Assembly: GCF_016862435.1 (NCBI RefSeq)
Contig: NZ_BOMY01000022.1
Coordinates: 62,001-126,000 of the forward strand
Direction of reading: 5' to 3'
DNA length: 64,000 nt
Source: Paractinoplanes tereljensis
GTDB lineage: Bacteria > Actinomycetota > Actinomycetes > Mycobacteriales > Micromonosporaceae
Shown here: one piece after another, positions 1-64,000 of the stretch
Position numbering within the stretch: position 1 is the stretch's first letter
Layout of the letters: every line of letters begins with the position of its first letter
Translations under genes and position numbers: made by a program
The notes under the pieces: generated by a model
The model's database searches: none
Told to the model about the DNA's origin: nothing
The model's input: the letters and a program-made list of their open reading frames with translations, nothing else

Positions 1-449
1 CCGGGCTTACGGTCGGCGCAGTCGGCGACCCCGAGCAGGCCCAGCAGCTCGAGGCTGCGGTCCTTACGGGTCTTGGCCGGGACCCGGGCCGCGGTCATCG
101 GCAGGTCGACCATCTGCCGGGCGGTCAGGTAGGAGATCAGGTTGCTGGCGGTCTGCTGGCGGACGAAGCCCACGGTGTGCCGCCGGTAGCGCACCCGGTC
201 GGTGCGGGACATCGACAGCAGGTTCCAGGTGCCGACCCGGGCCCGGCCGGCGGTCGGCGCGTCGATCCCGGCGAGGATGGACAGCAGCGTCGACTTGCCC
301 GACCCGGAGGCGCCGACCACGGCGACCATCTCGCCGCTCTCCACGATCAGGTCGAGCCCCTGCAGGGCCTGCACCTCGACCGGCCCGGTCTGGTAGATGC
401 GGACCAGGCTCTCGCACACGATCAGCGCCTCGGCGCCGAATTCCGGCAA
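1..449 (-). CDS. ABC transporter ATP-binding protein, 3' end outside window
   Basis: ATPase subunit that powers an ABC transporter, most like the LolD/MacB exporter type, acting at the inner face of the membrane. Translating the minus strand from a TTG at 447-449 gives a protein whose early part reads like this family: a Walker A motif GASGSGKST at about residues 46-54, followed by the Q-loop region VGFVRQQ. The TTG is chosen because GGAGGAG lies just upstream; no ATG is available in frame nearby. Walker B and the signature motif would lie beyond base 1, so only about 149 residues are visible. The permease partner is presumably outside the window. Substrate unknown. Confidence 0.85.
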   Translation of the reverse strand, partial: MPEFGAEALIVCESLVRIYQTGPVEVQALQGLDLIVESGEMVAVVGASGSGKSTLLSILAGIDAPTAGRARVGTWNLLSMSRTDRVRYRRHTVGFVRQQTASNLISYLTARQMVDLPMTAARVPAKTRKDRSLELLGLLGVADCADRKP

Positions 450-460
450 AGCCCTCTCCT

Positions 461-500
461 CCCCGTGCGGCGCCTCACCCTACAACCGGGCCGCACGGGG
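461..500 (-). terminator. 11-bp stem-loop between the DUF5995-type gene and the ABC ATPase gene
   Basis: CCCCGTGCGGC and its perfect complement GCCGCACGGGG flank an 18-base loop. Reading on the minus strand it follows the stop of the upstream gene and ends just before the ribosome binding site of the ABC gene, so it could be a terminator or an attenuator. There is no T tract. Confidence 0.5.
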
Positions 501-504
501 ATGA

Positions 505-1419
505 TCAGTCGTCCTGGCCTAAAGCCCGGCGGATCAGGGACAGGGTGCCGGTGACGCCCCAGCCGGAGATGGTGACCACCCGGTCGCCGAAGATCGCCCA
601 CTCGGCGATCAGTGACGCCGACCGGTCCATCGCCCGCCGGGCCGCCTCGAAGTCCTTCTCGTTGTTGCGCAGTTCCCACATCTCCCGGCCCTGGTCCCAG
701 GCGTGCGCCCGGGTGACCCGCACCAGGATGCGCTGCGACCAGTCGTCGAGCGGGCCGACGAACTCGTCGATCTCGTTCTGCCAGTCGGTGGCGAAGCCGC
801 GCCGCAGCCCCGGGGTCTCCTGGTAGAAGATCTCGTTGACCAGCAGATAGTCGGGGTGGATCTGGTCGTCGGTGGGCGCGCCCAACTCGTTCCAGGTGCC
901 GATGAGCGCCAGCGCCAGGTCGTGGTTGATGTGCGCGTTGACGCCGAGCATGGCCGCGGTGAGCTTGGACATGCGCGTGTCATGACCACGCTTGAAGAGC
1001 ACCTCCCAGACGTCGGGGGTGTCCTCGTCGTCGAGGTTCCACAGGTTGAGCGCGGCGAAGTACCGCTTGGCGAACTCGACGTCGAGCAGTTCCAGGAAAT
1101 CGGGCGAGTTGACCTCGTCCCCGGCGGTGAGCGCGCCGTCCACCCGGCGGGTGATCTTGAGATAGAGCTCGTTGAAGGCCGAGACCCGGTTGTTGGCCGG
1201 ACTCGGCGGCAGCTCGTCGAGGACCTTCTGGGTGATGACCAGCTTGTCGATCACCGCGGTGATGCCCTGCGGCTGGGTGGACAGCACCTCGGCCATCCGG
1301 TCCCGCATCGGGTCCCAGCCGCGCCCCTTCGGAATCTCCAGCGCGGAAAGCTGGGTCCGCTTCTCCCGGAGCGTGTCGGCGCTGCCGTGCACGAGTGCCC
1401 GGTCGAACGTTGTCGTCAT
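505..1419 (-). CDS. DUF5995-like protein of unknown function
   Basis: A 304-residue soluble protein with no signal peptide or membrane segment. The conserved-looking core has runs such as FAKRYFAALN, NAHINHDLALAL and DWQNEIDEFV, which match my memory of the actinobacterial DUF5995 family; the paired histidines in NAHINHD could bind a metal, but this is inference. The start is taken as the ATG at 1417-1419 (MTTTFDRALV) because the 25 codons above it look non-coding; no clear ribosome binding site is seen. It lies upstream of the ABC ATPase gene on the same strand but is separated from it by a stem-loop, so shared function is doubtful. Confidence 0.7.
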   Translation of the reverse strand: MTTTFDRALVHGSADTLREKRTQLSALEIPKGRGWDPMRDRMAEVLSTQPQGITAVIDKLVITQKVLDELPPSPANNRVSAFNELYLKITRRVDGALTAGDEVNSPDFLELLDVEFAKRYFAALNLWNLDDEDTPDVWEVLFKRGHDTRMSKLTAAMLGVNAHINHDLALALIGTWNELGAPTDDQIHPDYLLVNEIFYQETPGLRRGFATDWQNEIDEFVGPLDDWSQRILVRVTRAHAWDQGREMWELRNNEKDFEAARRAMDRSASLIAEWAIFGDRVVTISGWGVTGTLSLIRRALGQDD

Positions 1420-1518
1420 GTCAATAGGGTGAGCACCTGGGCACCGCCTTTCCAGCACGTTGTCGGCAACCCGTCCGCACGAGATCCGCCACATCCCCCA
1501 AAGTGCTGAACCGATGAC

Positions 1519-1542
1519 TTTCCGCCGTGGGCACGACGGAAA
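1519..1542 (-). terminator. 10-bp hairpin after the anchored protein gene
   Basis: On the minus strand TTTCCGTCGT-GCCC-ACGGCGGAAA forms a full 10-bp RNA stem with one G-U pair and a 4-base loop, 7 bases after the stop codon at 1549. This is the position expected for a transcription terminator; the T tract is missing, as is common in actinobacteria. Confidence 0.6.
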
Positions 1543-1548
1543 TGTCGG

Positions 1549-2565
1549 TCAGGCGGCCGGTCCGACCGTCAGCGTGCCGATCCCGGCCACCGCGTCGATG
1601 CCGAACCCGCCCGATTCGACGCCGGCGCCGCCGTCAGCCCGGACCGAAGCGCCCTTCTTGAGGCTGCGGACCTTCTTGCCGTTGAGCGAGACCTCGCCGG
1701 CCCCCTGGCGCAGCAGCGCGCTCAGCGGCACCTTCTTCAGGGTGGTGATCTGCCAGGTGTTCACGCCGCCGGTCATCCGCAACGGCATCGTCTCGTCCGG
1801 CGTGGGCAGCACCATGGTGATCCGGGTCGCGCCGCCGTCCAGGTCGATCCGGCGCAGCTTGGCGTCGCCCAGGGTGAAGTTCCCCCGGGTCACCCCGCCG
1901 GCCATCCGGATCGACCAGGTGACCTTGCTGTTGAGCTGCACGTCTACCCGGCCGTTGCCCTTGCTGCCGTCCGGCCGCGGGTCCAGTTTCACCGTGCCGC
2001 CGTCCAGGTTCAGCCGCGGCGCGAGCCCGCTGCCGTCGGGGGTGCTGAACTTCACCGGCTCGAAGCCCAGATCGGCGACCGTCACGTTGAGCTCGACCAC
2101 GTTGCCGGACAGCTCGAAGGTGCCGGAGGTGAACGGAAGCGCGGTGGCGGCGGCCGAGACGCTCGGCGACGGCGTCGCGCTGGCCGCCGGGGACGGCTGG
2201 ACCGACACCGGCGGGTTGTCCGGGTCGGTCACCGCGACGTCCGGCTGCTCCGGAGCCGGTTGCGCGACCGGGTTGTCCCGGTTCAGCACCATCCGGGCCA
2301 GCACCAGGCCGCTGCCGCCGACGAAGACCACCGCGGCCAGGGCCGCGAGGAAAAGCCGCAGGCCGCGGCCGCGCGACCGGGGCGGCGGGCCGATCAGGTG
2401 GTCGGCCGGCGGTTCCGGGGTGTACGGCGGGAAGTCCGCCGTCGGCTCGCTGTCGTCGGGATACCAGTCGGCTTCCGGGCTCATCCGATGCGGAGCGTCC
2501 GGCCAGTAGTCGGAGATGTTGGGCAGGGAACCGGTGTCGAGATCACTCGAGGCGGAGCCGTCCAC
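1549..2565 (-). CDS. Single-pass membrane-anchored protein with extracellular beta-rich domain
   Basis: 338 residues. The first 67 residues are acidic and proline-rich and should be cytoplasmic; residues about 70-92 form one membrane helix; a Pro/Ala/Ser/Thr-rich linker follows (about 95-140); the rest is a repetitive, hydrophilic region with many ...VDVQLNSKVTW..., ...RIDLDGGATRITMVLP... strands, resembling the adhesin-like beta-helix domains found in proteins that also carry a toast-rack fold. The GTG start is supported by AAGGAGA seven to eight bases upstream. No enzyme motif is visible. It is divergent from the AbfB-domain protein gene, which has the same plan (short cytoplasmic part, one helix, Pro/Thr linker, surface domain). 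Function unknown; a cell-surface role is an inference. Confidence 0.6.
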   Translation of the reverse strand: MDGSASSDLDTGSLPNISDYWPDAPHRMSPEADWYPDDSEPTADFPPYTPEPPADHLIGPPPRSRGRGLRLFLAALAAVVFVGGSGLVLARMVLNRDNPVAQPAPEQPDVAVTDPDNPPVSVQPSPAASATPSPSVSAAATALPFTSGTFELSGNVVELNVTVADLGFEPVKFSTPDGSGLAPRLNLDGGTVKLDPRPDGSKGNGRVDVQLNSKVTWSIRMAGGVTRGNFTLGDAKLRRIDLDGGATRITMVLPTPDETMPLRMTGGVNTWQITTLKKVPLSALLRQGAGEVSLNGKKVRSLKKGASVRADGGAGVESGGFGIDAVAGIGTLTVGPAA

Positions 2566-2710
2566 GCGATCGTCTCCTTGGTACGGCCGGGCACCCCCTG
2601 CGCCCGGCTGCGTATGGCGTCGATGGTCAATACGGAGCTACACCGGTCGACGGTTCGATTCCCGGGGAGACGATCGGGAAGCCGTCCAAAGATGGGCTTA
2701 AATCTCACCC

Positions 2711-2739
2711 TTGTCATTAACCGCTTTCGCCGCAACAAT
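2711..2739 (+). promoter_or_regulatory. Sigma-70-like promoter for the AbfB-domain gene
   Basis: TTGTCA at 2711-2716 and AACAAT at 2734-2739 are 17 bases apart in a locally AT-rich stretch of the 230-base divergent region (2566-2795). The same region also holds a 7-bp hairpin GCCGGGC/GCCCGGC at 2586-2608, within the leader of the opposite gene. Confidence 0.45.
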
Positions 2740-2795
2740 GCCTTTTCGAGACTTTAAGAGTGCCTTAGGTCGCCGGCCGTAGGAGCGGATGCTGC

Positions 2796-3659
2796 ATGCC
2801 CCACGACGACGAGATGGACCACCTCCGGGTCGGCGGCTGGTTCCGGGAGGAGGCTCCCGCTCCGGCCTCCACCGCGCTCATCCCGTACCGCCCCCGATTG
2901 CCGGCCCGGTCCCCGGCCGACTCCGAGCGGGCCCACCGGGTGTTGCTCGCCTGCGGGGTCGCCGTGGTCACCGGCGTGGCCGGCATCCTGGCGCTGATCC
3001 TGATCGGCGACGGTGAGCAGCCCGGCCAGGTCGCCCAGGACATCGTCTTCCCGTCCTACGAGCCGCTCACCCCGGTCTCGTTGCTACCGCTGCCGGCCAG
3101 CAGTTCTGCGGCTCCCGCGGTGATCCTGCCGACGAAGACCCTGCCGGTGGCCGCCGGGCAGACCACCCGGAAGCCGACGGCGACGCCCTCGCGCACGCCG
3201 GCGCCCACCACCACCGCCGCCCCCACCACGCCGGCCGCCGTCGGCCTGGTCGCCGGCCGCCGGGTCGGCCTGGAGATCGAGGGCCGGCCGGGGGTGCGGC
3301 TGCGGCACCGCAACTTCGTCGCCCGCGCCGACCGGATCACCTCGGCGCTCGACCAGGCCGACTCCACCTTCGTCGTCCGCACCGGACTGGCCGGCGCCGG
3401 GTGCGTTTCCCTCGAATCAGTTAATTATCCGGGCTATTTCCTGCGGCACCGCAACTTCGTGCTCCGCCTGGAGCAGCAGAGCCGCCGCGACCAGGAATTG
3501 TTCAACCGGGACGCCACCTTCTGCCCGAAGTCCACCAGCGGCGGCGCGGTTGTTCTGGAATCCCTCAATTATCCGGACCGCGCCCTGCACCTGGGCGGCG
3601 ACGACCTCATCCACCTGGACCAGGGCGCGGGAACCAAATTTGTGGTGCAGGGCCTTTAG
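2796..3659 (+). CDS. Membrane-anchored protein with C-terminal AbfB (CBM42-like) sugar-binding domain
   Basis: 287 residues: a cytoplasmic N-terminus of about 48 residues, one membrane helix at about 49-70, a Pro/Thr/Ala linker at about 105-148, then a C-terminal domain of about 135 residues. That domain shows the repeated signature of the arabinofuranosidase B fold: RLRHRNFVARAD, then SVNYPGYFLRHRNF, then SLNYPDRALHLGG, three blade-like repeats each with an aromatic/His pair. CBM42 domains bind arabinofuranose side chains of hemicellulose. No catalytic domain is attached, so this is probably a cell-surface lectin rather than an enzyme. Start chosen for GGAG ten bases upstream. It ends 9 bases before the convergent aldo/keto reductase gene. 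Confidence 0.75.
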   Translation: MPHDDEMDHLRVGGWFREEAPAPASTALIPYRPRLPARSPADSERAHRVLLACGVAVVTGVAGILALILIGDGEQPGQVAQDIVFPSYEPLTPVSLLPLPASSSAAPAVILPTKTLPVAAGQTTRKPTATPSRTPAPTTTAAPTTPAAVGLVAGRRVGLEIEGRPGVRLRHRNFVARADRITSALDQADSTFVVRTGLAGAGCVSLESVNYPGYFLRHRNFVLRLEQQSRRDQELFNRDATFCPKSTSGGAVVLESLNYPDRALHLGGDDLIHLDQGAGTKFVVQGL

Positions 3660-3668
3660 GCGCCCGCT

Positions 3669-4679
3669 TTATGCCCCGGCGCTGTCCAGCCGGTCCAGCT
3701 GCTCGCCGGTGAGCTTGACGTCGAGGGCCGGCACCGCGTCCTCGAACTGCTGGATGGTGCGCGGCCCGATCAGCGGCAGCACCCGCGGCGCGGTCTGCTG
3801 CATCAGCCAGGCCAGCACCAGCTGGTTCGGGGTGACGCCGACCTCGGCGGCCACCTCCTCCACCGCCGCGACCCGGGCGTCCGCGTCCGGGCCGGCGTAG
3901 TTCGCCATCATCCAGTGGCCGGTCCGCTTGGCCGCCGAGGCGTAGACGCCCTTCAGGATCGGCGAGTAGGCCACCAGGGTCTGGTCGGCGTGCTCGCGCA
4001 GGTAGTCGAGCTGCTCGGCGCCGACGATGGAGGCCGACTCCGCGCCCGCCTTCGGGCGCAGGTAGCTGTGCTGCTGCTGAACCGCGACCGGCAGCGGCCA
4101 GCCGTTGCGCTCGCACAGCCCGCGGATCCGCTCGAGCCGCCAGGTGCGCACGTTGGACCAGCCCAGGTAGCGAATCTTGCCGGCCGACACCAGCCCGGCC
4201 AGCGCCTCCAGGGTCTCCTCGAGCGGCGTGCCCAGGTCGTCGACGTGGATGTAGTAGAGGTCGACGTGGTCGGTGCCGAGCCGGCGCAGGCTGCCGTCGA
4301 GCGCGTCGCGCAGCGTCTTGGCGCCCGCCCCGGCGAAGGTGCGCCGGGCCAGTTCCCAGTCCGGGGTGCCGTCGGCGGCCCACAGGTCGGGCGAGTAGTG
4401 CGGCAGCGCGCTGCCCTTGGTGGCGAGGAAGACCTGCTCGCGCCGGTTGCCGGCGCGCATCCAGCGGCCGAGGAGTTCCTCGCTCTCCCCGCCGCGGCTG
4501 TCCCGGGTGGCCCACCACTCGTAGCAGTCGGCGGTGTCGAGGAACGATCCGCCGATCTCGCGGTAGCGGTCAAGAATTCGGATCGAGTCCGCCTCGCTGG
4601 TGGCGTTGCCCATCTGCATCGCGCCCAGAGCGAGCCGGCTCACCTGCGTACCCGTACGGCCAAGTTCGATCGTCTGCAT
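3669..4679 (-). CDS. Aldo/keto reductase
   Basis: 336-residue NADPH-dependent oxidoreductase with the family's catalytic tetrad visible: Asp48 and Tyr53 (FLDTADCYEWW), Lys88 (FLATKG) and His145 (YYIHVDD). The N-terminal MQTIELGRTGTQVSRLALGA and the C-terminal PLIGPRTIQQFEDAVPAL are typical of the group that reduces small aldehydes and ketones. Cytosolic, about normal length. GAAAGG lies upstream of the ATG. It is divergent from a TetR-type regulator, and its promoter (4708-4738) has an unusually long 19-base spacer filled with a palindrome, a layout typical of MerR-family control. The true substrate cannot be read from the sequence. Confidence 0.9.
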   Translation of the reverse strand: MQTIELGRTGTQVSRLALGAMQMGNATSEADSIRILDRYREIGGSFLDTADCYEWWATRDSRGGESEELLGRWMRAGNRREQVFLATKGSALPHYSPDLWAADGTPDWELARRTFAGAGAKTLRDALDGSLRRLGTDHVDLYYIHVDDLGTPLEETLEALAGLVSAGKIRYLGWSNVRTWRLERIRGLCERNGWPLPVAVQQQHSYLRPKAGAESASIVGAEQLDYLREHADQTLVAYSPILKGVYASAAKRTGHWMMANYAGPDADARVAAVEEVAAEVGVTPNQLVLAWLMQQTAPRVLPLIGPRTIQQFEDAVPALDVKLTGEQLDRLDSAGA

Positions 4680-4707
4680 GCCAAGTCCGCCTTTCAGTAA
4701 TAGGGCG

Positions 4708-4738
4708 AAGCTATTTGCTGGAGCGCACTCCAGGTCAA
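4708..4738 (-). promoter_or_regulatory. Aldo/keto reductase promoter with 19-base spacer and palindrome
   Basis: On the minus strand TTGACC (4733-4738) and TAGCTT (4708-4713) are separated by 19 bases. The spacer overlaps a perfect palindrome CTGGAG-TGCG-CTCCAG (4718-4733). Overlong spacers with a central dyad are the hallmark of promoters activated by MerR-family proteins. The adjacent TetR gene starts 23 bases away on the other strand. Confidence 0.6.
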
Positions 4739-4760
4739 GGACGGCGGTTAGGATCCGGGC

Positions 4761-5291
4761 ATGCCGGCACGGGAGCGTTTATTGGTGGTGGCGCTCGACC
4801 TGTTCGCCGAGCACGGCGTCAGCGGCACGTCGCCGCAGATGATCGCCGACCGCCTGGGCGTCACGAAGGCGGCGGTCCACAGCGAGTTCCCGACCATGGA
4901 CGACCTCGCCCTGGCGGTGATCGCCCCGGCCCTGGATCGGCTGGGCGAAGTCGCCGACGAGGCGGAGTCCCAGCGCGGCCACGCGGCCCGCGTCGAATCC
5001 GTCCTGGCCGGCGTGGTCCAGCTGGTGGTCGACTACCGCAAGATGGCGGCGACGCTCGGCTTCGACCCGGTGGTGGTCCGGCTGGTCCGGGCCCACCCGG
5101 CCCTGCGCGACCTGCAGCGCATCCGCCGCCTGCTGGGCGGCTTCGCCCCCGACCCGGGCAGCCGGGTGCGGATGGCGGTCATCGCCGGCGGCCTGATGAT
5201 GGCGGGCGCCGACCCGGCCGTGGCCGGCCTCGACAACGAGGACTTCCACGACCACCTGCTGGCCGCCGGCCGCCGCATCCTCCGAGGCTGA
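4761..5291 (+). CDS. TetR-family transcriptional regulator
   Basis: 176 residues. The N-terminal 45 residues form a helix-turn-helix of the TetR type: ALDLFAEHGVSGTSPQMIADRLGVTKAAVHSEFPTMDDL. The remainder is a helical ligand-binding domain. A TAGGAT hexamer at 4749-4754 is exactly six bases before the ATG and there is no ribosome binding site, so the mRNA is probably leaderless. Divergent from the aldo/keto reductase gene, which is its obvious target, although that promoter looks MerR-like; the palindrome at 4718-4733 could equally be the TetR operator. Confidence 0.88.
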   Translation: MPARERLLVVALDLFAEHGVSGTSPQMIADRLGVTKAAVHSEFPTMDDLALAVIAPALDRLGEVADEAESQRGHAARVESVLAGVVQLVVDYRKMAATLGFDPVVVRLVRAHPALRDLQRIRRLLGGFAPDPGSRVRMAVIAGGLMMAGADPAVAGLDNEDFHDHLLAAGRRILRG

Positions 5292-5391
5292 GCCTCAGCA
5301 GTCGTCGCCGATGTCGAGGGTGTGGTCGGCCGGACCGTCCGACGTGGACCCTCGGCGGCGGCCGGGCGGCCGGGATCCGAAGGTCAGAGCT

Positions 5392-5541
5392 TCACCAGTC
5401 GTCGTCGACGACGTGCGGATCCACGCCGTGCAGGTAGTCGTCATGGGTCTCGTACACGTAACCCTGGGCATCTTCGTCGGGGTCGGTGACCTCGGTCCCG
5501 TCCGGGAACTCGACCACCGTCTCCTCTTCCGGGTCGGACAT
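5392..5541 (-). CDS. Small acidic protein, 49 residues
   Basis: Begins MSDPEEETVVEFPDGTEVTD and ends ...HVVDDDW. About a third of its residues are Asp or Glu. The ATG at 5539-5541 is chosen because GGGAGG sits eight bases upstream; longer versions starting further up would cover the ribosome binding site. It lies between a TetR gene and the dynamin pair, pointing the other way from both. I recognise no family. Between its stop and the TetR gene (5292-5391) I see nothing convincing. Confidence 0.55.
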   Translation of the reverse strand: MSDPEEETVVEFPDGTEVTDPDEDAQGYVYETHDDYLHGVDPHVVDDDW

Positions 5542-5618
5542 GTCACCAGCCTCCCGGATCCTCGGTGACACCGGAAGGGGTGATTCACTCTGCGTGCTCA
5601 CCATCGAATGATGGACGC

Positions 5619-7502
5619 ATGCGGGACTTCGACGCCGTACGCGAGCAGATTTTGACGTTGTTTCCGGACCTGAGGGCGGCGGCCGCCCGGCGCGGCGCGA
5701 CCGCGACCGGGGTGCGCCTCGAGGCCGCCCGCGACCGGGTCGTCGACGGCCGGCTCACCGTGGTGGTCTGCGGAGAGTTCAAACGCGGTAAGTCCAGCCT
5801 GCTCAACGCGCTGCTCGACGAGTGGCGGGCGCCCCAGCTGTTCCCCGAGGCCGGCGAGATCGCCACCAACACGGTCACCACGGTCTCGTACGGCCCGGCC
5901 GAGGAGATCACCGCCCTGGTCGAGACCGACGCCGGCACCGAAACCGTGCCGATCGGCCGCGCGGAGATCGCCGGTTACGTGACCGAGGGTGCCAACCCGC
6001 GCAACGGCCGCCGTGCCCGCTTGATCACCGTCGAGACCCCCAACCCGAAGCTCGCGTCCGGGCTGACCCTGGTCGACACTCCCGGTGTCGGCGGCGTCTA
6101 CCAGGACCACACCGCCGCGACCATGGCGTTCCTGCCCAGCGCCGACGCGGTGGTGTTCGTCGCCGACGCCACCCAGCCGCTGCTGGAGAGCGAGTTGCGG
6201 TTCCTCCGGCGGGCCGCGCGGGCGGTCGCGGCCGGTGACTCGCTCGAAGCCCTGCAATTCGTGCTCACCAAGACCGACACCGGCGACTTCACGGCGATCC
6301 TGGCCAACACCCGCGACAAGATCGCCGCAGCGCTGGACCGCCCGGCCGATCAGGTGGTGATCACTCCGGTCTCGGCCCACGCGAAACGCGACTACCTCGA
6401 GGGCGGCGACGAGGAGGATCTGGAGCTGAGCAACTTCGGGGAGTTCGAGGCACGGCTGTGGACCGCGCTGGCCCGCTGGCGGATCCGGCGGCTCCTCGGC
6501 GGCGCGCTGCTGGAGCTGGAGAGCTCGGCGCGGGCACTGCTGGTGCCGATCACCGAGGAGATCGAGGCGCTCGCCGACGACACCAAGCAGCGCGTCGCCG
6601 ATCTGACCGCGCAGGCCGAGCAGCGGCAGCACCGCCTCACCGAGCTGCGCCAGGACTCGGCCTCGTGGCGGCGCGACCTGGCCGCGCAGACCGGCGACCT
6701 CGGCCGCAGCCTGACCGCGACCGGCCAGCGCCGGCTCGACGAGGTGTGGCACGTCTTCATCACCGAATACCTCCGCGACGACGCGTACCTGTTCCACCCC
6801 GATCGACTGGTCGGCCAGCTCACCGCGGACGCCGCCCAGGTCATCGGCGAGCTCAACGAGCAGGCTGCCCGCGCCGCCGCACAGCTGCTCGGCGACTTCA
6901 CCGACCGGCACGGCCTCGACCTCGGCTCGGCCCGGCTCGGCCGGCTGCCCGCCCCCGACGTGCCGCCCCTGCGGTTCAGCGGCGACCTGTACCAGGAGTA
7001 CCGCAGCGACCCGGTCAAACGGCGGCTGCGCGACGTCAGCCTCGGCGGCGGCATCGGAAGTACCGTCGGCGGTTTCCTCGGCACGCTGCTCGTCCCGATC
7101 CCCGGCGTCGGAACGGTCCTCGGGGCGGCGCTCGGCGGGCTGCTCGGCGGCACCGCCGGCTACCGCAGCAGCCGGCAGGACGAGGGCCGGGCCGAACGGC
7201 AGGGGCGGCGGCAGAGCCTGCAACAGGAGCTGCGCCCGGTCGAGGCCGAGCAGCGCCGGCACGTCGCGGGCGCCGTGCCGGACCTGGTCCGCGAGTTCAG
7301 CCGGGCGATGACCGCCGAGCTCGACAGCCGCCTCGCCCGAGAACAGGAAACCCTCCGGGACCGGTTGTCCCGGCTGGCCGCGGCCCGCGAGGCCACCGAG
7401 GAGAAGGCCAGGCTGCGGACGGCCGAACTGACTGCCGAACAGGCACCACTGATCGCCGTACGGGAGCGGATCGCCGAGCTGACCAGCGTCATCGACGGAT
7501 GA
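5619..7502 (+). CDS. Dynamin-like GTPase 1
   Basis: 627-residue large GTPase of the bacterial dynamin type, expected to bind and remodel membranes. G1 is GEFKRGKSS at residues 52-60, G3 is DTPG at 153-156, and G4 is TKTD near 218. A long helical stalk with coiled-coil stretches follows, and at about 475-515 there is a glycine-zipper hydrophobic segment (GGGIGSTVGGFLGTLL...) likely to insert in membrane, as in the mycobacterial IniA-type proteins. The start ATGCGG follows AATGAT by six bases, consistent with a weak leaderless promoter. Its stop overlaps the start of the second dynamin gene by four bases (ATGA), so the two are co-translated and probably form a heteromer. Confidence 0.85.
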   Translation: MRDFDAVREQILTLFPDLRAAAARRGATATGVRLEAARDRVVDGRLTVVVCGEFKRGKSSLLNALLDEWRAPQLFPEAGEIATNTVTTVSYGPAEEITALVETDAGTETVPIGRAEIAGYVTEGANPRNGRRARLITVETPNPKLASGLTLVDTPGVGGVYQDHTAATMAFLPSADAVVFVADATQPLLESELRFLRRAARAVAAGDSLEALQFVLTKTDTGDFTAILANTRDKIAAALDRPADQVVITPVSAHAKRDYLEGGDEEDLELSNFGEFEARLWTALARWRIRRLLGGALLELESSARALLVPITEEIEALADDTKQRVADLTAQAEQRQHRLTELRQDSASWRRDLAAQTGDLGRSLTATGQRRLDEVWHVFITEYLRDDAYLFHPDRLVGQLTADAAQVIGELNEQAARAAAQLLGDFTDRHGLDLGSARLGRLPAPDVPPLRFSGDLYQEYRSDPVKRRLRDVSLGGGIGSTVGGFLGTLLVPIPGVGTVLGAALGGLLGGTAGYRSSRQDEGRAERQGRRQSLQQELRPVEAEQRRHVAGAVPDLVREFSRAMTAELDSRLAREQETLRDRLSRLAAAREATEEKARLRTAELTAEQAPLIAVRERIAELTSVIDG

Positions 7503-9007
7503 GCGGCGACCTGCGAGCACGCGCGGTCGCGGCCTTCGAGGCCGCCCGGGCGACGGTAGCGCCCAGGCCGGTGCACGACGCCCTCACCGAGCATCTGACC
7601 CGCCTGACCGAGCCGATGCGGGTCGCGCTGGTCGGGCGGGTCAGCTCCGGCAAGTCGACCCTCGCGAACGCGCTGCTCGGCGGCGATCTGGCGCCCACCG
7701 GCGTGGAGGAACTCACCTTCAACGTCAACTGGCTCAGCCACGGCCCGCGCCGCGAACTGACCGTGCACTTCACCGACGGACGGCCGCCCTCGCGGCGCGA
7801 TCCGGACGAACTCACCGCGCTGACCGTACGGGCCCGCGACGGCGACCAGGAGCACCAGCGGCTCCTGCGGGCAATCGACTATCTGCGGGTCACCGATCCC
7901 AACCCGTACCTGCGGTCCTTCGACCTGATCGACACCCCCGGCCTGGACTCGGTGTTCCACGCCGACTCGCAGAACACGCTGCGGTTTCTCGGCCGCACCG
8001 GCGACGACGTGCGGGCCGAGTCGGCCGCGCACGCCCGCAAGGCCGATGCCCTGATCGTGGTGTTCGCCCGCGGCCTGGCCGCCAACGAGGACGAGATGCT
8101 GTCGGATTTCGTCGGGCCCGACTTCGGTGGCGGCGGGCCGATCACCACGGTGGCGGCGCTGACCAAGGTGGAGCTGAGCTGGCCGCAGGCCGCCGATCCG
8201 ATGGCTGAGGGCCGGCGACTCGCCGAGCGGGTCATGAGCGCGCCCGGCGCCCGCCGCCTGCTGTTCGACGTGCGCCCGGTGGCCAGCCTGGTCGGCTCGG
8301 CCGCGGCCACGTTCACCACCGACGAGTACGCCGATCTGGTCGCCCTGGCCGAGGTGGAGCCGGACATCCTGGAGAAACGGGTGCGCCGCGGCCCGTACTT
8401 CGCCACCCGCGACTACGACGACCTGCCGCTCGACGCCGGCCGCCGGGCCGCCCTGCTGCGCCGCTTCGGCCAGTACGGCATCGTGCTGGCCTGCTCGCTG
8501 CTGCGCGACGGCATCGACACTGAGGAGCTACTGCGCACCGAGCTGACCGCCCGCAGCGGCATGACCGGCCTGAAGCGCCTGCTGGTGGACCACTTCGGTA
8601 ACCGGGGCGATCTGATCAAGCTGCGCGGCGCCCTCGACCAGGCCTACCAGCTGGGTTCGACGCTCGACCTGCGCGACACCATGTCCCCGCTGCTCACTCT
8701 GGAGCAGGACGAACACGCCTTCGCCGAACTGCGCGTACTACGCCACTACTACGACGGCGGACTGACCTTCACCGCCGAGGACGCCGCCGACCTGCTCCGG
8801 GTAACCGGCGAATACGGCACCACCGCCGCCGACCGTCTCGGCCTGCCATCCGGCACGCCGCCGGACCGGCTGGCCGAGGCAGCCCGCGAACGTCTGGCCG
8901 AGTGGGCCGAACGCGACCTCGACCCGTCGTACGCCGGCCGCAGCCGCCGCGCGGTGCAGGTGGTGCGGCGCAGCTACGAACGTCTGGCCACGCAACTGCG
9001 GGCCTAG
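7499..9007 (+). CDS. Dynamin-like GTPase 2
   Basis: 502 residues, partner of the preceding gene. G1 is GRVSSGKST at 46-54, G3 DTPG at 145-148, and the G4 position reads TKVE (222-225), with Glu in place of the usual Asp, which may lower guanine specificity. The C-terminal half is helical and lacks the strong hydrophobic segment of partner 1, so this protein may be the soluble subunit, as in IniA/IniC-type pairs. Start ATG overlaps the upstream stop. Its stop overlaps the convergent Hsp70-WD40 stop through a shared CTAG, which makes the two transcription units end to end. Confidence 0.85.
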   Translation: MSGDLRARAVAAFEAARATVAPRPVHDALTEHLTRLTEPMRVALVGRVSSGKSTLANALLGGDLAPTGVEELTFNVNWLSHGPRRELTVHFTDGRPPSRRDPDELTALTVRARDGDQEHQRLLRAIDYLRVTDPNPYLRSFDLIDTPGLDSVFHADSQNTLRFLGRTGDDVRAESAAHARKADALIVVFARGLAANEDEMLSDFVGPDFGGGGPITTVAALTKVELSWPQAADPMAEGRRLAERVMSAPGARRLLFDVRPVASLVGSAAATFTTDEYADLVALAEVEPDILEKRVRRGPYFATRDYDDLPLDAGRRAALLRRFGQYGIVLACSLLRDGIDTEELLRTELTARSGMTGLKRLLVDHFGNRGDLIKLRGALDQAYQLGSTLDLRDTMSPLLTLEQDEHAFAELRVLRHYYDGGLTFTAEDAADLLRVTGEYGTTAADRLGLPSGTPPDRLAEAARERLAEWAERDLDPSYAGRSRRAVQVVRRSYERLATQLRA

Positions 9008-11334
9008 GTTTCGTCCACCGGTACGCCGATCGTCCACATCGCGACGTGATTGCCATAGGCCGCGGCGATGTACTCGCCTTCCGGGCTGAAGTCGAGTGAC
9101 CTCACCGTGGCGTCGACACGCGTCTCGGCAAGCTCGTCGAGACGACCCCGGGATTGCGCATCGAAGATCCGGATGCTGCGAGCCCAGCCGACGGCGAGGA
9201 ACCTGCCATCCGGGCTGAATACCGGGCATTCCCAGCCGTAGTCGGTACTGTCCAGTGCTAACGCGTTCGCTTCCATCCGAGTGCCGGCGGCCTCCGCATG
9301 CTCAGGGCCGTTGGTCCAGATGTTGAGCGGGTTGTAGCCGGCCGTAGCGAACTGCTGCCCGTCCGGACTGACGGCAACGTCGCCGGCGTTGCCGAAAGTG
9401 CCGAGTTGTTCACCGTTGGCCACATCCCACAGATGGACCTCATTACTACCGGTGACAAGAACGCTCGTGTCCGGGCTGAACGCGACGGTGTAGACGTTGG
9501 GACGCTTGATCTTCGCTGGCCGACCGCGCAGTCGTTCGGTCAGGCTGCGGGAGCCCTTCCGGCGGAAGTCCTCGCGAGGGTACTCGTGAGTCATCGTTCG
9601 GACTCGTGCGCCGGTGGCCACTTCCCAGATGACCGCCGCGCCGTCCGAGGCGGTGACCATCCAGCGGCCGTCGGAACTGAAGTTCACATCATCAACCGTG
9701 GCCGAGTGTTCCAGAGACAGCATCCGGTCTCCCGTTGCGAGGTCCCACACCTGCAGGAACTCCCGGTCGGCGGCCGCCAGCCGCCGACCGTCCGGGCTGA
9801 ATCGCACGGGATCGAGGAGATATCCGGTGCTCCCCGACAGCGTCAGCAGGAGGCGACGTTCGGCGTGATCCCACACCCGCACGCCCCGCCCACCGCCGGC
9901 CAGCCACCGGCCGTCCGGGCTGAATGCGACGGAACGCGCGTCCCCGACATCGAACACCCGATTGATGGTGCCGGACCGGTGCAGCCGAATCGGCCGGTTC
10001 GCCGAGGTGACCGTGACCGGCCAGTCCGTCGCGGACAGCAGCGCCCCAGCCGGGATGATCCAATCCCGTACGGTGCCGGCCGCCGACCCCGCCGTGAGGG
10101 TCCAGAGCAGGTCATCGCTGTCCCTGGCGACGGCCATGGGCGCGCCCGCCGCGTACTTCTCGCCGGCATCAATCAGGATCCGCGACAGGGAGCTGCCGGC
10201 CGGCGGATGCCACCGCAGCCGGGACCGGCCGGGCGCCTCCAGCATGCCAAGGAGAACACGGCCGGTGTCCCCTTCGGCGTGGGCGGCGGCGCCCTGGACG
10301 ACGGCGAGGTCCGGGTCCTCAGGTCGGCGGATCGGCCGGCCAAGCTCGCGGGCCACGGTGTCGGCGACGACCGGCATCCGGGACGTTCCGCCGACCAGCA
10401 GCACCGCGGTCACCGCGTCGGCGGCGACGGAGCAGCCGCGCAGCAGTTCCCGGCAGCAGTCCACCGTGCGGGCGAGCACCGGCGCGACCAGCGCGGTCAG
10501 CTCGGCGCGCTCGACCCGGGACGGCGGTGCCAGGTGCGACACGAAGTCCTCGACCTCGGTGACGTCGCTGAGCTGGTGTTTGATGCCCCGGGCGAAGTCG
10601 GCGAACTGCAGTCCCAGGCGCATCCGGACTGCGCGAGCCGCACCGGCCGGCACGGCGAGTGCCTCCGCCAGCTCGGCGCCCCCGCTGTCGCGGACGTGCC
10701 CGATCAGCAGGGCGTCGATGTCACGGCCACCGCAGTCATCCAGGGCCGCGTGCCCGAGCACCTCGTTACCGCTGTCGCCGCCGAACCGCACCAGCGCGGC
10801 GTCGAACGTCCCGCCTCCGAAGTCGTACACCAGCACGGTGTCCCCGGCCCCGAAGCCCTCGCCGGAAAGCGGTGCCAGCGCCGCCGCAACCGGCTCGGCC
10901 AGCAATTCCACGTCGTCGAATCCGGCCGCCTCCGCCGCCGCGATCATCAATGCTCGCCGCGGATCCCCGGGCCGGTAGGAGGCCGGGACGGTCAGCAGCG
11001 CCCGCCGCACCGGTTCTCCGGCCTGCTCGCGGAACGCCGCGAGCAGGGCCGTTACCAGCGCCGAGACCGGGTAGTCCCGGTCGCCGAGCGGAATCGGCGC
11101 CTGCTGGCCCAGATCTCGCTTGAACTCGGCCCGGTAGCTCGCCGGGTCGGTGCGCTTGCGCCGCTCCGCCGTCGTGCCGACCAGCAGTCGGTCCCCGTCG
11201 GCGCAGACGGCCGACGGCCACGACCATGACCCGCTGCCCGGCTCCTTGATCAGCCGCACCCGGCCGTCGGAGGAGACCAGCGCGGCCGACGACGTCGAAG
11301 TGCCAAAGTCGATGACCAGTACGGCTTCGCCCAC
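9004..11334 (-). CDS. Hsp70 ATPase domain fused to WD40 beta-propeller, copy 1
   Basis: 776 residues. The N-terminal ~350 residues are an Hsp70/actin-fold ATPase: phosphate-1 VIDFGTSTSS, LLTVPASYRPGDPRR, ...LAEPVAAAL, phosphate-2 VLVYDFGGGTFDAAL, and adenosine motif LLVGGTSRMPVVAD. The peptide-binding domain of a true DnaK is absent. Instead, after a linker of about 100 residues, there are WD40 repeats with many FSPDGRWLA- and VWD-type signatures up to the C-terminus. The GTG at 11332-11334 is preferred because TAGCGT lies seven bases upstream and no Shine-Dalgarno exists. It follows copy 2 on the same strand with about 50 bases between. Function unknown; ATP-driven recognition through the propeller is an inference. 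Confidence 0.85.
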   Translation of the reverse strand: MGEAVLVIDFGTSTSSAALVSSDGRVRLIKEPGSGSWSWPSAVCADGDRLLVGTTAERRKRTDPASYRAEFKRDLGQQAPIPLGDRDYPVSALVTALLAAFREQAGEPVRRALLTVPASYRPGDPRRALMIAAAEAAGFDDVELLAEPVAAALAPLSGEGFGAGDTVLVYDFGGGTFDAALVRFGGDSGNEVLGHAALDDCGGRDIDALLIGHVRDSGGAELAEALAVPAGAARAVRMRLGLQFADFARGIKHQLSDVTEVEDFVSHLAPPSRVERAELTALVAPVLARTVDCCRELLRGCSVAADAVTAVLLVGGTSRMPVVADTVARELGRPIRRPEDPDLAVVQGAAAHAEGDTGRVLLGMLEAPGRSRLRWHPPAGSSLSRILIDAGEKYAAGAPMAVARDSDDLLWTLTAGSAAGTVRDWIIPAGALLSATDWPVTVTSANRPIRLHRSGTINRVFDVGDARSVAFSPDGRWLAGGGRGVRVWDHAERRLLLTLSGSTGYLLDPVRFSPDGRRLAAADREFLQVWDLATGDRMLSLEHSATVDDVNFSSDGRWMVTASDGAAVIWEVATGARVRTMTHEYPREDFRRKGSRSLTERLRGRPAKIKRPNVYTVAFSPDTSVLVTGSNEVHLWDVANGEQLGTFGNAGDVAVSPDGQQFATAGYNPLNIWTNGPEHAEAAGTRMEANALALDSTDYGWECPVFSPDGRFLAVGWARSIRIFDAQSRGRLDELAETRVDATVRSLDFSPEGEYIAAAYGNHVAMWTIGVPVDET

Positions 11335-11341
11335 GCGGGAA

Positions 11342-11376
11342 ACGCTAATCGGCGGGAACATCCGACCCGATCCCCC
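11342..11376 (-). promoter_or_regulatory. Leaderless promoter of Hsp70-WD40 copy 1 with conserved upstream element
   Basis: On the minus strand GGGGGATCGGG (11366-11376), then 18 bases, then TAGCGT (11342-11347), then 7 bases to the GTG. The identical 11-mer at the identical distance is found before copy 2, whereas the 18 bases between differ, so the element is likely under selection. Confidence 0.6.
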
Positions 11377-11382
11377 GTGCGG

Positions 11383-13635
11383 TTACTCCGGCTCGTCGAC
11401 CGGCTCGGCCACCTCGTAGACCCGGATCCAGTTGTCGCAGGCCGCCGCGAGAAAGCGGCCGTCCGGACTGAACGCGACCGACGTCACCGTGGTCTTGGTC
11501 CTGATGGTGCCCAATTCGCGCAGCGTTCCGCGAGACCGGGCGTCGTAGATCCGGACGTCACTGCCCTTACCCGCGGCGACCAGCCGGCCGTCGGGGCTGA
11601 AGGCTGGGCGTACCCAGCTCGTCTCGGTAGGGGAATACGGGTCTTTGGCCTTTACCGACGCGACCTCTTGGGCTTCGCCGTCAGCCGTCACGATCGTCAA
11701 CGACGAGCTGTTCGCTAGGGCGATGTGCGACGCCTCCGGGCTGAGCGCGAACCAGCCAGCGCGGTCCACGAGATACTCCTTGTTTCCGGTCGCCAGGTCC
11801 CACACGTGAGTGTGCTCGAGGGCGGAGGTGATCAGCTGATTCCCGTCCGCGCTGAACTCGACGGCGTACAAAGTGAGCTCGTGCGGAAATGTGCGAGCAC
11901 GGACGCCGGTGGCAGCTTCCCAAAGAACAGCGACGCCGTCTTTGGCGACTCCGGCTAGCCAGCGGCCGTCCGGGCTGAAGGCCACGTCGTTGATCACATC
12001 AGGGTGGTCGAGGGCGTACAGCTGCTCGCCCGTCCGGGCGTCGCACACGATCACGCCCGGTCCGCCGGCGACGGCCACCTGACGCCCGTCCGGGCCGACG
12101 GCCACCGACCAGTACATGTTTCCCTGGAAGTTCCGCTGCAGATCCCAGACGGTGTCGCCGCTCTCCCAGTCCCATACCCGCGCCCAGGAAACGGCCGCGG
12201 CCACCAAGTGGCGACCATCCGGGCTGAAGGCCACGCGACGTCCGGTCTCCGGTTCGATGTTGAAGATCCGCGCAAAGGCTGGTACTTTGAATCGAAGCCG
12301 AGGTCCCGCCGAGGTGACATCCACCGACCAATCCAACGGCGGCAGGTGCGCACCCACCGGAACCGTCCACTCCCGGATCGTTCCGGCCACCGGCGGCGCC
12401 GTGAGGGTCCAGAGGCGGTCGTCGCCGTCACGCACGACGGCCAGCGACTCGCCCGCCGCGTACCCCTCGCCGGCTCCGGTCAGGACGCGGGCGAGCCGGC
12501 TCACGGCCGGGCCCTTCCAGCGCAACCGGTCGCGACCCGGCGTTGCCAGCATCGCTCGGAGGACCCGCGTGCCGCCCTGCCCGGCGTCGGCGGCGGCGCC
12601 CTGCACCACGGCGAGGTCCGGGTCCTCGGGGCGGCGGATCGGCCGGCCCAGCTCACGAGCCACGGTATCGGCGACGACCGGCATCCGGGACGTTCCGCCG
12701 ACCAGCAGCACCGCGGCGAGCTGCGCCGGCACGACCCCACACTCGCGCAGCAGCCGGTGGCAGCAGTCCAGCGTGCGGGCCAGCACCGGCGCGACCAACG
12801 CGGTCAGCTCGGACCGGTCGACCCGCGACGGCGGCGCCAGGTGCGACACGAAGTCCTCGACCTCGTCGACCTCGCTGAGCTGATGCTTGATCACCCGCGC
12901 GAAGTCCGCGAACTGCAGGCCCAGCCGCATCCGGACGGCCCGCGGCGCATCGGCCGGGACAGCGAGCGCCTCGGCCAGGGAATCGCCGCCGCTGTCCCGG
13001 ACATGCTCGATCAGCAGGGCGTCGATGTCACGCCCACCGCAGTCATCGAGCGCCGCGTGCCCGAGTACCTCACGGCCGGCGCCGGTGAACCGGACCAGCG
13101 CGGCGTCGAACGTCCCGCCCCCGAAGTCGTAGACCAGGACTGTGTCGCCGATCCCGAAACCGTCACCGGAAAGGGGCCCGAGCGCCGCCGCAACCGGCTC
13201 GGCCAGCAGTTCCACGTCGTCGAACCCGGCCGCCTCGCCCGCCGCGATCATCAGCGCCCGCCGCGGATCCCCGGGCCGGTAGGAGGCCGGAACCGTCAGC
13301 AGCGCCCGCCGCACCGGCTCACCGGCCTGCTCCCGCAGAGCCGTCAAGAGGGCAGCGACCAGCTCTTCCACCCGGTAGTCCCGGTCGCCGAGCGGAATCG
13401 GCGCCTGCTGGCCCAGATCTCGCTTGAACTCGGCCCGATAACCGGCCGGATCGGTGCGCTTGCGCCGCTCCGCCGTCGTACCGACCAGCAGCCGGTCCCC
13501 GTCCCGGCAGACCGCCGACGGCCACGACCACAAGCCGCTGCCCGGTTCCTTGACCAGCCGTACCCGGTCGCCGGTTACCAGCGCGGCCGACGACGTCGAC
13601 GTGCCAAAGTCGATGACCATCACGGCTTCGCCCAC
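11383..13635 (-). CDS. Hsp70 ATPase domain fused to WD40 beta-propeller, copy 2
   Basis: 750 residues and a clear paralog of the downstream gene. The ATPase half is nearly the same by eye (for example EFKRDLGQQAPIPLGDRDYR, VYDFGGGTFDAALVRF and LLVGGTSRMP), whereas the WD40 half, from about residue 440, differs strongly in length and in blade sequence while keeping AFSPDGR motifs. The GTG at 13633-13635 is chosen since a TAGCGT hexamer is seven bases upstream; the 33 codons above it would overlap this promoter. Arrangement suggests tandem duplication followed by divergence of the propeller, the part that would contact a partner or target. Confidence 0.85.
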   Translation of the reverse strand: MGEAVMVIDFGTSTSSAALVTGDRVRLVKEPGSGLWSWPSAVCRDGDRLLVGTTAERRKRTDPAGYRAEFKRDLGQQAPIPLGDRDYRVEELVAALLTALREQAGEPVRRALLTVPASYRPGDPRRALMIAAGEAAGFDDVELLAEPVAAALGPLSGDGFGIGDTVLVYDFGGGTFDAALVRFTGAGREVLGHAALDDCGGRDIDALLIEHVRDSGGDSLAEALAVPADAPRAVRMRLGLQFADFARVIKHQLSEVDEVEDFVSHLAPPSRVDRSELTALVAPVLARTLDCCHRLLRECGVVPAQLAAVLLVGGTSRMPVVADTVARELGRPIRRPEDPDLAVVQGAAADAGQGGTRVLRAMLATPGRDRLRWKGPAVSRLARVLTGAGEGYAAGESLAVVRDGDDRLWTLTAPPVAGTIREWTVPVGAHLPPLDWSVDVTSAGPRLRFKVPAFARIFNIEPETGRRVAFSPDGRHLVAAAVSWARVWDWESGDTVWDLQRNFQGNMYWSVAVGPDGRQVAVAGGPGVIVCDARTGEQLYALDHPDVINDVAFSPDGRWLAGVAKDGVAVLWEAATGVRARTFPHELTLYAVEFSADGNQLITSALEHTHVWDLATGNKEYLVDRAGWFALSPEASHIALANSSSLTIVTADGEAQEVASVKAKDPYSPTETSWVRPAFSPDGRLVAAGKGSDVRIYDARSRGTLRELGTIRTKTTVTSVAFSPDGRFLAAACDNWIRVYEVAEPVDEPE

Positions 13636-13642
13636 AACGGAA

Positions 13643-13677
13643 ACGCTAGCGGCCACGCCCTGCTGCCCCGATCCCCC
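13643..13677 (-). promoter_or_regulatory. Leaderless promoter of Hsp70-WD40 copy 2 with conserved upstream element
   Basis: GGGGGATCGGG (13667-13677), 18 bases, TAGCGT (13643-13648), 7 bases, GTG on the minus strand: the same arrangement as copy 1. Confidence 0.6.
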
Positions 13678-13683
13678 AAATGC

Positions 13684-13721
13684 ACGATCCCCGGCCACGC
13701 CGAAGCGTGACCGGGGATCGT
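13684..13721 (-). terminator. Nested hairpin after the DHA2 exporter gene
   Basis: ACGATCCCCGG and CCGGGGATCGT (11 bp, perfect) enclose a second stem CACGC-CGAA-GCGTG. It lies 20 bases past the exporter stop and before the Hsp70-WD40 promoter, as expected for a strong terminator without a T tract. Confidence 0.75.
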
Positions 13722-13741
13722 CGATCGGGATCAAAACACCG

Positions 13742-15232
13742 TCAGTGGGCCATGGCCTTCGGGGCGTCCGGGTCGACGTCGAGCGGGCCGGTGCGGAACA
13801 GGACCGCCGAGACGACCGCGGCCAGCAGGAAGAAGCCGCACGACCACCAGAACACGGTGTGGTAGCTGGACAGCTGCGCCTGAGCCTGGACCAGCGCCGA
13901 CGGCGTCTTGCCGACCATGTAGTTCGTCGCGGCGGACGCGGCGAACGAGCTCAGCAGGGCGGTACCGATCGAGCCGCCGATCTGCTGCATGGTGTTGACC
14001 ATCGCCGAGGCGACGCCCGCGTCGGCGTGCTCGACGCCGCTGGTGGCGGCGTTCTGCGTCGGGGCGAAGACCAGGCCGAGGCCGAGGCCGATGACCAGCA
14101 GGCCGGGCAGCACGCCGGAGGCGTACGTCGAGTCCAGGTCGAGGCGGGTCATGAAGGCCATGCCCCCGGCCGCGATCAGGGCGCCGACCGGAACCAGCGG
14201 GCGCGGACCGACCTTCGGGGTGAGGATCGAGCCGGCCGTGGTGGCGGACAGCATGATCGCGCCGAGCATCGGCAGGAACGCCAGGCCGGTCTGGATCGGG
14301 GTGAAGCTGAGGAACTGGGTCAGGTAGTAGGTCAGGAACAGGAAGATGCCGAACATGCCGGCGCCGGCGATACCGATCGAGGCGTACGAGCCACCCCGGT
14401 TGCGGTCGAGCACGACGCGCAGCGGCAGCAGCGGGTGCGGCACCCGCAGCTCGATGAAGACGAAGGCGATCAGCACGACCACACCGACGATGATCGGGAT
14501 CAGGGTGGCGGCGGCGGTCCAGCCGTCGGTCTCCGCCTTGCCGAGGCCGTACACCAGGCCGACGAGACCGACGATGGCGGCGACCGCACCCGGGATGTCG
14601 ATCCGGTTGGGGTTGATGATCTTCTCGTCCTGCAGCTTGCGCAGGCCGCCGACGACGGCGATGGCCGCGATGATCAGGTTGACGTAGAGGCACCAGCGCC
14701 ACGACGCGTACTCGGTCAGCACGCCGCCGAGCAGCAGGCCGACGGCGCCGCCGGCGCCGGAGATGGCGCCGAAGATGCCGAACGCCTTGCCACGGTCGGC
14801 CGGCTCGGTGAAGGTGGTGGACAGCAGCGACAGGGCCGCGGGAGCGAGCGCGGCACCGAACGCACCCTGCAGGGCACGCGCGATGATCAGCATCTCGAGG
14901 CCGTTGGCGGCGCCGCCGAGTGCGGACGCCAGGGCGAAACCGATGAGGCCGATGAGGAACATGCGCTTACGGCCGAAGTAATCGGAGAGCCGGCCGCCGA
15001 GCAGCAGCAGGCTGCCGAAGGCGAGGGCGTAACCGGTGACGACCCACTGCCGGCTGGCGTCGGAGAAGCCGAGGTCGGCCTGGGCGGTGGGCAACGCGAT
15101 GTTCACGATGGTGGCGTCCAGCACCACCATGAGCTGGGCCATGGCCAGTACTACCAGGGACCACCAGCGGCCGCTGCCGCCGGGCGGGGCGGTGGCCGAG
15201 GGCGGTGGGGTCAGTTCGGTTGCGGTACTCAA
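13742..15232 (-). CDS. MFS drug exporter, DHA2 (EmrB/QacA) family
   Basis: About 496 residues with 14 predicted membrane helices. The first helix carries the family motif QLMVVLDATIVNIALPTAQ (motif D1), and the loop between helices 2 and 3 reads GGRLSDYFGRKRMF (motif A). Motif C on helix 5 appears as GAISGAGGAVGLLLGG. These proteins expel lipophilic drugs or metabolites by proton antiport. Start is uncertain: TTG at 15232 has GAAAGG eight bases upstream, TTG at 15238 has it too close. No regulator gene is adjacent. It stands alone between two hairpin terminators. Confidence 0.9.
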   Translation of the reverse strand: MSTATELTPPPSATAPPGGSGRWWSLVVLAMAQLMVVLDATIVNIALPTAQADLGFSDASRQWVVTGYALAFGSLLLLGGRLSDYFGRKRMFLIGLIGFALASALGGAANGLEMLIIARALQGAFGAALAPAALSLLSTTFTEPADRGKAFGIFGAISGAGGAVGLLLGGVLTEYASWRWCLYVNLIIAAIAVVGGLRKLQDEKIINPNRIDIPGAVAAIVGLVGLVYGLGKAETDGWTAAATLIPIIVGVVVLIAFVFIELRVPHPLLPLRVVLDRNRGGSYASIGIAGAGMFGIFLFLTYYLTQFLSFTPIQTGLAFLPMLGAIMLSATTAGSILTPKVGPRPLVPVGALIAAGGMAFMTRLDLDSTYASGVLPGLLVIGLGLGLVFAPTQNAATSGVEHADAGVASAMVNTMQQIGGSIGTALLSSFAASAATNYMVGKTPSALVQAQAQLSSYHTVFWWSCGFFLLAAVVSAVLFRTGPLDVDPDAPKAMAH

Positions 15233-15309
15233 GACCAACGCCTTTCACGAGCGGACGGGAACAGAGGGCTCTTCCCAGTGGGCTTCGACTCGGCGCCGCA
15301 CAAACTGAA

Positions 15310-15331
15310 GGGGGGCGCTTACGCGCCCCCC
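15310..15331 (-). terminator. Hairpin terminator after the GH3 gene
   Basis: A perfect 9-bp stem GGGGGGCGC/GCGCCCCCC with a 4-base loop. On the minus strand it is followed by TTCAGTTTG. It separates the GH3 operon from the exporter gene. Confidence 0.8.
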
Positions 15332-15344
15332 GATTGCAACTTTC

Positions 15345-17108
15345 TCAGCGCGCGGGCCAGGTCAGCCCATGCCCGTACGGGAAGAGCGGGTGGGCCGTGT
15401 CGTTCGGCACGTCCTCGCGTGCCGCCTCCACCTCGGCCATCGACGACGGCAGTTCGAACGGCAGCGTCCCGGAGGCGGCGGCCCGCCCGAACAGCACGTC
15501 CAGCAGCGCCTCGTCGCTCGCGCCGAACGTGCCGACCAGCCCGGCCACCGTTCCGGCCAGCTGGGTGAGCACGGCCGGGCGGTCGAGCATCACGTCCACC
15601 ACGGTCGGCAGCTTGCCGGACAGGTCCAGCACCGGCGTGATCTCCTCGGCGGTCCAGTCGAGCCGGCCCGCGTGGAAGAACGCCTCGAAACCGGTGGTGC
15701 GGGTGTTGTCGTAGGCGGTGCCACGCCGGACGATCGCCACGTCGGCCTCGGCCGGGTCGGTGACGACCTTGGCGTACCGGGCGGCCACCACCGGGTCGAC
15801 CCCGTCCAGGTAGACGGTGATGCCCTCGGTCAGCGGCAGGGCAGGCGCCTCGAGCACGACCACCGAGCGGTGCTGGGCGTCGAGACCGGCGGCCAGGAAG
15901 GCCGGCGTGCCGATCTTCTCCCGGGCGGCCGCGGCGTCGACGTACCGGCGGTCGTCGAACAGGCCCAGCCGGAACTTGTCGCGCAGGATCCGCCGGGCCG
16001 ACCGGTCGATCCGCTCCTCGGTGACCCGGCCCCGCTCGACCAGCTCCACCACCAGCTCCGGGGCGAACTCGCCGCCGAGCTGGTCGGCGCCCGCGTCGAT
16101 GATCCGCTGCACCCGGGTGAGCCGGTCCAGGTTCTCCACGCCCCAGGCGCGGGCCGGCATCGGCGAGCCCATGATCTCGGCGTCGGTGACCAGGCCCCAG
16201 TCGGTGCAGACCACGCCGTCGAAGCCGTAGTGGCCGCGCAGCAGCCCCTCGATGATCCCCTTGTTGAAACCGAAACCCACTTCGTCATACGAAGTGCCGA
16301 CCGGCATGCCGTAGTAGGGCATGACCTGGGCGACCCCGGCGGCGAAGGCAGCCTCGAACGGCTTGAGGTGATCGTCCCAGCGGCCGCCCGGGTAGACCTG
16401 CTCCCGCCCGTACGGGAAGTGGGCGTCTTCTCCGTCTTTCTGGGGTCCGGCGCCCGGGAAGTGCTTCACCATCGCGACGACGCTGTCCGGCCCGAGCTGG
16501 TCACCCTGCAGGCCCTGCACGTAGGCGGCGACCAGCTCCGCGACCAGCGAAGGATCGGAGCCGAGGGTCCCGCTGGTGCGCGCCCAGCGGGGCTCGGTGG
16601 CCAGGTCGGCCATCGGGTGCAGGGCGACCCGGATGCCGGCGGCCAGGTACTCCTGGCGGACCGTGTCGGCGAATGCCCGTACCAGCTCAGGGTCTTTGGT
16701 CGCACCCAGGCCGATCGGCTCCGGCCAGGCGGAGAATCCGCCGGCCGCGGCCGAGGTCGCGGGGTTGTCTACGGTGCCGTGCCGGGGGTCGGTGGAGATC
16801 GTCATCGGGATGCCGAGGTGGTTGCCGGCGGCCAGCTCCTGGATCCGGTTGTGCCACTCGGCGATCGTCGCGGGCGGCACCGGCGCCATCGTGAGGATGT
16901 TGACGTGGGTGATCAGCTTCTCCCGGACCAGCCAGTTCGTCGAGGCGAACATGCCACCCTCGGCGTCCGGCTCGTGCAGGGTGCCGTCCGGGTTTACCGC
17001 CACCATGGCGTGGAACATCAGGCCGGCCTTCTCGGCCACGGTCATCCGGGACAACAGGTCGGTGACGCGCTCTTCGATCGGGAGGGCTGCGTTCTCGTAC
17101 GGGTTCAT
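15345..17108 (-). CDS. Glycoside hydrolase family 3, intracellular beta-glucosidase type
   Basis: 587 residues with no signal peptide, so it works in the cytosol. The GH3 N-terminal barrel is plain: STDPRHGTVDNP, MVKHFPGAGPQKDGEDAHFP (the KHF-G element), and the nucleophile Asp303 in VVCTDWGLVTDAEIMG. The second, alpha/beta-sandwich domain follows from about residue 395. It should release a sugar from the non-reducing end of short beta-linked oligosaccharides or glucosides. AAGG lies before the ATG. It is 14 bases downstream of an MFS sugar-type transporter on the same strand, so import and hydrolysis are paired; the divergent ROK protein is the likely repressor. Exact sugar not known. Confidence 0.88.
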   Translation of the reverse strand: MNPYENAALPIEERVTDLLSRMTVAEKAGLMFHAMVAVNPDGTLHEPDAEGGMFASTNWLVREKLITHVNILTMAPVPPATIAEWHNRIQELAAGNHLGIPMTISTDPRHGTVDNPATSAAAGGFSAWPEPIGLGATKDPELVRAFADTVRQEYLAAGIRVALHPMADLATEPRWARTSGTLGSDPSLVAELVAAYVQGLQGDQLGPDSVVAMVKHFPGAGPQKDGEDAHFPYGREQVYPGGRWDDHLKPFEAAFAAGVAQVMPYYGMPVGTSYDEVGFGFNKGIIEGLLRGHYGFDGVVCTDWGLVTDAEIMGSPMPARAWGVENLDRLTRVQRIIDAGADQLGGEFAPELVVELVERGRVTEERIDRSARRILRDKFRLGLFDDRRYVDAAAAREKIGTPAFLAAGLDAQHRSVVVLEAPALPLTEGITVYLDGVDPVVAARYAKVVTDPAEADVAIVRRGTAYDNTRTTGFEAFFHAGRLDWTAEEITPVLDLSGKLPTVVDVMLDRPAVLTQLAGTVAGLVGTFGASDEALLDVLFGRAAASGTLPFELPSSMAEVEAAREDVPNDTAHPLFPYGHGLTWPAR

Positions 17109-17122
17109 GATCTTGACCTTTC

Positions 17123-18415
17123 TCAGCGCGCGCCGCGGACCATGCGGACCAGGAGTGAACCGACGACGGCGACGATCGCGCCGAGGAGGAACAGCAGGCG
17201 GTAGTTGGAGGCCGTGCCGGCGCCGATGGCGAGGATCGGGGCGGCCAGGATCGGGACGAGCGACTGCGGGAGGGCGTTGGCGATGTTCAGCACGCCCATG
17301 TCCTTGGCGGCGTCGTCCGGGTTGGGCAGCACCTCGGTGGCCAGGGCCAGGTCGACGGCCAGGTAGACACCCTCACCGAGACCGAAGATCGCCGCCGCCA
17401 CCAGGAAGACGCCGAAGCTCTGGCTGAAGGCGGTGATCGTCAGGCCGACCGCGACCACCAGGCCGGCACCGAGCACGAACGGCCGGCGGGCACCGCTGCG
17501 GTCGGAGAGCGTGCCGCCGAAGGTCGAGCCGATGACCAGGCCGGCGGTGGTGACCAGGGTGGCGACCAGCACGCCCTTGGCGACGTTGTCGGTGGTGTAC
17601 CCGAACCGGTCGATCAGCAGGTAGGCCTGGTAGGTGGTGAGGCAGGACAGGCCCATCCAGAGCAGGAAGCGGCTGAGCAGGTTCCACGAGAAGTCCGGGT
17701 GCAGGCGCGGGTTCACGTAGAAGGTGCGCAGGAACTCCTTGAAGGTGTAGCGCCCGAAGTGCCCGGGTGCGGCCGGCCGGTCCTTCAGGACGAAGATCAG
17801 CACCAGCACGGAGAGCAGGCCGATCGCGGACGGCACCATGAACATCAGCAGCGTGCTGCCGTCGAGGGCGGCCGCCAGCGCGGTGCCGGCCAGGATGGCC
17901 ACCGAGGTCATCAGGCCGAGAATGCCGCCGACCCGGCCGCGCTGATGGGCCGGGATCTGGTCGGGCATCAGGGCGGTCAGCGTCGACAGGGTCGCGTTGA
18001 CGCCGAGCTGCGCGAGGGCCCAGCCGAAGGTCAGCGTCGCGATGTTGCCGCCGGTGGCGACCACGAGCAGACCCAGGAAGCCGGCCGTGATGCCGCCGAT
18101 CAGCCAGGGGCGGCGGCGGCCCATCCGGGCGGTGGTGCGGTCGGACATCGCGCCGAAGAACGGGTTACCGATCAGCGCGAGAAGCGCGCCGACCGAGAGC
18201 ACCGTGCTCAGCGCGGAGGTCTTGTTATTCGGCGCGATCTGGGCGACGCGGATCGACAGCGTGACCACGACCGGCGTGAGGATCGTGAGGTAGGCGCCGA
18301 ACTGGGCCAGGGCCATCGCCGCGATGAGGCGGGCCGGGGCGTTCGGCGGGGTGGTGCCTTCGTCGGCAGCGGGGGGAGCATATTGCCGGACCCGGCCGGT
18401 CTCTACAGCGGTCAT
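17123..18415 (-). CDS. MFS transporter, likely sugar or glycoside importer
   Basis: 430 residues, 12 membrane helices. The 2-3 loop reads GNPFFGAMSDRTTARMGRRRPW, which is the form of motif A seen in the glycoside-pentoside-hexuronide and sucrose-type transporters (SDRT...GRRRPW). A second copy appears in the middle as GTLSDRSGARRPF. First gene of a two-gene operon with the GH3 enzyme; this suggests uptake of a glycoside that GH3 then cleaves. GAGGG precedes the ATG by six bases. Divergent from the double ROK gene. Confidence 0.85.
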   Translation of the reverse strand: MTAVETGRVRQYAPPAADEGTTPPNAPARLIAAMALAQFGAYLTILTPVVVTLSIRVAQIAPNNKTSALSTVLSVGALLALIGNPFFGAMSDRTTARMGRRRPWLIGGITAGFLGLLVVATGGNIATLTFGWALAQLGVNATLSTLTALMPDQIPAHQRGRVGGILGLMTSVAILAGTALAAALDGSTLLMFMVPSAIGLLSVLVLIFVLKDRPAAPGHFGRYTFKEFLRTFYVNPRLHPDFSWNLLSRFLLWMGLSCLTTYQAYLLIDRFGYTTDNVAKGVLVATLVTTAGLVIGSTFGGTLSDRSGARRPFVLGAGLVVAVGLTITAFSQSFGVFLVAAAIFGLGEGVYLAVDLALATEVLPNPDDAAKDMGVLNIANALPQSLVPILAAPILAIGAGTASNYRLLFLLGAIVAVVGSLLVRMVRGAR

Positions 18416-18480
18416 CGCACACCCTCTTCGGCTAATGCGGGCGATCTCTCAGGCTTGTCGGCTCTCGCTCGTTACGACCT

Positions 18481-18508
18481 GATATAGCGAAGGTATCGAG
18501 CGCATTAA
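18481..18508 (-). promoter_or_regulatory. Possible promoter of the MFS-GH3 operon
   Basis: On the minus strand TTAATG (18503-18508) and TATATC (18481-18486) are 16 bases apart. It is the most AT-rich part of the 239-base divergent region (18416-18654). No clean operator dyad for the ROK protein was found there. Confidence 0.35.
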
Positions 18509-18654
18509 CGCGAAACCAGCGGCCGACGGCCTTGAATTGGCCCCTGATTCGCCCTCCCGTAATGCTGATCACGCTACTTTTGCCGGATTCGCTCCATAGG
18601 TTTCTGTGCGACGGCCCGAGTAATGTCTAGTTCAAGCAAAACCCGGAGGTGACC

Positions 18655-20907
18655 ATGCAGCATCGGGACCTGATCCTGGCGGCGGTGCGCGAGACCGGCC
18701 GGGCCGGGCGCACCGAGCTGGTCCGGCGCACCGGCATGGCCCGCGCCACGGTCAACACGCTCGTCGCCGAGCTCCTCGCGGAGGGCGTCCTGGCCGAGGA
18801 GGAGGCCGCCGCCGACGGCAGCCGGCCGGGCCGGCCGGCCCGATTGCTCACCCTGGGCGCGCAGGCCGGCGTCGTGGTGGGTGCGGTGGTTTCCGCAGCG
18901 GGGGTACGGGTGGCAGCCGCCTCGTTGTCCGGGGAGATCCTGGCCGAACGGGCGGCCGGCACCGACCCGGACGACGGCCAAGCCGGTCTCGACACCACGG
19001 TCGCCCTGATCAACGAGGCCGTCGGCGGGCGCCGGGTCTGGGCGGTGATGATCGGATTGTCCGCTCCGGTGGCCGGCGGCGTCGTGCAGGCCAGCAGCGT
19101 GCTGCCCGGCTGGGCCGGCCTGCACCCCGGCACCGAGCTGCGCAACCGCCTCGGCTACCCGGTCGGCATCCGCAACGACGCCGACCTGGCCCTGATCGGC
19201 GAGCTCAAACACGGTGTCGCGGCCGGCCGCCGGGACGTCTGCTACCTGCGCATCGCCACCGGCATCGGCTGCGGCCTGCTGCTCGACGGCGTGGTCCAGC
19301 ACGGCGCGAGCGGGGTGGCCGGCGAGATCGGGCACGTCCAGGTCGACGAGACCGGCACGCTGTGCCGCTGCGGCAACCGCGGCTGCCTGGAGACCATCGC
19401 GGCGCCGCGCGAGATCCTGGCCTCCCTCACCGAGATGTACGGCGAGGAGGTCACCGCGGTCCGCGCCGTCCAGCTGGCCGCGAGCGACGCGATCGCCGAA
19501 CGGGTCCTGGCCGACGCCGGCCGGATGATCGGCCGGGTCGTCGCCGACCTGGCCAACACCGTCAACCCGGCCCTGGTCGTGCTGGACGGCCCGCTGATCA
19601 CCGAGCACGGCCCGCTGGTCGCCGGAGTGGCCGACTCGGTCCGCCGCTACGCCCAGCCCGAGGTGGCCGACGCCCTCGAGGTGCGGGCCGGCGAGCTCGG
19701 CGACCGGGCCGCCCTGATCGGCGCGGTCACCGCCGCCCTGCACGGCACCCCGATCGCCCGCGTCGTCCCGTCGATTGCCGGCCCGCCCGCGGCCCGCGAA
19801 CGCGACCACCGCCGCGACGCCATCCTCGACCTGCTGCTGAAGCAGGCCGCCCCGGTGGCCCGCAGCGACATCGCCCGGCTGACCCACCTGCCCCGGGCCG
19901 CCGTCGCCGACGTGCTGGCCGGGCTGGTCGAGGACCAGTTGGCCGAGGCGTGCGACCCGCCGGCCGGCACCGGCCGCTCCGGCCGGCCGTCCCCGCACTT
20001 CCGCGCGGTCATCGCCCCCGGGCTGCTGGCCGGCCTGGCGGTCCGGGCCGACGGCGTGCACGCGGTCCTCACCGACATGGCCGGCACCCGGCTGCACGAG
20101 ACGTTCCGCCCGATGCCGATGTCCCGGGACGGCCAGGGCAGCGTCCGGATCGCCGGCGAGATGGCCGCCGCCCTGCTGGCCGAGCACGGCCACCCGCCCG
20201 ACTCGCTGGTCGCCGCGGTGGTCAGCGTGCCGTCCCCGGTGCACCCGGAGACCGGCGCGTTCGGGCCGCGCGGCGTCCTGCCGATGTTCGCCGGCTTCTC
20301 CCCCGCCGAGCAGATCACCGAGGTGCTCGGCGTGCCCGCGCTGGCCGGCAACAACGCCCACCTGGCCGCCCTCGGCGAGACCCGGCGCGGTGCCGCCCGG
20401 GGTGCCCGCGACGTCCTCTACCTGCGCGCCGACCAGTACACCGGGGCCGGCATCGTGGCCGGCGGCCGGATGTACCGCGGTTCCATCGGGTACGCGGGTG
20501 AGGTCGGGCACCTCAACGTGCGCGAGGTGGGGCCGCTGTGCATCTGCGGCAGCCGGGGCTGCCTGTCCACCTACCTGTCGCCGCGCTACTTCCTGCCGCT
20601 GGGCGGGCCGCCGTCCGAGGAACGCTTCCTCGACCTGGTGGCCGGCGGCGACCGGCCGGCCCAGCGGGCGCTGCTGGACGCGGGGCGGCTGATCGGGCGG
20701 ACGGTGGCGCCGCTGTGCAACGCTCTCAATCCGCAGATCGTGGTGGTCGGCGGCCGCTTCATCGAGGCCGGGCCGTATGTGGTCGACGGCATCCGCGAGT
20801 CCCTGCAGCGGCACTGCGCCCCGGCCGCGGCGTCCGCCCTGACCGTCCGCCCGGCCGAACTGGGCGCCGACGCCGAGGTAATCGGCGCCGTCGAGTCCCT
20901 GCTCTGA
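18655..20907 (+). CDS. ROK-family repressor with internal duplication (two HTH-ROK units)
   Basis: 750 residues, about twice the usual ROK repressor length. Unit 1 (about 1-370): winged HTH (RTELVRRTGMARATVNTLVAE), sugar-kinase-like ROK fold with IRNDADLALIGE and zinc motif CRCGNRGCLE. Unit 2 (about 385-750): HTH (RSDIARLTHLPRAAVADVLAG), ROK fold with GNNAHLAALGE and zinc motif CICGSRGCLS. The Asp of the sugar-contact motif in unit 1 is replaced by Asn-His in unit 2, so the second unit may bind a different ligand or none. Start ATG follows GGAGGT by four bases. Divergent from the MFS-GH3 operon, its probable target, with the sugar as inducer (inference). Confidence 0.88.
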   Translation: MQHRDLILAAVRETGRAGRTELVRRTGMARATVNTLVAELLAEGVLAEEEAAADGSRPGRPARLLTLGAQAGVVVGAVVSAAGVRVAAASLSGEILAERAAGTDPDDGQAGLDTTVALINEAVGGRRVWAVMIGLSAPVAGGVVQASSVLPGWAGLHPGTELRNRLGYPVGIRNDADLALIGELKHGVAAGRRDVCYLRIATGIGCGLLLDGVVQHGASGVAGEIGHVQVDETGTLCRCGNRGCLETIAAPREILASLTEMYGEEVTAVRAVQLAASDAIAERVLADAGRMIGRVVADLANTVNPALVVLDGPLITEHGPLVAGVADSVRRYAQPEVADALEVRAGELGDRAALIGAVTAALHGTPIARVVPSIAGPPAARERDHRRDAILDLLLKQAAPVARSDIARLTHLPRAAVADVLAGLVEDQLAEACDPPAGTGRSGRPSPHFRAVIAPGLLAGLAVRADGVHAVLTDMAGTRLHETFRPMPMSRDGQGSVRIAGEMAAALLAEHGHPPDSLVAAVVSVPSPVHPETGAFGPRGVLPMFAGFSPAEQITEVLGVPALAGNNAHLAALGETRRGAARGARDVLYLRADQYTGAGIVAGGRMYRGSIGYAGEVGHLNVREVGPLCICGSRGCLSTYLSPRYFLPLGGPPSEERFLDLVAGGDRPAQRALLDAGRLIGRTVAPLCNALNPQIVVVGGRFIEAGPYVVDGIRESLQRHCAPAAASALTVRPAELGADAEVIGAVESLL

Positions 20908-20908
20908 C

Positions 20909-23611
20909 TCAGTCGAAGTGCAGCGGAAGGCGGGAGCTGAGCCGGTTGCGGGCGGCAAACGCGCCGAAACGGTTCCCTATCACGTGCAGCAGGGCGAACA
21001 ACGCCGGAACGCCGCCGAACCAGGCTGCTCCCTCGAGGTCACCGCCGTACACGATCCACCCCACCACGCCCGAAAGTCCGGGTACCGCGACCATCATCGA
21101 CGACCGCCACTGATACCACCATGACTCCGCGAACTCCAGCGGTGGCCGGTCCCGGTGCCGATGAAGCCGAACGGCGAAGGCGGCCAGCATCACGATCGCC
21201 GGCACGGCCAGGAAAAGCCCGGCGGACCGGTCCTCTGCACTGTCGAAGAGAACCGCGACGCTGACCAGAAGCACCCCGGCCATTGCCGCCGGGACGACCC
21301 GCACGCCCCCGGCATAGGCCGCGCCGAGACTGGCCGCAGTCCCCGCGAACAGCAGGCAGACGACGCACGCACTCTGCCAGCTTGCCAGCGTGGTCCCGCC
21401 TTCAGAAGACTGCGCCAGGGCGAAGATCGTCTCGACGAAAACAACAACGCCGCAGCTGACGTAGTAGACAGCCCGGTTTCTGCGTTGGAATGTCGGCCAT
21501 GCCACAACGCTGGGCTTGAATGGCCAGACCAGCACGGCTGTAGTCCAGACAAGAGCGATGAAAGGCTCGGCAACGGTGGGAACGCCGGATATTCGGTCCA
21601 GGCCGTCCATGGAGTAGGCCGACCACGCGACAGCCGTCAGGACCGTCACGCCGGAGCCGAGCAGGAAACCCCGCCAGCGCCCGGCCGCTGCCGACAGCAC
21701 CCCCGAGAATGTGGCGGCGAGGATCATCGCGAAGGACCAGAGTTCACCCCAAAATCTGTACGCCCCAACGCGCTGGGTCACGAGCAGACTCGCCAGGTTG
21801 GCGAGCGCCACCAGCAGGACCGATCCCGCGATCAGGGCATTGCCCGCGACCAACGCGCGCCGCACCCGCGGGGAGGGCGCGTCGAAAGCTAGCCCCGGCA
21901 TCGCCAGTCGGTGGCGCCGGTGCCGGATCGCGGTGACGAGTGCTTTCGGGGCCGACGCGGCGAGCTTCTGGCGCCGGAGTCCGGTCGCCTCCAGGTAGAC
22001 GCGGTCGGTCGTCCCCGTGGCCGTGGTCGGTCCGGGCCCGGACTCGGTCACGGTCAGCCCGGCGCCAGGGCCGCCGAGGCCGCTGGTCAGGGTCTGGTCG
22101 AGTGCCGCCCGGGCCTCCACCAGCTGACCGCGTGACAGCGTGCCGATCAGGCTCGCGCGCAACCAGTCCGGCATGTAGGCGTGCCGGAACCAAGGCAGCC
22201 GGGCCAGTACCTCGATCGGCACGTGGTCGGCCAGTGGGCGGCCGTCGTCCGCGTGGATCAGACGGCCGAGCGTGACGGTCAGCTCGTAGCTGATCTCCGG
22301 GTAGAGGGCGCACGCGCTCAGCCAGTACCAGCCGGCCGGGCCCAGCGTGGTGACCAGCAGATCCATCACCCGCAGCAGTTCGTCGCGGGGCGGCGGGATC
22401 GGCTCGATCCACACCAGGTCGCCGCTCTCGAACATGAACGGCAACTGCGCCGCGGCCGGCCCGCCTCGGGTGCGCGCGAACGACGGGTCCAGCGCCCGCA
22501 CGTCGTCGAGCACCCGGTCCACCACCCGCAGCGGCCGGGTGCGGTGCACGTCGGGGTCGATCCGGATGGTCTCGGCCCACTGGTCGAACCGGTCCAGCCA
22601 CGGCCGGTCGGCCCCGGTCAGCGGGTCGCGCAGCGGCCAGTCCGCGGCGAACAGCAGCAGGCGCTCCCGCTCGCTCGCCGGTTGCAGTGACTCCAGGTGC
22701 CGGGGTCCCCGTTCCGGGTCGATGACCAGCGGGGAGCGGGGTTGCAGGCCGGCCCGCCGCATCCCGACGCCCTGCGCGGTCAGCTGGTCGACCATCCGGG
22801 CGTAGTGGCCGGCCAGCACGTCGCCGGCGCTGCGCTGCTCGATCACTGCCAGGTATTCGGGGGTGCGCTTGTACTCCACGAAGCGTGGGGTCAGCCGGAG
22901 CCCGGCGCGGAGCGTGGCGTCGATGGTGCGCGGGACGTCGAGGGTGCCCCGGCCGGGCTCGCGGGTGCGGGCGCGCAGCACCCGGGCCACCCGGGCGCCG
23001 ACGTCGGGGGCGAGCGGAAGCGCTGTCTCCCAGCCGAGGTCGAGGACCGGCTCGAGCGCCGACGCCCCCGGCCGGCGGCGCAGCCGTTTGCGGAAGGCGA
23101 GCAGGGACACGGCCACCGTCGCCACGACCAGCCCGGCCACGCTCACCCACAGCCCGGAGGTCCAGCCCGGATTGGTGTCGGCCGCCCCGCCGGTGTTGCC
23201 GGTGCCGGTGGAGGTGCCGGCCGCCGGGTTGAGGGTCCAGAGCCAGAGGACGAGTTGGAGCAGCGACACCATGGCGAGGGCGATCCCGACCGCGGCGATG
23301 GCCGGCGGAATCCGGCGCCACCACCGGGCGGCGGCCGCGGGCGAGTCGTCGCCGGGTTCCGGATCGGGGGCGCTGTCCCGGAACACCTCGGCGAACGGGG
23401 TCAGGTCGCGGTCCCGGCCGCAGAACAGCGGCTGCAGGTGGCGGCGCAGTTCGTCGTCGGTCGGCGGCCGGCCCAGCCGGGTGACCAGGTAGGCGATGAC
23501 ATCCTGAGCCCGCTGGATCTCCCGCAGCGAGACCGGCCGGCCCTGGGCGCGCAGCCGGGCGACGATCCCCCACAGGATCGCCTCGGCCGCCTCACCCCCG
23601 GCCGCGGTCAT
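20909..23611 (-). CDS. Multi-TM protein with central vWA-like region, third gene of the DUF4062-MoxR operon
   Basis: 900 residues. A helical N-terminal segment (about 1-75) precedes two membrane helices (about 103-125 and 152-172). A soluble central part follows (about 175-560) containing TPEYLAVIEQRSAGDVLAGH, a pattern that resembles the EYLVLIDR...DHQA form seen in vWA-like proteins that pair with MoxR ATPases; the metal-site residues look degenerate. The last third has about ten more helices. Its ATG overlaps the MoxR stop (ATGA). Length and domain order do not match any protein I know by name. Proposed role: membrane-bound effector or sensor controlled by the ATPase; this is inference. 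Confidence 0.6.
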   Translation of the reverse strand: MTAAGGEAAEAILWGIVARLRAQGRPVSLREIQRAQDVIAYLVTRLGRPPTDDELRRHLQPLFCGRDRDLTPFAEVFRDSAPDPEPGDDSPAAAARWWRRIPPAIAAVGIALAMVSLLQLVLWLWTLNPAAGTSTGTGNTGGAADTNPGWTSGLWVSVAGLVVATVAVSLLAFRKRLRRRPGASALEPVLDLGWETALPLAPDVGARVARVLRARTREPGRGTLDVPRTIDATLRAGLRLTPRFVEYKRTPEYLAVIEQRSAGDVLAGHYARMVDQLTAQGVGMRRAGLQPRSPLVIDPERGPRHLESLQPASERERLLLFAADWPLRDPLTGADRPWLDRFDQWAETIRIDPDVHRTRPLRVVDRVLDDVRALDPSFARTRGGPAAAQLPFMFESGDLVWIEPIPPPRDELLRVMDLLVTTLGPAGWYWLSACALYPEISYELTVTLGRLIHADDGRPLADHVPIEVLARLPWFRHAYMPDWLRASLIGTLSRGQLVEARAALDQTLTSGLGGPGAGLTVTESGPGPTTATGTTDRVYLEATGLRRQKLAASAPKALVTAIRHRRHRLAMPGLAFDAPSPRVRRALVAGNALIAGSVLLVALANLASLLVTQRVGAYRFWGELWSFAMILAATFSGVLSAAAGRWRGFLLGSGVTVLTAVAWSAYSMDGLDRISGVPTVAEPFIALVWTTAVLVWPFKPSVVAWPTFQRRNRAVYYVSCGVVVFVETIFALAQSSEGGTTLASWQSACVVCLLFAGTAASLGAAYAGGVRVVPAAMAGVLLVSVAVLFDSAEDRSAGLFLAVPAIVMLAAFAVRLHRHRDRPPLEFAESWWYQWRSSMMVAVPGLSGVVGWIVYGGDLEGAAWFGGVPALFALLHVIGNRFGAFAARNRLSSRLPLHFD

Positions 23612-24576
23612 GCACCCTGCCCCGCCAACCAGGTGCCGACCACGACGTTCGCTCGGTCCACGTCGGCCGCGGTCTTGACCAGGACGCCGATCGTGACGCG
23701 CAGCTTCCGGGCGCTCATCGCCTCGTCCGGGTCGCCGTGGCCCAGCACCACCAGCCAGTTCAGGAACTCGGCCAGGCCGGGCGGGCGGGACAGGCCGGCG
23801 GCGTCCGAGCGCAGCACCGTGAACAATGAGATCGCCTGGTCGAGCAGCGGATCCAGGCCACGCACGTGGGCGCCGAGGTGGCTCAGCGCGATCCGGCGCA
23901 CCGACTCCTCGTCCGGGAACGCCACGTGGTGGAACACGCAGCGGCGCAGGAACGGCTCCGGCAGGTCGCGCTCCGAGTTGCTGGTGATGATCACGATCGG
24001 CCGGTAGGCGTCGTCGGCCCGGACCACCACGTCGTCCAGCTCGGGGATCCGGAAATACAAGTGCTCGAGCTCATTCAGTACGTCGTTGGGGAAGTCGCGG
24101 GGCGCCTTGTCGATCTCGTCGATCAGCACCACCGAGCGCCGAGGCGGGGCCTTGTCATCGTCGAGGAAGCACGCACGTTGCTCCGGCGCCAGCGTGGCCA
24201 GGATCGCCCGGCCCAGCGCCGTCCAGGTCAAGAAACGCGCCGGGTCGCCGGCCTCGCCACGCGACGACGCCTCGAAGCGCCGCAGCGAGTCGTACCGGTA
24301 GAACAGCGCGTGCGCGGTCGAGTCCGACTTGGTCTCGAACTTCAGCAGCTCGCCCAGGCCGAGTGACCAGGCCAGGTGGCCGGCCAGGTGGGTCTTGCCG
24401 GAGCCCGGTTCGCCGGTCAGCAGCAGCGGCTGGCCGAGCAGCAACGCCACGTTGATCGCGTCGACCAGCTCGGACGCGGGCAGGTAGGCGGACGGGTCGG
24501 CCAGGCGCACGGACGCCGACGACGAGGGCAGCGGCGTGGCGGTGCGGCTGCCGCCGGGGGTGTAGAAGCCGAGCAT
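23608..24576 (-). CDS. MoxR-type AAA+ ATPase
   Basis: 322 residues. Walker A GEPGSGKTH at about 56, Walker B VVLIDEIDKAPRD near 150, sensor 1 IVIITSNSERDLPEPFLRRC with the arginine finger in FLRRC. A C-terminal lid of about 90 residues follows. MoxR proteins act as chaperone-like remodelling ATPases, usually on a vWA-domain partner encoded nearby; here the next gene is a candidate. The ATG at 24574-24576 overlaps the previous stop by one base (TGATG) and the stop overlaps the next ATG by four, so the three genes are translationally coupled. Confidence 0.88.
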   Translation of the reverse strand: MLGFYTPGGSRTATPLPSSSASVRLADPSAYLPASELVDAINVALLLGQPLLLTGEPGSGKTHLAGHLAWSLGLGELLKFETKSDSTAHALFYRYDSLRRFEASSRGEAGDPARFLTWTALGRAILATLAPEQRACFLDDDKAPPRRSVVLIDEIDKAPRDFPNDVLNELEHLYFRIPELDDVVVRADDAYRPIVIITSNSERDLPEPFLRRCVFHHVAFPDEESVRRIALSHLGAHVRGLDPLLDQAISLFTVLRSDAAGLSRPPGLAEFLNWLVVLGHGDPDEAMSARKLRVTIGVLVKTAADVDRANVVVGTWLAGQGA

Positions 24577-25886
24577 CACGCGGCCCCCGACCGCAGCAGT
24601 TCCCCCAGCTTGGCGGCGAGCTTCTCCATCGGCATACCTCGTTCTCGGGTCGATTGCTCGTACTCCTGGAAGATCTTCCGGATGGTCGGCAGGGGGTCGG
24701 TGCCGCCGAGGAGCCGGCGCACCTCGGGCAGCTCCGCCCACACCTCGACCTCGACCATCTCGACGTTGCCGAGCTGCGGCAGCACCACCGCGGCGCCGGC
24801 CACCTCGCCGATCGCGGCGGCCAGCCGGTCGGCGGCCGAGCCAGACCAGGGCAGGTGAGCGGCCCAGCCGGACGGCAGCCGGTACTGCGCGGAGATCACC
24901 GGCAGCACCCGCAGCGGCCGCCGGTGCGGCCACACCTCGAAGTAGCGGATCAGCTGGTCGACCTGCGTGACGTCGGGGCGGCCGCGGCGCATCTCGACCT
25001 CGACCGGGAAGCGCAGCATGGTCAGCGAGCCGAGCTCGTGCAGGCGCCGGGCCAGCGTGTCGACATCGGCGTCCACGTCCAGCGAGCAGCTCCCGGCGAT
25101 CCGGCGGGTGATCACGTCGGGCTGGTCCAGTTCGGCGGCGCGCAGCGGGATCCCGAACATGTGCACCGGGCCGGCCGCCCGCAGGAACCGGCCCAGTAGC
25201 TGCTCCTGCATGAACTCGGCGAACTTGTGGTGGGACTGCTCGGCCGCGCCGTGCACGACCACCACCGACGGCGACAGTTCCAGTCGCTCGCCGCGCGCGG
25301 CCCGGGCCAGCTCGTCCCGCTGGGCGTGCCGGTTCGCGATGAACGGCAGCAGGTTCGGCACCGGCGCGGTGCTCTCGCCGAACAGGCGGTGCAGCGCCCG
25401 CCGCACTCCCCCGCCGAGCTGGTCGACGTCGGCGAAGTGGTCGACGATGTGGTCCCGCGCCTGGATCTTGCGGAGTCGCCGCACCTCGCCCTGCGACCGG
25501 TCGACGTGGACGGTCGGCCAGGACGCCTGCTCGTCGAGGTGGAACAGCAGCACCTGCTTACGGAGCCGGACCGCCTCGTCGTACTCCAGGTGGGTGAAGC
25601 TCTTCGCCGAGCCGGGCGGGGTCGAGCCGTACCGCCAGGCGACGATGCCGACGTACACCTCGCAGGTGCCGACGTCGGCCAGGCAGCGCTCGATCGGGGG
25701 ACGGCTGTCCGCGCCGTAGGTCTCCATCGAGACCGCCTCGTAGCCACTGCTGCGGATCACCTCGACCACCCGGGCGCGCGCCGGGGCCAGGTCGAGGGCC
25801 GCCGACGACACGTAGACCCGCGGCCGCCGGGGCCGGTCGTGAGCAGCGGCGATCGGCCGGCTGGTGAGCGGCTCGGTGCTTGGCAC
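24576..25886 (-). CDS. DUF4062 protein with iSTAND-like C-terminal part
   Basis: 436 residues. Residues about 20-110 match DUF4062, a Rossmann-like domain: RPRVYVSSAALDLAPARARV, then SRPPIERCLADVGTCEVYVG, and WRYGSTPPG. From about 175 on, LLPFIANRHAQRDELARAAR and VVVVHGAAEQSHHKF resemble the inactive-STAND (iSTAND) region found in predicted conflict-system proteins; the P-loop is not preserved. The start is GTG at 25884-25886, six bases after GATAAT, with no ribosome binding site: probably leaderless. First gene of the operon with MoxR and the multi-TM protein. Likely sensor or adaptor of that system (inference). Confidence 0.7.
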   Translation of the reverse strand: MPSTEPLTSRPIAAAHDRPRRPRVYVSSAALDLAPARARVVEVIRSSGYEAVSMETYGADSRPPIERCLADVGTCEVYVGIVAWRYGSTPPGSAKSFTHLEYDEAVRLRKQVLLFHLDEQASWPTVHVDRSQGEVRRLRKIQARDHIVDHFADVDQLGGGVRRALHRLFGESTAPVPNLLPFIANRHAQRDELARAARGERLELSPSVVVVHGAAEQSHHKFAEFMQEQLLGRFLRAAGPVHMFGIPLRAAELDQPDVITRRIAGSCSLDVDADVDTLARRLHELGSLTMLRFPVEVEMRRGRPDVTQVDQLIRYFEVWPHRRPLRVLPVISAQYRLPSGWAAHLPWSGSAADRLAAAIGEVAGAAVVLPQLGNVEMVEVEVWAELPEVRRLLGGTDPLPTIRKIFQEYEQSTRERGMPMEKLAAKLGELLRSGAA

Positions 25887-25959
25887 CCGCGGATTATCCG
25901 CCGGAGCACCCCTGGCCAGTGGGTCAGAAGCTCGTCACCCACCCGCAAGAAGGAACGCG

Positions 25960-25989
25960 GGCCGGGTCCGCCGTGTGGCGAACCCGGCC
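25960..25989 (-). terminator. Nested hairpin after the secreted triple-repeat protein gene
   Basis: GGCCGGGT/ACCCGGCC (8 bp) encloses CGCC-GTGT-GGCG with one unpaired base on each side. The two-tier design matches the hairpin at 13684. It ends transcription before the DUF4062 operon begins. Confidence 0.7.
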
Positions 25990-26007
25990 GGCCCCCTCAG
26001 ATCAAGG

Positions 26008-26892
26008 TCAGGTGGCGCACATCGCGTACGCGGTCCGGGACCAGTTGCCGGAGAATCCGTTCCGGTCCTCGGTGGAGCTGAAGTTCACGTGGTCGTTGCT
26101 CACGAACAGGCTGGCCGAGTCGACCTGGCCGAATCCGGAGTTGATGGTGCCGCCACCACTGAGCGCCCGGGTTCCGGACGGGCAGAACACCTGGGTGGTC
26201 TGCAGCGCCGGCGGGGAGGCGGTCTCGGACGAGTTGAACTGCACGTTCAGGCCGGCCACCGGGTTGGCGCAGATCGCGAACGCGGTCAGGAACCAGGTGT
26301 TGGCCGCCCCGTTCTCGTCCTCGAACGCCTGCGCGAAGACGCTGGTGAGGCTGGTACTCGGCTGGATGTCGTCGAGGACGACGTTGAAGTTCCCGGTCGA
26401 CACGATGGCGAACCCGCCGAGCAACTGCTTACCGGGGCTGCACGTCGCGACGGCGGTGCGGCTGCTGTCCGAGTTCTCGCCGCCGAAGGGGGAAAGGTTG
26501 ATCTCGTAGCCGGGCGGAGTGACGGCGCAGGTCGCGGTGATGGTCAGCGCCCAGTTGCCGGCCGAACGGGTCTCGTCCTCCTCCGCGCCGTAGACGAGAG
26601 TGCCCTGATCGAGGCCGTTGACGCCGATGTTCGCCCCGGTCACCCGAACGAAGACACCCGGTTCGCCGAAGGCGATCGCCGATCCGCCGACGACCCGCTG
26701 CCCGGTCGGACAGGTGGCGCCGACTCCCTTGGCGTCGAAGGAGTTGGTGGCGCTGATGGCGTTGACGCGGGTGAGCGCCGAGATCGTGGTCGCGGCGAGC
26801 GCCGCGTTCGCGGACGGTGCGCCGAGAAATGTGGCGGTGACCGCGACGATTGCGGCCATCGCGACCCGGAGAGGTCTGAAGTGGATTTTCAT
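26008..26892 (-). CDS. Secreted protein with three cysteine-bounded repeats
   Basis: 294 residues with a signal peptide ending near ...GAPSANA (about residue 30). The mature part consists of three repeats of about 75 residues, each opening with CPxG and a GG pair (CPTGQRVVGG, CSPGKQLLGG, CPSGTRALSGG) and closing with E-D-x(4-5)-N/T-W-x(5-7)-C (GNWALTITATC, NTWFLTAFAIC, GNWSRTAYAMC). The first and last Cys of each repeat could form one disulfide. Exported, soluble, probably beta-rich; I know of no function. It is divergent from the AfsR/SARP gene (110 bases apart), a likely regulator. No clear ribosome binding site. Confidence 0.7.
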   Translation of the reverse strand: MKIHFRPLRVAMAAIVAVTATFLGAPSANAALAATTISALTRVNAISATNSFDAKGVGATCPTGQRVVGGSAIAFGEPGVFVRVTGANIGVNGLDQGTLVYGAEEDETRSAGNWALTITATCAVTPPGYEINLSPFGGENSDSSRTAVATCSPGKQLLGGFAIVSTGNFNVVLDDIQPSTSLTSVFAQAFEDENGAANTWFLTAFAICANPVAGLNVQFNSSETASPPALQTTQVFCPSGTRALSGGGTINSGFGQVDSASLFVSNDHVNFSSTEDRNGFSGNWSRTAYAMCAT

Positions 26893-27002
26893 GACCCGAC
26901 GATGGCCGGGGTCGATGGGTAACCGATGGGCAGCCGATGGGAGGCAGTCCGTTACGTGACATCACGGTCAACTTCGCCGTCCGGAGCGGTTAGCGTTTAT
27001 CG

Positions 27003-30000
27003 GTGCGCTTCAATTTCCTCGGACCCTTGGAGGTACGGGACGGCGAGCGGCTGGTGGCGCTGGGCGGGCCACAGCAGCATGCGGTGCTCGCGGTGCTCCT
27101 GGCGCACACCGGCCAGGTCGTGTCCACCGACCGGATCGCCGACCAGCTCTGGGCCGAGGCCGCCCCGCCGCGCGCACGGAGTCTGGTCCAGGGCTGCGTC
27201 GCCGGCCTGCGCCGGGCGCTGCGCTCCGGCCCCGGCGACCTCCTGATCACCCGCGCCCACGGATACCTGCTCCAGCTGCCGCCCGGCTCGTCCGACCGGC
27301 AGCGGTTCGACGAGCTGACCGAGGCCGCCCAGCGCTTCGCGGCCGAGGACTCACCGGCCCAGGACTCACCGGCCGAGGCGAGCGCCCTGTTCCGGGAAGC
27401 CCTGGCGTTGTGGCGCGGCCCGGCGTTCGACGGCATCGACACGCCGGTGTGCCGGGCCGAGGCCGCCCGCCTCGAGGAACGCCGGCTCACGGTGCTCGAG
27501 GAGTGCATCCAGGCCGAGCTTTTGGTGATTCGGCCCGCGAGCCTGGTCGCCGAGTTGCAAAGCCTGGTGCGGGACCACCCCTTGCGAGAGTCGTTCTGGG
27601 CCTACCTGATGACCGCGCTGCACCGGTCCGATCGGCGGGCGGATGCGCTGGCCGTCTACCGGACGGCACGGCGAACCCTGGTGACCGAGCTCGGCATCGA
27701 ACCCGGCCCGGTCCTGCGTGAGCTGCACCGCCGGATCCTCGAACCCGAGGACCCGGTTCCCGCGCCGCGCCGCCCGCCGGAGTCGGCACCGGCCCAGCTG
27801 CCGGCCGCGGTCTCCGCGTTCACCGGCCGGCAGGCGTACCTCAAGCGTCTCGACGCGCTGGTCAGCCAACGCGCCGACACGGTCGCGATCGGCGTCATCT
27901 GCGGCACGGCCGGCGTCGGCAAGACCACCCTGGCCGTCGAATGGGCGCACCGGGTCGCCGACCGGCTGGACGGTGGTCAGCTCTACGTCAACCTGCACGG
28001 TTACGCGACGTCCCCGCCGCTGCAGCCGATCGAGGCGCTCAGCGGCTTCCTGCAGGCCGTAGGGGTGACCGCCGAGCAGATGCCGAACGAGCCCGAGCAG
28101 GCCGCGGCCATGTACCGCACGCTGCTCGCCGGCCGCCGGATGCTGGTCGTGCTGGACAACGCGTCAAGCGTCGAGCAGGTCCGGCCGCTGCTGCCCGGCG
28201 GAGCCGGCTCCGTCGTCCTGATCACCAGCCGGGACACGCTTGGCGGCCTGGTCGCCCGGGACGGCGCCGAGCACCTGCGGCTCGGCGTGCTCGACCCCCG
28301 GGAGGCGGAGGCGCTGCTCGCCCGGGTGCTGGGCGCCGAGCGGGTCGCCGCGGAGCCGGCCGCCGTGGCCGAACTCGCCCGGCTCTGCGCCTACCTGCCG
28401 CTGGCTCTGCGCATCGCCGCCGCGAACCTGACGCTGGCGCCCGACTCCAGCGTGGCCGGGCAGGTCGCGGAGCTGCGGGGCGCGGGCGGGCTCGGCGCGC
28501 TGACGGTCGACGGCGACGACGCCGGTGCCGTACGGGCCGCCTTCGATCTCTCGTACGCCCGGCTCGACCCACCGACCCGGCGGCTGTTCGCCCTGCTCGG
28601 CGTGGCTCCCGGCCGGGATGTCGCGGTGGCCGACGCCGCCGCGCTGGCCGGCCCAGACACCGGAACAGACGCCGGCCCCGCCAGGGCGGCGCTGGCCCGC
28701 CTCGCCCGGGCCCACCTCATCGACGCGCGCGGCGACCGCTACGCCTTTCACGACCTCCTGCGGCTGTACGCGGCGGAACGGGCCGCCGCCGAGGACCGCG
28801 ACGGTGCGCTCCGGCGGCTCTACGAGCACTACGTCCGGCGGGCCGAGGCCGCCGCCGAGGTGCTCTATCCGCATATGTTGCGGCTGCACCCACCGCAGCC
28901 GGACACGCCCCGGATGACCCACGCCGAGGCATTGGCCTGGCTGACCGCCGAACGGCACAACCTGGTGCTGGCCGTGCAGGCCGCCGCCGAGCACGGCCCC
29001 CGGGCATCCGGCGGCCTGCTCGCGGACGCCCTCCGCGGGTACTTCCACCTGTCCCGGCACACCGCGGACTGGCTGACCGTCGCCGACGCCGCGCTCGTCG
29101 CCGCGCGGCTCGACGGCGACGTCCGCGCCCAGGCCGCGGCCCTGCACAGCCTCGGCACCGCGCGGCGCAGCCTCGGCGAGTTCGATGCCGCCTTCGATCA
29201 CTACACCGAGGCCCTGCGGCTGGCGCGGGCCTGCGGCTGGACCGAGTCGGAAGCCACCACGCTGGGCAACCTCGGCATCGTCGGCCGCAAGCAGGGCCGG
29301 CTCGCCGAGGCGGCCGCGCACCTCGACGCCGCGCTGGTCGTCGACCGGCGCAGTGGACGCCCGGCCGGTGAGGCCAACAATCTGGGCAACCTCGCCGCCG
29401 TCTACCGGGACATGGGACGCCTGGCCGAGGCCGCGGAGTGCTTCACCGCGGCACTCACCCTCAACCGCACCCTCGGCAGCGCGCACGGCGAGGCGCTGGC
29501 GCTGACCGGGCTGGGCCAGGTCTGCCAGGATCTCGGCCACCTCGACGAGGCCCGGCGGCACCTGGACGCCGCACTCCAGCGCTACGTCCAGGTCGGTGAC
29601 CGGGACGGCGAAACGGTGATCGAGTGCTGTCTGGCCGAGCTGGACTGCGACCTCGGCCGGCCGGCCCGGGCACAGGAACGAGCCGCGGCCGCCCTGGAGG
29701 TGGCCCGGGAGACCAGCGACCGGCAGACCGAGATCATGGCGCTCAACGCGCTCGGCCGGGCGGACGGCCTGCTCGGCCACCATCGCCGCGCGATCGACCG
29801 GCACCGGCTCGCCTACGATCTGGCTCGCCGTACGGCCAGCCTGCAGTTCGAAGGTCTGTCCCTGCTCGGTCTGGCGGTCGTGCACCGGCGGCTCGGCCGC
29901 CACGACGACGCCGCCGGTTTCGCCCTGCGCGCCCAGGCGCTGGCTCGCCGCGCGGGCATGCGCGCACTAGAGGACCGCGCCCAGGCAACGCTCACCGCCG

Positions 30001-30005
30001 CCTGA
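27003..30005 (+). CDS. AfsR/SARP-family regulator with NB-ARC and TPR domains
   Basis: 1000 residues. Order: OmpR-like winged helix (about 1-90, starts VRFNFLGPLEVRDGERLVAL), bacterial transcriptional activation domain (about 100-245), NB-ARC ATPase with P-loop GTAGVGKTT at 301-309, and from about 690 to the end a set of tetratricopeptide repeats (SLGTARRSLGEFDAAFDHY, NLGIVGRKQGRLAEAAAHL). Proteins of this architecture switch on secondary-metabolite or secretion genes after ATP-driven oligomerization. GTG is six bases after TAGCGT (26991-26996): leaderless. No biosynthetic cluster follows, so its target may be the divergent secreted-protein gene or a distant locus. Confidence 0.9.
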   Translation: MRFNFLGPLEVRDGERLVALGGPQQHAVLAVLLAHTGQVVSTDRIADQLWAEAAPPRARSLVQGCVAGLRRALRSGPGDLLITRAHGYLLQLPPGSSDRQRFDELTEAAQRFAAEDSPAQDSPAEASALFREALALWRGPAFDGIDTPVCRAEAARLEERRLTVLEECIQAELLVIRPASLVAELQSLVRDHPLRESFWAYLMTALHRSDRRADALAVYRTARRTLVTELGIEPGPVLRELHRRILEPEDPVPAPRRPPESAPAQLPAAVSAFTGRQAYLKRLDALVSQRADTVAIGVICGTAGVGKTTLAVEWAHRVADRLDGGQLYVNLHGYATSPPLQPIEALSGFLQAVGVTAEQMPNEPEQAAAMYRTLLAGRRMLVVLDNASSVEQVRPLLPGGAGSVVLITSRDTLGGLVARDGAEHLRLGVLDPREAEALLARVLGAERVAAEPAAVAELARLCAYLPLALRIAAANLTLAPDSSVAGQVAELRGAGGLGALTVDGDDAGAVRAAFDLSYARLDPPTRRLFALLGVAPGRDVAVADAAALAGPDTGTDAGPARAALARLARAHLIDARGDRYAFHDLLRLYAAERAAAEDRDGALRRLYEHYVRRAEAAAEVLYPHMLRLHPPQPDTPRMTHAEALAWLTAERHNLVLAVQAAAEHGPRASGGLLADALRGYFHLSRHTADWLTVADAALVAARLDGDVRAQAAALHSLGTARRSLGEFDAAFDHYTEALRLARACGWTESEATTLGNLGIVGRKQGRLAEAAAHLDAALVVDRRSGRPAGEANNLGNLAAVYRDMGRLAEAAECFTAALTLNRTLGSAHGEALALTGLGQVCQDLGHLDEARRHLDAALQRYVQVGDRDGETVIECCLAELDCDLGRPARAQERAAAALEVARETSDRQTEIMALNALGRADGLLGHHRRAIDRHRLAYDLARRTASLQFEGLSLLGLAVVHRRLGRHDDAAGFALRAQALARRAGMRALEDRAQATLTAA

Positions 30006-30032
30006 GGTTTGCGGTTCAGCCGAGCAGGCTGG

Positions 30033-30815
30033 TCAATCGAGGAGGAAGGCCACTGAGCGGCGCACCAAGGCCAGGGTGGCGTCGTCGTCCAGCTCGGGGA
30101 ACATGTGCGTGGCCCCCGGGACCAGCTCGACTGTCGCTTCGCCGCCGGCGGCCCGCAGGGCCTCGGCTAGGCGTTCGCTCTGCCGGGGCGGCACGGCCAG
30201 GTCGGCGGTGCCGTGCAGGAACAGGAACGGCGGGGCGCCGGCGTGCACGTGGTGGACCGGGGAGGCTGCGGCGGCCAGGTCGGGCCGCTCGTCGAGGCCG
30301 GCGCCGATCAGCTGCCCCTCGCGCGAGCCCGCGCTGCGGTCGCCGGTGCCGCCGGCCTCGCCGATGTCCTTCGACAGCGCGTCGAGGTCGGTGGGCGGAT
30401 ACCAGCAGACGGCGGCCGCTACGTTGTTCTCGGCGGCTGCGTCGTTGTCGGCGGCCAAGGCCGCCAGGGCAGCCAGGTGTCCCCCGGCGGAGACACCCCA
30501 GGTCACGGTCCGATTCCCGGTTATGCCGTACGCCGTCCGTTCGCGCGCCAGGAACCGCAGGGCGGCGGTCACGTCGTCGGACTGCGCCGGATAGGCGGCC
30601 TCGGAGCTCTTGCGGTAGTCGACACCGGCGATCGCCAGGCCCAGGCCGGCCACCGTCTCGAAGAAGCTGGGCTGCCACTTCGCCGCCGGCCCGGGGCCCT
30701 GCGTGCGGTCGCCGAGCCGCCAGCCACCCCCGTGCAGGTAGACGCAGAGGGTATCGGCGCCTTCCGGGGCGTACAGGTCAATGGTGTTGTGATTTAGGCC
30801 TTTGAAGATCTTCAT
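30033..30815 (-). CDS. Alpha/beta hydrolase, esterase/BD-FAE type
   Basis: 260 residues. Oxyanion-hole motif YLHGGGWRLGD, nucleophile elbow GVSAGGH, and late Asp/His (LHGTADLAVPP, GATHMFPEL) give a complete Ser-Asp-His triad. Cytosolic. The ATG overlaps the stop of the amidohydrolase gene (ATGA), so the two are co-translated. Substrate may be an ester, amide or N-formyl compound; formamidase-like enzymes have the HGGGW form. Likely acts in the same pathway as the amidohydrolase under IclR control. Confidence 0.85.
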   Translation of the reverse strand: MKIFKGLNHNTIDLYAPEGADTLCVYLHGGGWRLGDRTQGPGPAAKWQPSFFETVAGLGLAIAGVDYRKSSEAAYPAQSDDVTAALRFLARERTAYGITGNRTVTWGVSAGGHLAALAALAADNDAAAENNVAAAVCWYPPTDLDALSKDIGEAGGTGDRSAGSREGQLIGAGLDERPDLAAAASPVHHVHAGAPPFLFLHGTADLAVPPRQSERLAEALRAAGGEATVELVPGATHMFPELDDDATLALVRRSVAFLLD

Positions 30816-32089
30816 GCGACGGCGGGGGCCTTGTGCAGGCGGCCGGCCTGCATGATCACCCGGAGGTTGTCCTTGTTCTGCAGGATGCGCACGTCCTCGG
30901 CCGGGTTGCCCTCGACGACCAGCACGTCGGCGATCCAGCCGGGCTTCAGCATGCCGATGTCGCCGAGGTCGAGCAGTTGCCCGCCGAGCTGGGTGGCCGC
31001 GGTCAGCGCCTCCAGCGGCGAGTAGCCCAGCTCCTCGACGAACAGCTGCAGGTCGCGGGCGTTGCGGCCGATCGGGTTGTTCGGGAAGCCGTAGTCGCCG
31101 CCGGGCAGCGCGCGGATGCCGCGGCGCCGGATCTCCGGGTAGACGGCGCGCATCCCGTCCAGAGCGGCGACCGAGCCCATCTTCTCGGCGACCTCGCGGG
31201 TGATGCCGTATTCCTCGCCCTCGTAGACGTTCGCGTAGATGATGCCGGGGGCGGGCGAGACGAACACCGTGTCCTTGACCGATTCGAGCAGGTCGAGGGC
31301 TTCCTCGTCGGCGTACGTGCAGTGGTAGATGCTGCGGAAGCCGGCCTTGACCGCCAGCTTCACCGACTCGGCCGACTGGGCGTGGCAGTTGAGCCAGACA
31401 CCCGACTCGCGGGCCTGGGCGCCGGCCGCCATCGCTTCCTCGAGGGTGTACTGGGTGATCTGCGAACCGCCCGGGACGAACACGTCGTCGTTGCTGAGCA
31501 GGAACTTCACACTGTCGTACCCCTGGGCGGCCTGCTCGCGGACCCACCGCGCGCACGCCTCGGGGCCTTGCCAGTCGGGCTCGGTGTGGCCGTCCGGGCG
31601 TACCGGATGGTTGTCTCGTTCCATGCTCGCCGCGCGCATGCGCGGACCTGGCACCGCGCCTGCCTTGATCTTGTCCCGGAGAATGACCTCGACGGGCATC
31701 GGCAGGATCGAACCGGCTGAGTAGGCCGAGGTGAAGCCGTGGTCGAGCAGGATCGCGGCGTTGCGCTCGGCCCGGGCGAGCTCGCTCGGCAGCCCTTCGA
31801 TGTGGTGGAAGAACGAAACGTCCAGCGGAGGGTTGAACGAAGGGTCGATATGCCCGACGGCCGACGGGAAGGTGAGATGGCTGTGCGACTCCACCATGCC
31901 CGGCATGACCGTGCAGCCGGTGGCATCAACGATCTGCACGTCATAGTTGGCCTGGTCGTCGCCGTGCTCGTCCTGCCATCCGGCGCGCACCTCGACCACC
32001 CGGTCGCCGTCGACGACGACCTCGCCCGGCGCGGGGGCGCTGCCGCTGCCGTCGAAGACCAGACCCTTGATGAAGACCGTCCGCGCCAT
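30812..32089 (-). CDS. Amidohydrolase-superfamily enzyme, cyclic imide/imidazolonepropionase-like
   Basis: 425 residues. Metal ligands of the barrel are visible: HSHL early (the HxH pair), a central His in LNCHAQS, another in YHCTYADEEAL, and Asp in ALPGGDYGFP. The C-terminal beta-sandwich ends with LKPGWIADVLVVEGNP, standard for the family. Members hydrolyse C-N bonds of cyclic amides, dipeptides and similar. ATG (MARTVF) chosen since the 30 codons above are in the leader and AGGGA is upstream. Promoter TTGACA at 32167-32172 with an IclR-like operator at 32115-32127. First gene of a two-gene operon divergent from IclR. Confidence 0.85.
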   Translation of the reverse strand: MARTVFIKGLVFDGSGSAPAPGEVVVDGDRVVEVRAGWQDEHGDDQANYDVQIVDATGCTVMPGMVESHSHLTFPSAVGHIDPSFNPPLDVSFFHHIEGLPSELARAERNAAILLDHGFTSAYSAGSILPMPVEVILRDKIKAGAVPGPRMRAASMERDNHPVRPDGHTEPDWQGPEACARWVREQAAQGYDSVKFLLSNDDVFVPGGSQITQYTLEEAMAAGAQARESGVWLNCHAQSAESVKLAVKAGFRSIYHCTYADEEALDLLESVKDTVFVSPAPGIIYANVYEGEEYGITREVAEKMGSVAALDGMRAVYPEIRRRGIRALPGGDYGFPNNPIGRNARDLQLFVEELGYSPLEALTAATQLGGQLLDLGDIGMLKPGWIADVLVVEGNPAEDVRILQNKDNLRVIMQAGRLHKAPAVA

Positions 32090-32114
32090 TTTTTCGTCCC
32101 TGCTTTCACTCTGC

Positions 32115-32127
32115 GAGAGTGGCTTTC
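32115..32127. promoter_or_regulatory. IclR-type operator in the amidohydrolase leader
   Basis: GAGAGTGGCTTTC differs in one base from the perfect dyad GAAAGTGGCTTTC found at 39118-39130. It lies 15 bases downstream of the likely -10. Confidence 0.6.
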
Positions 32128-32142
32128 CTTCAGTGTTTCCCG

Positions 32143-32172
32143 AGTGTTTCCGCTCACCACCCCGGGTGTCAA
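32143..32172 (-). promoter_or_regulatory. Promoter of the amidohydrolase operon
   Basis: On the minus strand a perfect TTGACA (32167-32172) and AACACT (32143-32148) are 18 bases apart. Confidence 0.5.
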
Positions 32173-32216
32173 TGGTCACAAGGAGACTTTCAAGGAACTT
32201 GTATTTCTCGCTCTCC

Positions 32217-32229
32217 GAAAGTAGCTTCC
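32217..32229. promoter_or_regulatory. IclR-type operator over the IclR gene's -10
   Basis: GAAAGTAGCTTCC matches the 39118 dyad at 11 of 13 bases and covers TAGCTT (32222-32227), the -10 of the IclR gene. This is the position expected for autoregulation. Confidence 0.55.
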
Positions 32230-32233
32230 ACGT

Positions 32234-33028
32234 GTGACCGTCTCCGCTAAGCCCTCAGCCAAGCCGGAATATCGCGTCGAGGCCCTGGCCAAGGGTCTGC
32301 GGATCCTGTCGCTGTTCACCGAGCAGCGGCCCACCTGGCGGGTCAGCGACATCGCGCCCGCGGTCGGCATGCCGCTGCCCACGGTCTACCGCGTCGTGAT
32401 GACGCTGACCGCCGAGGGCTACCTCGACCACCTGCCCAACGGTGACTACCGGCCGGCCGTGCGGGTGCTCACCCTCGGCGGGGCGGCGCTGCGCGGGCTC
32501 GACCTGGTCTCGGCGGCCACCCCCCGGCTGCAGCGGCTGGCCGAGCAGACCGGCGAGACGGTCAACCTGGCCGTGCTCACCGGCGACCGGGTGCTCTACC
32601 TGGTGCGGCTACGCAACTCCGACCTGGTTACCGCGAACATCCAGGTCGGCTCCACGCTGCCGGCCGTGCACACCTCGATCGGCAAGCTGCTCCTGGCCTA
32701 CCTTTCGGCTGACGATCTTCGCGCCCGGGTCACCGACACCTCCTTCGTCGCGAATCACGGGCCGAACGCCAAACTCTCCCTCGACGAGTTGCAGGGCGAG
32801 CTCACGAAGATCCGGAACGACGGCTGGGCGATGCAGGACGAGGAGCTGGCGTACGGGCTGCGGTCGGTCGCCGCCCCCGTGCACGGGCCGGACGGCACCG
32901 TGGTCGCCGGGGCCAACCTCGCCGTGCAGTCCCGCGACTGGTCGAGCCAGCGCATCGTGCGCGAGCTCCGGCCGGTCGTCGCCGAGGCGTGCAGCGACAT
33001 CTCGGCGCTGCTGGGGTATTCCGTATGA
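32234..33028 (+). CDS. IclR-family transcriptional regulator
   Basis: 264 residues: winged helix at about 12-75 (SLFTEQRPTWRVSDIAPAVG, then MPLPTVYRVVMTLTAEGYL) and the IclR effector domain at about 85-260 (GETVNLAVLTGDRVLYLVRL, LPAVHTSIGKLLLAY). The GTG is six bases after TAGCTT with no ribosome binding site: leaderless. Divergent from the amidohydrolase operon, overlapping by four bases with a downstream CMD-family gene. Three copies of a GAAAGTGGCTTTC-like dyad, two beside this gene and one before the FAH operon 7 kb away, suggest one small regulon. Confidence 0.9.
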   Translation: MTVSAKPSAKPEYRVEALAKGLRILSLFTEQRPTWRVSDIAPAVGMPLPTVYRVVMTLTAEGYLDHLPNGDYRPAVRVLTLGGAALRGLDLVSAATPRLQRLAEQTGETVNLAVLTGDRVLYLVRLRNSDLVTANIQVGSTLPAVHTSIGKLLLAYLSADDLRARVTDTSFVANHGPNAKLSLDELQGELTKIRNDGWAMQDEELAYGLRSVAAPVHGPDGTVVAGANLAVQSRDWSSQRIVRELRPVVAEACSDISALLGYSV

Positions 33029-33591
33029 GCCGTCGCCTTGAACCCCTTCCCCCCGCTTCGCTCTCCCCCGCTCAGCGGGCGCTCTACGACGCGATCGCCG
33101 GCGGCCCGCGAGCCCTCAACGGCTCGCCGTTCCCCCTGGTCGACGCGGACGGCGGCCTCCAAGGGCCGTTCAACGCGATGCTGCTGCAACCCTCGGTCGG
33201 GTCGGCGCTGCAGGCGCTCGGCAGTGCGATCCGCTACGAGTCGCTCCTCGATACCCGCTGCCGCGAGATCGCCGTCCTGACCGTCGCCCGCGCCTGGGAC
33301 AGCGCCTTCGAGAGGTACGCCCACGAGGCCGTTGCCCGGTCCGCCGGGATGACCGACGCCGAGGTGTCCGCGCTGGCGGAGGGCGACCCGTCGGCCTTCC
33401 CGGACCCGCGCGAGCAGCTGGTCCTGCAGGTTTCCGAGGCGCTGGCCGTCCGGCACGACCTCACCGACGAGGAGTACGCGCGCGCCGCGGACGGCCTGGG
33501 CCTGCCGGTGCTGTTCGAGCTGACCACGCTGGTCGGCTACTACGCGACGCTCGCCCTGCAGTTGCGGGCGTTCCGGGTGCCCGCTCCTTAA
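33025..33591 (+). CDS. Carboxymuconolactone decarboxylase/AhpD-like protein
   Basis: 188 residues, all-helical, with the CMD-type core LLDTRCREIAVLTVARAW and an ExxxH-like pattern in FERYAHEAVARSAG. The redox CxxC pair of AhpD is absent, so peroxidase activity is unlikely; members of this sort act as decarboxylases, lyases or unknown enzymes. The ATG overlaps the IclR stop (ATGA), so it is in the IclR transcript and probably serves the same pathway as the amidohydrolase and esterase. Confidence 0.82.
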   Translation: MSRRLEPLPPASLSPAQRALYDAIAGGPRALNGSPFPLVDADGGLQGPFNAMLLQPSVGSALQALGSAIRYESLLDTRCREIAVLTVARAWDSAFERYAHEAVARSAGMTDAEVSALAEGDPSAFPDPREQLVLQVSEALAVRHDLTDEEYARAADGLGLPVLFELTTLVGYYATLALQLRAFRVPAP

Positions 33592-33620
33592 TTCCCTTCC
33601 CGGGTCGCCGATAGACGATC

Positions 33621-35045
33621 GTGCCCCTCCTGCGCCTGTACGCCACCGCGACCGCGATTCTCGTGGCGGCTTACGCGCTGCTGCCGGCACACCTGAACCG
33701 CTCGTGGATCTTCCTGCTGGTGACCCTGGGCGTCGTGCCGGCCGTGGTGATCGCCCTGCGCCGCGCCCCCGCCGGCTGGCGAATGGCCTGGTGGCTGCTG
33801 CTGGCCGCGATGATGCTCTACAACATCGGCAACAGCATCTGGATCTGGCTGGTCGAGGCGCGCGGCCACAGCACCGGCGACGGCAGCTTCGCGGAGCTGT
33901 TCCTCACCGGCGGCAGCGTGCTGGTGCTCGGCTCCGCCCTGGTCGTCGTGGTGCAGCGCGGTCGCCGTGACGTCGGCGGCATCATCGACTCGGTCATCAC
34001 CGCGGTCGCGCTGACCGGCATCCTCTGGGACGCCGTACTCCTGCCCGCCCTCGCCGGCCAGGACGCCACCACCGGCCGTCAGGTCGCCGTCTTCACCAAC
34101 GTGCTGGTCATGGCGGGCACACTTGGCGCGCTGCTGCGGATCTCGTGCGCCGCCGAGGAGCAGTTGGCCCCGGTCCGGCTGCTCACCCTCGCCGTGGGCG
34201 TCTCGCTGTTCGGCAACGTGGCCGGCGCGCTCGCCGTCGACCCGGCCACCGGTGCCCGAGCCGACTGGACCAACATCGCCTACCTGGTCGCCTACGGCGC
34301 CCTGGGCTGCGCCGCGCTGCACCCGCCGGTGTCCGCGGTGACCCAGCCCGGCGAGACCCCGGTCGACGACCTGAGCACCGCGCGCCTGGCGTACCTCGGC
34401 ACGATGATGGCCCTGAGCCCCCTGGTCGGCGGCGGGCGGGTCATCTTCGAGCTGCCGACCGACGGCGTACTCATCGCCATCTCCTCCGCCGCCCTGATCC
34501 CGCTGGTCATGATCCGCATCGCCCGGCTGGCCGGCGCCCGCCGCCGCGCCGAGCAGGCCCTGCACCGGCTGGCCAACTCCGATCCGCTGACCGGCCTGCC
34601 CAACCGAACCGCCTTGGTCGACGCGCTGCACTCCGCGCTCGCCGAGCCGGCTGACCTGGCGGTTCTGTTCTGCGACCTGGACGGCTTCAAACCGGTCAAC
34701 GACCGGCTCGGCCACGCGGCCGGCGACGAGCTGCTCATCGCGGTCGCCGACCACCTGCGGCACGACCTCCGCGACGGCGACCTGGTGAGCCGGTTCGGCG
34801 GCGACGAGTTCGTGATCGTCACCCACGGCGCCGACGCCGTCGAGGTCATCGCCGATCGCATCCGGGCGCTGGCCGCCCGTACGCTTCAGGCGGCCGGCAC
34901 CGACGTCCGGATCGGCGTCAGCGTGGGCGTGGCCCACGCCCGCCCCGGCGACACCACCGACGACATCCTGACCAGGGCAGATATGGCAATGTACGAGGCC
35001 AAGAAGGCCAAGACGATCGGCACCCTGAGCCTGGCCGTCGGGTAA
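33621..35045 (+). CDS. Membrane diguanylate cyclase (GGDEF)
   Basis: 474 residues. The first ~295 residues hold seven or eight membrane helices with short loops, a possible sensor. The C-terminal GGDEF domain has an intact active site GGDEF at 393-397 and an inhibitory site RDGD at 384-387, five residues ahead, so it should make c-di-GMP with product inhibition. The early NSDPLTGLPNR is standard. No EAL partner in the same gene, but a glycosyltransferase-EAL fusion lies 7.5 kb downstream. GTG start; upstream sequence gives no clear ribosome binding site. Confidence 0.92.
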   Translation: MPLLRLYATATAILVAAYALLPAHLNRSWIFLLVTLGVVPAVVIALRRAPAGWRMAWWLLLAAMMLYNIGNSIWIWLVEARGHSTGDGSFAELFLTGGSVLVLGSALVVVVQRGRRDVGGIIDSVITAVALTGILWDAVLLPALAGQDATTGRQVAVFTNVLVMAGTLGALLRISCAAEEQLAPVRLLTLAVGVSLFGNVAGALAVDPATGARADWTNIAYLVAYGALGCAALHPPVSAVTQPGETPVDDLSTARLAYLGTMMALSPLVGGGRVIFELPTDGVLIAISSAALIPLVMIRIARLAGARRRAEQALHRLANSDPLTGLPNRTALVDALHSALAEPADLAVLFCDLDGFKPVNDRLGHAAGDELLIAVADHLRHDLRDGDLVSRFGGDEFVIVTHGADAVEVIADRIRALAARTLQAAGTDVRIGVSVGVAHARPGDTTDDILTRADMAMYEAKKAKTIGTLSLAVG

Positions 35046-35076
35046 AAGTGTCGTACGGGTGTTCTAATCTGGTGGC

Positions 35077-36486
35077 GTGTTGGAGGACTTGGCCCGGACC
35101 CGCGCGGCGCTCACCGAGAGTGCCGGCGCGGCTGTTTGGGCGTTGCCCGACGACGAGCTGACGGCCTGCCTCGAGGAAGCCTGGGCGGGCGTCCAGCAGC
35201 TGACCGCCGTGACCGCCCACCTCATCCGCCAGGCCGAGGCGCGGAGCATCCCCAAGTCGGAGGCCGCCTCAAGCACCGTCGTGTGGCTGCGCCAGCGCTT
35301 CCGCATCGCCCCCTGGACCGGCAAACGCCTGCAGATGCTCGGCGCCGCCCTTGACGCCTCCCCGTCACTCGACGCCGCCGTGTCCGCCGGCAGCGTCTCG
35401 GTCGATCAGGCGCTGGCCATCGCCGAAGCCATCGAGGACCTCCCCGACGACACCGGCCGTGACATGGTCGCCGAGGCGGAATCTGCGCTGATCTCGTTCG
35501 CGTCCGACTTCGACCCGATTGTCCTCAGCCGGCTCGGCGCTCGCATCCTCGCCCACATCGACCCCGACGCCGCCGACCGCCACGACGAGGTCGCCCTGAA
35601 GCGTCAGCAGGAGCGAGCCCACCGGCGCCGCGGATTCACGCTCAGCCCGCTCGGCAACGGCCAGGTCAGGCTGTCCGGGCGGCTCAGCACTGCCGCCGCC
35701 GCGACCGTGAAGGCCGCCCTCGACCCGCTGTGCCACCCGTCCCGCGACGCCGGCAGCGACCAGCCCCGCACCCCGGAGCAGCGCCGCGCCGACGCCCTGG
35801 TCGACATCTGCGCCCTGGCCCTGCGCACCGGCGATCTGCCGACCACCGGCGGCGAACCGCCCCAGGTCGTCGTCACCATCCCGATCGAGACCCTCCGCAA
35901 CACCCCGCCGTCCGACCCGGAAACGCCTACCGTCGTTCCGCCTGCGACCCCTGGTGCGAAACCTGGCGGTCCGGCCGCCGGCCGCGGTCCGCGCTCGGGC
36001 AGCCCGGCGACTACGTGCAAGCCGGCCGCCAACCGCGATCCCGCGGCTCCCCCGCAGGCCGGCCGTTCCGCCCTGCTCGACGACGGAACCCCGGTAAGCG
36101 CCAGCGACGCGCGGCTGATGGCCTGCGACGCCCTGGTCATCCCCGCCGTTCTCGGCACCGACGGCCAGGTACTCGACGTCGGCCGGGCCCGGCGACTGTT
36201 CACCGGCCCGATCCGGCGGGCACTCATCCTCCGCGACGGCGGCTGTTCCTTCCCGGGCTGCGACCGGCCCCCGGCCTGGTCGGAGGGACACCACATCGTT
36301 CCGTGGGCCGACGGTGGCGTGACGGCGCTCTCCAACGCGTGCCTGCTCTGCCGGCATCACCACCGGCTCATTCACGACGACTGGCAGGTGCGGCTGCACG
36401 AGGACGGGCGCCCCGAGTTCCTGCCACCCGCAAGCCTCGATCCGCAACGACGACCCCGCCGCAAGGCCTACCACCAACGCTTATAG
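35077..36486 (+). CDS. DUF222-HNH endonuclease-like protein (13E12 type)
   Basis: 469 residues. A helical DUF222 domain (about 1-250) and a C-terminal HNH nuclease fold: CSFPGCDRPPAWSEGHHIVP, then NACLLCRHHHRLIHDDW, including the zinc-type CxxC pairs and paired histidines. This family occurs in many copies in actinobacteria and resembles the mycobacterial REP13E12 proteins; its role is not settled. GTG follows TAATCT (35065-35070) by six bases: leaderless. A Pro/Ala-rich insertion near residues 290-335 looks like a flexible linker. No repeats or att sites flank it, so I do not call a mobile element. Confidence 0.85.
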   Translation: MLEDLARTRAALTESAGAAVWALPDDELTACLEEAWAGVQQLTAVTAHLIRQAEARSIPKSEAASSTVVWLRQRFRIAPWTGKRLQMLGAALDASPSLDAAVSAGSVSVDQALAIAEAIEDLPDDTGRDMVAEAESALISFASDFDPIVLSRLGARILAHIDPDAADRHDEVALKRQQERAHRRRGFTLSPLGNGQVRLSGRLSTAAAATVKAALDPLCHPSRDAGSDQPRTPEQRRADALVDICALALRTGDLPTTGGEPPQVVVTIPIETLRNTPPSDPETPTVVPPATPGAKPGGPAAGRGPRSGSPATTCKPAANRDPAAPPQAGRSALLDDGTPVSASDARLMACDALVIPAVLGTDGQVLDVGRARRLFTGPIRRALILRDGGCSFPGCDRPPAWSEGHHIVPWADGGVTALSNACLLCRHHHRLIHDDWQVRLHEDGRPEFLPPASLDPQRRPRRKAYHQRL

Positions 36487-36521
36487 GCGACTCCGGTGAT
36501 CCGGTTGTTACCGTGCGCGGG

Positions 36522-37499
36522 GTGACCCTCCCCGCTGAGCTGCACCCCGCCGAGCTTTACCCCGCGATCGAGCCGTACGCGACGCACGCCGTTGACGTCG
36601 GCGACGGCCACACGCTCTACGTCGAGGAGGTGGGCAACCCCGCGGGCATCCCCGTGCTCTTCCTGCACGGCGGGCCGGGCGGCGGACTGATGCCATTCAT
36701 GCGACGGTTCTTCGACCCCGCCCGGTACCGGGTCGTCCTGTTCGATCAGCGCGGCGCCGGTCGCAGCACCCCGCTGGGCTCGCTGCACCACAACACCACC
36801 TGGCACCTGGTCGCCGACATCGAGCGGATCCGGCGCCGGCTGGGCGTCCCCGCCTGGCTGGTCTTCGGCGGCTCGTGGGGTTCGACGCTCGCGCTCGCCT
36901 ACGCCCAGACCCACCCGGCGGCCGTGACCGGCCTGATCCTGCGCGGCATCTACCTGGTGCGGGCGGCCGAGCGCGACTGGGGTTACCGGCGTGGGCTCGA
37001 CCGGCTGCAACCCGAGGAGTGGCAGCGCTTCATCGCGCCCATCCCGGCCGGCGAGCGCGACGACATCCTGGGCGCCTACCACCGCCGCCTGCTGGGCCCC
37101 GACCCGGACGTGGCCCGCGAGTACGCCGTCCCGTGGATGCGCTGGGAGGCCGTCATTTCCACGCTGGCCCCCGACCCGGCCCTGATCAACACCCTGACCG
37201 CCGACGAGACCGTCCTGCCGGCCGCCCAGATCCTCGCCCACTACGTCATGAACGGCGGTTTCTTCACCTCGGAAACCCAGCTCCTGGACGGCGTGGACCG
37301 GATGCGCCACCTGCCCGGCGTCATCATCCAGGGCCGGTACGACCAGTGCTGTCCACCGATCACGGCCTACGACCTGGCTACCCGCTGGCCCGAGGCCGAT
37401 TTTCAGATGGTCCCGGCCGCCGGCCACTCCTCACTCGAACCCGCCATCACCGACCACCTGATCCGGGCCACCGACCGTTTCGCCGACCTGCTCGGCTGA
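36522..37499 (+). CDS. pip: Proline iminopeptidase
   Basis: 325-residue alpha/beta hydrolase that removes N-terminal proline from peptides. Features: HTLYVEEVGNPAGIPVLFLH, then GGPGGG (oxyanion hole), FDQRGAGRSTP, the nucleophile GGSWGS, Asp in GRYDQCCPP, and His in AAGHSS. Length is normal. The GTG is chosen as it is seven bases after TACCGT (36509-36514); everything above overlaps the previous gene's end or lacks coding character. Cytosolic, stands alone. Confidence 0.92.
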   Translation: MTLPAELHPAELYPAIEPYATHAVDVGDGHTLYVEEVGNPAGIPVLFLHGGPGGGLMPFMRRFFDPARYRVVLFDQRGAGRSTPLGSLHHNTTWHLVADIERIRRRLGVPAWLVFGGSWGSTLALAYAQTHPAAVTGLILRGIYLVRAAERDWGYRRGLDRLQPEEWQRFIAPIPAGERDDILGAYHRRLLGPDPDVAREYAVPWMRWEAVISTLAPDPALINTLTADETVLPAAQILAHYVMNGGFFTSETQLLDGVDRMRHLPGVIIQGRYDQCCPPITAYDLATRWPEADFQMVPAAGHSSLEPAITDHLIRATDRFADLLG

Positions 37500-37506
37500 G
37501 AACTCG

Positions 37507-37548
37507 GCGCGGGGATCAGGACGCGGGGATCAGGGCGCGGGGATCAGC
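37507..37548. repeat. Three tandem copies of a 14-base unit
   Basis: Units GCGCGGGGATCAGG, ACGCGGGGATCAGG and GCGCGGGGATCAGC run head to tail between two convergent genes. The third covers the stop codon of the XRE-cupin gene. Confidence 0.85.
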
Positions 37549-38107
37549 TGGGGCCGAGGTGGGACCGTTCGCCCTCGTGGTCGAGGATGCACAGGATCTC
37601 GGCCGGCCCGCCGTTGGAACCGAACGCGTGCGGCACCATGGTCGAGAACTCGGCGGCCTCACCGGCCCGGACCACGATGGTGCGCTCGGCCAGACGCAGC
37701 ACCACCGTTCCCGACAGCACCACGAACCAGTCGCGGCCCGGGTGCACCCGCAGGTCGGTGGGGACCGGGCGATCGACGCGCAGCTTCGCCACGGTCATCC
37801 CGATCGGGGCGCCCTCGCGCGACAGCAACCAGGTGGTGATGCCGCGGTTGTCGTCGTGGTGGGGCCGGATCACCACGTCCTCATCCCGGCCCGACTCGAC
37901 CAACTGGTCCAGCGTCGAGCCCAGCGCCCGCGCGATCGGGGCCAGCTGGTCGAGGGCGATCCGCCGGTGGCCGGTCTCGATCCGGCTCAGAGTGGACGGG
38001 CTCACATAACTGCGGGCCGCAAGTTCGTCAAGCGACCAGCCGCGCGCGACCCGCAACCCACGGATCCGCTGGCGAACGAGCGCATCAAGCTCACCGTCTT
38101 GCGTCAT
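37544..38107 (-). CDS. XRE-cupin transcriptional regulator
   Basis: 187 residues: N-terminal Cro/C1-type HTH (about 10-65; RIRGLRVARGWSLDELAARS, VSPSTLSRIETGHRR) and a C-terminal cupin (about 105-180; HPGRDWFVVLSGTVVLRL). Such proteins sense a small molecule in the cupin and regulate nearby metabolic genes. ATG at 38105-38107 follows TACAAT by seven bases: leaderless. A perfect dyad CTTGCGT-CAT-ACGCAAG straddles its own start codon, an apparent autoregulatory site. Divergent from the His-rich methyltransferase gene, a probable target. Confidence 0.88.
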   Translation of the reverse strand: MTQDGELDALVRQRIRGLRVARGWSLDELAARSYVSPSTLSRIETGHRRIALDQLAPIARALGSTLDQLVESGRDEDVVIRPHHDDNRGITTWLLSREGAPIGMTVAKLRVDRPVPTDLRVHPGRDWFVVLSGTVVLRLAERTIVVRAGEAAEFSTMVPHAFGSNGGPAEILCILDHEGERSHLGPS

Positions 38108-38114
38108 ACGCAAG
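38098..38114. promoter_or_regulatory. Operator dyad centred on the XRE-cupin start codon
   Basis: CTTGCGT-CAT-ACGCAAG, 7-bp arms, 3-base spacer equal to the start codon. A related half (GTACGCGCAAGAT) follows about 20 bases further, close to the -10 of the divergent methyltransferase gene, so the regulator may control both. Confidence 0.6.
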
Positions 38115-38154
38115 ATTGTATGTCGTACGCGCAAGATGGCAGTAGCGTCGGGGC

Positions 38155-39054
38155 ATGGCAAACGACCACGCAGATCATCACCACTCGCACGGCAGCCATT
38201 CACACGGCAGTCACTCGCATGGCAGCCACGGGGACAGTCACCACGAGGACAGCCACCACGGGGACGGCGACCTCGCCGAGATGCTCGATCTCGATGCGGA
38301 AGTCCTGCACGACTACTACCGCGAGGTCATCGGCTGGGCCGGATCCCTGGTTCCGGAGAACCCGCGCATCGTCGATCTGGGCGCCGGAACCGGCACCGGC
38401 ACGCTCGCGCTCGCCCGGCACCTGCCGACCGCCGATCTGACCGCCGTCGACATGGACGAGGAGATGCTCGAGCGGCTACGCCACCGCGCCGCTCAGGCCG
38501 GCCTGGCCGACCGCATCCGCACGGTGCAGGCCGACCTGGACGGCGACTGGCCCGGCCTGGGACCGGCCGACCTGGTGTGGGCGTCGGCGTCGATGCACCA
38601 TCTGGCGGACCCGGCCCGCACCCTCGCCCAGGTGTACGCCACGCTGCGACCCGGCGGCACCTTCATGATCACCGAGCTGGACGCGTTTCCCCGGTTTCTC
38701 AAAGACGCAGCCGACGCAGCCGACGCGGCCGTCGAGGAGCGCTGCCACGCCGAGCTCGCCCGCTTCCGGCAGGAGGCCGGGATGCACATGGGTGAGGACT
38801 GGGGCGCCCGCCTCAAGGCGGCGGGATTCGAGCTGGAAGGCGAACGCCGCTTCGACATCGAGCTGCCGGCCCCGCTCCCGCCGAATGCCGTTCGATACGC
38901 CCAGGTGACCCTGCAGCGCACCCGCAGCCGCCTGGCCGACCACCTCACCGGCGACGACCTGGCCGCACTCGATCGCATCGTGGCCACTGCGCCCGATCGC
39001 GCCGACCTGACCATCCGCGCCACCCGCGACGTCTGGATCGGCCGCCGCCCCTGA
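38155..39054 (+). CDS. SAM-dependent methyltransferase with His-rich N-terminus
   Basis: 299 residues. Residues about 4-36 are an unusual run of His, Ser, Gly, Asp with repeats of the type SHGSH, likely to bind divalent metal. The class I methyltransferase fold follows: motif I VDLGAGTGTG at about 73, acidic VDMDEE, and motif post-I/IV ADLVWASASMHHL. The remainder is like methyltransferases of the ubiquinone/menaquinone or trans-aconitate type. The ATG is six bases after TAGCGT (38143-38148): leaderless. Divergent from XRE-cupin. A role in metal or metalloid handling is a guess based only on the His tail. Confidence 0.85.
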   Translation: MANDHADHHHSHGSHSHGSHSHGSHGDSHHEDSHHGDGDLAEMLDLDAEVLHDYYREVIGWAGSLVPENPRIVDLGAGTGTGTLALARHLPTADLTAVDMDEEMLERLRHRAAQAGLADRIRTVQADLDGDWPGLGPADLVWASASMHHLADPARTLAQVYATLRPGGTFMITELDAFPRFLKDAADAADAAVEERCHAELARFRQEAGMHMGEDWGARLKAAGFELEGERRFDIELPAPLPPNAVRYAQVTLQRTRSRLADHLTGDDLAALDRIVATAPDRADLTIRATRDVWIGRRP

Positions 39055-39080
39055 GCCCAGCGACGCAAACCCCGGCGCCC

Positions 39081-39109
39081 TTGACACGGATGGTGGCGGG
39101 GGCGAGGAT
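39081..39109 (+). promoter_or_regulatory. Promoter of the FAH operon
   Basis: Perfect TTGACA (39081-39086), 17-base spacer, GAGGAT (39104-39109). One of the strongest promoter matches in the window. Confidence 0.6.
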
Positions 39110-39117
39110 TCGTTTTG

Positions 39118-39143
39118 GAAAGTGGCTTTCGTAGAGCGAAAGC
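39118..39143. promoter_or_regulatory. IclR-like operator of the FAH operon: two overlapping dyads
   Basis: GAAAG-TGG-CTTTC (39118-39130) overlaps GCTTTCG-TAGAG-CGAAAGC (39125-39143). It lies just past the -10. Near-copies of the first dyad flank the IclR gene at 32115 and 32217. Confidence 0.65.
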
Positions 39144-39164
39144 ACAGCGACGGTTGGGGATGGC

Positions 39165-40040
39165 ATGCGGCTGGTGACATTCGACGCGGGGCGGGTCGGG
39201 CGGATCGAGGACGACCTCGTCGTCGAGCTCGACTGCGGGTCTACGCGGGAGTTCTTCGAGCGGGGCGGCGCCGTGCCGGAGACCGGGGAGCGGCTCGCGC
39301 TCGACGGCGTGCGGCTGCGGGCGCCCATCGTGCCGAAGAAGTTCTTCCACACAGCCGGCAACTTCGCTGTTCACCACGAGGAGTTGCAGAAGGTCAACTG
39401 GTCGCACCCCGTACACAAGGGGATCGTGTTCTTTCAGAATGTGGACGCGATCATCGGGCCGGAGGACGACATCGTCTACCCGGAGGGGCTGACCAAGGAG
39501 CTCGACTACGAGCTCGAGCTCGCGGTGATCATCGGGAAGTCGGGGCGGTGGTTCGGGCCGGAGGAGGCCGTCGACTACATCGCCGGGTTCACGGTGTTCA
39601 ACGACATCACCGCCCGGGACATCCAGCGGCGCGAGATGCAGTCGGGGGTGTTCTCGTTCTCGAAGGGCATCGACACGTTCTGCCCGATCGGGCCGTGGAT
39701 CGTGACCGCCGACGAGGTGCCCGACGCCCAGAAGCTTGCGATGGAGCTACGGGTCAACGGCCAGGTGCGGCAGACCGGCAACACCGACAACATGGTGCTG
39801 TCGATTCCGCATCTCGTCGCGCATCACTCGCCGCAGGGCTACTCGGCCGGCGACATCATCACCACCGGGACGATCTCGGGGGTGGCCGCGGTGCAGCCGA
39901 ACCCGTTCGACTTCTACCTCAAGCCCGGCGACACCGTCGAGGCCGAGATCGCCGGCATCGGGCTGCTGCGTAACCACGTGGTGCCGTGGAGCGCCGCGCA
40001 CGACACCCCGCCCTACGTCAGCTCGCTCTACTCGGACTGA
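39165..40040 (+). CDS. Fumarylacetoacetate hydrolase family protein 1
   Basis: 291 residues. FAH-fold metal ligands are in order: Glu-Glu in DYELELAVIIG and Asp in VFNDITARDIQ, followed by KGIDTFCPIGPWIV and the TGTISGVAA loop. Members hydrolyse or decarboxylate beta-diketo acids or hydrate dienoates in aromatic catabolism. The 5-base gap to the second FAH gene shows an operon. Likely controlled by the IclR protein 7 kb upstream, given the shared dyad. Confidence 0.9.
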   Translation: MRLVTFDAGRVGRIEDDLVVELDCGSTREFFERGGAVPETGERLALDGVRLRAPIVPKKFFHTAGNFAVHHEELQKVNWSHPVHKGIVFFQNVDAIIGPEDDIVYPEGLTKELDYELELAVIIGKSGRWFGPEEAVDYIAGFTVFNDITARDIQRREMQSGVFSFSKGIDTFCPIGPWIVTADEVPDAQKLAMELRVNGQVRQTGNTDNMVLSIPHLVAHHSPQGYSAGDIITTGTISGVAAVQPNPFDFYLKPGDTVEAEIAGIGLLRNHVVPWSAAHDTPPYVSSLYSD

Positions 40041-40045
40041 CGGCG

Positions 40046-40861
40046 ATGCGTTTCGGGACTCTCGACGGGCGGCTCGTCCTGGTGAAGGACGGGCTGGCCC
40101 TCGACGTCGAGGACGGCAGCGACGTCAATGCCGCGTTGGGACGCTTCGACGAGCTCGTCGCCTGGGCGGCGACGGCCGACTTCACCGCCGGCAAGGCCGT
40201 CACCGACGCCGAGTTGGGCCCGCCGGTGCCGCATCCCCGGCAGGTGTTCGCGGTGGCGCTCAACTACCGGCCGCACGCGGCGGAGGCCGGCTTCCAGGCA
40301 CCCGAGGAACCGCTGATCTTCACGAAGTTCCCGTCCTGCATCGCCGGGCCGGTCACCGAGGTGACGCTGCCGCCGGGCAAGCCGGACTGGGAGATCGAGG
40401 TGGTCGCGGTGATCGGCCGGGGCGGGTACGCGATTCCCCGCAGCGAGGCCTGGGCTGCGGTCGCCGGGCTGACCGTGGGACAGGACCTCTCCGAGCGGGC
40501 CTCGCAGCTGCGCGGGACGCCGGCCCAGTTCTCGCTGGGCAAGTCGTTCCCGGGGTTCGGGCCGATCGGGCCGGTCGCGGTGACACCGGACGAGTTCGCC
40601 GACCGGGACGACATCGGGTTCGAGTGCCGACTCGGGGACGAGGTCGTCCAGCACGGGCGTACCAGTCAGATGATCTTCCCGGTGGACGACCTGGTCGCGC
40701 GGATCTCAGCGGTCTGCCCGCTGCTGCCGGGCGATCTGATCTTTACCGGTACGCCGGCCGGCGTCGGCAACCGCCGTAATCCACCCCGTTACCTGCAACC
40801 GGGCGAGACGCTGGTCAGCCGGGTGGACGGCATCGGCGAGATCCGCCAAACCTTCCGCTAG
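40046..40861 (+). CDS. Fumarylacetoacetate hydrolase family protein 2
   Basis: 271 residues. Same fold as the preceding gene but a distinct sequence: FAVALNYRPHAAEAGFQAPE, metal ligands DWEIEVVAVIG and the Asp in LTVGQDLSERA, then SFPGFGPIGPV and the IFTGTPAGVGN loop. The two genes may act on consecutive or isomeric intermediates of one ring-cleavage pathway. Start ATG at 40046 lies five bases past the previous stop. Confidence 0.9.
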   Translation: MRFGTLDGRLVLVKDGLALDVEDGSDVNAALGRFDELVAWAATADFTAGKAVTDAELGPPVPHPRQVFAVALNYRPHAAEAGFQAPEEPLIFTKFPSCIAGPVTEVTLPPGKPDWEIEVVAVIGRGGYAIPRSEAWAAVAGLTVGQDLSERASQLRGTPAQFSLGKSFPGFGPIGPVAVTPDEFADRDDIGFECRLGDEVVQHGRTSQMIFPVDDLVARISAVCPLLPGDLIFTGTPAGVGNRRNPPRYLQPGETLVSRVDGIGEIRQTFR

Positions 40862-40873
40862 GCGGGCTCGCTG

Positions 40874-42430
40874 CTAGGCCGGCTCACCGGGCAGCGTGAA
40901 CAAGGGCTTCCACGGGTCGTCGGCGTCGATCGGGTACTCGGTCGACGGCACCGAGTCCGTCGTAGTCCAGCGGGCCTCGTACGGCAGGCCACCGAAGAGC
41001 ACCCGGTCGCCGCGGCCGTACAGTTTCGTCGAGTTCCAGGTGGCGGTCACGCCGGTGACCGTCACGCTCGGCGAGGGCGCCGCGTCGGTCGCCGTGACCG
41101 GGCCGATCACCGCCCACGGCGTCGGCGTGGAGGTGTCGCCGGTGGCCGACGGGTCGACCCCCGAGTTGGCCCACTTGGCCTGGTAGACCACGGCGTGCCA
41201 GACGACCTTGTAGCCGGTCACGTAGAGGGCGGTGAGCCGCCACACCGGGTACGGGCTCTTGGCCGGGTCGTCGGTCGACGGCGACGAGTCGGGGATCGCC
41301 ACCGCCGCCTGGCTCGCGGTGCCCACCGGCAGCCCGGCGAACACCTTGGAGAAGGCGAGGGCGTCCTGTGACACCCCACTACACGTGTTGGCGTGCACCA
41401 CGACGTTGGTGAACGTGCTCTTGCATGCGGAGTCGCGGTTCAGCGACCACATCGACACCCGGCCGAGCCCCTTGTCGACCGCGAACGTGGCCAGCCCCTC
41501 GGCGTCGGCGACGGTGAAGCGCTCGGCGTCGATGTCGTTCTGCCCGATCATCGGGGTGGCGCCGATCCGGGACCACACCTGCGGCGAGGTCAGCTTGACG
41601 CCCAGGCGCAGGTAGAGGTCGGTCAGCTGCTTGTGGGTCGCCTCCAGGGCGCTGGTGGTGAGGTCGAGCATGTTAGGGGCAGCGTCGGCGGTGTTGAAGT
41701 CCATCGTCATCACGTTGACGCCGCGCAGCGAGACACCACCGGAGAGCGTGGTCGCCACCGCGTCGATCCCGTCGGCGGTCAGGCCGTCCGGGGTGACCGG
41801 CAGGGTCAGCCACACGTCCAGGGACTGCGCGGCCTGCAGCGTCTTCAGGGCGGCCGCGCGCCGTTCCAGCGACGCGGTGTCGGCCACCGCGGTGCCCTCG
41901 ATGTCCAGGTCGAGGGTCTCCACGTCGTACCGCTTGATGAGCTGCCGGTAGGCGTCGGTGAGCCGGGTCTGGTCGGTGCAGGCCACCGCGAGCTCGGAGT
42001 TGTTGAGCCCGCCGACGCTGAGCATGATGTTGCCGCCCGCCGAGCGGAGCTGACTGATCCGCCGGTCGAGTTCCAGCGACTCGGCCGCCTCGTCGGGCGT
42101 GTAGTAGCCACCCCAGCTGGGCGTACAGCCGTCGGTCTGGTCGGCGACCACGAAGGCGAGCGCGACGTCGTTGGCCGGGTTCGCGTCCGGGTCCTGGAAC
42201 TGGAACGTCGGGGTGACGGTGACGTCGACGTACGGCACGGCCCACGACTTCGCGGTGGCGCCGGCGGTGCTGCGCAGGTGCAGCACGGCGAGGGTGCCGC
42301 CGACCCCGAGCGCGGCCACCACCAGCACCAGGAACCCCAGCCGCAACCAGGACAACCGCATCTCCGGCGGTTCCGGCTCCACCCAGGAAACATCGGCGAG
42401 CGGATCGGCTACCAGCGTGCTGTCGCTCAC
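40874..42430 (-). CDS. Membrane-anchored GH18-type chitinase-like protein with two chitin-binding-like modules
   Basis: 518 residues: cytoplasmic N-terminus, one helix at about 31-52, then an extracellular GH18 barrel. Barrel motifs: MLSVGG at about 136-141 and the catalytic strand LDLDIEG with Asp174, Asp176 and Glu178. After about residue 390, two short modules with W-x-YQAKW and GDRVLFGGLPYEARW match CBM5/12-type chitin-binding folds. It should cut beta-1,4-GlcNAc polymers while tethered to the cell. It is divergent (98 bases) from a processive-type glycosyltransferase, so it may trim that polymer rather than feed on chitin (inference). Confidence 0.82.
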   Translation of the reverse strand: MSDSTLVADPLADVSWVEPEPPEMRLSWLRLGFLVLVVAALGVGGTLAVLHLRSTAGATAKSWAVPYVDVTVTPTFQFQDPDANPANDVALAFVVADQTDGCTPSWGGYYTPDEAAESLELDRRISQLRSAGGNIMLSVGGLNNSELAVACTDQTRLTDAYRQLIKRYDVETLDLDIEGTAVADTASLERRAAALKTLQAAQSLDVWLTLPVTPDGLTADGIDAVATTLSGGVSLRGVNVMTMDFNTADAAPNMLDLTTSALEATHKQLTDLYLRLGVKLTSPQVWSRIGATPMIGQNDIDAERFTVADAEGLATFAVDKGLGRVSMWSLNRDSACKSTFTNVVVHANTCSGVSQDALAFSKVFAGLPVGTASQAAVAIPDSSPSTDDPAKSPYPVWRLTALYVTGYKVVWHAVVYQAKWANSGVDPSATGDTSTPTPWAVIGPVTATDAAPSPSVTVTGVTATWNSTKLYGRGDRVLFGGLPYEARWTTTDSVPSTEYPIDADDPWKPLFTLPGEPA

Positions 42431-42528
42431 GATCTCCAGTTCGGCCGATCTGCGGCCTAACTGAACGTCGGTGGCGCTAACCGCACACCGCGGCCCGCCG
42501 ATGAGAGAAGCGGAAGATTGGGGCGCAT

Positions 42529-45477
42529 ATGCAGCGGCAGTGGGGCTCAGATCGCCGGTCCGAGCCGCATCCGCTGGTGGCGCCGCCGGTCTCCGAGGGC
42601 CGGATCGCCCGGGGCCGGCTCGCGATCGTGCTGACCATCGGGGTGTGGGCCTGCTACATCGTCTACACGGTGATCCAGCAGTTCGTCGCCGGGCACGCCA
42701 ACTCGGCCCGGCTGGTGGTCGAGGCGATCGTGTACATGCTGGTGGTGACCGCCCTGGCCGGCTCGGCGACCGCCTACCTGATCACCCGGATCGGCTTCTT
42801 CTACCGCAGCCGGGCGCATCACCGGGCACCGCGGATCGCCCTGGACAACTTCCTGGCCGGACCGACCCCGACGGTGACCGTGCTGGTGCCGTCGTACCAG
42901 GAGGACGAGCGGGTCATCCGCACCACCCTGCTGTCGGCGGCCCTGCAGGAGTACCCCGGCCTGCGGGTGGTGCTGCTGGTCGACGACCCGCAGCAGCCGA
43001 AGACCCGGGCCAACCGCGACCTGCTGCTCGCCGCCCGCACGCTCCCGGGGCGGCTCGAGGCCGAGCTGGCTGTCCCGTTCGAGCACATCAAAAAAGCGCA
43101 CGACCGCTTCGAAAAGGAAGATGCGCCGGCGAGCGCGATGCGCGACCTCGCCGCCGAATACCGGTACGCGGCCGGCTGGCTGGTCGGTCTCGGCGCCCGC
43201 CAGGAGATGGTCGACCACACCGACGTCTTCTTCGTCGAGCACATCCTCAACGCGATCGCCGCCGACCTGGCGACCGTCGGCGAGGCCCTGGAGCAGGGCG
43301 CCGAGGAAAACGCCGAGCTACCGGCCGCGCGGCTGGAGCAGCTCTACCGCCGGCTGCTGGCGATCTTCGACTGCGAGCTGACCGCCTTCGAGCGCAAGCG
43401 GTACGTCTCGCTGTCGCACGAGCCGAACAAGGCGATGAACCTCAACAGCTACATCGGCCTGATGGGCGGCGGCTACCAGGAGGTGGCCACCCCGCTGGGG
43501 GTCGCGCTGGTGCCGGCCGGGCCCGGGCGGGCCGAGCTGACCGTCCCCGACCCCGACTACGTGCTGACCCTGGACGCCGACAGCGTGATCCTGCCCGAGT
43601 ACGCGCTGCGCCTGGTGCACCTGCTCGAGCAGGGCGCGCACGCCAACGACGCGGTGGCGCAGACCCCGTACAGCGCCTATCCCGGCTCGGCGACCCGGAT
43701 CGAGCGCATCTCCGGCGCCACCACCGACATCCAGCACATCGTGCACCAGGGCATGACGCACTACGGGGCGACGTTCTGGGTCGGCGCCAACGCGGTGATC
43801 CGCAAGAAGGCCCTCGACGACATCAAGGAGATCTCCTACGAGGGCGATTGGGAGATCAAACGCTTCATTCAGGATCGTACGGTCATCGAGGACACCGAAT
43901 CGACGATCGACCTCGGGGTACACGGCTGGACGCTGTTCAACTACCCGGAGCGGATGGCCTACAGCGCGACCCCGCCCGACTTCGGTTCGCTGTGCATCCA
44001 GCGGCAGCGCTGGGCGAACGGCGGCCTGCTCATCCTGTCCCGGCTGAAGGACCAGTTCCGGGCGCGGCGGGAACGCGGCAGCAAAGGCGGCGGCAAGAAC
44101 CGTTTCGGCGAGTACTTCCTGCGGATCAACTACATGGCGTCGATCTTCTGGAGCTCGGTCTGCCTGCTGATCATGCTGGCGTACCCGTTCAACGCCGACC
44201 TGCTCAACCCGATGCTGCTGCTGGTGTCGGTGCCGTACTTCCTGATGATGAGCGCGGACCTGAAGTATCTCGGCTACAAGCGGGTGGACATCGCACGCAT
44301 CTACGGCTTCAACCTGATCCTGCTGCCGGTCAACCTGTCCGGCAGCTTCGCCTCGCTGCTGCAACTGCTCACCGGCGAGAAGAGCGCATTCAAACGTACG
44401 CCGAAGGTGCGCGACCGGACGACGACCGCCTCCACCTACCTGCTGGCCCCGATCGCCCTGATCGCGTTGTGCGCCTACACCGTGGTGCAGGACGTGCAGT
44501 TGCACCGCTGGGCGAACCTGGTCTTCGCCGGCCTGAACGTGGTCCTGTCGGTGTACGCGATGGTGGCGTTCGTCGGGGTCGGCAACACCATCGTCGACTT
44601 CGCCACGCACATCCGGGACTGGCTCTACCGCCCGGTAAAGCCCAAGAAACGTACGGCGCAGCAGGCTCCCAGCAACGGCCCGGTGACCCTGCCGAACGGG
44701 GCGATCGGCGACTGGGCGTCGGTGCTGCACTACCGCTCCGACCGGGGTGGCGCGGCCGGGCTGGTAGCGGTGCGCGCGACCCACGCCGAGGACCGCGCGG
44801 CCCGCTCGGCCGCGAACTCGTTCGAGGAGTTCACCTTCTTCACCGTCTTCCAGCCGATCGCCGACCTGCAGTCCGGCGAGGTGGTCGGGTACGAGGCACT
44901 GACCCGGTTCGCCGACGGCAGCAGCCCGCAGGGTGGCCTGGCCGAGGCGGCCGCGCACGGCATGCAAATCGACCTGGACGCCGCGCTGGTCCGGGCCGCC
45001 CTGGCGTCGGCGACCGCGCTGCCGCCGGGCACCTGGCTGGCCGTGAACGTCTCCGGCGACCTGCTGCGCCGCAAGCGGGTGCTCGAGCCACTGCTGGCCG
45101 AGGCGAACCGCCCGCTGGTCCTGGACGTCAGCGACGCCCCCGGCGCCGACCTGGACGGGCTGCCGGACGGGGTGCGGGTGGCGATCGACGACGCCGGCGC
45201 GGGCTACGACACGCTCGCCCGCCTGGAGTCGGTGAAGCCCAGCTTCGTCAAGCTGGGCCGGGCCACCCTGGCCGGCGTCGAGACCGAGACCGCCCGCCAG
45301 GCCGCGATCCGTTCGCTCGTCGAGTTCGCCCGGGCCAACGACTGCACGGTGATCGCCGAGGGCATCGAGTCGGCCAGGCAGCGCGATGCCCTCGTCGAGT
45401 GCGGCGTACCCCTCGGGCAGGGTTTCTTCCTGGGCCGCCCGGCCCCGGCGGGCCAGGCGGCCGCAACGGCGCATTAA
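42529..45477 (+). CDS. Family 2 glycosyltransferase fused to C-terminal EAL domain
   Basis: 982 residues. Two N-terminal helices, a GT2 domain with VTVLVPSYQED, DAD at 349-351, and QRQRW at 491-495 (the Q-x-x-R-W motif of processive synthases), then about five further helices to residue ~700. A long helical insert of about 180 residues sits between the nucleotide-binding and DAD motifs. The C-terminus (about 765-975) is an EAL domain: EAL 789-791, DDAG 887-890, VKLG, AEGIE 943-947, GQGFF around 964. One Glu of the metal site is Asp (LVLDVSDA), so hydrolysis of c-di-GMP is uncertain. Probably synthesises an exported beta-glycan under c-di-GMP control. Confidence 0.85.
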   Translation: MQRQWGSDRRSEPHPLVAPPVSEGRIARGRLAIVLTIGVWACYIVYTVIQQFVAGHANSARLVVEAIVYMLVVTALAGSATAYLITRIGFFYRSRAHHRAPRIALDNFLAGPTPTVTVLVPSYQEDERVIRTTLLSAALQEYPGLRVVLLVDDPQQPKTRANRDLLLAARTLPGRLEAELAVPFEHIKKAHDRFEKEDAPASAMRDLAAEYRYAAGWLVGLGARQEMVDHTDVFFVEHILNAIAADLATVGEALEQGAEENAELPAARLEQLYRRLLAIFDCELTAFERKRYVSLSHEPNKAMNLNSYIGLMGGGYQEVATPLGVALVPAGPGRAELTVPDPDYVLTLDADSVILPEYALRLVHLLEQGAHANDAVAQTPYSAYPGSATRIERISGATTDIQHIVHQGMTHYGATFWVGANAVIRKKALDDIKEISYEGDWEIKRFIQDRTVIEDTESTIDLGVHGWTLFNYPERMAYSATPPDFGSLCIQRQRWANGGLLILSRLKDQFRARRERGSKGGGKNRFGEYFLRINYMASIFWSSVCLLIMLAYPFNADLLNPMLLLVSVPYFLMMSADLKYLGYKRVDIARIYGFNLILLPVNLSGSFASLLQLLTGEKSAFKRTPKVRDRTTTASTYLLAPIALIALCAYTVVQDVQLHRWANLVFAGLNVVLSVYAMVAFVGVGNTIVDFATHIRDWLYRPVKPKKRTAQQAPSNGPVTLPNGAIGDWASVLHYRSDRGGAAGLVAVRATHAEDRAARSAANSFEEFTFFTVFQPIADLQSGEVVGYEALTRFADGSSPQGGLAEAAAHGMQIDLDAALVRAALASATALPPGTWLAVNVSGDLLRRKRVLEPLLAEANRPLVLDVSDAPGADLDGLPDGVRVAIDDAGAGYDTLARLESVKPSFVKLGRATLAGVETETARQAAIRSLVEFARANDCTVIAEGIESARQRDALVECGVPLGQGFFLGRPAPAGQAAATAH

Positions 45478-45481
45478 GCGA

Positions 45482-46999
45482 TCAGCCCGGCAGTGGGATC
45501 TCCCGCAGCGGCGCCTTGCGCACCTTGTTCGACCCGGTCCGCGGCAGGTCGCCCACCACGTCGACGTACTTCGGGATCTTGTAGCGCCCCAGCCGGCCGG
45601 CCAGGAACGTGCGCAGCTCCTCCGCGGTCAGCGACTGCGACGGGACCAGCACGACGAACGCCCGCCCCACCTCGCCCCACTTCTCGTCCGGCACGCCGAT
45701 CACCGCGGCCTCGGCCACCGCCGGATGCTCGAAGATCGCCGACTCCACCTCGGCCGGGTACACGTTCTCCCCGCCGGAGACGAACATGTCCTTGAGCCGG
45801 TCGACGATCCGGTAGTGACCGCCGTCGTCGACCACCGCGATGTCACCGGTGCGGAACCAGCCGTCCCCGGCGAACGACTGGTCGGTCGCCACCGGGTTCG
45901 CCCAGTAACCGGGCGTCACGTTCGGCCCGCGCACCTGTATCTCCCCCGGCTCACCCGGCTCGGTCGGGGTGAGATCGGGCCGCACGCACCGCACGTCGGC
46001 GAAGAACACCGGCACCCCCGCCGACCCGACATGATCGGCGCTCTCCGGCGCCTCGAGGAACGTCGCCCCCGGGGCGGTCTCGGTCATCCCGTAGCCCTGA
46101 CAGAACGTGAGCCCGCGGGACAGATAGGTGCGGATAAGTTCCGGCGGGATCGAGGCGCCGCCGACGATCAGGTTGCGCACCGACGAAAGGTCGGCGGAGT
46201 CCCAGAGCGGCGACTGGGCCAGCCCGGCGTACATCGTGGTCACCCCGAACATCCAGGTCACCCGATGCCGGGCGATCATGTCGAAGCACTCGTCGGTCCC
46301 CCACGACGGCATGATCACCGAGCTGCCGCCCTTGAGGAACGTCGGCAGCAGACACTGATTCAACGCCGCCACATGGAACAGCGGCGCGCTGATCAGCGTC
46401 ACCTCGTCCCCGGCGACATCCACCCCGACCAGCAGGTTGTAGCAGTTCCAGATGACGTTGCCGTGGGTGAGCACCGCCCCCTTGGGCCGGCCCGTCGTCC
46501 CCGACGTATAGAGAATGCAGGCGGGCGAGTCGAGACTCACGCTCGCTGCGGCCACTTGCGCCTCACCGAGGACAAGCCATTGCTCGTACGCCGTGAGCGA
46601 TACCGAACGCAGCAACGACGCAACCTGCGTCGACTCCGAAACAGTTGCAGAACACTCCGGCCCGTAGATCAGAACTCGGGCGCCACTGTTCTGCAACTGA
46701 TAGTCGATCTCGGGCGCGGTGAGCCGGAAGTTCAGTGGCACGAACACCCCGCCGACGACGTACGTGGCGAACATCGTCTCCACGAACGCCGGGTGATTGG
46801 GCCCGAGATAGGCGACCCGGTCCCCCGACGTCACCCCGGCGGCCCGCAGTTGCGAGGCGAGCCGGGAGATCCGCTCGTACAGCTCCGCGTACGAGAACGA
46901 ACGATCGCCGAAGACCAGCGCGGTCCGCCCGGGCGAGATGGCTGCCCGCCGTTCCGGCCAGCTCCCTAATCCGGCGTTACGCCCTCCGATCTCAGACAT
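45482..46999 (-). CDS. AMP-forming acyl-CoA synthetase
   Basis: 505 residues, ANL superfamily. Core motif ILYTSGTTGRPKGAVLTH, A5 QGYGMTETAP, A8 DRLKDMFVSGGENVYPAEVE and the catalytic Lys in RTGSNKVRK. Activates a carboxylic acid (medium- or long-chain, or aryl) to its CoA thioester. Fourth gene of the SDR-amidohydrolase-MaoC-ligase operon; the MaoC stop is five bases before this ATG. Local base use in 46520-46700 is slightly less GC-rich, but the protein is continuous. Confidence 0.92.
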   Translation of the reverse strand: MSEIGGRNAGLGSWPERRAAISPGRTALVFGDRSFSYAELYERISRLASQLRAAGVTSGDRVAYLGPNHPAFVETMFATYVVGGVFVPLNFRLTAPEIDYQLQNSGARVLIYGPECSATVSESTQVASLLRSVSLTAYEQWLVLGEAQVAAASVSLDSPACILYTSGTTGRPKGAVLTHGNVIWNCYNLLVGVDVAGDEVTLISAPLFHVAALNQCLLPTFLKGGSSVIMPSWGTDECFDMIARHRVTWMFGVTTMYAGLAQSPLWDSADLSSVRNLIVGGASIPPELIRTYLSRGLTFCQGYGMTETAPGATFLEAPESADHVGSAGVPVFFADVRCVRPDLTPTEPGEPGEIQVRGPNVTPGYWANPVATDQSFAGDGWFRTGDIAVVDDGGHYRIVDRLKDMFVSGGENVYPAEVESAIFEHPAVAEAAVIGVPDEKWGEVGRAFVVLVPSQSLTAEELRTFLAGRLGRYKIPKYVDVVGDLPRTGSNKVRKAPLREIPLPG

Positions 47000-47004
47000 C
47001 GGGC

Positions 47005-47457
47005 TCAGGCGTACTGCCGGTAGACCGCGCGCGCCACACACGCCGGCTTGTCCACGCCGTCGATCTCGACGGTGAAGTCGAACAGCGACTGCGTGCCACC
47101 GGGAACGTCGTCGACCGACACCACCTTGGCGCCGAGCCGGATCTTCGAGCCGACCTTCACCGGGTTGGGGAAGCGCACCTTGTCCAGCCCGTAGTTGATG
47201 CCCATCTTGATCCCCTCGATCTTGAGGATCTCGCCGAACAGCGGAATGAGCAGCGACAACGTCAGGTACCCGTGGGCGATCGGCCCACCGAACGGACCGG
47301 CCGCGGCCCGCTCGACGTCGACGTGGATCCACTGGTGGTCGCCGGTGGCGTCGGCGAACGTGTTGACCCGCTCCTGGGTGACCTCCAGCCACGAGCTGTG
47401 GCCGAGGTCCTTGCCGGCGAGCGCCTTGAGCTCGTCGAGGCCGTTAACAGTGATCAT
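47005..47457 (-). CDS. MaoC-type (R)-enoyl-CoA hydratase
   Basis: 150 residues, single hot-dog domain. Hydratase motif ADATGDHQWIHVD with Asp and His, and IAHGYLTLSLL. Adds water to trans-2-enoyl-CoA or removes it from 3-hydroxyacyl-CoA. Start overlaps the previous stop by four bases. Third gene of the catabolic operon under the PaaX-like regulator. Confidence 0.92.
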   Translation of the reverse strand: MITVNGLDELKALAGKDLGHSSWLEVTQERVNTFADATGDHQWIHVDVERAAAGPFGGPIAHGYLTLSLLIPLFGEILKIEGIKMGINYGLDKVRFPNPVKVGSKIRLGAKVVSVDDVPGGTQSLFDFTVEIDGVDKPACVARAVYRQYA

Positions 47458-48368
47458 GCGGACTCCTTGGCAGACGACATAGCAGACGACGTAGAAGAAA
47501 AGAGGCCCAGCAACCGGGCCGCGTTCTCTTTGAGGATCTTGGGACGGACGGCCGGCTTGATCTCGAGCTTGTCGAAATCGGCCAGCCAGCGATCCGGGGT
47601 CAGCACCGGATAGTCCGACCCGAACAGCACCTTGTCCTGCAGCAGCGTGTTGGCGTACCGAACCAGCTGCGGCGGGAAGTACTTGGGCGACCACCCGGAG
47701 AGGTCGATGTAGACGTACGGCTTGTGGGTCGCGACCGCGAGGGCCTCGTCCTGCCAGGGAAACGACGGGTGGGCCAGGATGATCCGCAGTTCCGGGAAGT
47801 CCACCGCCACGCCGTCGACAAGCATCGGGTTGGAGTAGCGCAGCCGGATCCCGCCACCACCGGGCACCCCGGCCCCGATCCCGGTCTGCCCGGTGTGGAA
47901 CAGCGCCGGCACCCCGAGTTCCTCGATCACCTCGTAGAGCGGGTAGGCCATCGGGTCGTCCGGCGAGAACCCCTGCAGCGAGGGGTGGAACTTGAAGCCC
48001 CGCACCCCGAACTCGGTGACCAGCCGGCGCGCCTCCCGCACTCCGGCACGCCCCTTGTGCGGGTCGATGCTGGCGAACGGGATCAGCACGTCCGGATGCG
48101 CGGCGCACGAGGAGGCGACCTCGTAGTTGGAGATCGCCGGGTGCCCGGTCAGGTGCTCGGCGTCGACCGTGAACACGACCGCCGCCATCGACCGCGACCG
48201 GTAGTACTCGGCCATCTCGTCGATCGTCGGCTGCCGGTGCCCCTGCGCCTTGAAGTACGCCTCCGAGGCCGCCATCAGCGCCGGGCTCAGCGAGCTCTGC
48301 CCGTCGGCGCCCACCTCGGCGTGCGTGTGCACGTCGATGGCGACGAGCGAGTCGAGGTCCATCGTCAT
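47454..48368 (-). CDS. Amidohydrolase_2-type metal-dependent hydrolase/decarboxylase
   Basis: 304 residues. Zinc-site residues of the ACMSD/gamma-resorcylate decarboxylase branch: DVHTHAE at the N-terminus, a barrel His in FHTGQTG, ILAHPSFPW, and a late Asp in LFGSDYPVLTP. This branch often decarboxylates hydroxylated aromatic or muconate acids rather than cleaving amides. Start overlaps the SDR stop by four bases; a second in-frame ATG lies two codons down. Its presence beside an acyl-CoA ligase suggests an aromatic or hydroxy-acid pathway. Confidence 0.85.
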   Translation of the reverse strand: MTMDLDSLVAIDVHTHAEVGADGQSSLSPALMAASEAYFKAQGHRQPTIDEMAEYYRSRSMAAVVFTVDAEHLTGHPAISNYEVASSCAAHPDVLIPFASIDPHKGRAGVREARRLVTEFGVRGFKFHPSLQGFSPDDPMAYPLYEVIEELGVPALFHTGQTGIGAGVPGGGGIRLRYSNPMLVDGVAVDFPELRIILAHPSFPWQDEALAVATHKPYVYIDLSGWSPKYFPPQLVRYANTLLQDKVLFGSDYPVLTPDRWLADFDKLEIKPAVRPKILKENAARLLGLFSSTSSAMSSAKESA

Positions 48369-49276
48369 GCCGTCGGCGGTTTCGGGGCGGGGATCCCGTA
48401 CGTCTCAAGGTCTGCGCCCACGCCGGAAGCGAAGGACGCAGCGATTGCCGCCGCGGTCCAGCCGCCGTCGGCGAAGGCGACGGCCTTCTCCGACGGGTGC
48501 GCCCAGAGGGCGAGCCGGTCCCCGCCGATCCCGATGGCCTGCCCGGTGATGTCCTTGGCGGCCGCCGAGGCGAGGAAGACGATCAGGCCGGTGACGTCCT
48601 CGACGGTGCCCAGGCCCTCGTCGCGGCGCAGCCAGTCCGGGTACGGCTGGCCGGTGCGCTCGGCCTCGTCGATCACCGGCGCGAAGGCCGGGATGGTCCG
48701 GGTCATCGCGGTTGCCGCCACCGGGACCACGGCGTTGACCGTGATGCCGTTGCGGGCGAGCTCGAGCGCCCAGGTGCGGGCCATCGCCGCGATGCCGGCC
48801 TTGGCCGCCGCGTAGTTGGTCTGGCCGAAGTTGCCGCGCTGCCCGGCCGGCGACGAGATCAGGATGATCCGGCCGCCCTCGCCCTGCTCGCGCATCCGCA
48901 CCGCGGCGGCCCGGGCGCAGGTAAAGGTGCCGCGCAGGTGCACCCGGACGACCTCGTCGAAGTCGTCGTCGCTCATCTTCCAGAGCACCCGGTCGCGCAG
49001 GATGCCGGCGTTGGTGACCAGCACGTCGAGCCGCCCGAACTGCTCGACCGCGGCCGCGACCAGGGCGTCCGCACTGGCGGTGTCGCCGATCGCGGCGGTC
49101 ACCCCGAACGCCGCCGGGCCGATCTCCTTCACCGCGGCGGCTACCGCCGCCGCATCCACGTCGTTCACTACCACTTTGGCGCCGGCCTCGGCGAGGGCCT
49201 TGGCGTACGCGAGACCGAGCCCTCTGCCGCTACCGGTCACGACGGCTACTTTGCCGGTCAGTTCGATGTCGTCCAC
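48365..49276 (-). CDS. SDR-family 3-hydroxyacyl-CoA dehydrogenase/reductase
   Basis: 303 residues. Nucleotide motif TGSGRGLG, NAG, catalytic Ser in LISSPAG and YAAAK. Longer than a typical FabG by about 50 residues, the extra part (DRLALWAHPSEKAV...) being like the C-terminal tail of MFE-2-type dehydrogenases. The GTG at 49274-49276 follows TAACTT by seven bases: leaderless. First gene of the four-gene operon; divergent from PaaX, and its -10 is inside the shared operator. Confidence 0.88.
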   Translation of the reverse strand: MDDIELTGKVAVVTGSGRGLGLAYAKALAEAGAKVVVNDVDAAAVAAAVKEIGPAAFGVTAAIGDTASADALVAAAVEQFGRLDVLVTNAGILRDRVLWKMSDDDFDEVVRVHLRGTFTCARAAAVRMREQGEGGRIILISSPAGQRGNFGQTNYAAAKAGIAAMARTWALELARNGITVNAVVPVAATAMTRTIPAFAPVIDEAERTGQPYPDWLRRDEGLGTVEDVTGLIVFLASAAAKDITGQAIGIGGDRLALWAHPSEKAVAFADGGWTAAAIAASFASGVGADLETYGIPAPKPPTA

Positions 49277-49283
49277 GTTTCTG

Positions 49284-49327
49284 AAGTTAGGCGCCCGCTT
49301 CACGGCCGTCAAGAATGTGCCTAACAT
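49284..49327. promoter_or_regulatory. Divergent leaderless promoters with a GTTAGGC/GCCTAAC inverted repeat
   Basis: GTTAGGC (49286-49292) and GCCTAAC (49319-49325) form perfect 7-bp arms 26 bases apart. Each arm overlaps the -10 of one gene: TAACTT toward the SDR, TAACAT toward PaaX. Binding at both arms would shut both promoters. Confidence 0.65.
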
Positions 49328-49333
49328 TGGGGC

Positions 49334-50128
49334 ATGCAACCGCAGACCCTGATGCTGATGCTCTTCGGCACGTACGCGCTCGACCGGGGCGCGAGCCTGA
49401 GCGCCGGCAGCATCATCGAGGTGCTCGGCCGGGCCGGCGTCTCGACCCACGCCACCCGCTCCACCCTGAGCCGGATGGTCGGCCGTGACCTGCTGCAACG
49501 CCGCCCGGTCGGCCGGAAGATGTATTTCGGGCTGACCGAGCGCTCGACCGCGATCCTGCACGACGGCCGGGCCCGCATCTGGCAGGACGGCGCGGTCAAC
49601 GACCGCTGGGACGGCACCTGGACGCTGCTGAGCTTCTCGCTGCCCGAGTCGATGCAGCGCGAGCGGCACGACCTGCGCTCCCGGCTGGCCTGGTCGGGTT
49701 TCGGTCCGGTGCAGGGCGGCCTGTGGATCGCCCCCGGCGACGTGCCGGCCCAGCAGATCGTGGCCGAGCTGGGCCTGGCCGCGCACGCCCGGGTGTTCCG
49801 GGACGCGCGGGCCGACGCCACCACCGACCTGGGCGCCCTGATCGCCGACGCCTACGACCTGCCCGAGTTGGCCGCCCGCTACGAAGAGTTCCTGGCCCGG
49901 TGGGACCAGGCCGAGATGCCGGGTGACCCCCTCGCGGCCCGGCTCACGCTGATCGCCGAGTGGCTCGACGCGATCCGGCGCGACCCCCGGCTGCCGGTCG
50001 AGCACCTGCCCGCCGACTGGCCGGCCGGTCCCGCGCAGAAGGTGTTCCGCGATCGGGAGGCCGCATTCCGGGAACCGGCTCAGGCCGTCGCCGACGACCT
50101 GCTCGACACGCTATCGTCGTCGGGCTGA
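49334..50128 (+). CDS. PaaX-family transcriptional regulator
   Basis: 264 residues with the PaaX layout: winged helix (LFGTYALDRGASLSAGSIIE... STHATRSTLSRMVGRDLL) then the middle domain beginning DGTWTLLSFSLPE and a C-terminal PaaX-type region. Classic PaaX senses phenylacetyl-CoA; here the ligand is unknown but is likely an acyl-CoA made by the divergent operon. ATG six bases after TAACAT: leaderless. Confidence 0.9.
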   Translation: MQPQTLMLMLFGTYALDRGASLSAGSIIEVLGRAGVSTHATRSTLSRMVGRDLLQRRPVGRKMYFGLTERSTAILHDGRARIWQDGAVNDRWDGTWTLLSFSLPESMQRERHDLRSRLAWSGFGPVQGGLWIAPGDVPAQQIVAELGLAAHARVFRDARADATTDLGALIADAYDLPELAARYEEFLARWDQAEMPGDPLAARLTLIAEWLDAIRRDPRLPVEHLPADWPAGPAQKVFRDREAAFREPAQAVADDLLDTLSSSG

Positions 50129-50156
50129 TCGATACGCTGAAAGGGAGGCTGGAAAC

Positions 50157-50675
50157 GTGCGCGACCAGGCCTTCCACGCGTTCTTCGAGCGGCACCACAA
50201 GGAGCTGTCCGGCCTGGCCTACCTGCTCAGCGGCGATTCCTCGGCCGCCGACGACCTGGCCGCCGACGCACTCACCGAGGTCTGGAAGCACTGGGACCGG
50301 GTCAACGCGGCCGGCGACCCGGCGGCATACGCGCGCGGCATCGTCGCCAACCTCACCCGCAACTGGATCCGCCGGCAGGGCCGCGCCCGCCGCGGCCTGC
50401 AGCTGCTCGGCTGGGGCAACGACCGCGAGCGAACCCCCGACGTGCCGGCGGTGCTCGACGTCCGCACCGCGCTGAAGCGCCTGCCCTACCGGCGGCGCAC
50501 CTGCGTGGTGCTGCGCTACGCGTTCGACCTGCCCGAGCAGGAGGTCGCCGAGATCCTCGGCATCTCGGTCGGTGCCGTGAAGAGCCAGACCTCCCGCGGC
50601 GCGAAACAGTTGGCCGATCTGCTGCAGGACACCCGCCTGCCGGACACCCTCGACGGATGGGAGGTGGCCCGGTGA
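50157..50675 (+). CDS. ECF sigma factor, SigE-type (actinobacterial)
   Basis: 172 residues. Region 2 (RHHKELSGLAYLLSGDSSAADDLAADA), region 4 with the HTH (LPEQEVAEILGISVGAVKSQ). Small size and sequence match the actinobacterial SigE sigma family. GTG with GGGAGG eight bases upstream, so this gene has a normal leader, unlike many neighbours. Stop overlaps the next gene's GTG. Confidence 0.9.
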   Translation: MRDQAFHAFFERHHKELSGLAYLLSGDSSAADDLAADALTEVWKHWDRVNAAGDPAAYARGIVANLTRNWIRRQGRARRGLQLLGWGNDRERTPDVPAVLDVRTALKRLPYRRRTCVVLRYAFDLPEQEVAEILGISVGAVKSQTSRGAKQLADLLQDTRLPDTLDGWEVAR

Positions 50676-51475
50676 ATTCTCAGCACGGTGACACCCAGCA
50701 TGAGGATTTCCTCCGCGACGAGATGCGCCAGGCTCTCGACAGCCGCCACCCCGACCGCACGGCGATGCTCAACCGCATCGCCGCCAACCGGGCGGAGGCC
50801 ACCCGGCCACGCGCCCGGGTGGCCCGGCTGGCCGGCTCGGCCCTGGCGGTGGCGACGGTGCTGGGCATCGGCGGCGTGGGCAAGTGGGCGCTGGCCGACT
50901 CGCACGACCCGACACCGGCCGCTCCCCCGGCGGCGACCGCGACCCCCACGCCGGTCCCGAGCGTGGTGGCCACCGCGACCGCCCAGCCGAGCCGCGAGGT
51001 GACCAGCCGCCCCCGCTCGGCCGAACCCACCGACTCGACCGGCCCGGCCTCGGCCCCCGCCCCGTCGGCCAGCCTGGTGCGCGGGCATCCCGGCGACACC
51101 CAGGTCGAGAAGGGCACCCTCTGGTCGGACGGCTCGATCGAGGACTCCGGCGACAGCGTGGTGACCCTGCGGGCCGGCGCCGACCTGACCGAGCTCGACC
51201 TGACCGTGCGGGTGACCCAGACCCCCGGCCTGTCCTCGCTGGGCTTCGAGTCCTCGGCCGACACGGTGACCGCCACGGTGACCAAGCAGGCCGACGCCCT
51301 GCTCTACCGCTTCACACTGAGGGCCGGCGCCACGCTGACCGCCGGCGAGTACAAGCTCACCGCGAAGTGGTCCGGCGGCGACCGCAACGCCGCCGACGAC
51401 ACCTACGAGGCGTACGCGACGTCGGTGGAACGCAAGCGCATCCACATCTACGGCAACTTCGCCGCCAAGGACTAG
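50672..51475 (+). CDS. Single-pass membrane protein, probable anti-sigma partner
   Basis: 267 residues. Cytoplasmic N-terminus of about 50 residues, one helix at about 53-73, a Pro/Ala/Thr-rich stretch (about 80-135), and a beta-rich outer domain of about 130 residues. The gene overlaps the sigma factor by four bases, a typical sigma/anti-sigma layout. No zinc-type HxxxCxxC motif is seen in the cytoplasmic part, so it would be a non-ZAS anti-sigma or just a co-transcribed envelope protein. Confidence 0.65.
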   Translation: MNSQHGDTQHEDFLRDEMRQALDSRHPDRTAMLNRIAANRAEATRPRARVARLAGSALAVATVLGIGGVGKWALADSHDPTPAAPPAATATPTPVPSVVATATAQPSREVTSRPRSAEPTDSTGPASAPAPSASLVRGHPGDTQVEKGTLWSDGSIEDSGDSVVTLRAGADLTELDLTVRVTQTPGLSSLGFESSADTVTATVTKQADALLYRFTLRAGATLTAGEYKLTAKWSGGDRNAADDTYEAYATSVERKRIHIYGNFAAKD

Positions 51476-52221
51476 ATCGTCTGCTCCACCCGGATCACGA
51501 CGGCGGTGGCGTTGTCGGCGCCGCCCGCTTCCAGGGTGTCGGCCAGCATGCGGTGGACGGCCGCGGCCGGGTCGGGTTCGGTGCCGAGCAGCTGGCTCAG
51601 GCGCTCGTAGCTGAGCTGGTCGGCGACGCCGTCCGTGCACAGCAGATAGACGTCGCCGGCCAGCAGGCTGACATTCAGGATGTCGGGTTCCGGGACCGAC
51701 GGGTGCCCGAGGTAGCGAGTCAGGCGGTACCGCGCGACCTTGGCCTCATCGGAGTCGGCGGTGAACCAGCCATGGAGAAGACCGAGCCAGGCGATGGTGT
51801 GGTCGACGGTCAGGAGTTCTAGAAGGCTCTCGCGGAGCCGGTAGGCGCGGGAGTCGCCGATCTGCACGATCCACGCCGACTCCTCGGCCGCGAGCGCGAC
51901 GAACGCGGTCAGGGTGCAGCCGGTCAGCTCGTCCAGGGTGCTTGCTGCTCGGCGTACCTCGGCCTGGGCGGAAGCGACCGCCTGCCGCAGCGCGGCAGGT
52001 GCGGGAGCCAACTCGGCGCCGGCGAAGACGTCGACCGACGTCCGCCCGGCGGCGGCACTTCCGGGGCCGGCGCCCATGCCGTCGGCCAGGACCGCCAGCG
52101 GACGGCCAGGATCCAGGTGTACGACGTCGTAGTTGTCGTCGTAGTGATTGCCGACGACGCTGCCGGCCGCCGCGGTGAGCCGATGCCCGGCGGCCGTCCA
52201 GGCCACCTTCTGAATGTCCAC
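51472..52221 (-). CDS. PP2C-type serine/threonine phosphatase
   Basis: 249 residues with conserved metal-binding motifs: LADGMGAGPG, IGDSRAYRL, LCTDGVADQ, GGADNATAV. Cytosolic, no TM or sensor domain. Third gene in an operon with the MarR regulator and a membrane protein. Its stop shares CTAG with the convergent anti-sigma-like gene. No kinase gene is adjacent. Confidence 0.88.
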   Translation of the reverse strand: MDIQKVAWTAAGHRLTAAAGSVVGNHYDDNYDVVHLDPGRPLAVLADGMGAGPGSAAAGRTSVDVFAGAELAPAPAALRQAVASAQAEVRRAASTLDELTGCTLTAFVALAAEESAWIVQIGDSRAYRLRESLLELLTVDHTIAWLGLLHGWFTADSDEAKVARYRLTRYLGHPSVPEPDILNVSLLAGDVYLLCTDGVADQLSYERLSQLLGTEPDPAAAVHRMLADTLEAGGADNATAVVIRVEQTI

Positions 52222-52230
52222 CCGCTCTTC

Positions 52231-52830
52231 TTAGCTCACTTCGGTGTGCAGGAAGGCCCGGGCCGCCGCAACCAGCCCGTCGGCGTCGTCGGCGTGGAAC
52301 CGGATCTGGGTGACCGGCTCGCCGCGGGTCTTCTTCACCGGCACCACCAGCGGCCGGGCCAGCACCACGTCGACCGTGGTGCCGCTGGCCATGCCGAGCG
52401 ACAGCACGCCGTCCTCGACCTGGGTCTGCCCACCCGGCGGCAGCGACCGGGGCCGGACCCGCACCGATTCGACGTCGGTCCAGGCCACCGGCAGGTCGAG
52501 GGTGATGCTGTTGCGGATGCGCAGGCCGGCCGGCCCGACCAGGTGCGGGTAGACGCGCATGGTGGCGGCGAGGCCGACCATCCAGAACAGCCCGTAGCAG
52601 CCGACGAACAGCGAGATGGCCCGGACGGTCGCCCACGGCAGCATGAGGTGCAGGATCGGGATCTCGATGGCCGACACGATCAGCAGCACGGCCAGGATCA
52701 TGGTGACCGCGCCGGAGTACTGGAACGGGACGGTGCCGGGCGGCAGCGTCACCGGGCGGCGGAACACCCAGCGGAACAGGGCGATCCACAGGCGGACCTC
52801 GTACATGATGACGAACTTGACGATGCGCAT
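52231..52830 (-). CDS. Membrane protein with PH-like C-terminal region
   Basis: 199 residues, two or three membrane helices (about 36-58, 62-80, 82-100), then a soluble stretch with NSITLDLPVAWTDVESVRVR, reminiscent of bacterial PH-like domains (YdbT/YvbH types). Start overlaps the MarR stop by one base (TGATG). Middle gene between MarR and the PP2C gene. Function unknown. Confidence 0.6.
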   Translation of the reverse strand: MRIVKFVIMYEVRLWIALFRWVFRRPVTLPPGTVPFQYSGAVTMILAVLLIVSAIEIPILHLMLPWATVRAISLFVGCYGLFWMVGLAATMRVYPHLVGPAGLRIRNSITLDLPVAWTDVESVRVRPRSLPPGGQTQVEDGVLSLGMASGTTVDVVLARPLVVPVKKTRGEPVTQIRFHADDADGLVAAARAFLHTEVS

Positions 52831-53288
52831 CAGAACGGGCTCCTCAGGCCGAGTGCGTGCAGGGTGCCCAGCACGTCGTCGAGCCCGGCGACCAGGCCCG
52901 CGAACCTCTCGGGCGGCATCGCGGCGAACAGCTGCCGGCTGAACTCGCGCTGCTGGGCGATCAGCGAGTCGACCGCGGCGGTGCCCTTCGCGGTGAACGT
53001 GACGAGCACGGCGCGGCGGTCGGCCGGGTCGGGTTCACGGGTGACGAAGCCCGTGGCGACCAGCCCGTCGACCAGGCCAGTCACCGTCCGGGGGCTGATC
53101 TGCATGGCGGCCGCGATCGCCTTCTGGGAGCAGGGCCCGATGCGGCGCAGGGTCCAGAGCAGCGACGTGCGCGACGGGGTGAGCCCGTCGGTGGCCAGCC
53201 CGCGGTGCATGTCGTCGTTGAGCATCACGGTCAGCAGGAGCAGCCGATCGAGCGCCGCGTTATATGAGTCATCATCATAATGAGCCAT
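52830..53288 (-). CDS. MarR-family regulator
   Basis: 152 residues; winged helix LLWTLRRIGPCSQKAIAAAM, then ISPRTVTGLVDGLVATGFVTREPDPADRRAVLVTFT, the classic MarR wing. Start chosen as ATG at 53286-53288, seven bases after TAGCAT: leaderless. First gene of the MarR-membrane protein-PP2C operon, divergent from a TetR gene. Confidence 0.9.
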   Translation of the reverse strand: MAHYDDDSYNAALDRLLLLTVMLNDDMHRGLATDGLTPSRTSLLWTLRRIGPCSQKAIAAAMQISPRTVTGLVDGLVATGFVTREPDPADRRAVLVTFTAKGTAAVDSLIAQQREFSRQLFAAMPPERFAGLVAGLDDVLGTLHALGLRSPF

Positions 53289-53305
53289 GCTCACTATGCT
53301 AGCAG

Positions 53306-53342
53306 CACTACCTCTGTAGTGAATCTAACTACGATGGTAGTT
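53306..53342. promoter_or_regulatory. Tandem operator dyads between MarR and TetR genes
   Basis: CACTAC-CTCT-GTAGTG (53306-53321) and AACTAC-GATG-GTAGTT (53327-53342), both perfect 6-4-6 dyads, with centres 21 bases apart (two helical turns). The second overlaps the TetR gene's -10 (TAGTTT, 53338-53343); the first is near the MarR -10. Confidence 0.75.
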
Positions 53343-53349
53343 TGACGGC

Positions 53350-53907
53350 ATGACGAGCCGCCGGGACACCCTGCTCGACGCCGGCGTCCAGATCATCGGC
53401 GAGCGCGGCCTGCACGCGCTCACCCACCGCGCGATCGACGCCGCCGCCGGCCTGCCGGCCGGCTCCGCGTCCAACCTGTTCCGCACCCGCGACGCCCTAC
53501 TCGACGCGATCGTCGAGCGTTTCGCCGAGCGGGAGCGGGCCGACGCCGAGGAGATGTTCGGCAGCGGGCCGCCGCGATCCGCCGAGGAATTGACGCAGGC
53601 ACTCGTGCGGTTCGCCCGGCACGCGACCGGGCCGGGGCGGGCGCTGACCCTGACCCGCTACGCGATCCTGGTCGAGGCCGGCATCCGGCCCGAGCTGCGC
53701 CAGAAGCTCGGCTCCACCGGCGCCGGCGTCAACGCCTGGTTCCGGGCCTGGCTGCTGCTGGCCGGCTCAGCCGACCCCGACCGGGACGGCCCGGTCATCA
53801 TGAACCACTGGACCGGCATCGTCCTGCACGAGCTGGCCAACCCGGCGCCGGCGTTCGACCCGTCCGGGCAGATCCGCACCTTGATCGAAAGCCTGGTGGC
53901 GCGATGA
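53350..53907 (+). CDS. TetR-family regulator
   Basis: 185 residues; HTH ALTHRAIDAAAGLPAGSASNLFRTRDALLDAI, ligand domain after. ATG six bases after TAGTTT: leaderless. Overlaps the next gene by four bases (ATGA). Probably binds the dyad that covers its own -10. Confidence 0.9.
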   Translation: MTSRRDTLLDAGVQIIGERGLHALTHRAIDAAAGLPAGSASNLFRTRDALLDAIVERFAERERADAEEMFGSGPPRSAEELTQALVRFARHATGPGRALTLTRYAILVEAGIRPELRQKLGSTGAGVNAWFRAWLLLAGSADPDRDGPVIMNHWTGIVLHELANPAPAFDPSGQIRTLIESLVAR

Positions 53908-54530
53908 GCCGCGACGAGATCTGGCAAGCGATCGACGCTCAGCGACTGGCCTTGGCGGCCATCCTGGACGACCTGTCCGCCGACGAGTGGCAGGTGCCGT
54001 CGCTCTGCGCCGGCTGGACGGTGCGGGACGTGGCCGCCCACCTGACGCTGCAGCAACTCGGGCTCCGCGATCTCGGCGCGATGATGCTGAGCTGGCGCGG
54101 CAGCATGGACCGGACGATCGCGCACGCCGCCCGCCGGAAGGCACGAATGCCGACCGGGCAGCTCGTCGCCGAGCTCCGCGGCATGGCCGGCTCCCGGCGG
54201 CACACGCTCGGCGTGACCTACCTGGAGACGCTCACCGACATCCTGGTGCACGGCCAGGACATCGCCGTCCCGCTCGGTCGCGAGCTGGTCATGCCGCCCG
54301 CGGCCGCGGCCGTCGCCGCGACCCGGATGCTGACCATGCGGATCCCGCCGCCACTCCCCGCGGCCCGCCGGGCGAAGGGCGTGAGACTCGCCGCCACCGA
54401 TGTCGACTGGTCGTTCGGCACGGGACCGGAGGTGAGCGGCCCGATGGAAGCGCTTCTGTTGGCGGTAACCGGGCGGGGTGTCGCGTTGCCACGGCTCGCC
54501 GGTCACGGCGTACCCAGGCTGGGTCTTTGA
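53904..54530 (+). CDS. Maleylpyruvate isomerase-type (mycothiol-dependent, DinB fold) protein
   Basis: 208 residues. N-terminal helix bundle with WTVRDVAAHL (metal His), then ETLTDILVHGQDIAVPLG with the second His and Asp, the three-ligand metal site of this fold. These proteins often use mycothiol as thiol cofactor, consistent with an actinobacterium. Co-translated with TetR, which may respond to its substrate. Confidence 0.82.
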   Translation: MSRDEIWQAIDAQRLALAAILDDLSADEWQVPSLCAGWTVRDVAAHLTLQQLGLRDLGAMMLSWRGSMDRTIAHAARRKARMPTGQLVAELRGMAGSRRHTLGVTYLETLTDILVHGQDIAVPLGRELVMPPAAAAVAATRMLTMRIPPPLPAARRAKGVRLAATDVDWSFGTGPEVSGPMEALLLAVTGRGVALPRLAGHGVPRLGL

Positions 54531-54560
54531 TCTTGATTTGATGTGAAAAGAGAAACACCA

Positions 54561-54592
54561 GGCCCCGCTCCTCGTGGGAAGAGAGCGGGGCC
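54561..54592. terminator. Bidirectional hairpin between the DinB-type gene and the cellulase
   Basis: GGCCCCGCTC/GAGCGGGGCC, 10-bp perfect stem, 12-base loop. On the minus strand it is followed by a T-rich tail (TGGTGTTTCTCTTTTC), so it is a good intrinsic terminator for the cellulase gene. Confidence 0.85.
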
Positions 54593-54621
54593 CGGCGTTT
54601 ATGGGGGCGGGTAACGCTTAC

Positions 54622-56391
54622 TTAGAGCGCCGGGTAGGCGTTGGCCATCAGCTGCTGGAACTGGGCCGAGAACCAGGCACCGGAGATCGGGGCGTTCGGG
54701 AGCGCACCCGACAGGCTGTTGCCGTTGCGGGCATTGCCGGTGTAGGTCGGGTCGCACATCCGGTCGAAGCCCTTGCCCTCGTCGTTCGGGATCAGCGAGG
54801 AGGAGCCGTCCGACTCACCCGGGGGCTTGACCCAGACGTACGCGTCGATGCCGGCGGCCGGAGCGGCCTTGGGACGCTCGCCGAGGCCCGCACCGGACTG
54901 GTTGCACCAGTTACCGGCGTGGATGCGGCGGTCGATCCGCGACGCGTTGACGTAGGTGTCCACGACGGTCGAGGTGCTCGCCGCGGTCGGCCGGGCCGAA
55001 CCGCCCCAGCCGTTGCGGGAGGTGTCGATCAGCATGCCGATGTTGGAGTTGAAGCCGATCGAGACCAGCTTCGTCCGGAACGCCTGGGCGAAGGTCAGCT
55101 CGTCGGTGTACTGGTTCCAGTCGACCCACTTGGACTGCCGGACGCTGGTGCCGCCGACCGTGGTGGTGGGCTGGACCCACGGCTCCTGCAGGGCCGAGTA
55201 GTTGGCCGTGTTGGTGATGAAGCCGGTGACGTTGTTGACGCTGCCGGAAGCCTGCGCGGCCTGCAGCATGATGTCCGCGGTCGGGCCGAAGTTCGAGTCC
55301 CAGCCGATCCAGCCGTGGTGCGCGGCGTCCACGTAGTTGTACGAGTTCGCGAGCGCGCCGAGCTTGTTCAGGGCGTAACCGACACCCTGCACGTACCCGC
55401 CGTTGGCCTTCATCGTGTCGCACGTCGCCGTGCCGCCGGCCTGGCCGGAGGTGTTGGTGACGAGGTTCGGCAGCGAGTCGATCTCGATCACGTTGATGAT
55501 GCGGAGCGACGCGTACTTGGCGTCGGCCTCGATCGCGGCGATCGGGTCGATGTACTCGGTCTTGTAGCGGGGCAGGTCGTTGACGCCCAGCTCACCGTTG
55601 GAGGCGAGGGCGGCACAGTCGCGGCCCGGCAAGTTGTAGATGACCAGCTGGATGTAGCCGGCGTTCTGCGCGAGCGCGGCGTCCAGGTGGGCACGCAGAC
55701 CCATCGCACCGTTCGAGCTGCTGTCGGTGGTGCCGGCGATCGCGGCGATCCGGTCCAGCCAGACGGCGGTCGGGTTGTTCGAGACGCGGCTGCCGCCAGT
55801 CTCGGCGTCGGCCTTGGCCTTCCACTCCGGGTTCACGTAGCCCTTGGCACCCGAGTACGGGTTGTCGACCTTGGCGCCCGGGTTACCGGTCGGGCCGGTG
55901 GTCGGCGACGTCGTCGGCGACGTGGTGGGCGTCGTCGTCGGGGTGGTGGTCGGCGTGGTCGTCGGCGTCGTGGTCGGGACGCTTCCGGTGCAGGCCGTAC
56001 CGTTCAGCTTGAACGACGACGGCGCGGTGTTCGTGCCGGAGTAGTTCGCGTTGAAACCGAAGTTGGCGGTGGCGTTGGTGCCGAGCGACGTCGACCAGGA
56101 CGGGTTGGTCGCCGTAACGTTCGCACCGGACTGGGTGATGGTGGCACTCCAGCCCTGCGTGACCTGTTGGTTGCCCGGGAAGGCCCAGGTAACGTTCCAG
56201 CCGTTCGAGATCGGGTCGCCCAGGTTGGTGACGGTCACGTTCGCGGTGAAACCAGTGGACCACTGGTTCACCGAGTAGTCGACACGGCAACCTGCGGCCG
56301 CACTTGCGCTGGTAGCGGCAAAGATGCCGACACCAGCGACCAGTGAGGCCGCGGCGGCCGCGGTCAGTCCGCGGATGAGGACAGGTCTCAT
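54622..56391 (-). CDS. Secreted GH6 cellulase (cellobiohydrolase type) with N-terminal CBM2
   Basis: 589 residues. Signal peptide 1-32; CBM2 cellulose-binding module at about 34-134 (CRVDYSVNQWSTGFTANVTV, with exposed Trp); a Pro-Thr linker with repeated PTTT units at about 135-165; GH6 catalytic domain after about 175. GH6 signs: NLPGRDCAALASNGEL, VIEIDSLPNLV (Pro to Ile at one site), DAAHHGWIGWDSN, and YVWVKPPGESDG with the catalytic-base Asp. Length and the FITNTANYSAL region fit an exo-acting cellobiohydrolase, though endo cannot be ruled out. A perfect CebR box lies 103 bases upstream. Confidence 0.93.
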   Translation of the reverse strand: MRPVLIRGLTAAAAASLVAGVGIFAATSASAAAGCRVDYSVNQWSTGFTANVTVTNLGDPISNGWNVTWAFPGNQQVTQGWSATITQSGANVTATNPSWSTSLGTNATANFGFNANYSGTNTAPSSFKLNGTACTGSVPTTTPTTTPTTTPTTTPTTSPTTSPTTGPTGNPGAKVDNPYSGAKGYVNPEWKAKADAETGGSRVSNNPTAVWLDRIAAIAGTTDSSSNGAMGLRAHLDAALAQNAGYIQLVIYNLPGRDCAALASNGELGVNDLPRYKTEYIDPIAAIEADAKYASLRIINVIEIDSLPNLVTNTSGQAGGTATCDTMKANGGYVQGVGYALNKLGALANSYNYVDAAHHGWIGWDSNFGPTADIMLQAAQASGSVNNVTGFITNTANYSALQEPWVQPTTTVGGTSVRQSKWVDWNQYTDELTFAQAFRTKLVSIGFNSNIGMLIDTSRNGWGGSARPTAASTSTVVDTYVNASRIDRRIHAGNWCNQSGAGLGERPKAAPAAGIDAYVWVKPPGESDGSSSLIPNDEGKGFDRMCDPTYTGNARNGNSLSGALPNAPISGAWFSAQFQQLMANAYPAL

Positions 56392-56493
56392 GTGGTGGCT
56401 CCTCGAGACATGCGATGGCGCGCCCTGGCGCCAGGGGGATCAGCCGTTCGCGTATCGAGGGGCATCGCTCCCGGCTGTTCGCACAGCATTACA

Positions 56494-56507
56494 TGGGAGC
56501 GCTCCCA
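56494..56507. promoter_or_regulatory. CebR box (cellulose-utilization operator)
   Basis: TGGGAGCGCTCCCA, a perfect 14-base palindrome identical to the known Streptomyces CebR consensus. It lies upstream of the GH6 gene; cellobiose would lift repression. Confidence 0.9.
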
Positions 56508-56547
56508 CCGCAATCACTCAGATACTCCTCGGAAACATTTGTTTGCC

Positions 56548-56561
56548 CTCCCAGGTGGGAG
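56548..56561. promoter_or_regulatory. Second dyad near the CebR box
   Basis: CTCCCA-GG-TGGGAG, with the same half-sites in reversed order. It may add to CebR binding or be chance; it is closer to the opposite gene at 56613. Confidence 0.4.
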
Positions 56562-56612
56562 CCGGGTCACCAGAGTTGTAGACCTCTGGCCCGGGTGTCG
56601 TATAACGGGCGC

Positions 56613-57215
56613 ATGCGGATTTTCGAACTGCTCGAGGCGCTGGAAGAGATAGCCACCGCCAAGGTGAAAGTCCGTCGCGGCGCCGTCAACATCCACCAGC
56701 CGGCCCTGGGCGACACCGCTGTCCTGGAACCGGACGACGTGACCGAGGCGGCCGCGGTCTTCGTGCCGACCGGTGCCCCCGCGATCCAGCTGGACATCCA
56801 GCGCCACCGCGAGATCATTCCGCTGATCGTCACCGACGACGACTTCGTCTTCACCCCGGTCTACGCCGACGCGGTACTCGCCGAGGGCGCCGAACTGCGG
56901 GTCCCCGCGATGCCCAGCCTGATCTCATATTCCGAGATGCACCGCGACGTCCGCGCCTTCGGTAAAGCGATGGACGAGGAGCAACTCGAGCCGGACATGC
57001 TGGCCGCGACCCTGCTCGCGCACCGCTGCTTCCTGGCCGGCGCGATCCGCGTCGGCCTCTGGCCGGTCCGCGCCGCCGCCTGGTGGGAATACGCGAATGC
57101 CCGCATCGCCCCACGAATGCCGCTGCCGCCGTTCCGCCCCGACGAGGTCTGGGACGACCTGATGGCCGACGTAGCCGAGGCCAGACGCCAAACCGAACAG
57201 GCCAAAATCCTCTGA
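56613..57215 (+). CDS. Conserved-looking hypothetical protein
   Basis: 200 residues, soluble, acidic; starts MRIFELLEALEEIATAKVKV. The first half is beta-rich (TAVLEPDDVTEAAAVFVPTG, IIPLIVTDDDFVFTPVYAD), the second helical. ATG follows TATAAC by six bases: leaderless. I recognise no family or motif. Start at 56613 preferred since the upstream codons overlap the CebR-region promoter. Confidence 0.6.
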   Translation: MRIFELLEALEEIATAKVKVRRGAVNIHQPALGDTAVLEPDDVTEAAAVFVPTGAPAIQLDIQRHREIIPLIVTDDDFVFTPVYADAVLAEGAELRVPAMPSLISYSEMHRDVRAFGKAMDEEQLEPDMLAATLLAHRCFLAGAIRVGLWPVRAAAWWEYANARIAPRMPLPPFRPDEVWDDLMADVAEARRQTEQAKIL

Positions 57216-57335
57216 CGGTACGGTCTTCCCCGCCCCCAACCGCACCGGCGGCGTCCCGCCGCGGGGCCCGGCCTGGCTGCAACGCAAGGCCGTCCCCCGC
57301 CACCGGCCCGGCGGATCAAGGCCTGGGTCGCCGGT

Positions 57336-57809
57336 CTACGCCGGGGTCACCGGCGGCTGGCTCGACCAGGGGAAATTGATCCACTTGTCGGTGCGCGACC
57401 AGACGTACTCGCACTGCACGATCGACTGCGGCTTCTCGTAGATGACCGCGCAGCGCGCCTCGGCCACGTGCCCCTCGCAATAATCCCGGACCAGCTTGAG
57501 GGTGGCTCCGGTGTCGGCGACGTCGTCGACGATGAGCACGGTGGCGCCGGAGAGGTCCACGGTCTGTGGCACCGGCGGAAGCATTACCGGCAGATCCAGC
57601 CGCTCGTCGACACCGGTATAGAACTCCACGTTCACGAGATGCAGATTCTTGACGTCGAGGGCATAGCTGACCGCCCCCGCCGGAAGCAGCCCGCCCCGGG
57701 CGATGGCCAGGATCAGGTCGGGCCGATAGCCGTCATCGGCGACCTGCTGCGCCAGATCCCGCCCGGCACGCCCGAAGTCGTCCCAGGTCAGCGTCTCCCG
57801 CTCGGTCAT
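57336..57809 (-). CDS. Phosphoribosyltransferase, xanthine/guanine type
   Basis: 157 residues with the PRPP loop VLIVDDVADTGAT and LILAIARGGLLPAG. Small type I fold, most like Gpt/XPRT-type purine salvage enzymes; base specificity unknown. GGGGGAG precedes the ATG. The 120 bases between it and the convergent hypothetical gene show only a short GC hairpin. Confidence 0.85.
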   Translation of the reverse strand: MTERETLTWDDFGRAGRDLAQQVADDGYRPDLILAIARGGLLPAGAVSYALDVKNLHLVNVEFYTGVDERLDLPVMLPPVPQTVDLSGATVLIVDDVADTGATLKLVRDYCEGHVAEARCAVIYEKPQSIVQCEYVWSRTDKWINFPWSSQPPVTPA

Positions 57810-57855
57810 GCCCGCTCCCCCACTCGCTGATTTCGCCGCTCACGCACTTCGCCGT

Positions 57856-58917
57856 TCACCGGCTGGCCGATCGCCGTGCTGCCCGGTGCGAGCGCCACGA
57901 CTCGTAATGATCCAGCACGGTCTCCGCGGCCGGCCGGTAGGTCAGGCCCAGCTCGTCGACGCTGCGGTGGTTGTCGACCGGGAACCGGATGCCGAGGTGC
58001 TTACGGATGTAGTCCGGGGTCAGCCCGAACCGCGGCCCGAGCACCCGCACGGCCCAGTCCGGCACCTGGTGGCGCGGCAGCCGGAGGTGGCGTGGGTAGC
58101 GGTCCCGGATGATGGTGCCCATCTCCTGGAACGACACCATCTCCGGCCGGGCCAGGATGTAGCGCCCGCTCGCCGAGGGCAGCGCGGCCGCCCGCACGTG
58201 GGCGAGCGCCACGTCCCGCACGTCGACGAGGGTGAAGCTGAAGTTGGCCGCGCCGTAGAAGAAGTAGCCGCTCATCAGCTCGTTCATCAGGAAGAGGCTG
58301 CCCGAGTCGGACGCCGGCGTGAACGACGGCCCGAGAATCAGCCCCGGGTTGAGCACCACCATGTCGAACCGGTCCTGCGCACCCACCAGCCGCCAGGCTT
58401 CCTGCTCCGCCTGCACCTTGGCAAAGTGATAGGGGTTGTTGGCCAGAGTGCTAGAAGTGTTGAAGTAGCGTTCTGAAAGAGTCCGGCCAGCCATCTGCTC
58501 CACGTCGACGTAGTCGCCGAAGATCGCCCCGACCGTAGACGTGAGCACCAGCCGCTCGACGCTAGAACTCTTCGCCAAGGCTTCTAGAACGTTCCGAGTG
58601 CCCTGCAGCGCCGGCTCGAGCACCTGGTTGCGCCCGTCGGAGATCTTCTCCGGCATCAGGAACGGCGACGCCACGTGAAAGACCACCCGGCACCCGGCCA
58701 CCGCGTCGTCGAACGACCCCGGTTGCAGCAGATCGGCCCGAAACAATTCGAGCCGCCCCGGAAACTCATCACCCAGTCGCCGCAGCGGCGCTGTCTTGAC
58801 CGGATCGCCGGGATCCCGCACGGTGGCCCGCACCGCATACCCGTCACCGAGAAGCTGCCGCACCAGATGGCTCCCGACAAACCCACTGCCACCGGTAACC
58901 AGAACAGTGTCCGCCAT
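57856..58917 (-). CDS. NAD(P)-dependent epimerase/dihydroflavonol reductase-like
   Basis: 353 residues, extended SDR. VLVTGGSGFVGSHLVRQL, TSTVGAIFG and YHFAKVQAE give the nucleotide site and the YxxxK pair (YHFAK). Typical of enzymes that reduce a ketone or aldehyde on small metabolites. ATG with AAGGA upstream. The next genes upstream are a decayed transporter and an endonuclease, not part of its operon. Confidence 0.85.
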   Translation of the reverse strand: MADTVLVTGGSGFVGSHLVRQLLGDGYAVRATVRDPGDPVKTAPLRRLGDEFPGRLELFRADLLQPGSFDDAVAGCRVVFHVASPFLMPEKISDGRNQVLEPALQGTRNVLEALAKSSSVERLVLTSTVGAIFGDYVDVEQMAGRTLSERYFNTSSTLANNPYHFAKVQAEQEAWRLVGAQDRFDMVVLNPGLILGPSFTPASDSGSLFLMNELMSGYFFYGAANFSFTLVDVRDVALAHVRAAALPSASGRYILARPEMVSFQEMGTIIRDRYPRHLRLPRHQVPDWAVRVLGPRFGLTPDYIRKHLGIRFPVDNHRSVDELGLTYRPAAETVLDHYESWRSHRAARRSASR

Positions 58918-58948
58918 GAATAGATCCTTCCGCCCCACCGCCCCAATC

Positions 58949-59402
58949 TCAAGATCGCCCAACGCCGGGATCCACATCCGCGTCGATCAGGAAGATCGTT
59001 GCGGTCGCCGAGACCAGGGCGGCCACCACGATCACCACTCCCGGCGCCGGCCAGCACCGACCCAGCCACCACGAAGGCGACACCACCCAGCCGGGCGGCC
59101 GGAGCTGCCAGCGCGACGAGGCTGATTCCGGCCGCGCCGACCAGGGACGCGGCGACCAGCACCCGGCCGGTGCCGAAGCGGCGGGCCAAGCCGGGGCCGA
59201 CCAACGCGCCGGCCAGGAACCCGCCGCCGGTGGCGGCCACCGCGAGGCCGAAGACCGCGGCACCGAGATCGAGAGTGCGCACCACGAACAACAGCAGCGC
59301 GGCCAGCAGCAGCCTGCGCCGGGACACCCGGTCGGCGAGCAGGCCGACCGGGATCGCCAGGAGCAGGAACGGCAGGGTCCGGGCGGCTGCGGCCCGGGAC
59401 GT
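58949..59402 (-). pseudogene. Remnant of an MFS exporter gene
   Basis: Reading on the minus strand from just past the endonuclease stop, the sequence gives LPFLLLAIPVGLLADRVSRR and further hydrophobic helices, then jumps to a second part of an MFS protein (GLAVAATGGGFLAGALVGPG), and loses frame near 59040, continuing in another frame as IVVAALVSATATIFLID. It has no start codon, an internal gap and a frameshift, so it is not a working gene. The original was like the enterobactin-exporter type. Confidence 0.7.
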
Positions 59403-59405
59403 ACG

Positions 59406-60371
59406 TCAGGACAGGTCGAAGGTGGCTACCACGGGGGCGTGGTCGGACTCGGGGAACTTTCGGTCGGTGGCGAAGGACTGGGACTCGTCGTGGAGGAGCT
59501 CGTTGTGGATCTCGGAGCCTCGGTAGAAGGCGAGCAGGTTGCGGGTTACCAGCATGTGGTCGAGCATGTTGCCCTGGCCCTGGTGGAACAGGGTGTAGCG
59601 GCTCGATGACGGGATGGTCTGCTCGATCGGGACCAGCACCCGGCCGGACAGGCCGCCGTTGCCGGTGTCCTCGACCTGGCCGCGGATGGCCAGCACCGGG
59701 ATCTCCTCGGGGGTGGCGTTGAAGTCGCCGCCGACGACGATGCGGGCGTCCGGATCGTGGTCGAGGATCTGGTCGACCAGGCGGCGTACCTCCAGAGCCT
59801 GGCCCATCCGTTTCATCGAGGAGATGAAGGCGCCCTCGGCCCACGAGTCGGCGCTGCGCCAGGTGAAGGTATCGACCATCTGGCCGGGGATGTCGGTGGG
59901 CAGTTTCGACTTGAGGTGCACGTTGATCACGTGCAGCGGGCGGCCGCTGACGTTGAGTTCGACGTGCAGGATGGGTCGTTCGACGCCGATCTCGATGGCG
60001 AACTGGTCGGGCGGGACGGCGGTGAGCCGGCGGTAGGTGGGCGCGGCGACCAGCTCGTTGCGCAGCTGCTGGCGCGAGAGCACCGGCAGGTGGGTGGCGA
60101 CGACCAGGTTGCGCTCGTTGTAGACGCCGTCGTCCTTCGGTTTGGTGCTGACCAGCTCGGCGCCCTCGAGCGCCGTACCGGAGAGCAGAGCGCGCAGGGC
60201 GTGCAGGGCGCGCGGCTGGCCGGGCCGTTCCTGGCCGTGCACTTCCTGGAAGAGGGCGATGTCGGCGCGCAGGCGCTGGATCTGCGGCCGCATGAGGACG
60301 ATCCGGTCGGCGAGATCCGGAGTCTCGTCGAAGTTCTCGAGGTTGAACGTCGAGATGCGCAGTTCCGTCAT
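59406..60371 (-). CDS. Endonuclease/exonuclease/phosphatase family protein
   Basis: 321 residues. Family motifs in order: FNLENF, LFQEVHG (metal Glu), NVHLKSKLP, VVGGDFNATP and SDHAPVV. DNase I-type fold; the substrate may be DNA, RNA or a phospho-compound. No signal peptide. ATG six bases after TACTTT: leaderless. No phosphatase-specific feature is visible. Confidence 0.88.
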   Translation of the reverse strand: MTELRISTFNLENFDETPDLADRIVLMRPQIQRLRADIALFQEVHGQERPGQPRALHALRALLSGTALEGAELVSTKPKDDGVYNERNLVVATHLPVLSRQQLRNELVAAPTYRRLTAVPPDQFAIEIGVERPILHVELNVSGRPLHVINVHLKSKLPTDIPGQMVDTFTWRSADSWAEGAFISSMKRMGQALEVRRLVDQILDHDPDARIVVGGDFNATPEEIPVLAIRGQVEDTGNGGLSGRVLVPIEQTIPSSSRYTLFHQGQGNMLDHMLVTRNLLAFYRGSEIHNELLHDESQSFATDRKFPESDHAPVVATFDLS

Positions 60372-60430
60372 GCCGTCAAAGTAAGCCCGTGAGCAGCACA
60401 AACACCCGGATCTGTCGTAGATCGTCCAGC

Positions 60431-60464
60431 ATGGAGCGGGGTCGATGCGTCGACCCCGCTCCAT
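60431..60464 (-). terminator. 15-bp hairpin after the GH2 gene
   Basis: A perfect 15-bp stem, ATGGAGCGGGGTCGA pairing with its complement across a TGCG loop, six bases after the GH2 stop. One of the strongest stems in the window; no T tract. Confidence 0.8.
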
Positions 60465-60470
60465 CGAAAC

Positions 60471-62981
60471 CTAGCTGCCGGAAACGAACAGCTGCTGGAT
60501 CTCCGTGGCGGACAGCGCACGGTCGTACAGGTGCACCTGGTCGACGACCCCGTCGAGGTAGTCGACCGAGTTGCCGCCGTACTTGCCGCGCCCGATCACC
60601 GTGTTGCCGGTCGGCGCCGCCTGCGGCGTGCACGCGCCGGCCGTGCCGGCCAGCGCCCCGTCGACGTAGAGCCGCAGCTCGCCCTTGACGGTGTCACGCA
60701 CCCCGACCAGGTGGTACCACTTGCCGACCTCCGGCTTGAACCCGGCGAGCGCCCGCACGCCGGCGAAGCTCATCGCGAACTTCTGGTCGGCGCCGGAGTA
60801 CTGCAGGAAGAAGTCGCTGTTCGACGGCCCGTCCTGGCTGATCACAGTCTGGAAGGCGCCGTCCGCCTTGTCGAGCTTCACCCAGGCCGCCGCGGAATAG
60901 TCGGAGGCGGTGTCGAGTACCGGCTTACCGGCATCCAAGAACTGAGCCCCGTCAAACGAGACGCCCTGCCCGGAATGTCCCTCGACAAACGAAGGTCCGT
61001 TAACCGGCGTCAAAGATCCATACGAGCCATCGAGCGGCCAGAACGCGATCCCGGTCAACCCCGGAGTGCCGGCCGGCGGCTGCGGCACGTTCGCCCCGGA
61101 CCCGTCGGCCGACGCGATGATCTTCTTGTTGATCGCCCGCACCTGCCGCAGATCCATCTTGGCGAGCTGCCGGTCGTAGGTGAAGAACCCGTTCAACTCC
61201 CCCTCGACGTCGGTGATCTGGGTGTAGATCGCGGCGCTGATCCCGCAGTACTTGGCCGAGGTGATCACCGCCTCCTGATTGGCCACGTACTTGGCGGTCA
61301 AAACCGAAGAATCAGGCTCCATCTCGTACGCCTGACCGTCCCCGAACCACATGTGGTTGGACGTCTTGAGCCCGAACCCACCGTGCTCACCATCGATAGC
61401 GACGCGCGTCGACGAGGGCGCCGGGGTGGCCGGACCGAGGTACTGGTGGAAGTCGATCACGTCCCCCGCGCCGGAGTCACCGTGCGAGTTGCAGCAGTTG
61501 ACGCCGCTGTGCGCGTTGACCAGCCGAGACGGGTCCTGCGCCTTGACCGCGGTAGCGATCCGCCCGGTGTCCTCCCGGCTCCACTCGCCCCAGCCCTCGT
61601 TGAACGGCACCCAGGCGATGATCGACGTCCAGGACTGGTGTTCGCGGACCATCTCGTGCAGCTCGGACTCGAACTGCGGCCGCCACTCGGCCGGGATCGG
61701 CCCGGTGTTGGCGGCCGGCATGTCCTGCCAGACCAGCAGCCCGAGCTTGTCGGCCCAGTAGTACCAGCGGTCCGGCTCGACCTTGATGTGCTTGCGCACC
61801 GCGTTGAAGCCCATCGCCTTGTCCTGCTCGAGGTCCCAGCGCAGCGCCGCGTCGGTGGGCGCGGTGTTCAGCCCGTCCGGCCAGAACCCCTGGTCAAGGT
61901 TGGCCTGGTTGAACAGGATCTTCCCGTTCAGGGTGATCCGGAGCTTCCCGTCGGCGCCGGCCGCGGTGCCGACCTCGCGCATCCCGAAGTACGACCCGAC
62001 CGAGTCGACGGCCTTACCCCCGGAGATCAAAGAAACAGACAGGTCATAGAGGTACGGGTTGTCCGGCGACCAGAGGCGGGCACGGGGCATGGGCAGCGTC
62101 AAGACGGTGTCCGCCGCCCCGGAGACAGAGCCGCCACCCTTCACGGAAACACGCGTGCTGAGACCCGTACCCCCCGAAGTGTTGACCTTGATCTTGACGT
62201 TGGCCTCGGAGACCGAGGGCGTCACGGTCAGCGAGGTGATCGAGGCGGCCGGCGTCGGCTCCATCCAGACCGTCCGCCAGATGCCGGAACTGCCCTGGTA
62301 GAAGATGCCGCGGTCGCTGGTGCGGCGCTGCTTGCCGATCGGCTGGCCGGTGGCGTCGGTGAGGTCCTCGGCCCAGACGATCAGCTCCTGTGGCCCGGTG
62401 GTGAGCGCGTCGGTGACGTCGACGTCGAACCCGTCGTAGCCGCCCCGGTGGGTGGTGACCTGGACGCCGTTGACGAACACCTTGGCGTCGTAGTCGACCG
62501 CCCCGAAGTGCAGCTGCAGCCGGTTGGCGGTGCCGACCTTCCAGCCGGCCGGGACGGTGAAGGTCCGGCGGTACCACATGCGGTCTTCGTGGCGCTGAAT
62601 GCCGGAAAGGGCAGATTCGATGGGGTACGGGACGAGGACGCGCTCGCCCAGCGCCTTACCGGCCGGCACCGCCTCGCCGACGGCGGCCTTGGCGAACTCC
62701 CAGACGCCGTTGAGGTTCTGCCAGCGGTCCCGGGTCAGCTGCGGGCGCGGGTATTCGGGCAGGGCGTTGTTCGGCCCGACCTTGTTGGTCCAGGGGGTGG
62801 CCAGCGGCGGGATGCCGGCGTGCCAGGCGGTGGCGTCGGCCTGCACCTCGGAGGTCAGGGCGGGGGTGTCGGGCTGGTCAAGAACGCCGGGAGCGCTCGA
62901 CGCGGGGGCCGACAAGGTCAGGAGGAGGGCGGAGGCGGACGCGGCGGCCAGCAGCCACCGGCCCCGGACATGTTTTGTCAC
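60471..62981 (-). CDS. Secreted GH2 glycoside hydrolase with C-terminal LamG domain
   Basis: 836 residues. Signal peptide about 1-29; GH2 sugar-binding, Ig-like and TIM-barrel domains to about 640; then LamG/concanavalin-like domain (about 655-836). Catalytic acid/base in WVPFNEGWGEW and nucleophile Glu in AIDGEHGGFG. Likely a beta-galactosidase, -mannosidase or -glucuronidase acting outside the cell on plant or microbial glycans; LamG should bind sugar or protein. GTG start with AAGGG ahead. No operator like CebR seen upstream. Confidence 0.85.
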   Translation of the reverse strand: MTKHVRGRWLLAAASASALLLTLSAPASSAPGVLDQPDTPALTSEVQADATAWHAGIPPLATPWTNKVGPNNALPEYPRPQLTRDRWQNLNGVWEFAKAAVGEAVPAGKALGERVLVPYPIESALSGIQRHEDRMWYRRTFTVPAGWKVGTANRLQLHFGAVDYDAKVFVNGVQVTTHRGGYDGFDVDVTDALTTGPQELIVWAEDLTDATGQPIGKQRRTSDRGIFYQGSSGIWRTVWMEPTPAASITSLTVTPSVSEANVKIKVNTSGGTGLSTRVSVKGGGSVSGAADTVLTLPMPRARLWSPDNPYLYDLSVSLISGGKAVDSVGSYFGMREVGTAAGADGKLRITLNGKILFNQANLDQGFWPDGLNTAPTDAALRWDLEQDKAMGFNAVRKHIKVEPDRWYYWADKLGLLVWQDMPAANTGPIPAEWRPQFESELHEMVREHQSWTSIIAWVPFNEGWGEWSREDTGRIATAVKAQDPSRLVNAHSGVNCCNSHGDSGAGDVIDFHQYLGPATPAPSSTRVAIDGEHGGFGLKTSNHMWFGDGQAYEMEPDSSVLTAKYVANQEAVITSAKYCGISAAIYTQITDVEGELNGFFTYDRQLAKMDLRQVRAINKKIIASADGSGANVPQPPAGTPGLTGIAFWPLDGSYGSLTPVNGPSFVEGHSGQGVSFDGAQFLDAGKPVLDTASDYSAAAWVKLDKADGAFQTVISQDGPSNSDFFLQYSGADQKFAMSFAGVRALAGFKPEVGKWYHLVGVRDTVKGELRLYVDGALAGTAGACTPQAAPTGNTVIGRGKYGGNSVDYLDGVVDQVHLYDRALSATEIQQLFVSGS

Positions 62982-63080
62982 GCGCGTTTTCCCTTCGGAG
63001 CGGAAGAGTGCGCTCGTGTTTCACCATGAGCCAACACAGCTCAACAACAGCGCTCAGGTTTCGTCAAGGTTTCACGGTGA

Positions 63081-63196
63081 TCTATGTCCAAGGGGGCAAC
63101 GCCTCCGGCAGGCGGTAGGGAAGGCGCAACCGAACTGCGACCGGCCCTGTGCCGATGGCCACTCAACCGCCAGCGCCAAGTGCCGACTCATAGGCC
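63081..63196 (+). other. Structured leader before the GAF gene
   Basis: From about 63081 to the ATG the sequence is GC-rich with short stems, for example CGCCT-CCGGC-AGGCG (63100-63114). It has no ribosome binding site close to the start. No known riboswitch consensus fits well. The rest of the 215-base gap (62982-63196) is unremarkable. Confidence 0.3.
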
Positions 63197-64000
63197 ATGA
63201 GCGTTAGCAGTGGTGTGCGGCCGGTGGGCGCCGTGCTCGGATCGTCGGGGGCGCCCGGCGCCGTCGACGACCCGCAGGACGCCCTCCTCGCGGGCCTCGT
63301 CGCGTTCATGACCAAGGACACCCCGTCCGTGCAGCACGTGCTCGACCTGGCCGAGCCGTTCCTGCAGAACGCGGCCGGGCTGACCGCCGCCACCGTCTTC
63401 GAGCTCGACTCCGAGACCGGCCTGCTCAACCCGACCGCCCGGGTCGGCGCGGCCGGCGGCCGGGACCTGCTCACCGCCGGCAAGGTGTTCCGGATGGCGG
63501 CCGGCGCCGCGCCGCTGGTCGACGCCGATCGGATGGCGATCCGGCTGCGCATCGGCGGGCAGACCGTCGGCGTGCTGCTGCTGACCGGAACCGAGCTGGC
63601 CGTGCTGCGCCCGGAGACCATCTCCCCGCTGGCCCTGCACTTCGCCACCACCCTGCAGGGCATCGCCGCCGAGAAGCAGCGGCAGTTCCTGTCGCACGTC
63701 TCCACCACCATCCGGCGGCTGTTCGAGCAGGGCATGGCGGCCACCAGCGTCGAGGCGGCCGGCCGCACCCTGGTCACCTGCACCACCGAGGCGTTCCGCA
63801 CCGACTACGGCGTGCTGTGCCTGGTCGACGGCGACGGCAACATCCGGTACGTGCACAGCGTCGGCATGCCCGACGGCGACGCCCCCTTCCGGCACCTGAT
63901 CGGCACTGCCGCCACCAACTCACCGGTGTGGCGGGAGATCAGCCAGGGCACGCCCGCCCTGGTCGCGGACAGCACCAACGCTGCCGTGCTGACCGGCGGT
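63197..64000 (+). CDS. GAF-domain protein, 3' end outside window
   Basis: 268 residues visible, frame open to the window end. Begins MSVSSGVRPVGAVLG; a first GAF-like domain (about 45-160; AATVFELDSETGLLNPTARV, IRLRIGGQTVGVLLL) then a helix and a second GAF-like region (YGVLCLVDGDGNIRYVHSVG). Such tandem GAF proteins usually end in a GGDEF, PP2C or histidine-kinase output domain, which would be beyond base 64000. ATG chosen as the first good start; upstream sequence looks non-coding. Confidence 0.7.
   Translation, partial: MSVSSGVRPVGAVLGSSGAPGAVDDPQDALLAGLVAFMTKDTPSVQHVLDLAEPFLQNAAGLTAATVFELDSETGLLNPTARVGAAGGRDLLTAGKVFRMAAGAAPLVDADRMAIRLRIGGQTVGVLLLTGTELAVLRPETISPLALHFATTLQGIAAEKQRQFLSHVSTTIRRLFEQGMAATSVEAAGRTLVTCTTEAFRTDYGVLCLVDGDGNIRYVHSVGMPDGDAPFRHLIGTAATNSPVWREISQGTPALVADSTNAAVLTGG

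What the first reader, a model, noticed from the sequence alone, without database searches (positions are those of the whole stretch)
5619..13635. Coupled dynamin pair facing two Hsp70-WD40 fusion proteins
A heteromeric pair of dynamin-like GTPases (ATGA overlap) ends tail to tail, sharing a CTAG, with two tandem proteins in which the Hsp70 substrate domain is replaced by a WD40 propeller. Dynamin-Hsp70 neighbours are known in actinobacteria around IniA-type genes, but this double set with propellers looks uncommon. It could protect membranes during phage or drug stress, with the propeller as sensor.
Basis: partly seen in the sequence, partly recalled or inferred. Interest (0 to 1): 0.75.

Follow-up and report, generated by a model that had tools for sequence, protein, structure and literature searches.

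The report
Dynamin pair with Hsp70-propeller proteins
This is a small block of four bacterial genes, present or absent as a whole, that pairs two membrane-remodelling dynamin proteins with two unusual Hsp70 proteins carrying a propeller-shaped binding domain instead of the usual chaperone part; similar pairings recur in other actinobacteria, which suggests a little-studied membrane-protection system.

Summary
Confirmed. Window 5619-9007 encodes an IniA-like and an IniC-like dynamin that meet, at a shared CTAG, two tandem Hsp70 proteins (9004-13623, minus strand) without the Hsp70 substrate-binding domain.

The dynamin-Hsp70 link is real: an Hsp70 lies in 42 of 60 family IniC-type stretches of 18-20 kb, against about 2% expected, and in 14 of 17 outside the family. 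Hsp70 and dynamin sequences co-diverge. The propeller differs between loci: WD40, PD40, PQQ, Kelch, NHL. The four genes form one accessory unit: a congener has 163 bp where the window has 8.4 kb. The link is not exclusive: 25 of 31 WD-like Hsp70 loci found from the Hsp70 side had no dynamin in the stretch read.

Most likely the dynamins are a membrane-protecting effector and the Hsp70-propeller proteins their ATP-switched sensors or adaptors. The partnership is well supported; contact, and phage or drug protection, are untested. Dynamin-DnaK neighbours (cyanobacteria) and Hsp70 lacking its peptide-binding domain (GTPase conflict systems) are in print; ten paper searches listed nothing on this actinobacterial module.

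The parts
5619..7502 (+). IniA-like dynamin (Dyn1, P0001, 627 aa)
   Evidence: Dynamin_N 1.7e-21; PDB IniA 6j72 E 8.4e-33 over 18-625; G1 GEFKRGKS, G3 DTPG, G4 TKTD
7077..7145 (+). Hydrophobic glycine-rich stretch of Dyn1 (residues about 487-509), candidate membrane-inserting part
   Evidence: Highest hydropathy 1.78 at residue 491; Gly-zipper_Omp 7.6e-5, below its cut-off, at residues 494-537 of the frame starting at 5565, i.e. about 476-519 of the 627-aa protein
7499..9007 (+). IniC-like dynamin (Dyn2, P0002, 502 aa), ATGA overlap with Dyn1
   Evidence: Dynamin_N 4.6e-14; GTPase-domain hits to BDLP 2j68 5.1e-12 and CjDLP 5owv_C 2.2e-10; highest hydropathy only 1.29
9004..9007 (.). CTAG holding the stop codons of Dyn2 (+) and Hsp70a (-)
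   Evidence: Sequence; Hsp70 and IniC-like gene also end tail to tail, 18 bp overlap to 4 bp apart, at L021, L037, L050 and L209
9004..11361 (-). Hsp70a: Hsp70 ATPase domain - probable biotinyl/HlyD-like domain - WD40 propeller (P0003, 785 aa)
10267..11322 (-). Hsp70a ATPase domain (residues 14-365), checked motifs kept
   Evidence: IDFGT, EFKRDLG, AEPVAAA, DFGGGTFD, VGGTSRMP
9997..10224 (-). Probable barrel-sandwich (biotinyl/lipoyl/HlyD-like) domain (residues 380-455), no lysine at the inferred hairpin tip
   Evidence: Slices of relatives hit Biotin_lipoyl (best 4.3e-4) and HlyD_3 (best 2.3e-4), one of them at its cut-off; the window's own slice hits nothing; the 50 Foldseek rows shown are biotinyl/lipoyl domains or proteins that contain one, best E 5.6e-3, on a low-confidence model
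9007..9966 (-). Hsp70a WD40 propeller (residues 466-785)
   Evidence: WD40 4.4e-27; 5yzv TM by target 0.88
11383..13623 (-). Hsp70b, tandem paralogue of Hsp70a (GTG 13623 or ATG 13620; TTG 13734 also possible)
   Evidence: HSP70 8.9e-39, WD40 3e-24; ATPase 87% and propeller 41% identical to Hsp70a
5292..13686 (.). Accessory unit holding the four genes, absent as a whole from two congeners (outer limits; a 49-aa call at 5392-5541 is taken as spurious)
   Evidence: L195 aligns to window 553-5291 and 13738-15265 with 163 bp between; L196 aligns to 515-5289 and 13687-19640
4785..5291 (+). Conserved left flank, TetR-type regulator (not part of the unit)
   Evidence: TetR_N 8.5e-11; aligned in L195 and L196
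13742..15142 (-). Conserved right flank, MFS transporter (not part of the unit)
   Evidence: MFS_1 1.6e-51; aligned in L195 and L196

Best explanation
The four genes are one accessory module of a wider actinobacterial kind: an IniA/IniC-type heteromeric dynamin pair that remodels or seals the inner membrane, run together with Hsp70 ATPases that lack the substrate domain and carry an exchangeable binding module, here a probable biotinyl/HlyD-like domain plus a WD40 propeller, in two divergent copies. Proposed working: the propeller binds a damage- or invader-linked ligand; binding changes the Hsp70 ATPase state through the small linking domain; the ATPase then recruits, loads or disassembles the dynamin pair at the membrane, where the IniA-like partner inserts its hydrophobic stretch. 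Shown here: gene content, ATPase and GTPase motifs, recurrence of the gene link, co-divergence, propeller swapping, absence of the unit as a block from congeners. Inferred: physical contact, direction of control, ligand, and protection of the membrane.
For: An Hsp70 lies in the fetched stretch of 45 of 77 family IniC loci (42 of 60 of at least 18 kb) and of 18 of 23 outside the family (14 of 17), against 2.2% expected from 507 Hsp70 matches in 454 Mb. Hsp70 and dynamin distances correlate over 66 loci (Mantel r 0.872 with IniC, 0.848 with IniA; 0 of 2000 permutations reach either), and the window's two nearest loci are L035 and L103 for all three genes. Propeller types by Pfam at dynamin loci: WD40 (window, L036, L045, L219, L220), PD40 (L021), PQQ (one gene of L103), Kelch (L037), NHL/Vgb-lyase type (L117, L198). 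The unit is present or absent as a block. The tandem copies keep the ATPase (87%) and diverge in the propeller (41%). IniA mediates membrane fission (PMC6715688, title and passages); DynA delays phage lysis in Bacillus (PMC8844932, abstract and passages).
Against: No direct evidence of contact or function. 18 of 60 family dynamin stretches of at least 18 kb hold no Hsp70, and 25 of 31 WD-like Hsp70 loci found from the Hsp70 side have no dynamin in the stretch read, so neither part strictly needs the other nearby. In the window the two parts are convergent, not one operon. Adjacency could reflect a shared defence or stress island. The Mantel test does not remove the species tree. Propellers are also more divergent than the ATPase in pairs without dynamin (71% against 34% and 43% in two pairs; 76% against 40% in L096/L097; 96% against 76% in L095/L098).
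Confidence: 0.58

Rival explanations
1. The Hsp70-propeller proteins are disassembly factors for the dynamins, recycling dynamin assemblies after use much as Hsc70 removes clathrin coats (recalled analogy); the propeller binds the dynamin itself and senses no stress ligand.
For: ATPase motifs are intact; Hsp70 and dynamins co-diverge; the dynamin next to BDLP1 carries a DnaJ-like domain (PMC6104087, passage).
Against: A propeller that only binds the partner dynamin should not change class from WD40 to Kelch, NHL, PQQ and PD40; and at L021, L037, L117 and L198 the propeller follows a predicted membrane span, which would put it across the membrane from cytoplasmic dynamins.
Confidence: 0.2
2. 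Neighbours without a joint job: Hsp70-WD40 proteins and dynamin pairs are separate stress or conflict modules that collect in the same variable chromosomal spots.
For: 25 of 31 WD-like Hsp70 loci lack a dynamin in the stretch read; in G095 one stands beside a PglX-like methyltransferase; the same spot in congener G198 holds a caspase-like ORF.
Against: Correlated divergence, the same combination in several gene orders including same-strand runs (L035, L036, L045, L112), and linkage outside the family at 14 of 17 loci of at least 18 kb.
Confidence: 0.15
3. A housekeeping function: the module assists septation or hyphal cross-wall formation, like DynA/DynB of Streptomyces, and has no link to stress.
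For: DynA and DynB belong to the Streptomyces sporulation division complex (PMC6104087 and PMC5827413, passages); 52 of 61 family genomes, the window's included, have an IniC-type match.
Against: The window unit is accessory and absent from two congeners at the same site; in a sample of 300 family genomes only 34 had a match to the Hsp70-WD40 query at E 1e-75 or better.
Confidence: 0.07

Closest known systems
IniA/IniC dynamins of the mycobacterial iniBAC operon
   Same: Dyn1 matches IniA over nearly its whole length (6j72, E 8.4e-33); side-by-side gene pair; GTPase motifs
   Different: No IniB-type gene in the unit; two Hsp70-propeller genes instead; accessory in this genus
Cyanobacterial dynamin 'chaperone group' with DnaK-domain genes downstream (PMC5827413, passages read)
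   Same: Dynamin with an Hsp70-type gene next to it
   Different: The passages read name DnaK-domain proteins and no propeller; WD40 and WD-repeat do not occur in the paper's text; different phylum
DO-GTPase GAP1-N2 conflict systems with HSP70 (PMC7159879, passages read)
   Different: P0001 and P0002 hit Dynamin_N and no DO-GTPase model; no GAP1 gene among the four; no propeller on the HSP70 is mentioned in the passages read
LeoA/LeoBC dynamins (PADLOC models)
   Same: P0001 hits LeoA 3.8e-20 and LeoBC 1.6e-16
   Different: Moderate similarity within the dynamin superfamily; no Hsp70 is part of those two models
DnaK/Hsp70 chaperones
   Same: ATPase domain with the checked motifs
   Different: No substrate-binding domain; a probable biotinyl-like domain and a propeller instead

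Membership tests
IniA/IniC-type bacterial dynamin pair | Dynamin_N GTPase domain with G1, G3 and G4 motifs | tested here: met
   (G4 of Dyn2 is TKVE, not TKxD)
IniA/IniC-type bacterial dynamin pair | Full-length similarity to IniA in one partner | tested here: met
   6j72, residues 18-625 of 627, E 8.4e-33
IniA/IniC-type bacterial dynamin pair | Two different dynamins side by side | tested here: met
   ATGA overlap
IniA/IniC-type bacterial dynamin pair | Second partner is an IniC orthologue | tested here: inconclusive
   No solved IniC structure was among the hits and no IniC sequence was compared; both types stand together in 76 of 77 family and 23 of 23 other stretches, by profiles made here
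iniBAC operon | IniB gene with the pair | tested here: not met
   The unit's four genes are all otherwise assigned; no IniB model was searched
Hsp70/DnaK chaperone | ATPase domain with phosphate loops and catalytic residues | tested here: met
   (motif roles recalled)
Hsp70/DnaK chaperone | Substrate-binding domain | tested here: not met
   HSP70 match ends at profile position 373 of 599
DO-GTPase GAP1-N2 conflict system | DO-GTPase domain | tested here: not met
   Dynamin_N is best and no DO-GTPase hit appears up to E 0.001; the models exist, see L255
DO-GTPase GAP1-N2 conflict system | GAP1 protein | tested here: not met
   All four genes are otherwise assigned; whether Pfam holds GAP1 models was not checked
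Biotinyl/lipoyl carrier domain | Barrel-sandwich fold | tested here: inconclusive
   Weak Pfam hits in relatives only; Foldseek best E 5.6e-3 on a model of pLDDT 57.8
Biotinyl/lipoyl carrier domain | Modifiable lysine at the hairpin tip | tested here: not met
   The tip reads SDDLLW in Hsp70a and GDDRLW in Hsp70b; which residues form the tip is inferred
Anti-phage defence system | Protection against phage | not testable with these tools
   Only LeoA/LeoBC model hits of the dynamins

The most novel reading that the evidence does not exclude
Actinomycetota, and perhaps cyanobacteria, carry a general class of membrane-guarding systems in which Hsp70 ATPases without substrate domain act as switchable receptors: interchangeable beta-propellers read the danger signal, inside the cell (WD40, PQQ forms without membrane span) or across the membrane (PD40, Kelch, NHL forms behind a predicted span), and IniA/IniC dynamins are the common effector. 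Tandem copies diversify the propeller as immune receptors diversify their sensor domains.
Probability: 0.35. Interest if true: 0.85.

Novelty: new variant of a known kind. Interest (0 to 1): 0.64.

Why it matters
What switches bacterial dynamins on, and how IniA/IniC sense envelope damage, are to my knowledge open questions. A recurrent genetic partner with an ATPase switch and an exchangeable propeller makes them directly testable: the sensor can be swapped between loci and the dynamin response read out. It would also give the Hsp70 ATPase domain a signalling role without substrate folding. If protection against phage or antibiotics follows, it would add a receptor side to a defence that is discussed in Bacillus as a passive reaction to membrane deformation (PMC8844932, passages).

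Tried and rejected
Chance adjacency: rejected. Filing the Hsp70 proteins as chaperones: rejected, no substrate domain. Filing the unit as a DO-GTPase system: rejected. Repeats at the unit's ends: no exact shared word longer than 8 bases between the two edges, so the mode of mobility is open. G+C content does not set the unit apart (0.727 and 0.706 against 0.708 for the window). Sigma-70 promoter and terminator scan: no promoter-like site and one terminator-like site, not above the shuffles. The genome-contig scan used two generic Hsp70 patterns; most of its 80 loci are Hsp70 genes of unrelated phyla, and only a few actinobacterial ones were useful. The plasmid search with Hsp70a found no record covering 80% of it. 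My first WD profile had absorbed ATPase sequence and was dropped; WD counts afterwards are pattern counts and rough. My gene caller missed Hsp70 genes at L035, L037, L069, L089, L095 and L098, so I switched to all open frames. At L103 only one of four Hsp70 genes has a clear propeller (PQQ_2 1.3e-20); two others have WD40 hits below the cut-off, and the fourth was not scanned.

Limits of the counts. Not fetched are G048:C1:3741626 and G034:C1:2046154 (the latter lies partly in L086); counting two such misses against the link changes nothing (42 of 62). 17 of the 77 stretches are shorter than 18 kb and are counted apart. One search scored at most 17 candidates per genome, so the Hsp70 background is a lower bound; with four times that background 42 of 60 still gives 8e-31. 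One search scored at most 3 candidates per genome. Of its 46 matches one (G121) was not fetched; the other 45 fall in 42 loci. Its query was built from dynamin-linked proteins; hence the separate count of 6 of 38. L219 and L220 came from a dynamin search and say nothing about how often Hsp70-WD40 lacks dynamins.
Full report
What is there. The window lies in a 10.8 Mb genome. Dyn1 resembles mycobacterial IniA over nearly its whole length (E 8.4e-33, residues 18-625). Dyn2 gives only GTPase-domain hits among solved structures; I call it IniC-like from its constant partnership with IniA-like genes. Both keep G1 and G3; G4 is TKTD in Dyn1 and TKVE in Dyn2. Dyn1 has a hydrophobic glycine-rich stretch (maximum hydropathy 1.78), Dyn2 nothing above 1.29.

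The Hsp70 proteins. Both have an Hsp70 ATPase domain with the checked motifs, lack the substrate domain and end in a WD40 propeller. The fold model of Hsp70a has mean pLDDT 79.9 but pTM 0.55, so the placement of domains is not to be read; by domain it matches DnaK ATPase structures and a prokaryotic WD40 structure. Between the two lies a conserved stretch of about 75 residues. Of nine slices typed from the window and relatives, six hit Biotin_lipoyl (E 4.3e-4 to 0.19) and four HlyD_3 (2.3e-4 to 0.11), only one at its cut-off; the slice of Hsp70a hits nothing. A low-confidence model of the Hsp70a slice (pLDDT 57.8) gives biotinyl or lipoyl domains, or proteins containing one, as the Foldseek rows shown, none below E 5.6e-3. 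No lysine lies at the inferred hairpin tip, so if it is such a domain it is probably not a carrier. Two short relatives (L114, L238) end right after this domain, which supports its boundary.

One accessory block. In congener G250 the flanks align to window 553-5291 and 13738-15265 with 163 bp between them, against 8446 bp in the window. In congener G198 the alignments stop at 5289 and start again at 13687, with 1904 bp between, where a caspase-like ORF lies (PF00656, 3.4e-9). In G176 the region is rearranged. So the four genes form one presence/absence unit. No long repeats were found at its edges and its G+C is ordinary. Whether the window's line gained it or the others lost it is not settled.

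Link to Hsp70 from the dynamin side. A Dyn2 search found matches in 52 of 61 family genomes, the window's included. Of 77 fetched family loci (of 79 outside the window's genome) 45 hold an Hsp70 by my profile, 42 of the 60 that are at least 18 kb long. In a sample of 148 genomes of the class, 23 had an IniC-type match at E 1e-30 (the window's genome and G003 among them); of the 23 such loci outside the family, all fetched, 18 hold an Hsp70 (14 of 17 of at least 18 kb). Expected by Hsp70 density in the family: 2.2% per 19.9 kb. Three further loci, in Frankiaceae, Acidimicrobiaceae and Acidimicrobiia genome bins (L117, L122, L165), which came in through an Hsp70 search, also have the pair. In the window's own genome, L021 and L023 have an Hsp70 with the pair and L022 has none.

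Link to dynamins from the Hsp70 side. A search of 300 family genomes with four Hsp70-WD40 proteins found matches at E 1e-75 in 34. Of the 42 loci read, 10 hold a dynamin; leaving out the loci used to build the query and the near copy L052, 6 of 38, against 0.4% expected (P about 7e-9). Among loci with WD-like repeats it is 6 of 31 (window, L035, L036, L045, L052, L103). By clade the picture splits: the window's clade (16 rows) and the L036/L045/L112 clade include dynamin-linked members, whereas the stand-alone Hsp70-WD40 clade (L100, L104-L106, L108-L110, with L102 and L107 nearby) has none in the stretches read. The tandem Hsp70 pairs of L238-L250, L253, L254, L111 and L114 have none either. 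This suggests that WD40 was joined to Hsp70 in more than one lineage and that dynamin linkage belongs to some of them; several of the deep branches are weakly supported.

What varies. Pfam at dynamin-linked Hsp70s gives WD40 (window, L036, L045; outside the family L219 with two copies, and L220), PD40 (L021, a second locus in the window's own genome), PQQ (one gene of L103), Kelch (L037) and NHL or Vgb-lyase propellers (L117, L198). L035 and L052 have WD-type repeats by sequence, not scanned with Pfam. The PD40, Kelch, NHL and Vgb forms lie behind a predicted membrane span; the WD40 forms and the L103 proteins have no span. Others end in a proline-rich tail, with or without a span, or in regions without a Pfam match. 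Of 82 Hsp70 rows at dynamin loci, 41 have a predicted span in the C-terminal part and 41 do not (hydropathy threshold 1.9). Hsp70 and the IniC-like gene end tail to tail (18 bp overlap to 4 bp apart) in five loci: window, L021, L037, L050, L209. L103, in the same genus as the window, has four Hsp70 genes with long C-terminal parts around an IniC/IniA pair.

Co-divergence. Over 66 loci the Hsp70 ATPase distances follow those of IniC (r 0.872) and IniA (r 0.848), with 0 of 2000 permutations as high; in 46 of 66 the nearest locus is the same for Hsp70 and IniC. The test does not remove shared species history. The window's two nearest loci are L035 and L103 for all three genes, and each has at least one Hsp70 with a propeller.

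Sensor divergence. Hsp70a and Hsp70b are 87% identical in the ATPase domain (dS 0.39, dN 0.086) but 41% in the propeller (dS 1.10, dN 0.58). The different dS means either that the ATPase domains are kept alike by gene conversion or that a propeller was exchanged; it is not proof of positive selection. Comparisons (ATPase against C-terminal part): three L103 copies 76-79% against 33-37%; L036/L052 94% against 95%; L219/L220 93% against 90%; L095/L098 96% against 76%; L096/L097 76% against 40%; two stand-alone pairs 71% against 34% and 43%. So fast propellers are common in these proteins, also without dynamins, but 87 against 41 is the widest gap seen here.

Known or not. Dynamin-DnaK neighbours are described in cyanobacteria (PMC5827413, passages), and HSP70 without the peptide-binding domain beside GTPases is described in conflict systems of actinobacteria and firmicutes (PMC7159879, passages). 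The IniA paper, the IniR paper and the DynA phage paper do not contain the term Hsp70. Searches of an open-access library listed no paper whose title or abstract start is about Hsp70-propeller proteins with IniA/IniC dynamins; long lists were seen only in part, PMC7203096 (which holds all terms) was not opened, and subscription papers and preprints are not covered. On an Anabaena plasmid a dynamin pair whose second member is 40% identical to Dyn2 lies about 6.6 kb downstream of an Hsp70 gene, with a DO-GTPase gene between.

Verdict. I put 0.58 on a joint membrane-protecting module with the Hsp70-propeller proteins as sensor or adaptor, and rate it a new variant of a known kind.

Noticed in passing
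L196:5965-6744 (G198, same genus): A short caspase-like ORF (PF00656, 3.4e-9 over residues 7-75) sits where the window has the four-gene unit, so this is a variable spot.
   Followed up: partly
L098:8587-10890 and 10855-13353: An Hsp70-WD40 gene of the window's clade, without dynamin nearby, is convergent with a PglX-like methyltransferase gene (PADLOC 2e-220), a hint of a defence island.
   Followed up: partly
L238-L250, L253, L254, L111, L114: A recurrent tandem of two Hsp70-type genes, one longer and one shorter (in L114 and L238 the shorter ends right after the biotinyl-like domain), with no dynamin in the stretch read.
   Followed up: no
L051, L054, L056, L058, L061, L071, L091: Short dynamin-linked Hsp70s share a C-terminal motif of the form PPPRPPVxITPLxLP, a candidate docking motif.
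   Followed up: no
L024:5797-11638 (own genome, C48): The dnaK-type gene is head-to-head with two large ORFs; the first hits the dynamin profile weakly (31 bits) and Dynamin_N at E 2.5e-4.
   Followed up: no
L035:1472-6759: The Hsp70-WD40 frame in G057 seems to shift near its 3' end, and a 665-aa ORF between it and the dynamins is a very weak Hsp70 match (20.0 bits, just under the cut-off).
   Followed up: no
L255 (Anabaena sp. 90 plasmid pANA01): Hsp70, a DO-GTPase, a C39 peptidase and a dynamin pair lie on one strand of a plasmid; the second dynamin is 40% identical to Dyn2, close for another phylum.
   Followed up: partly
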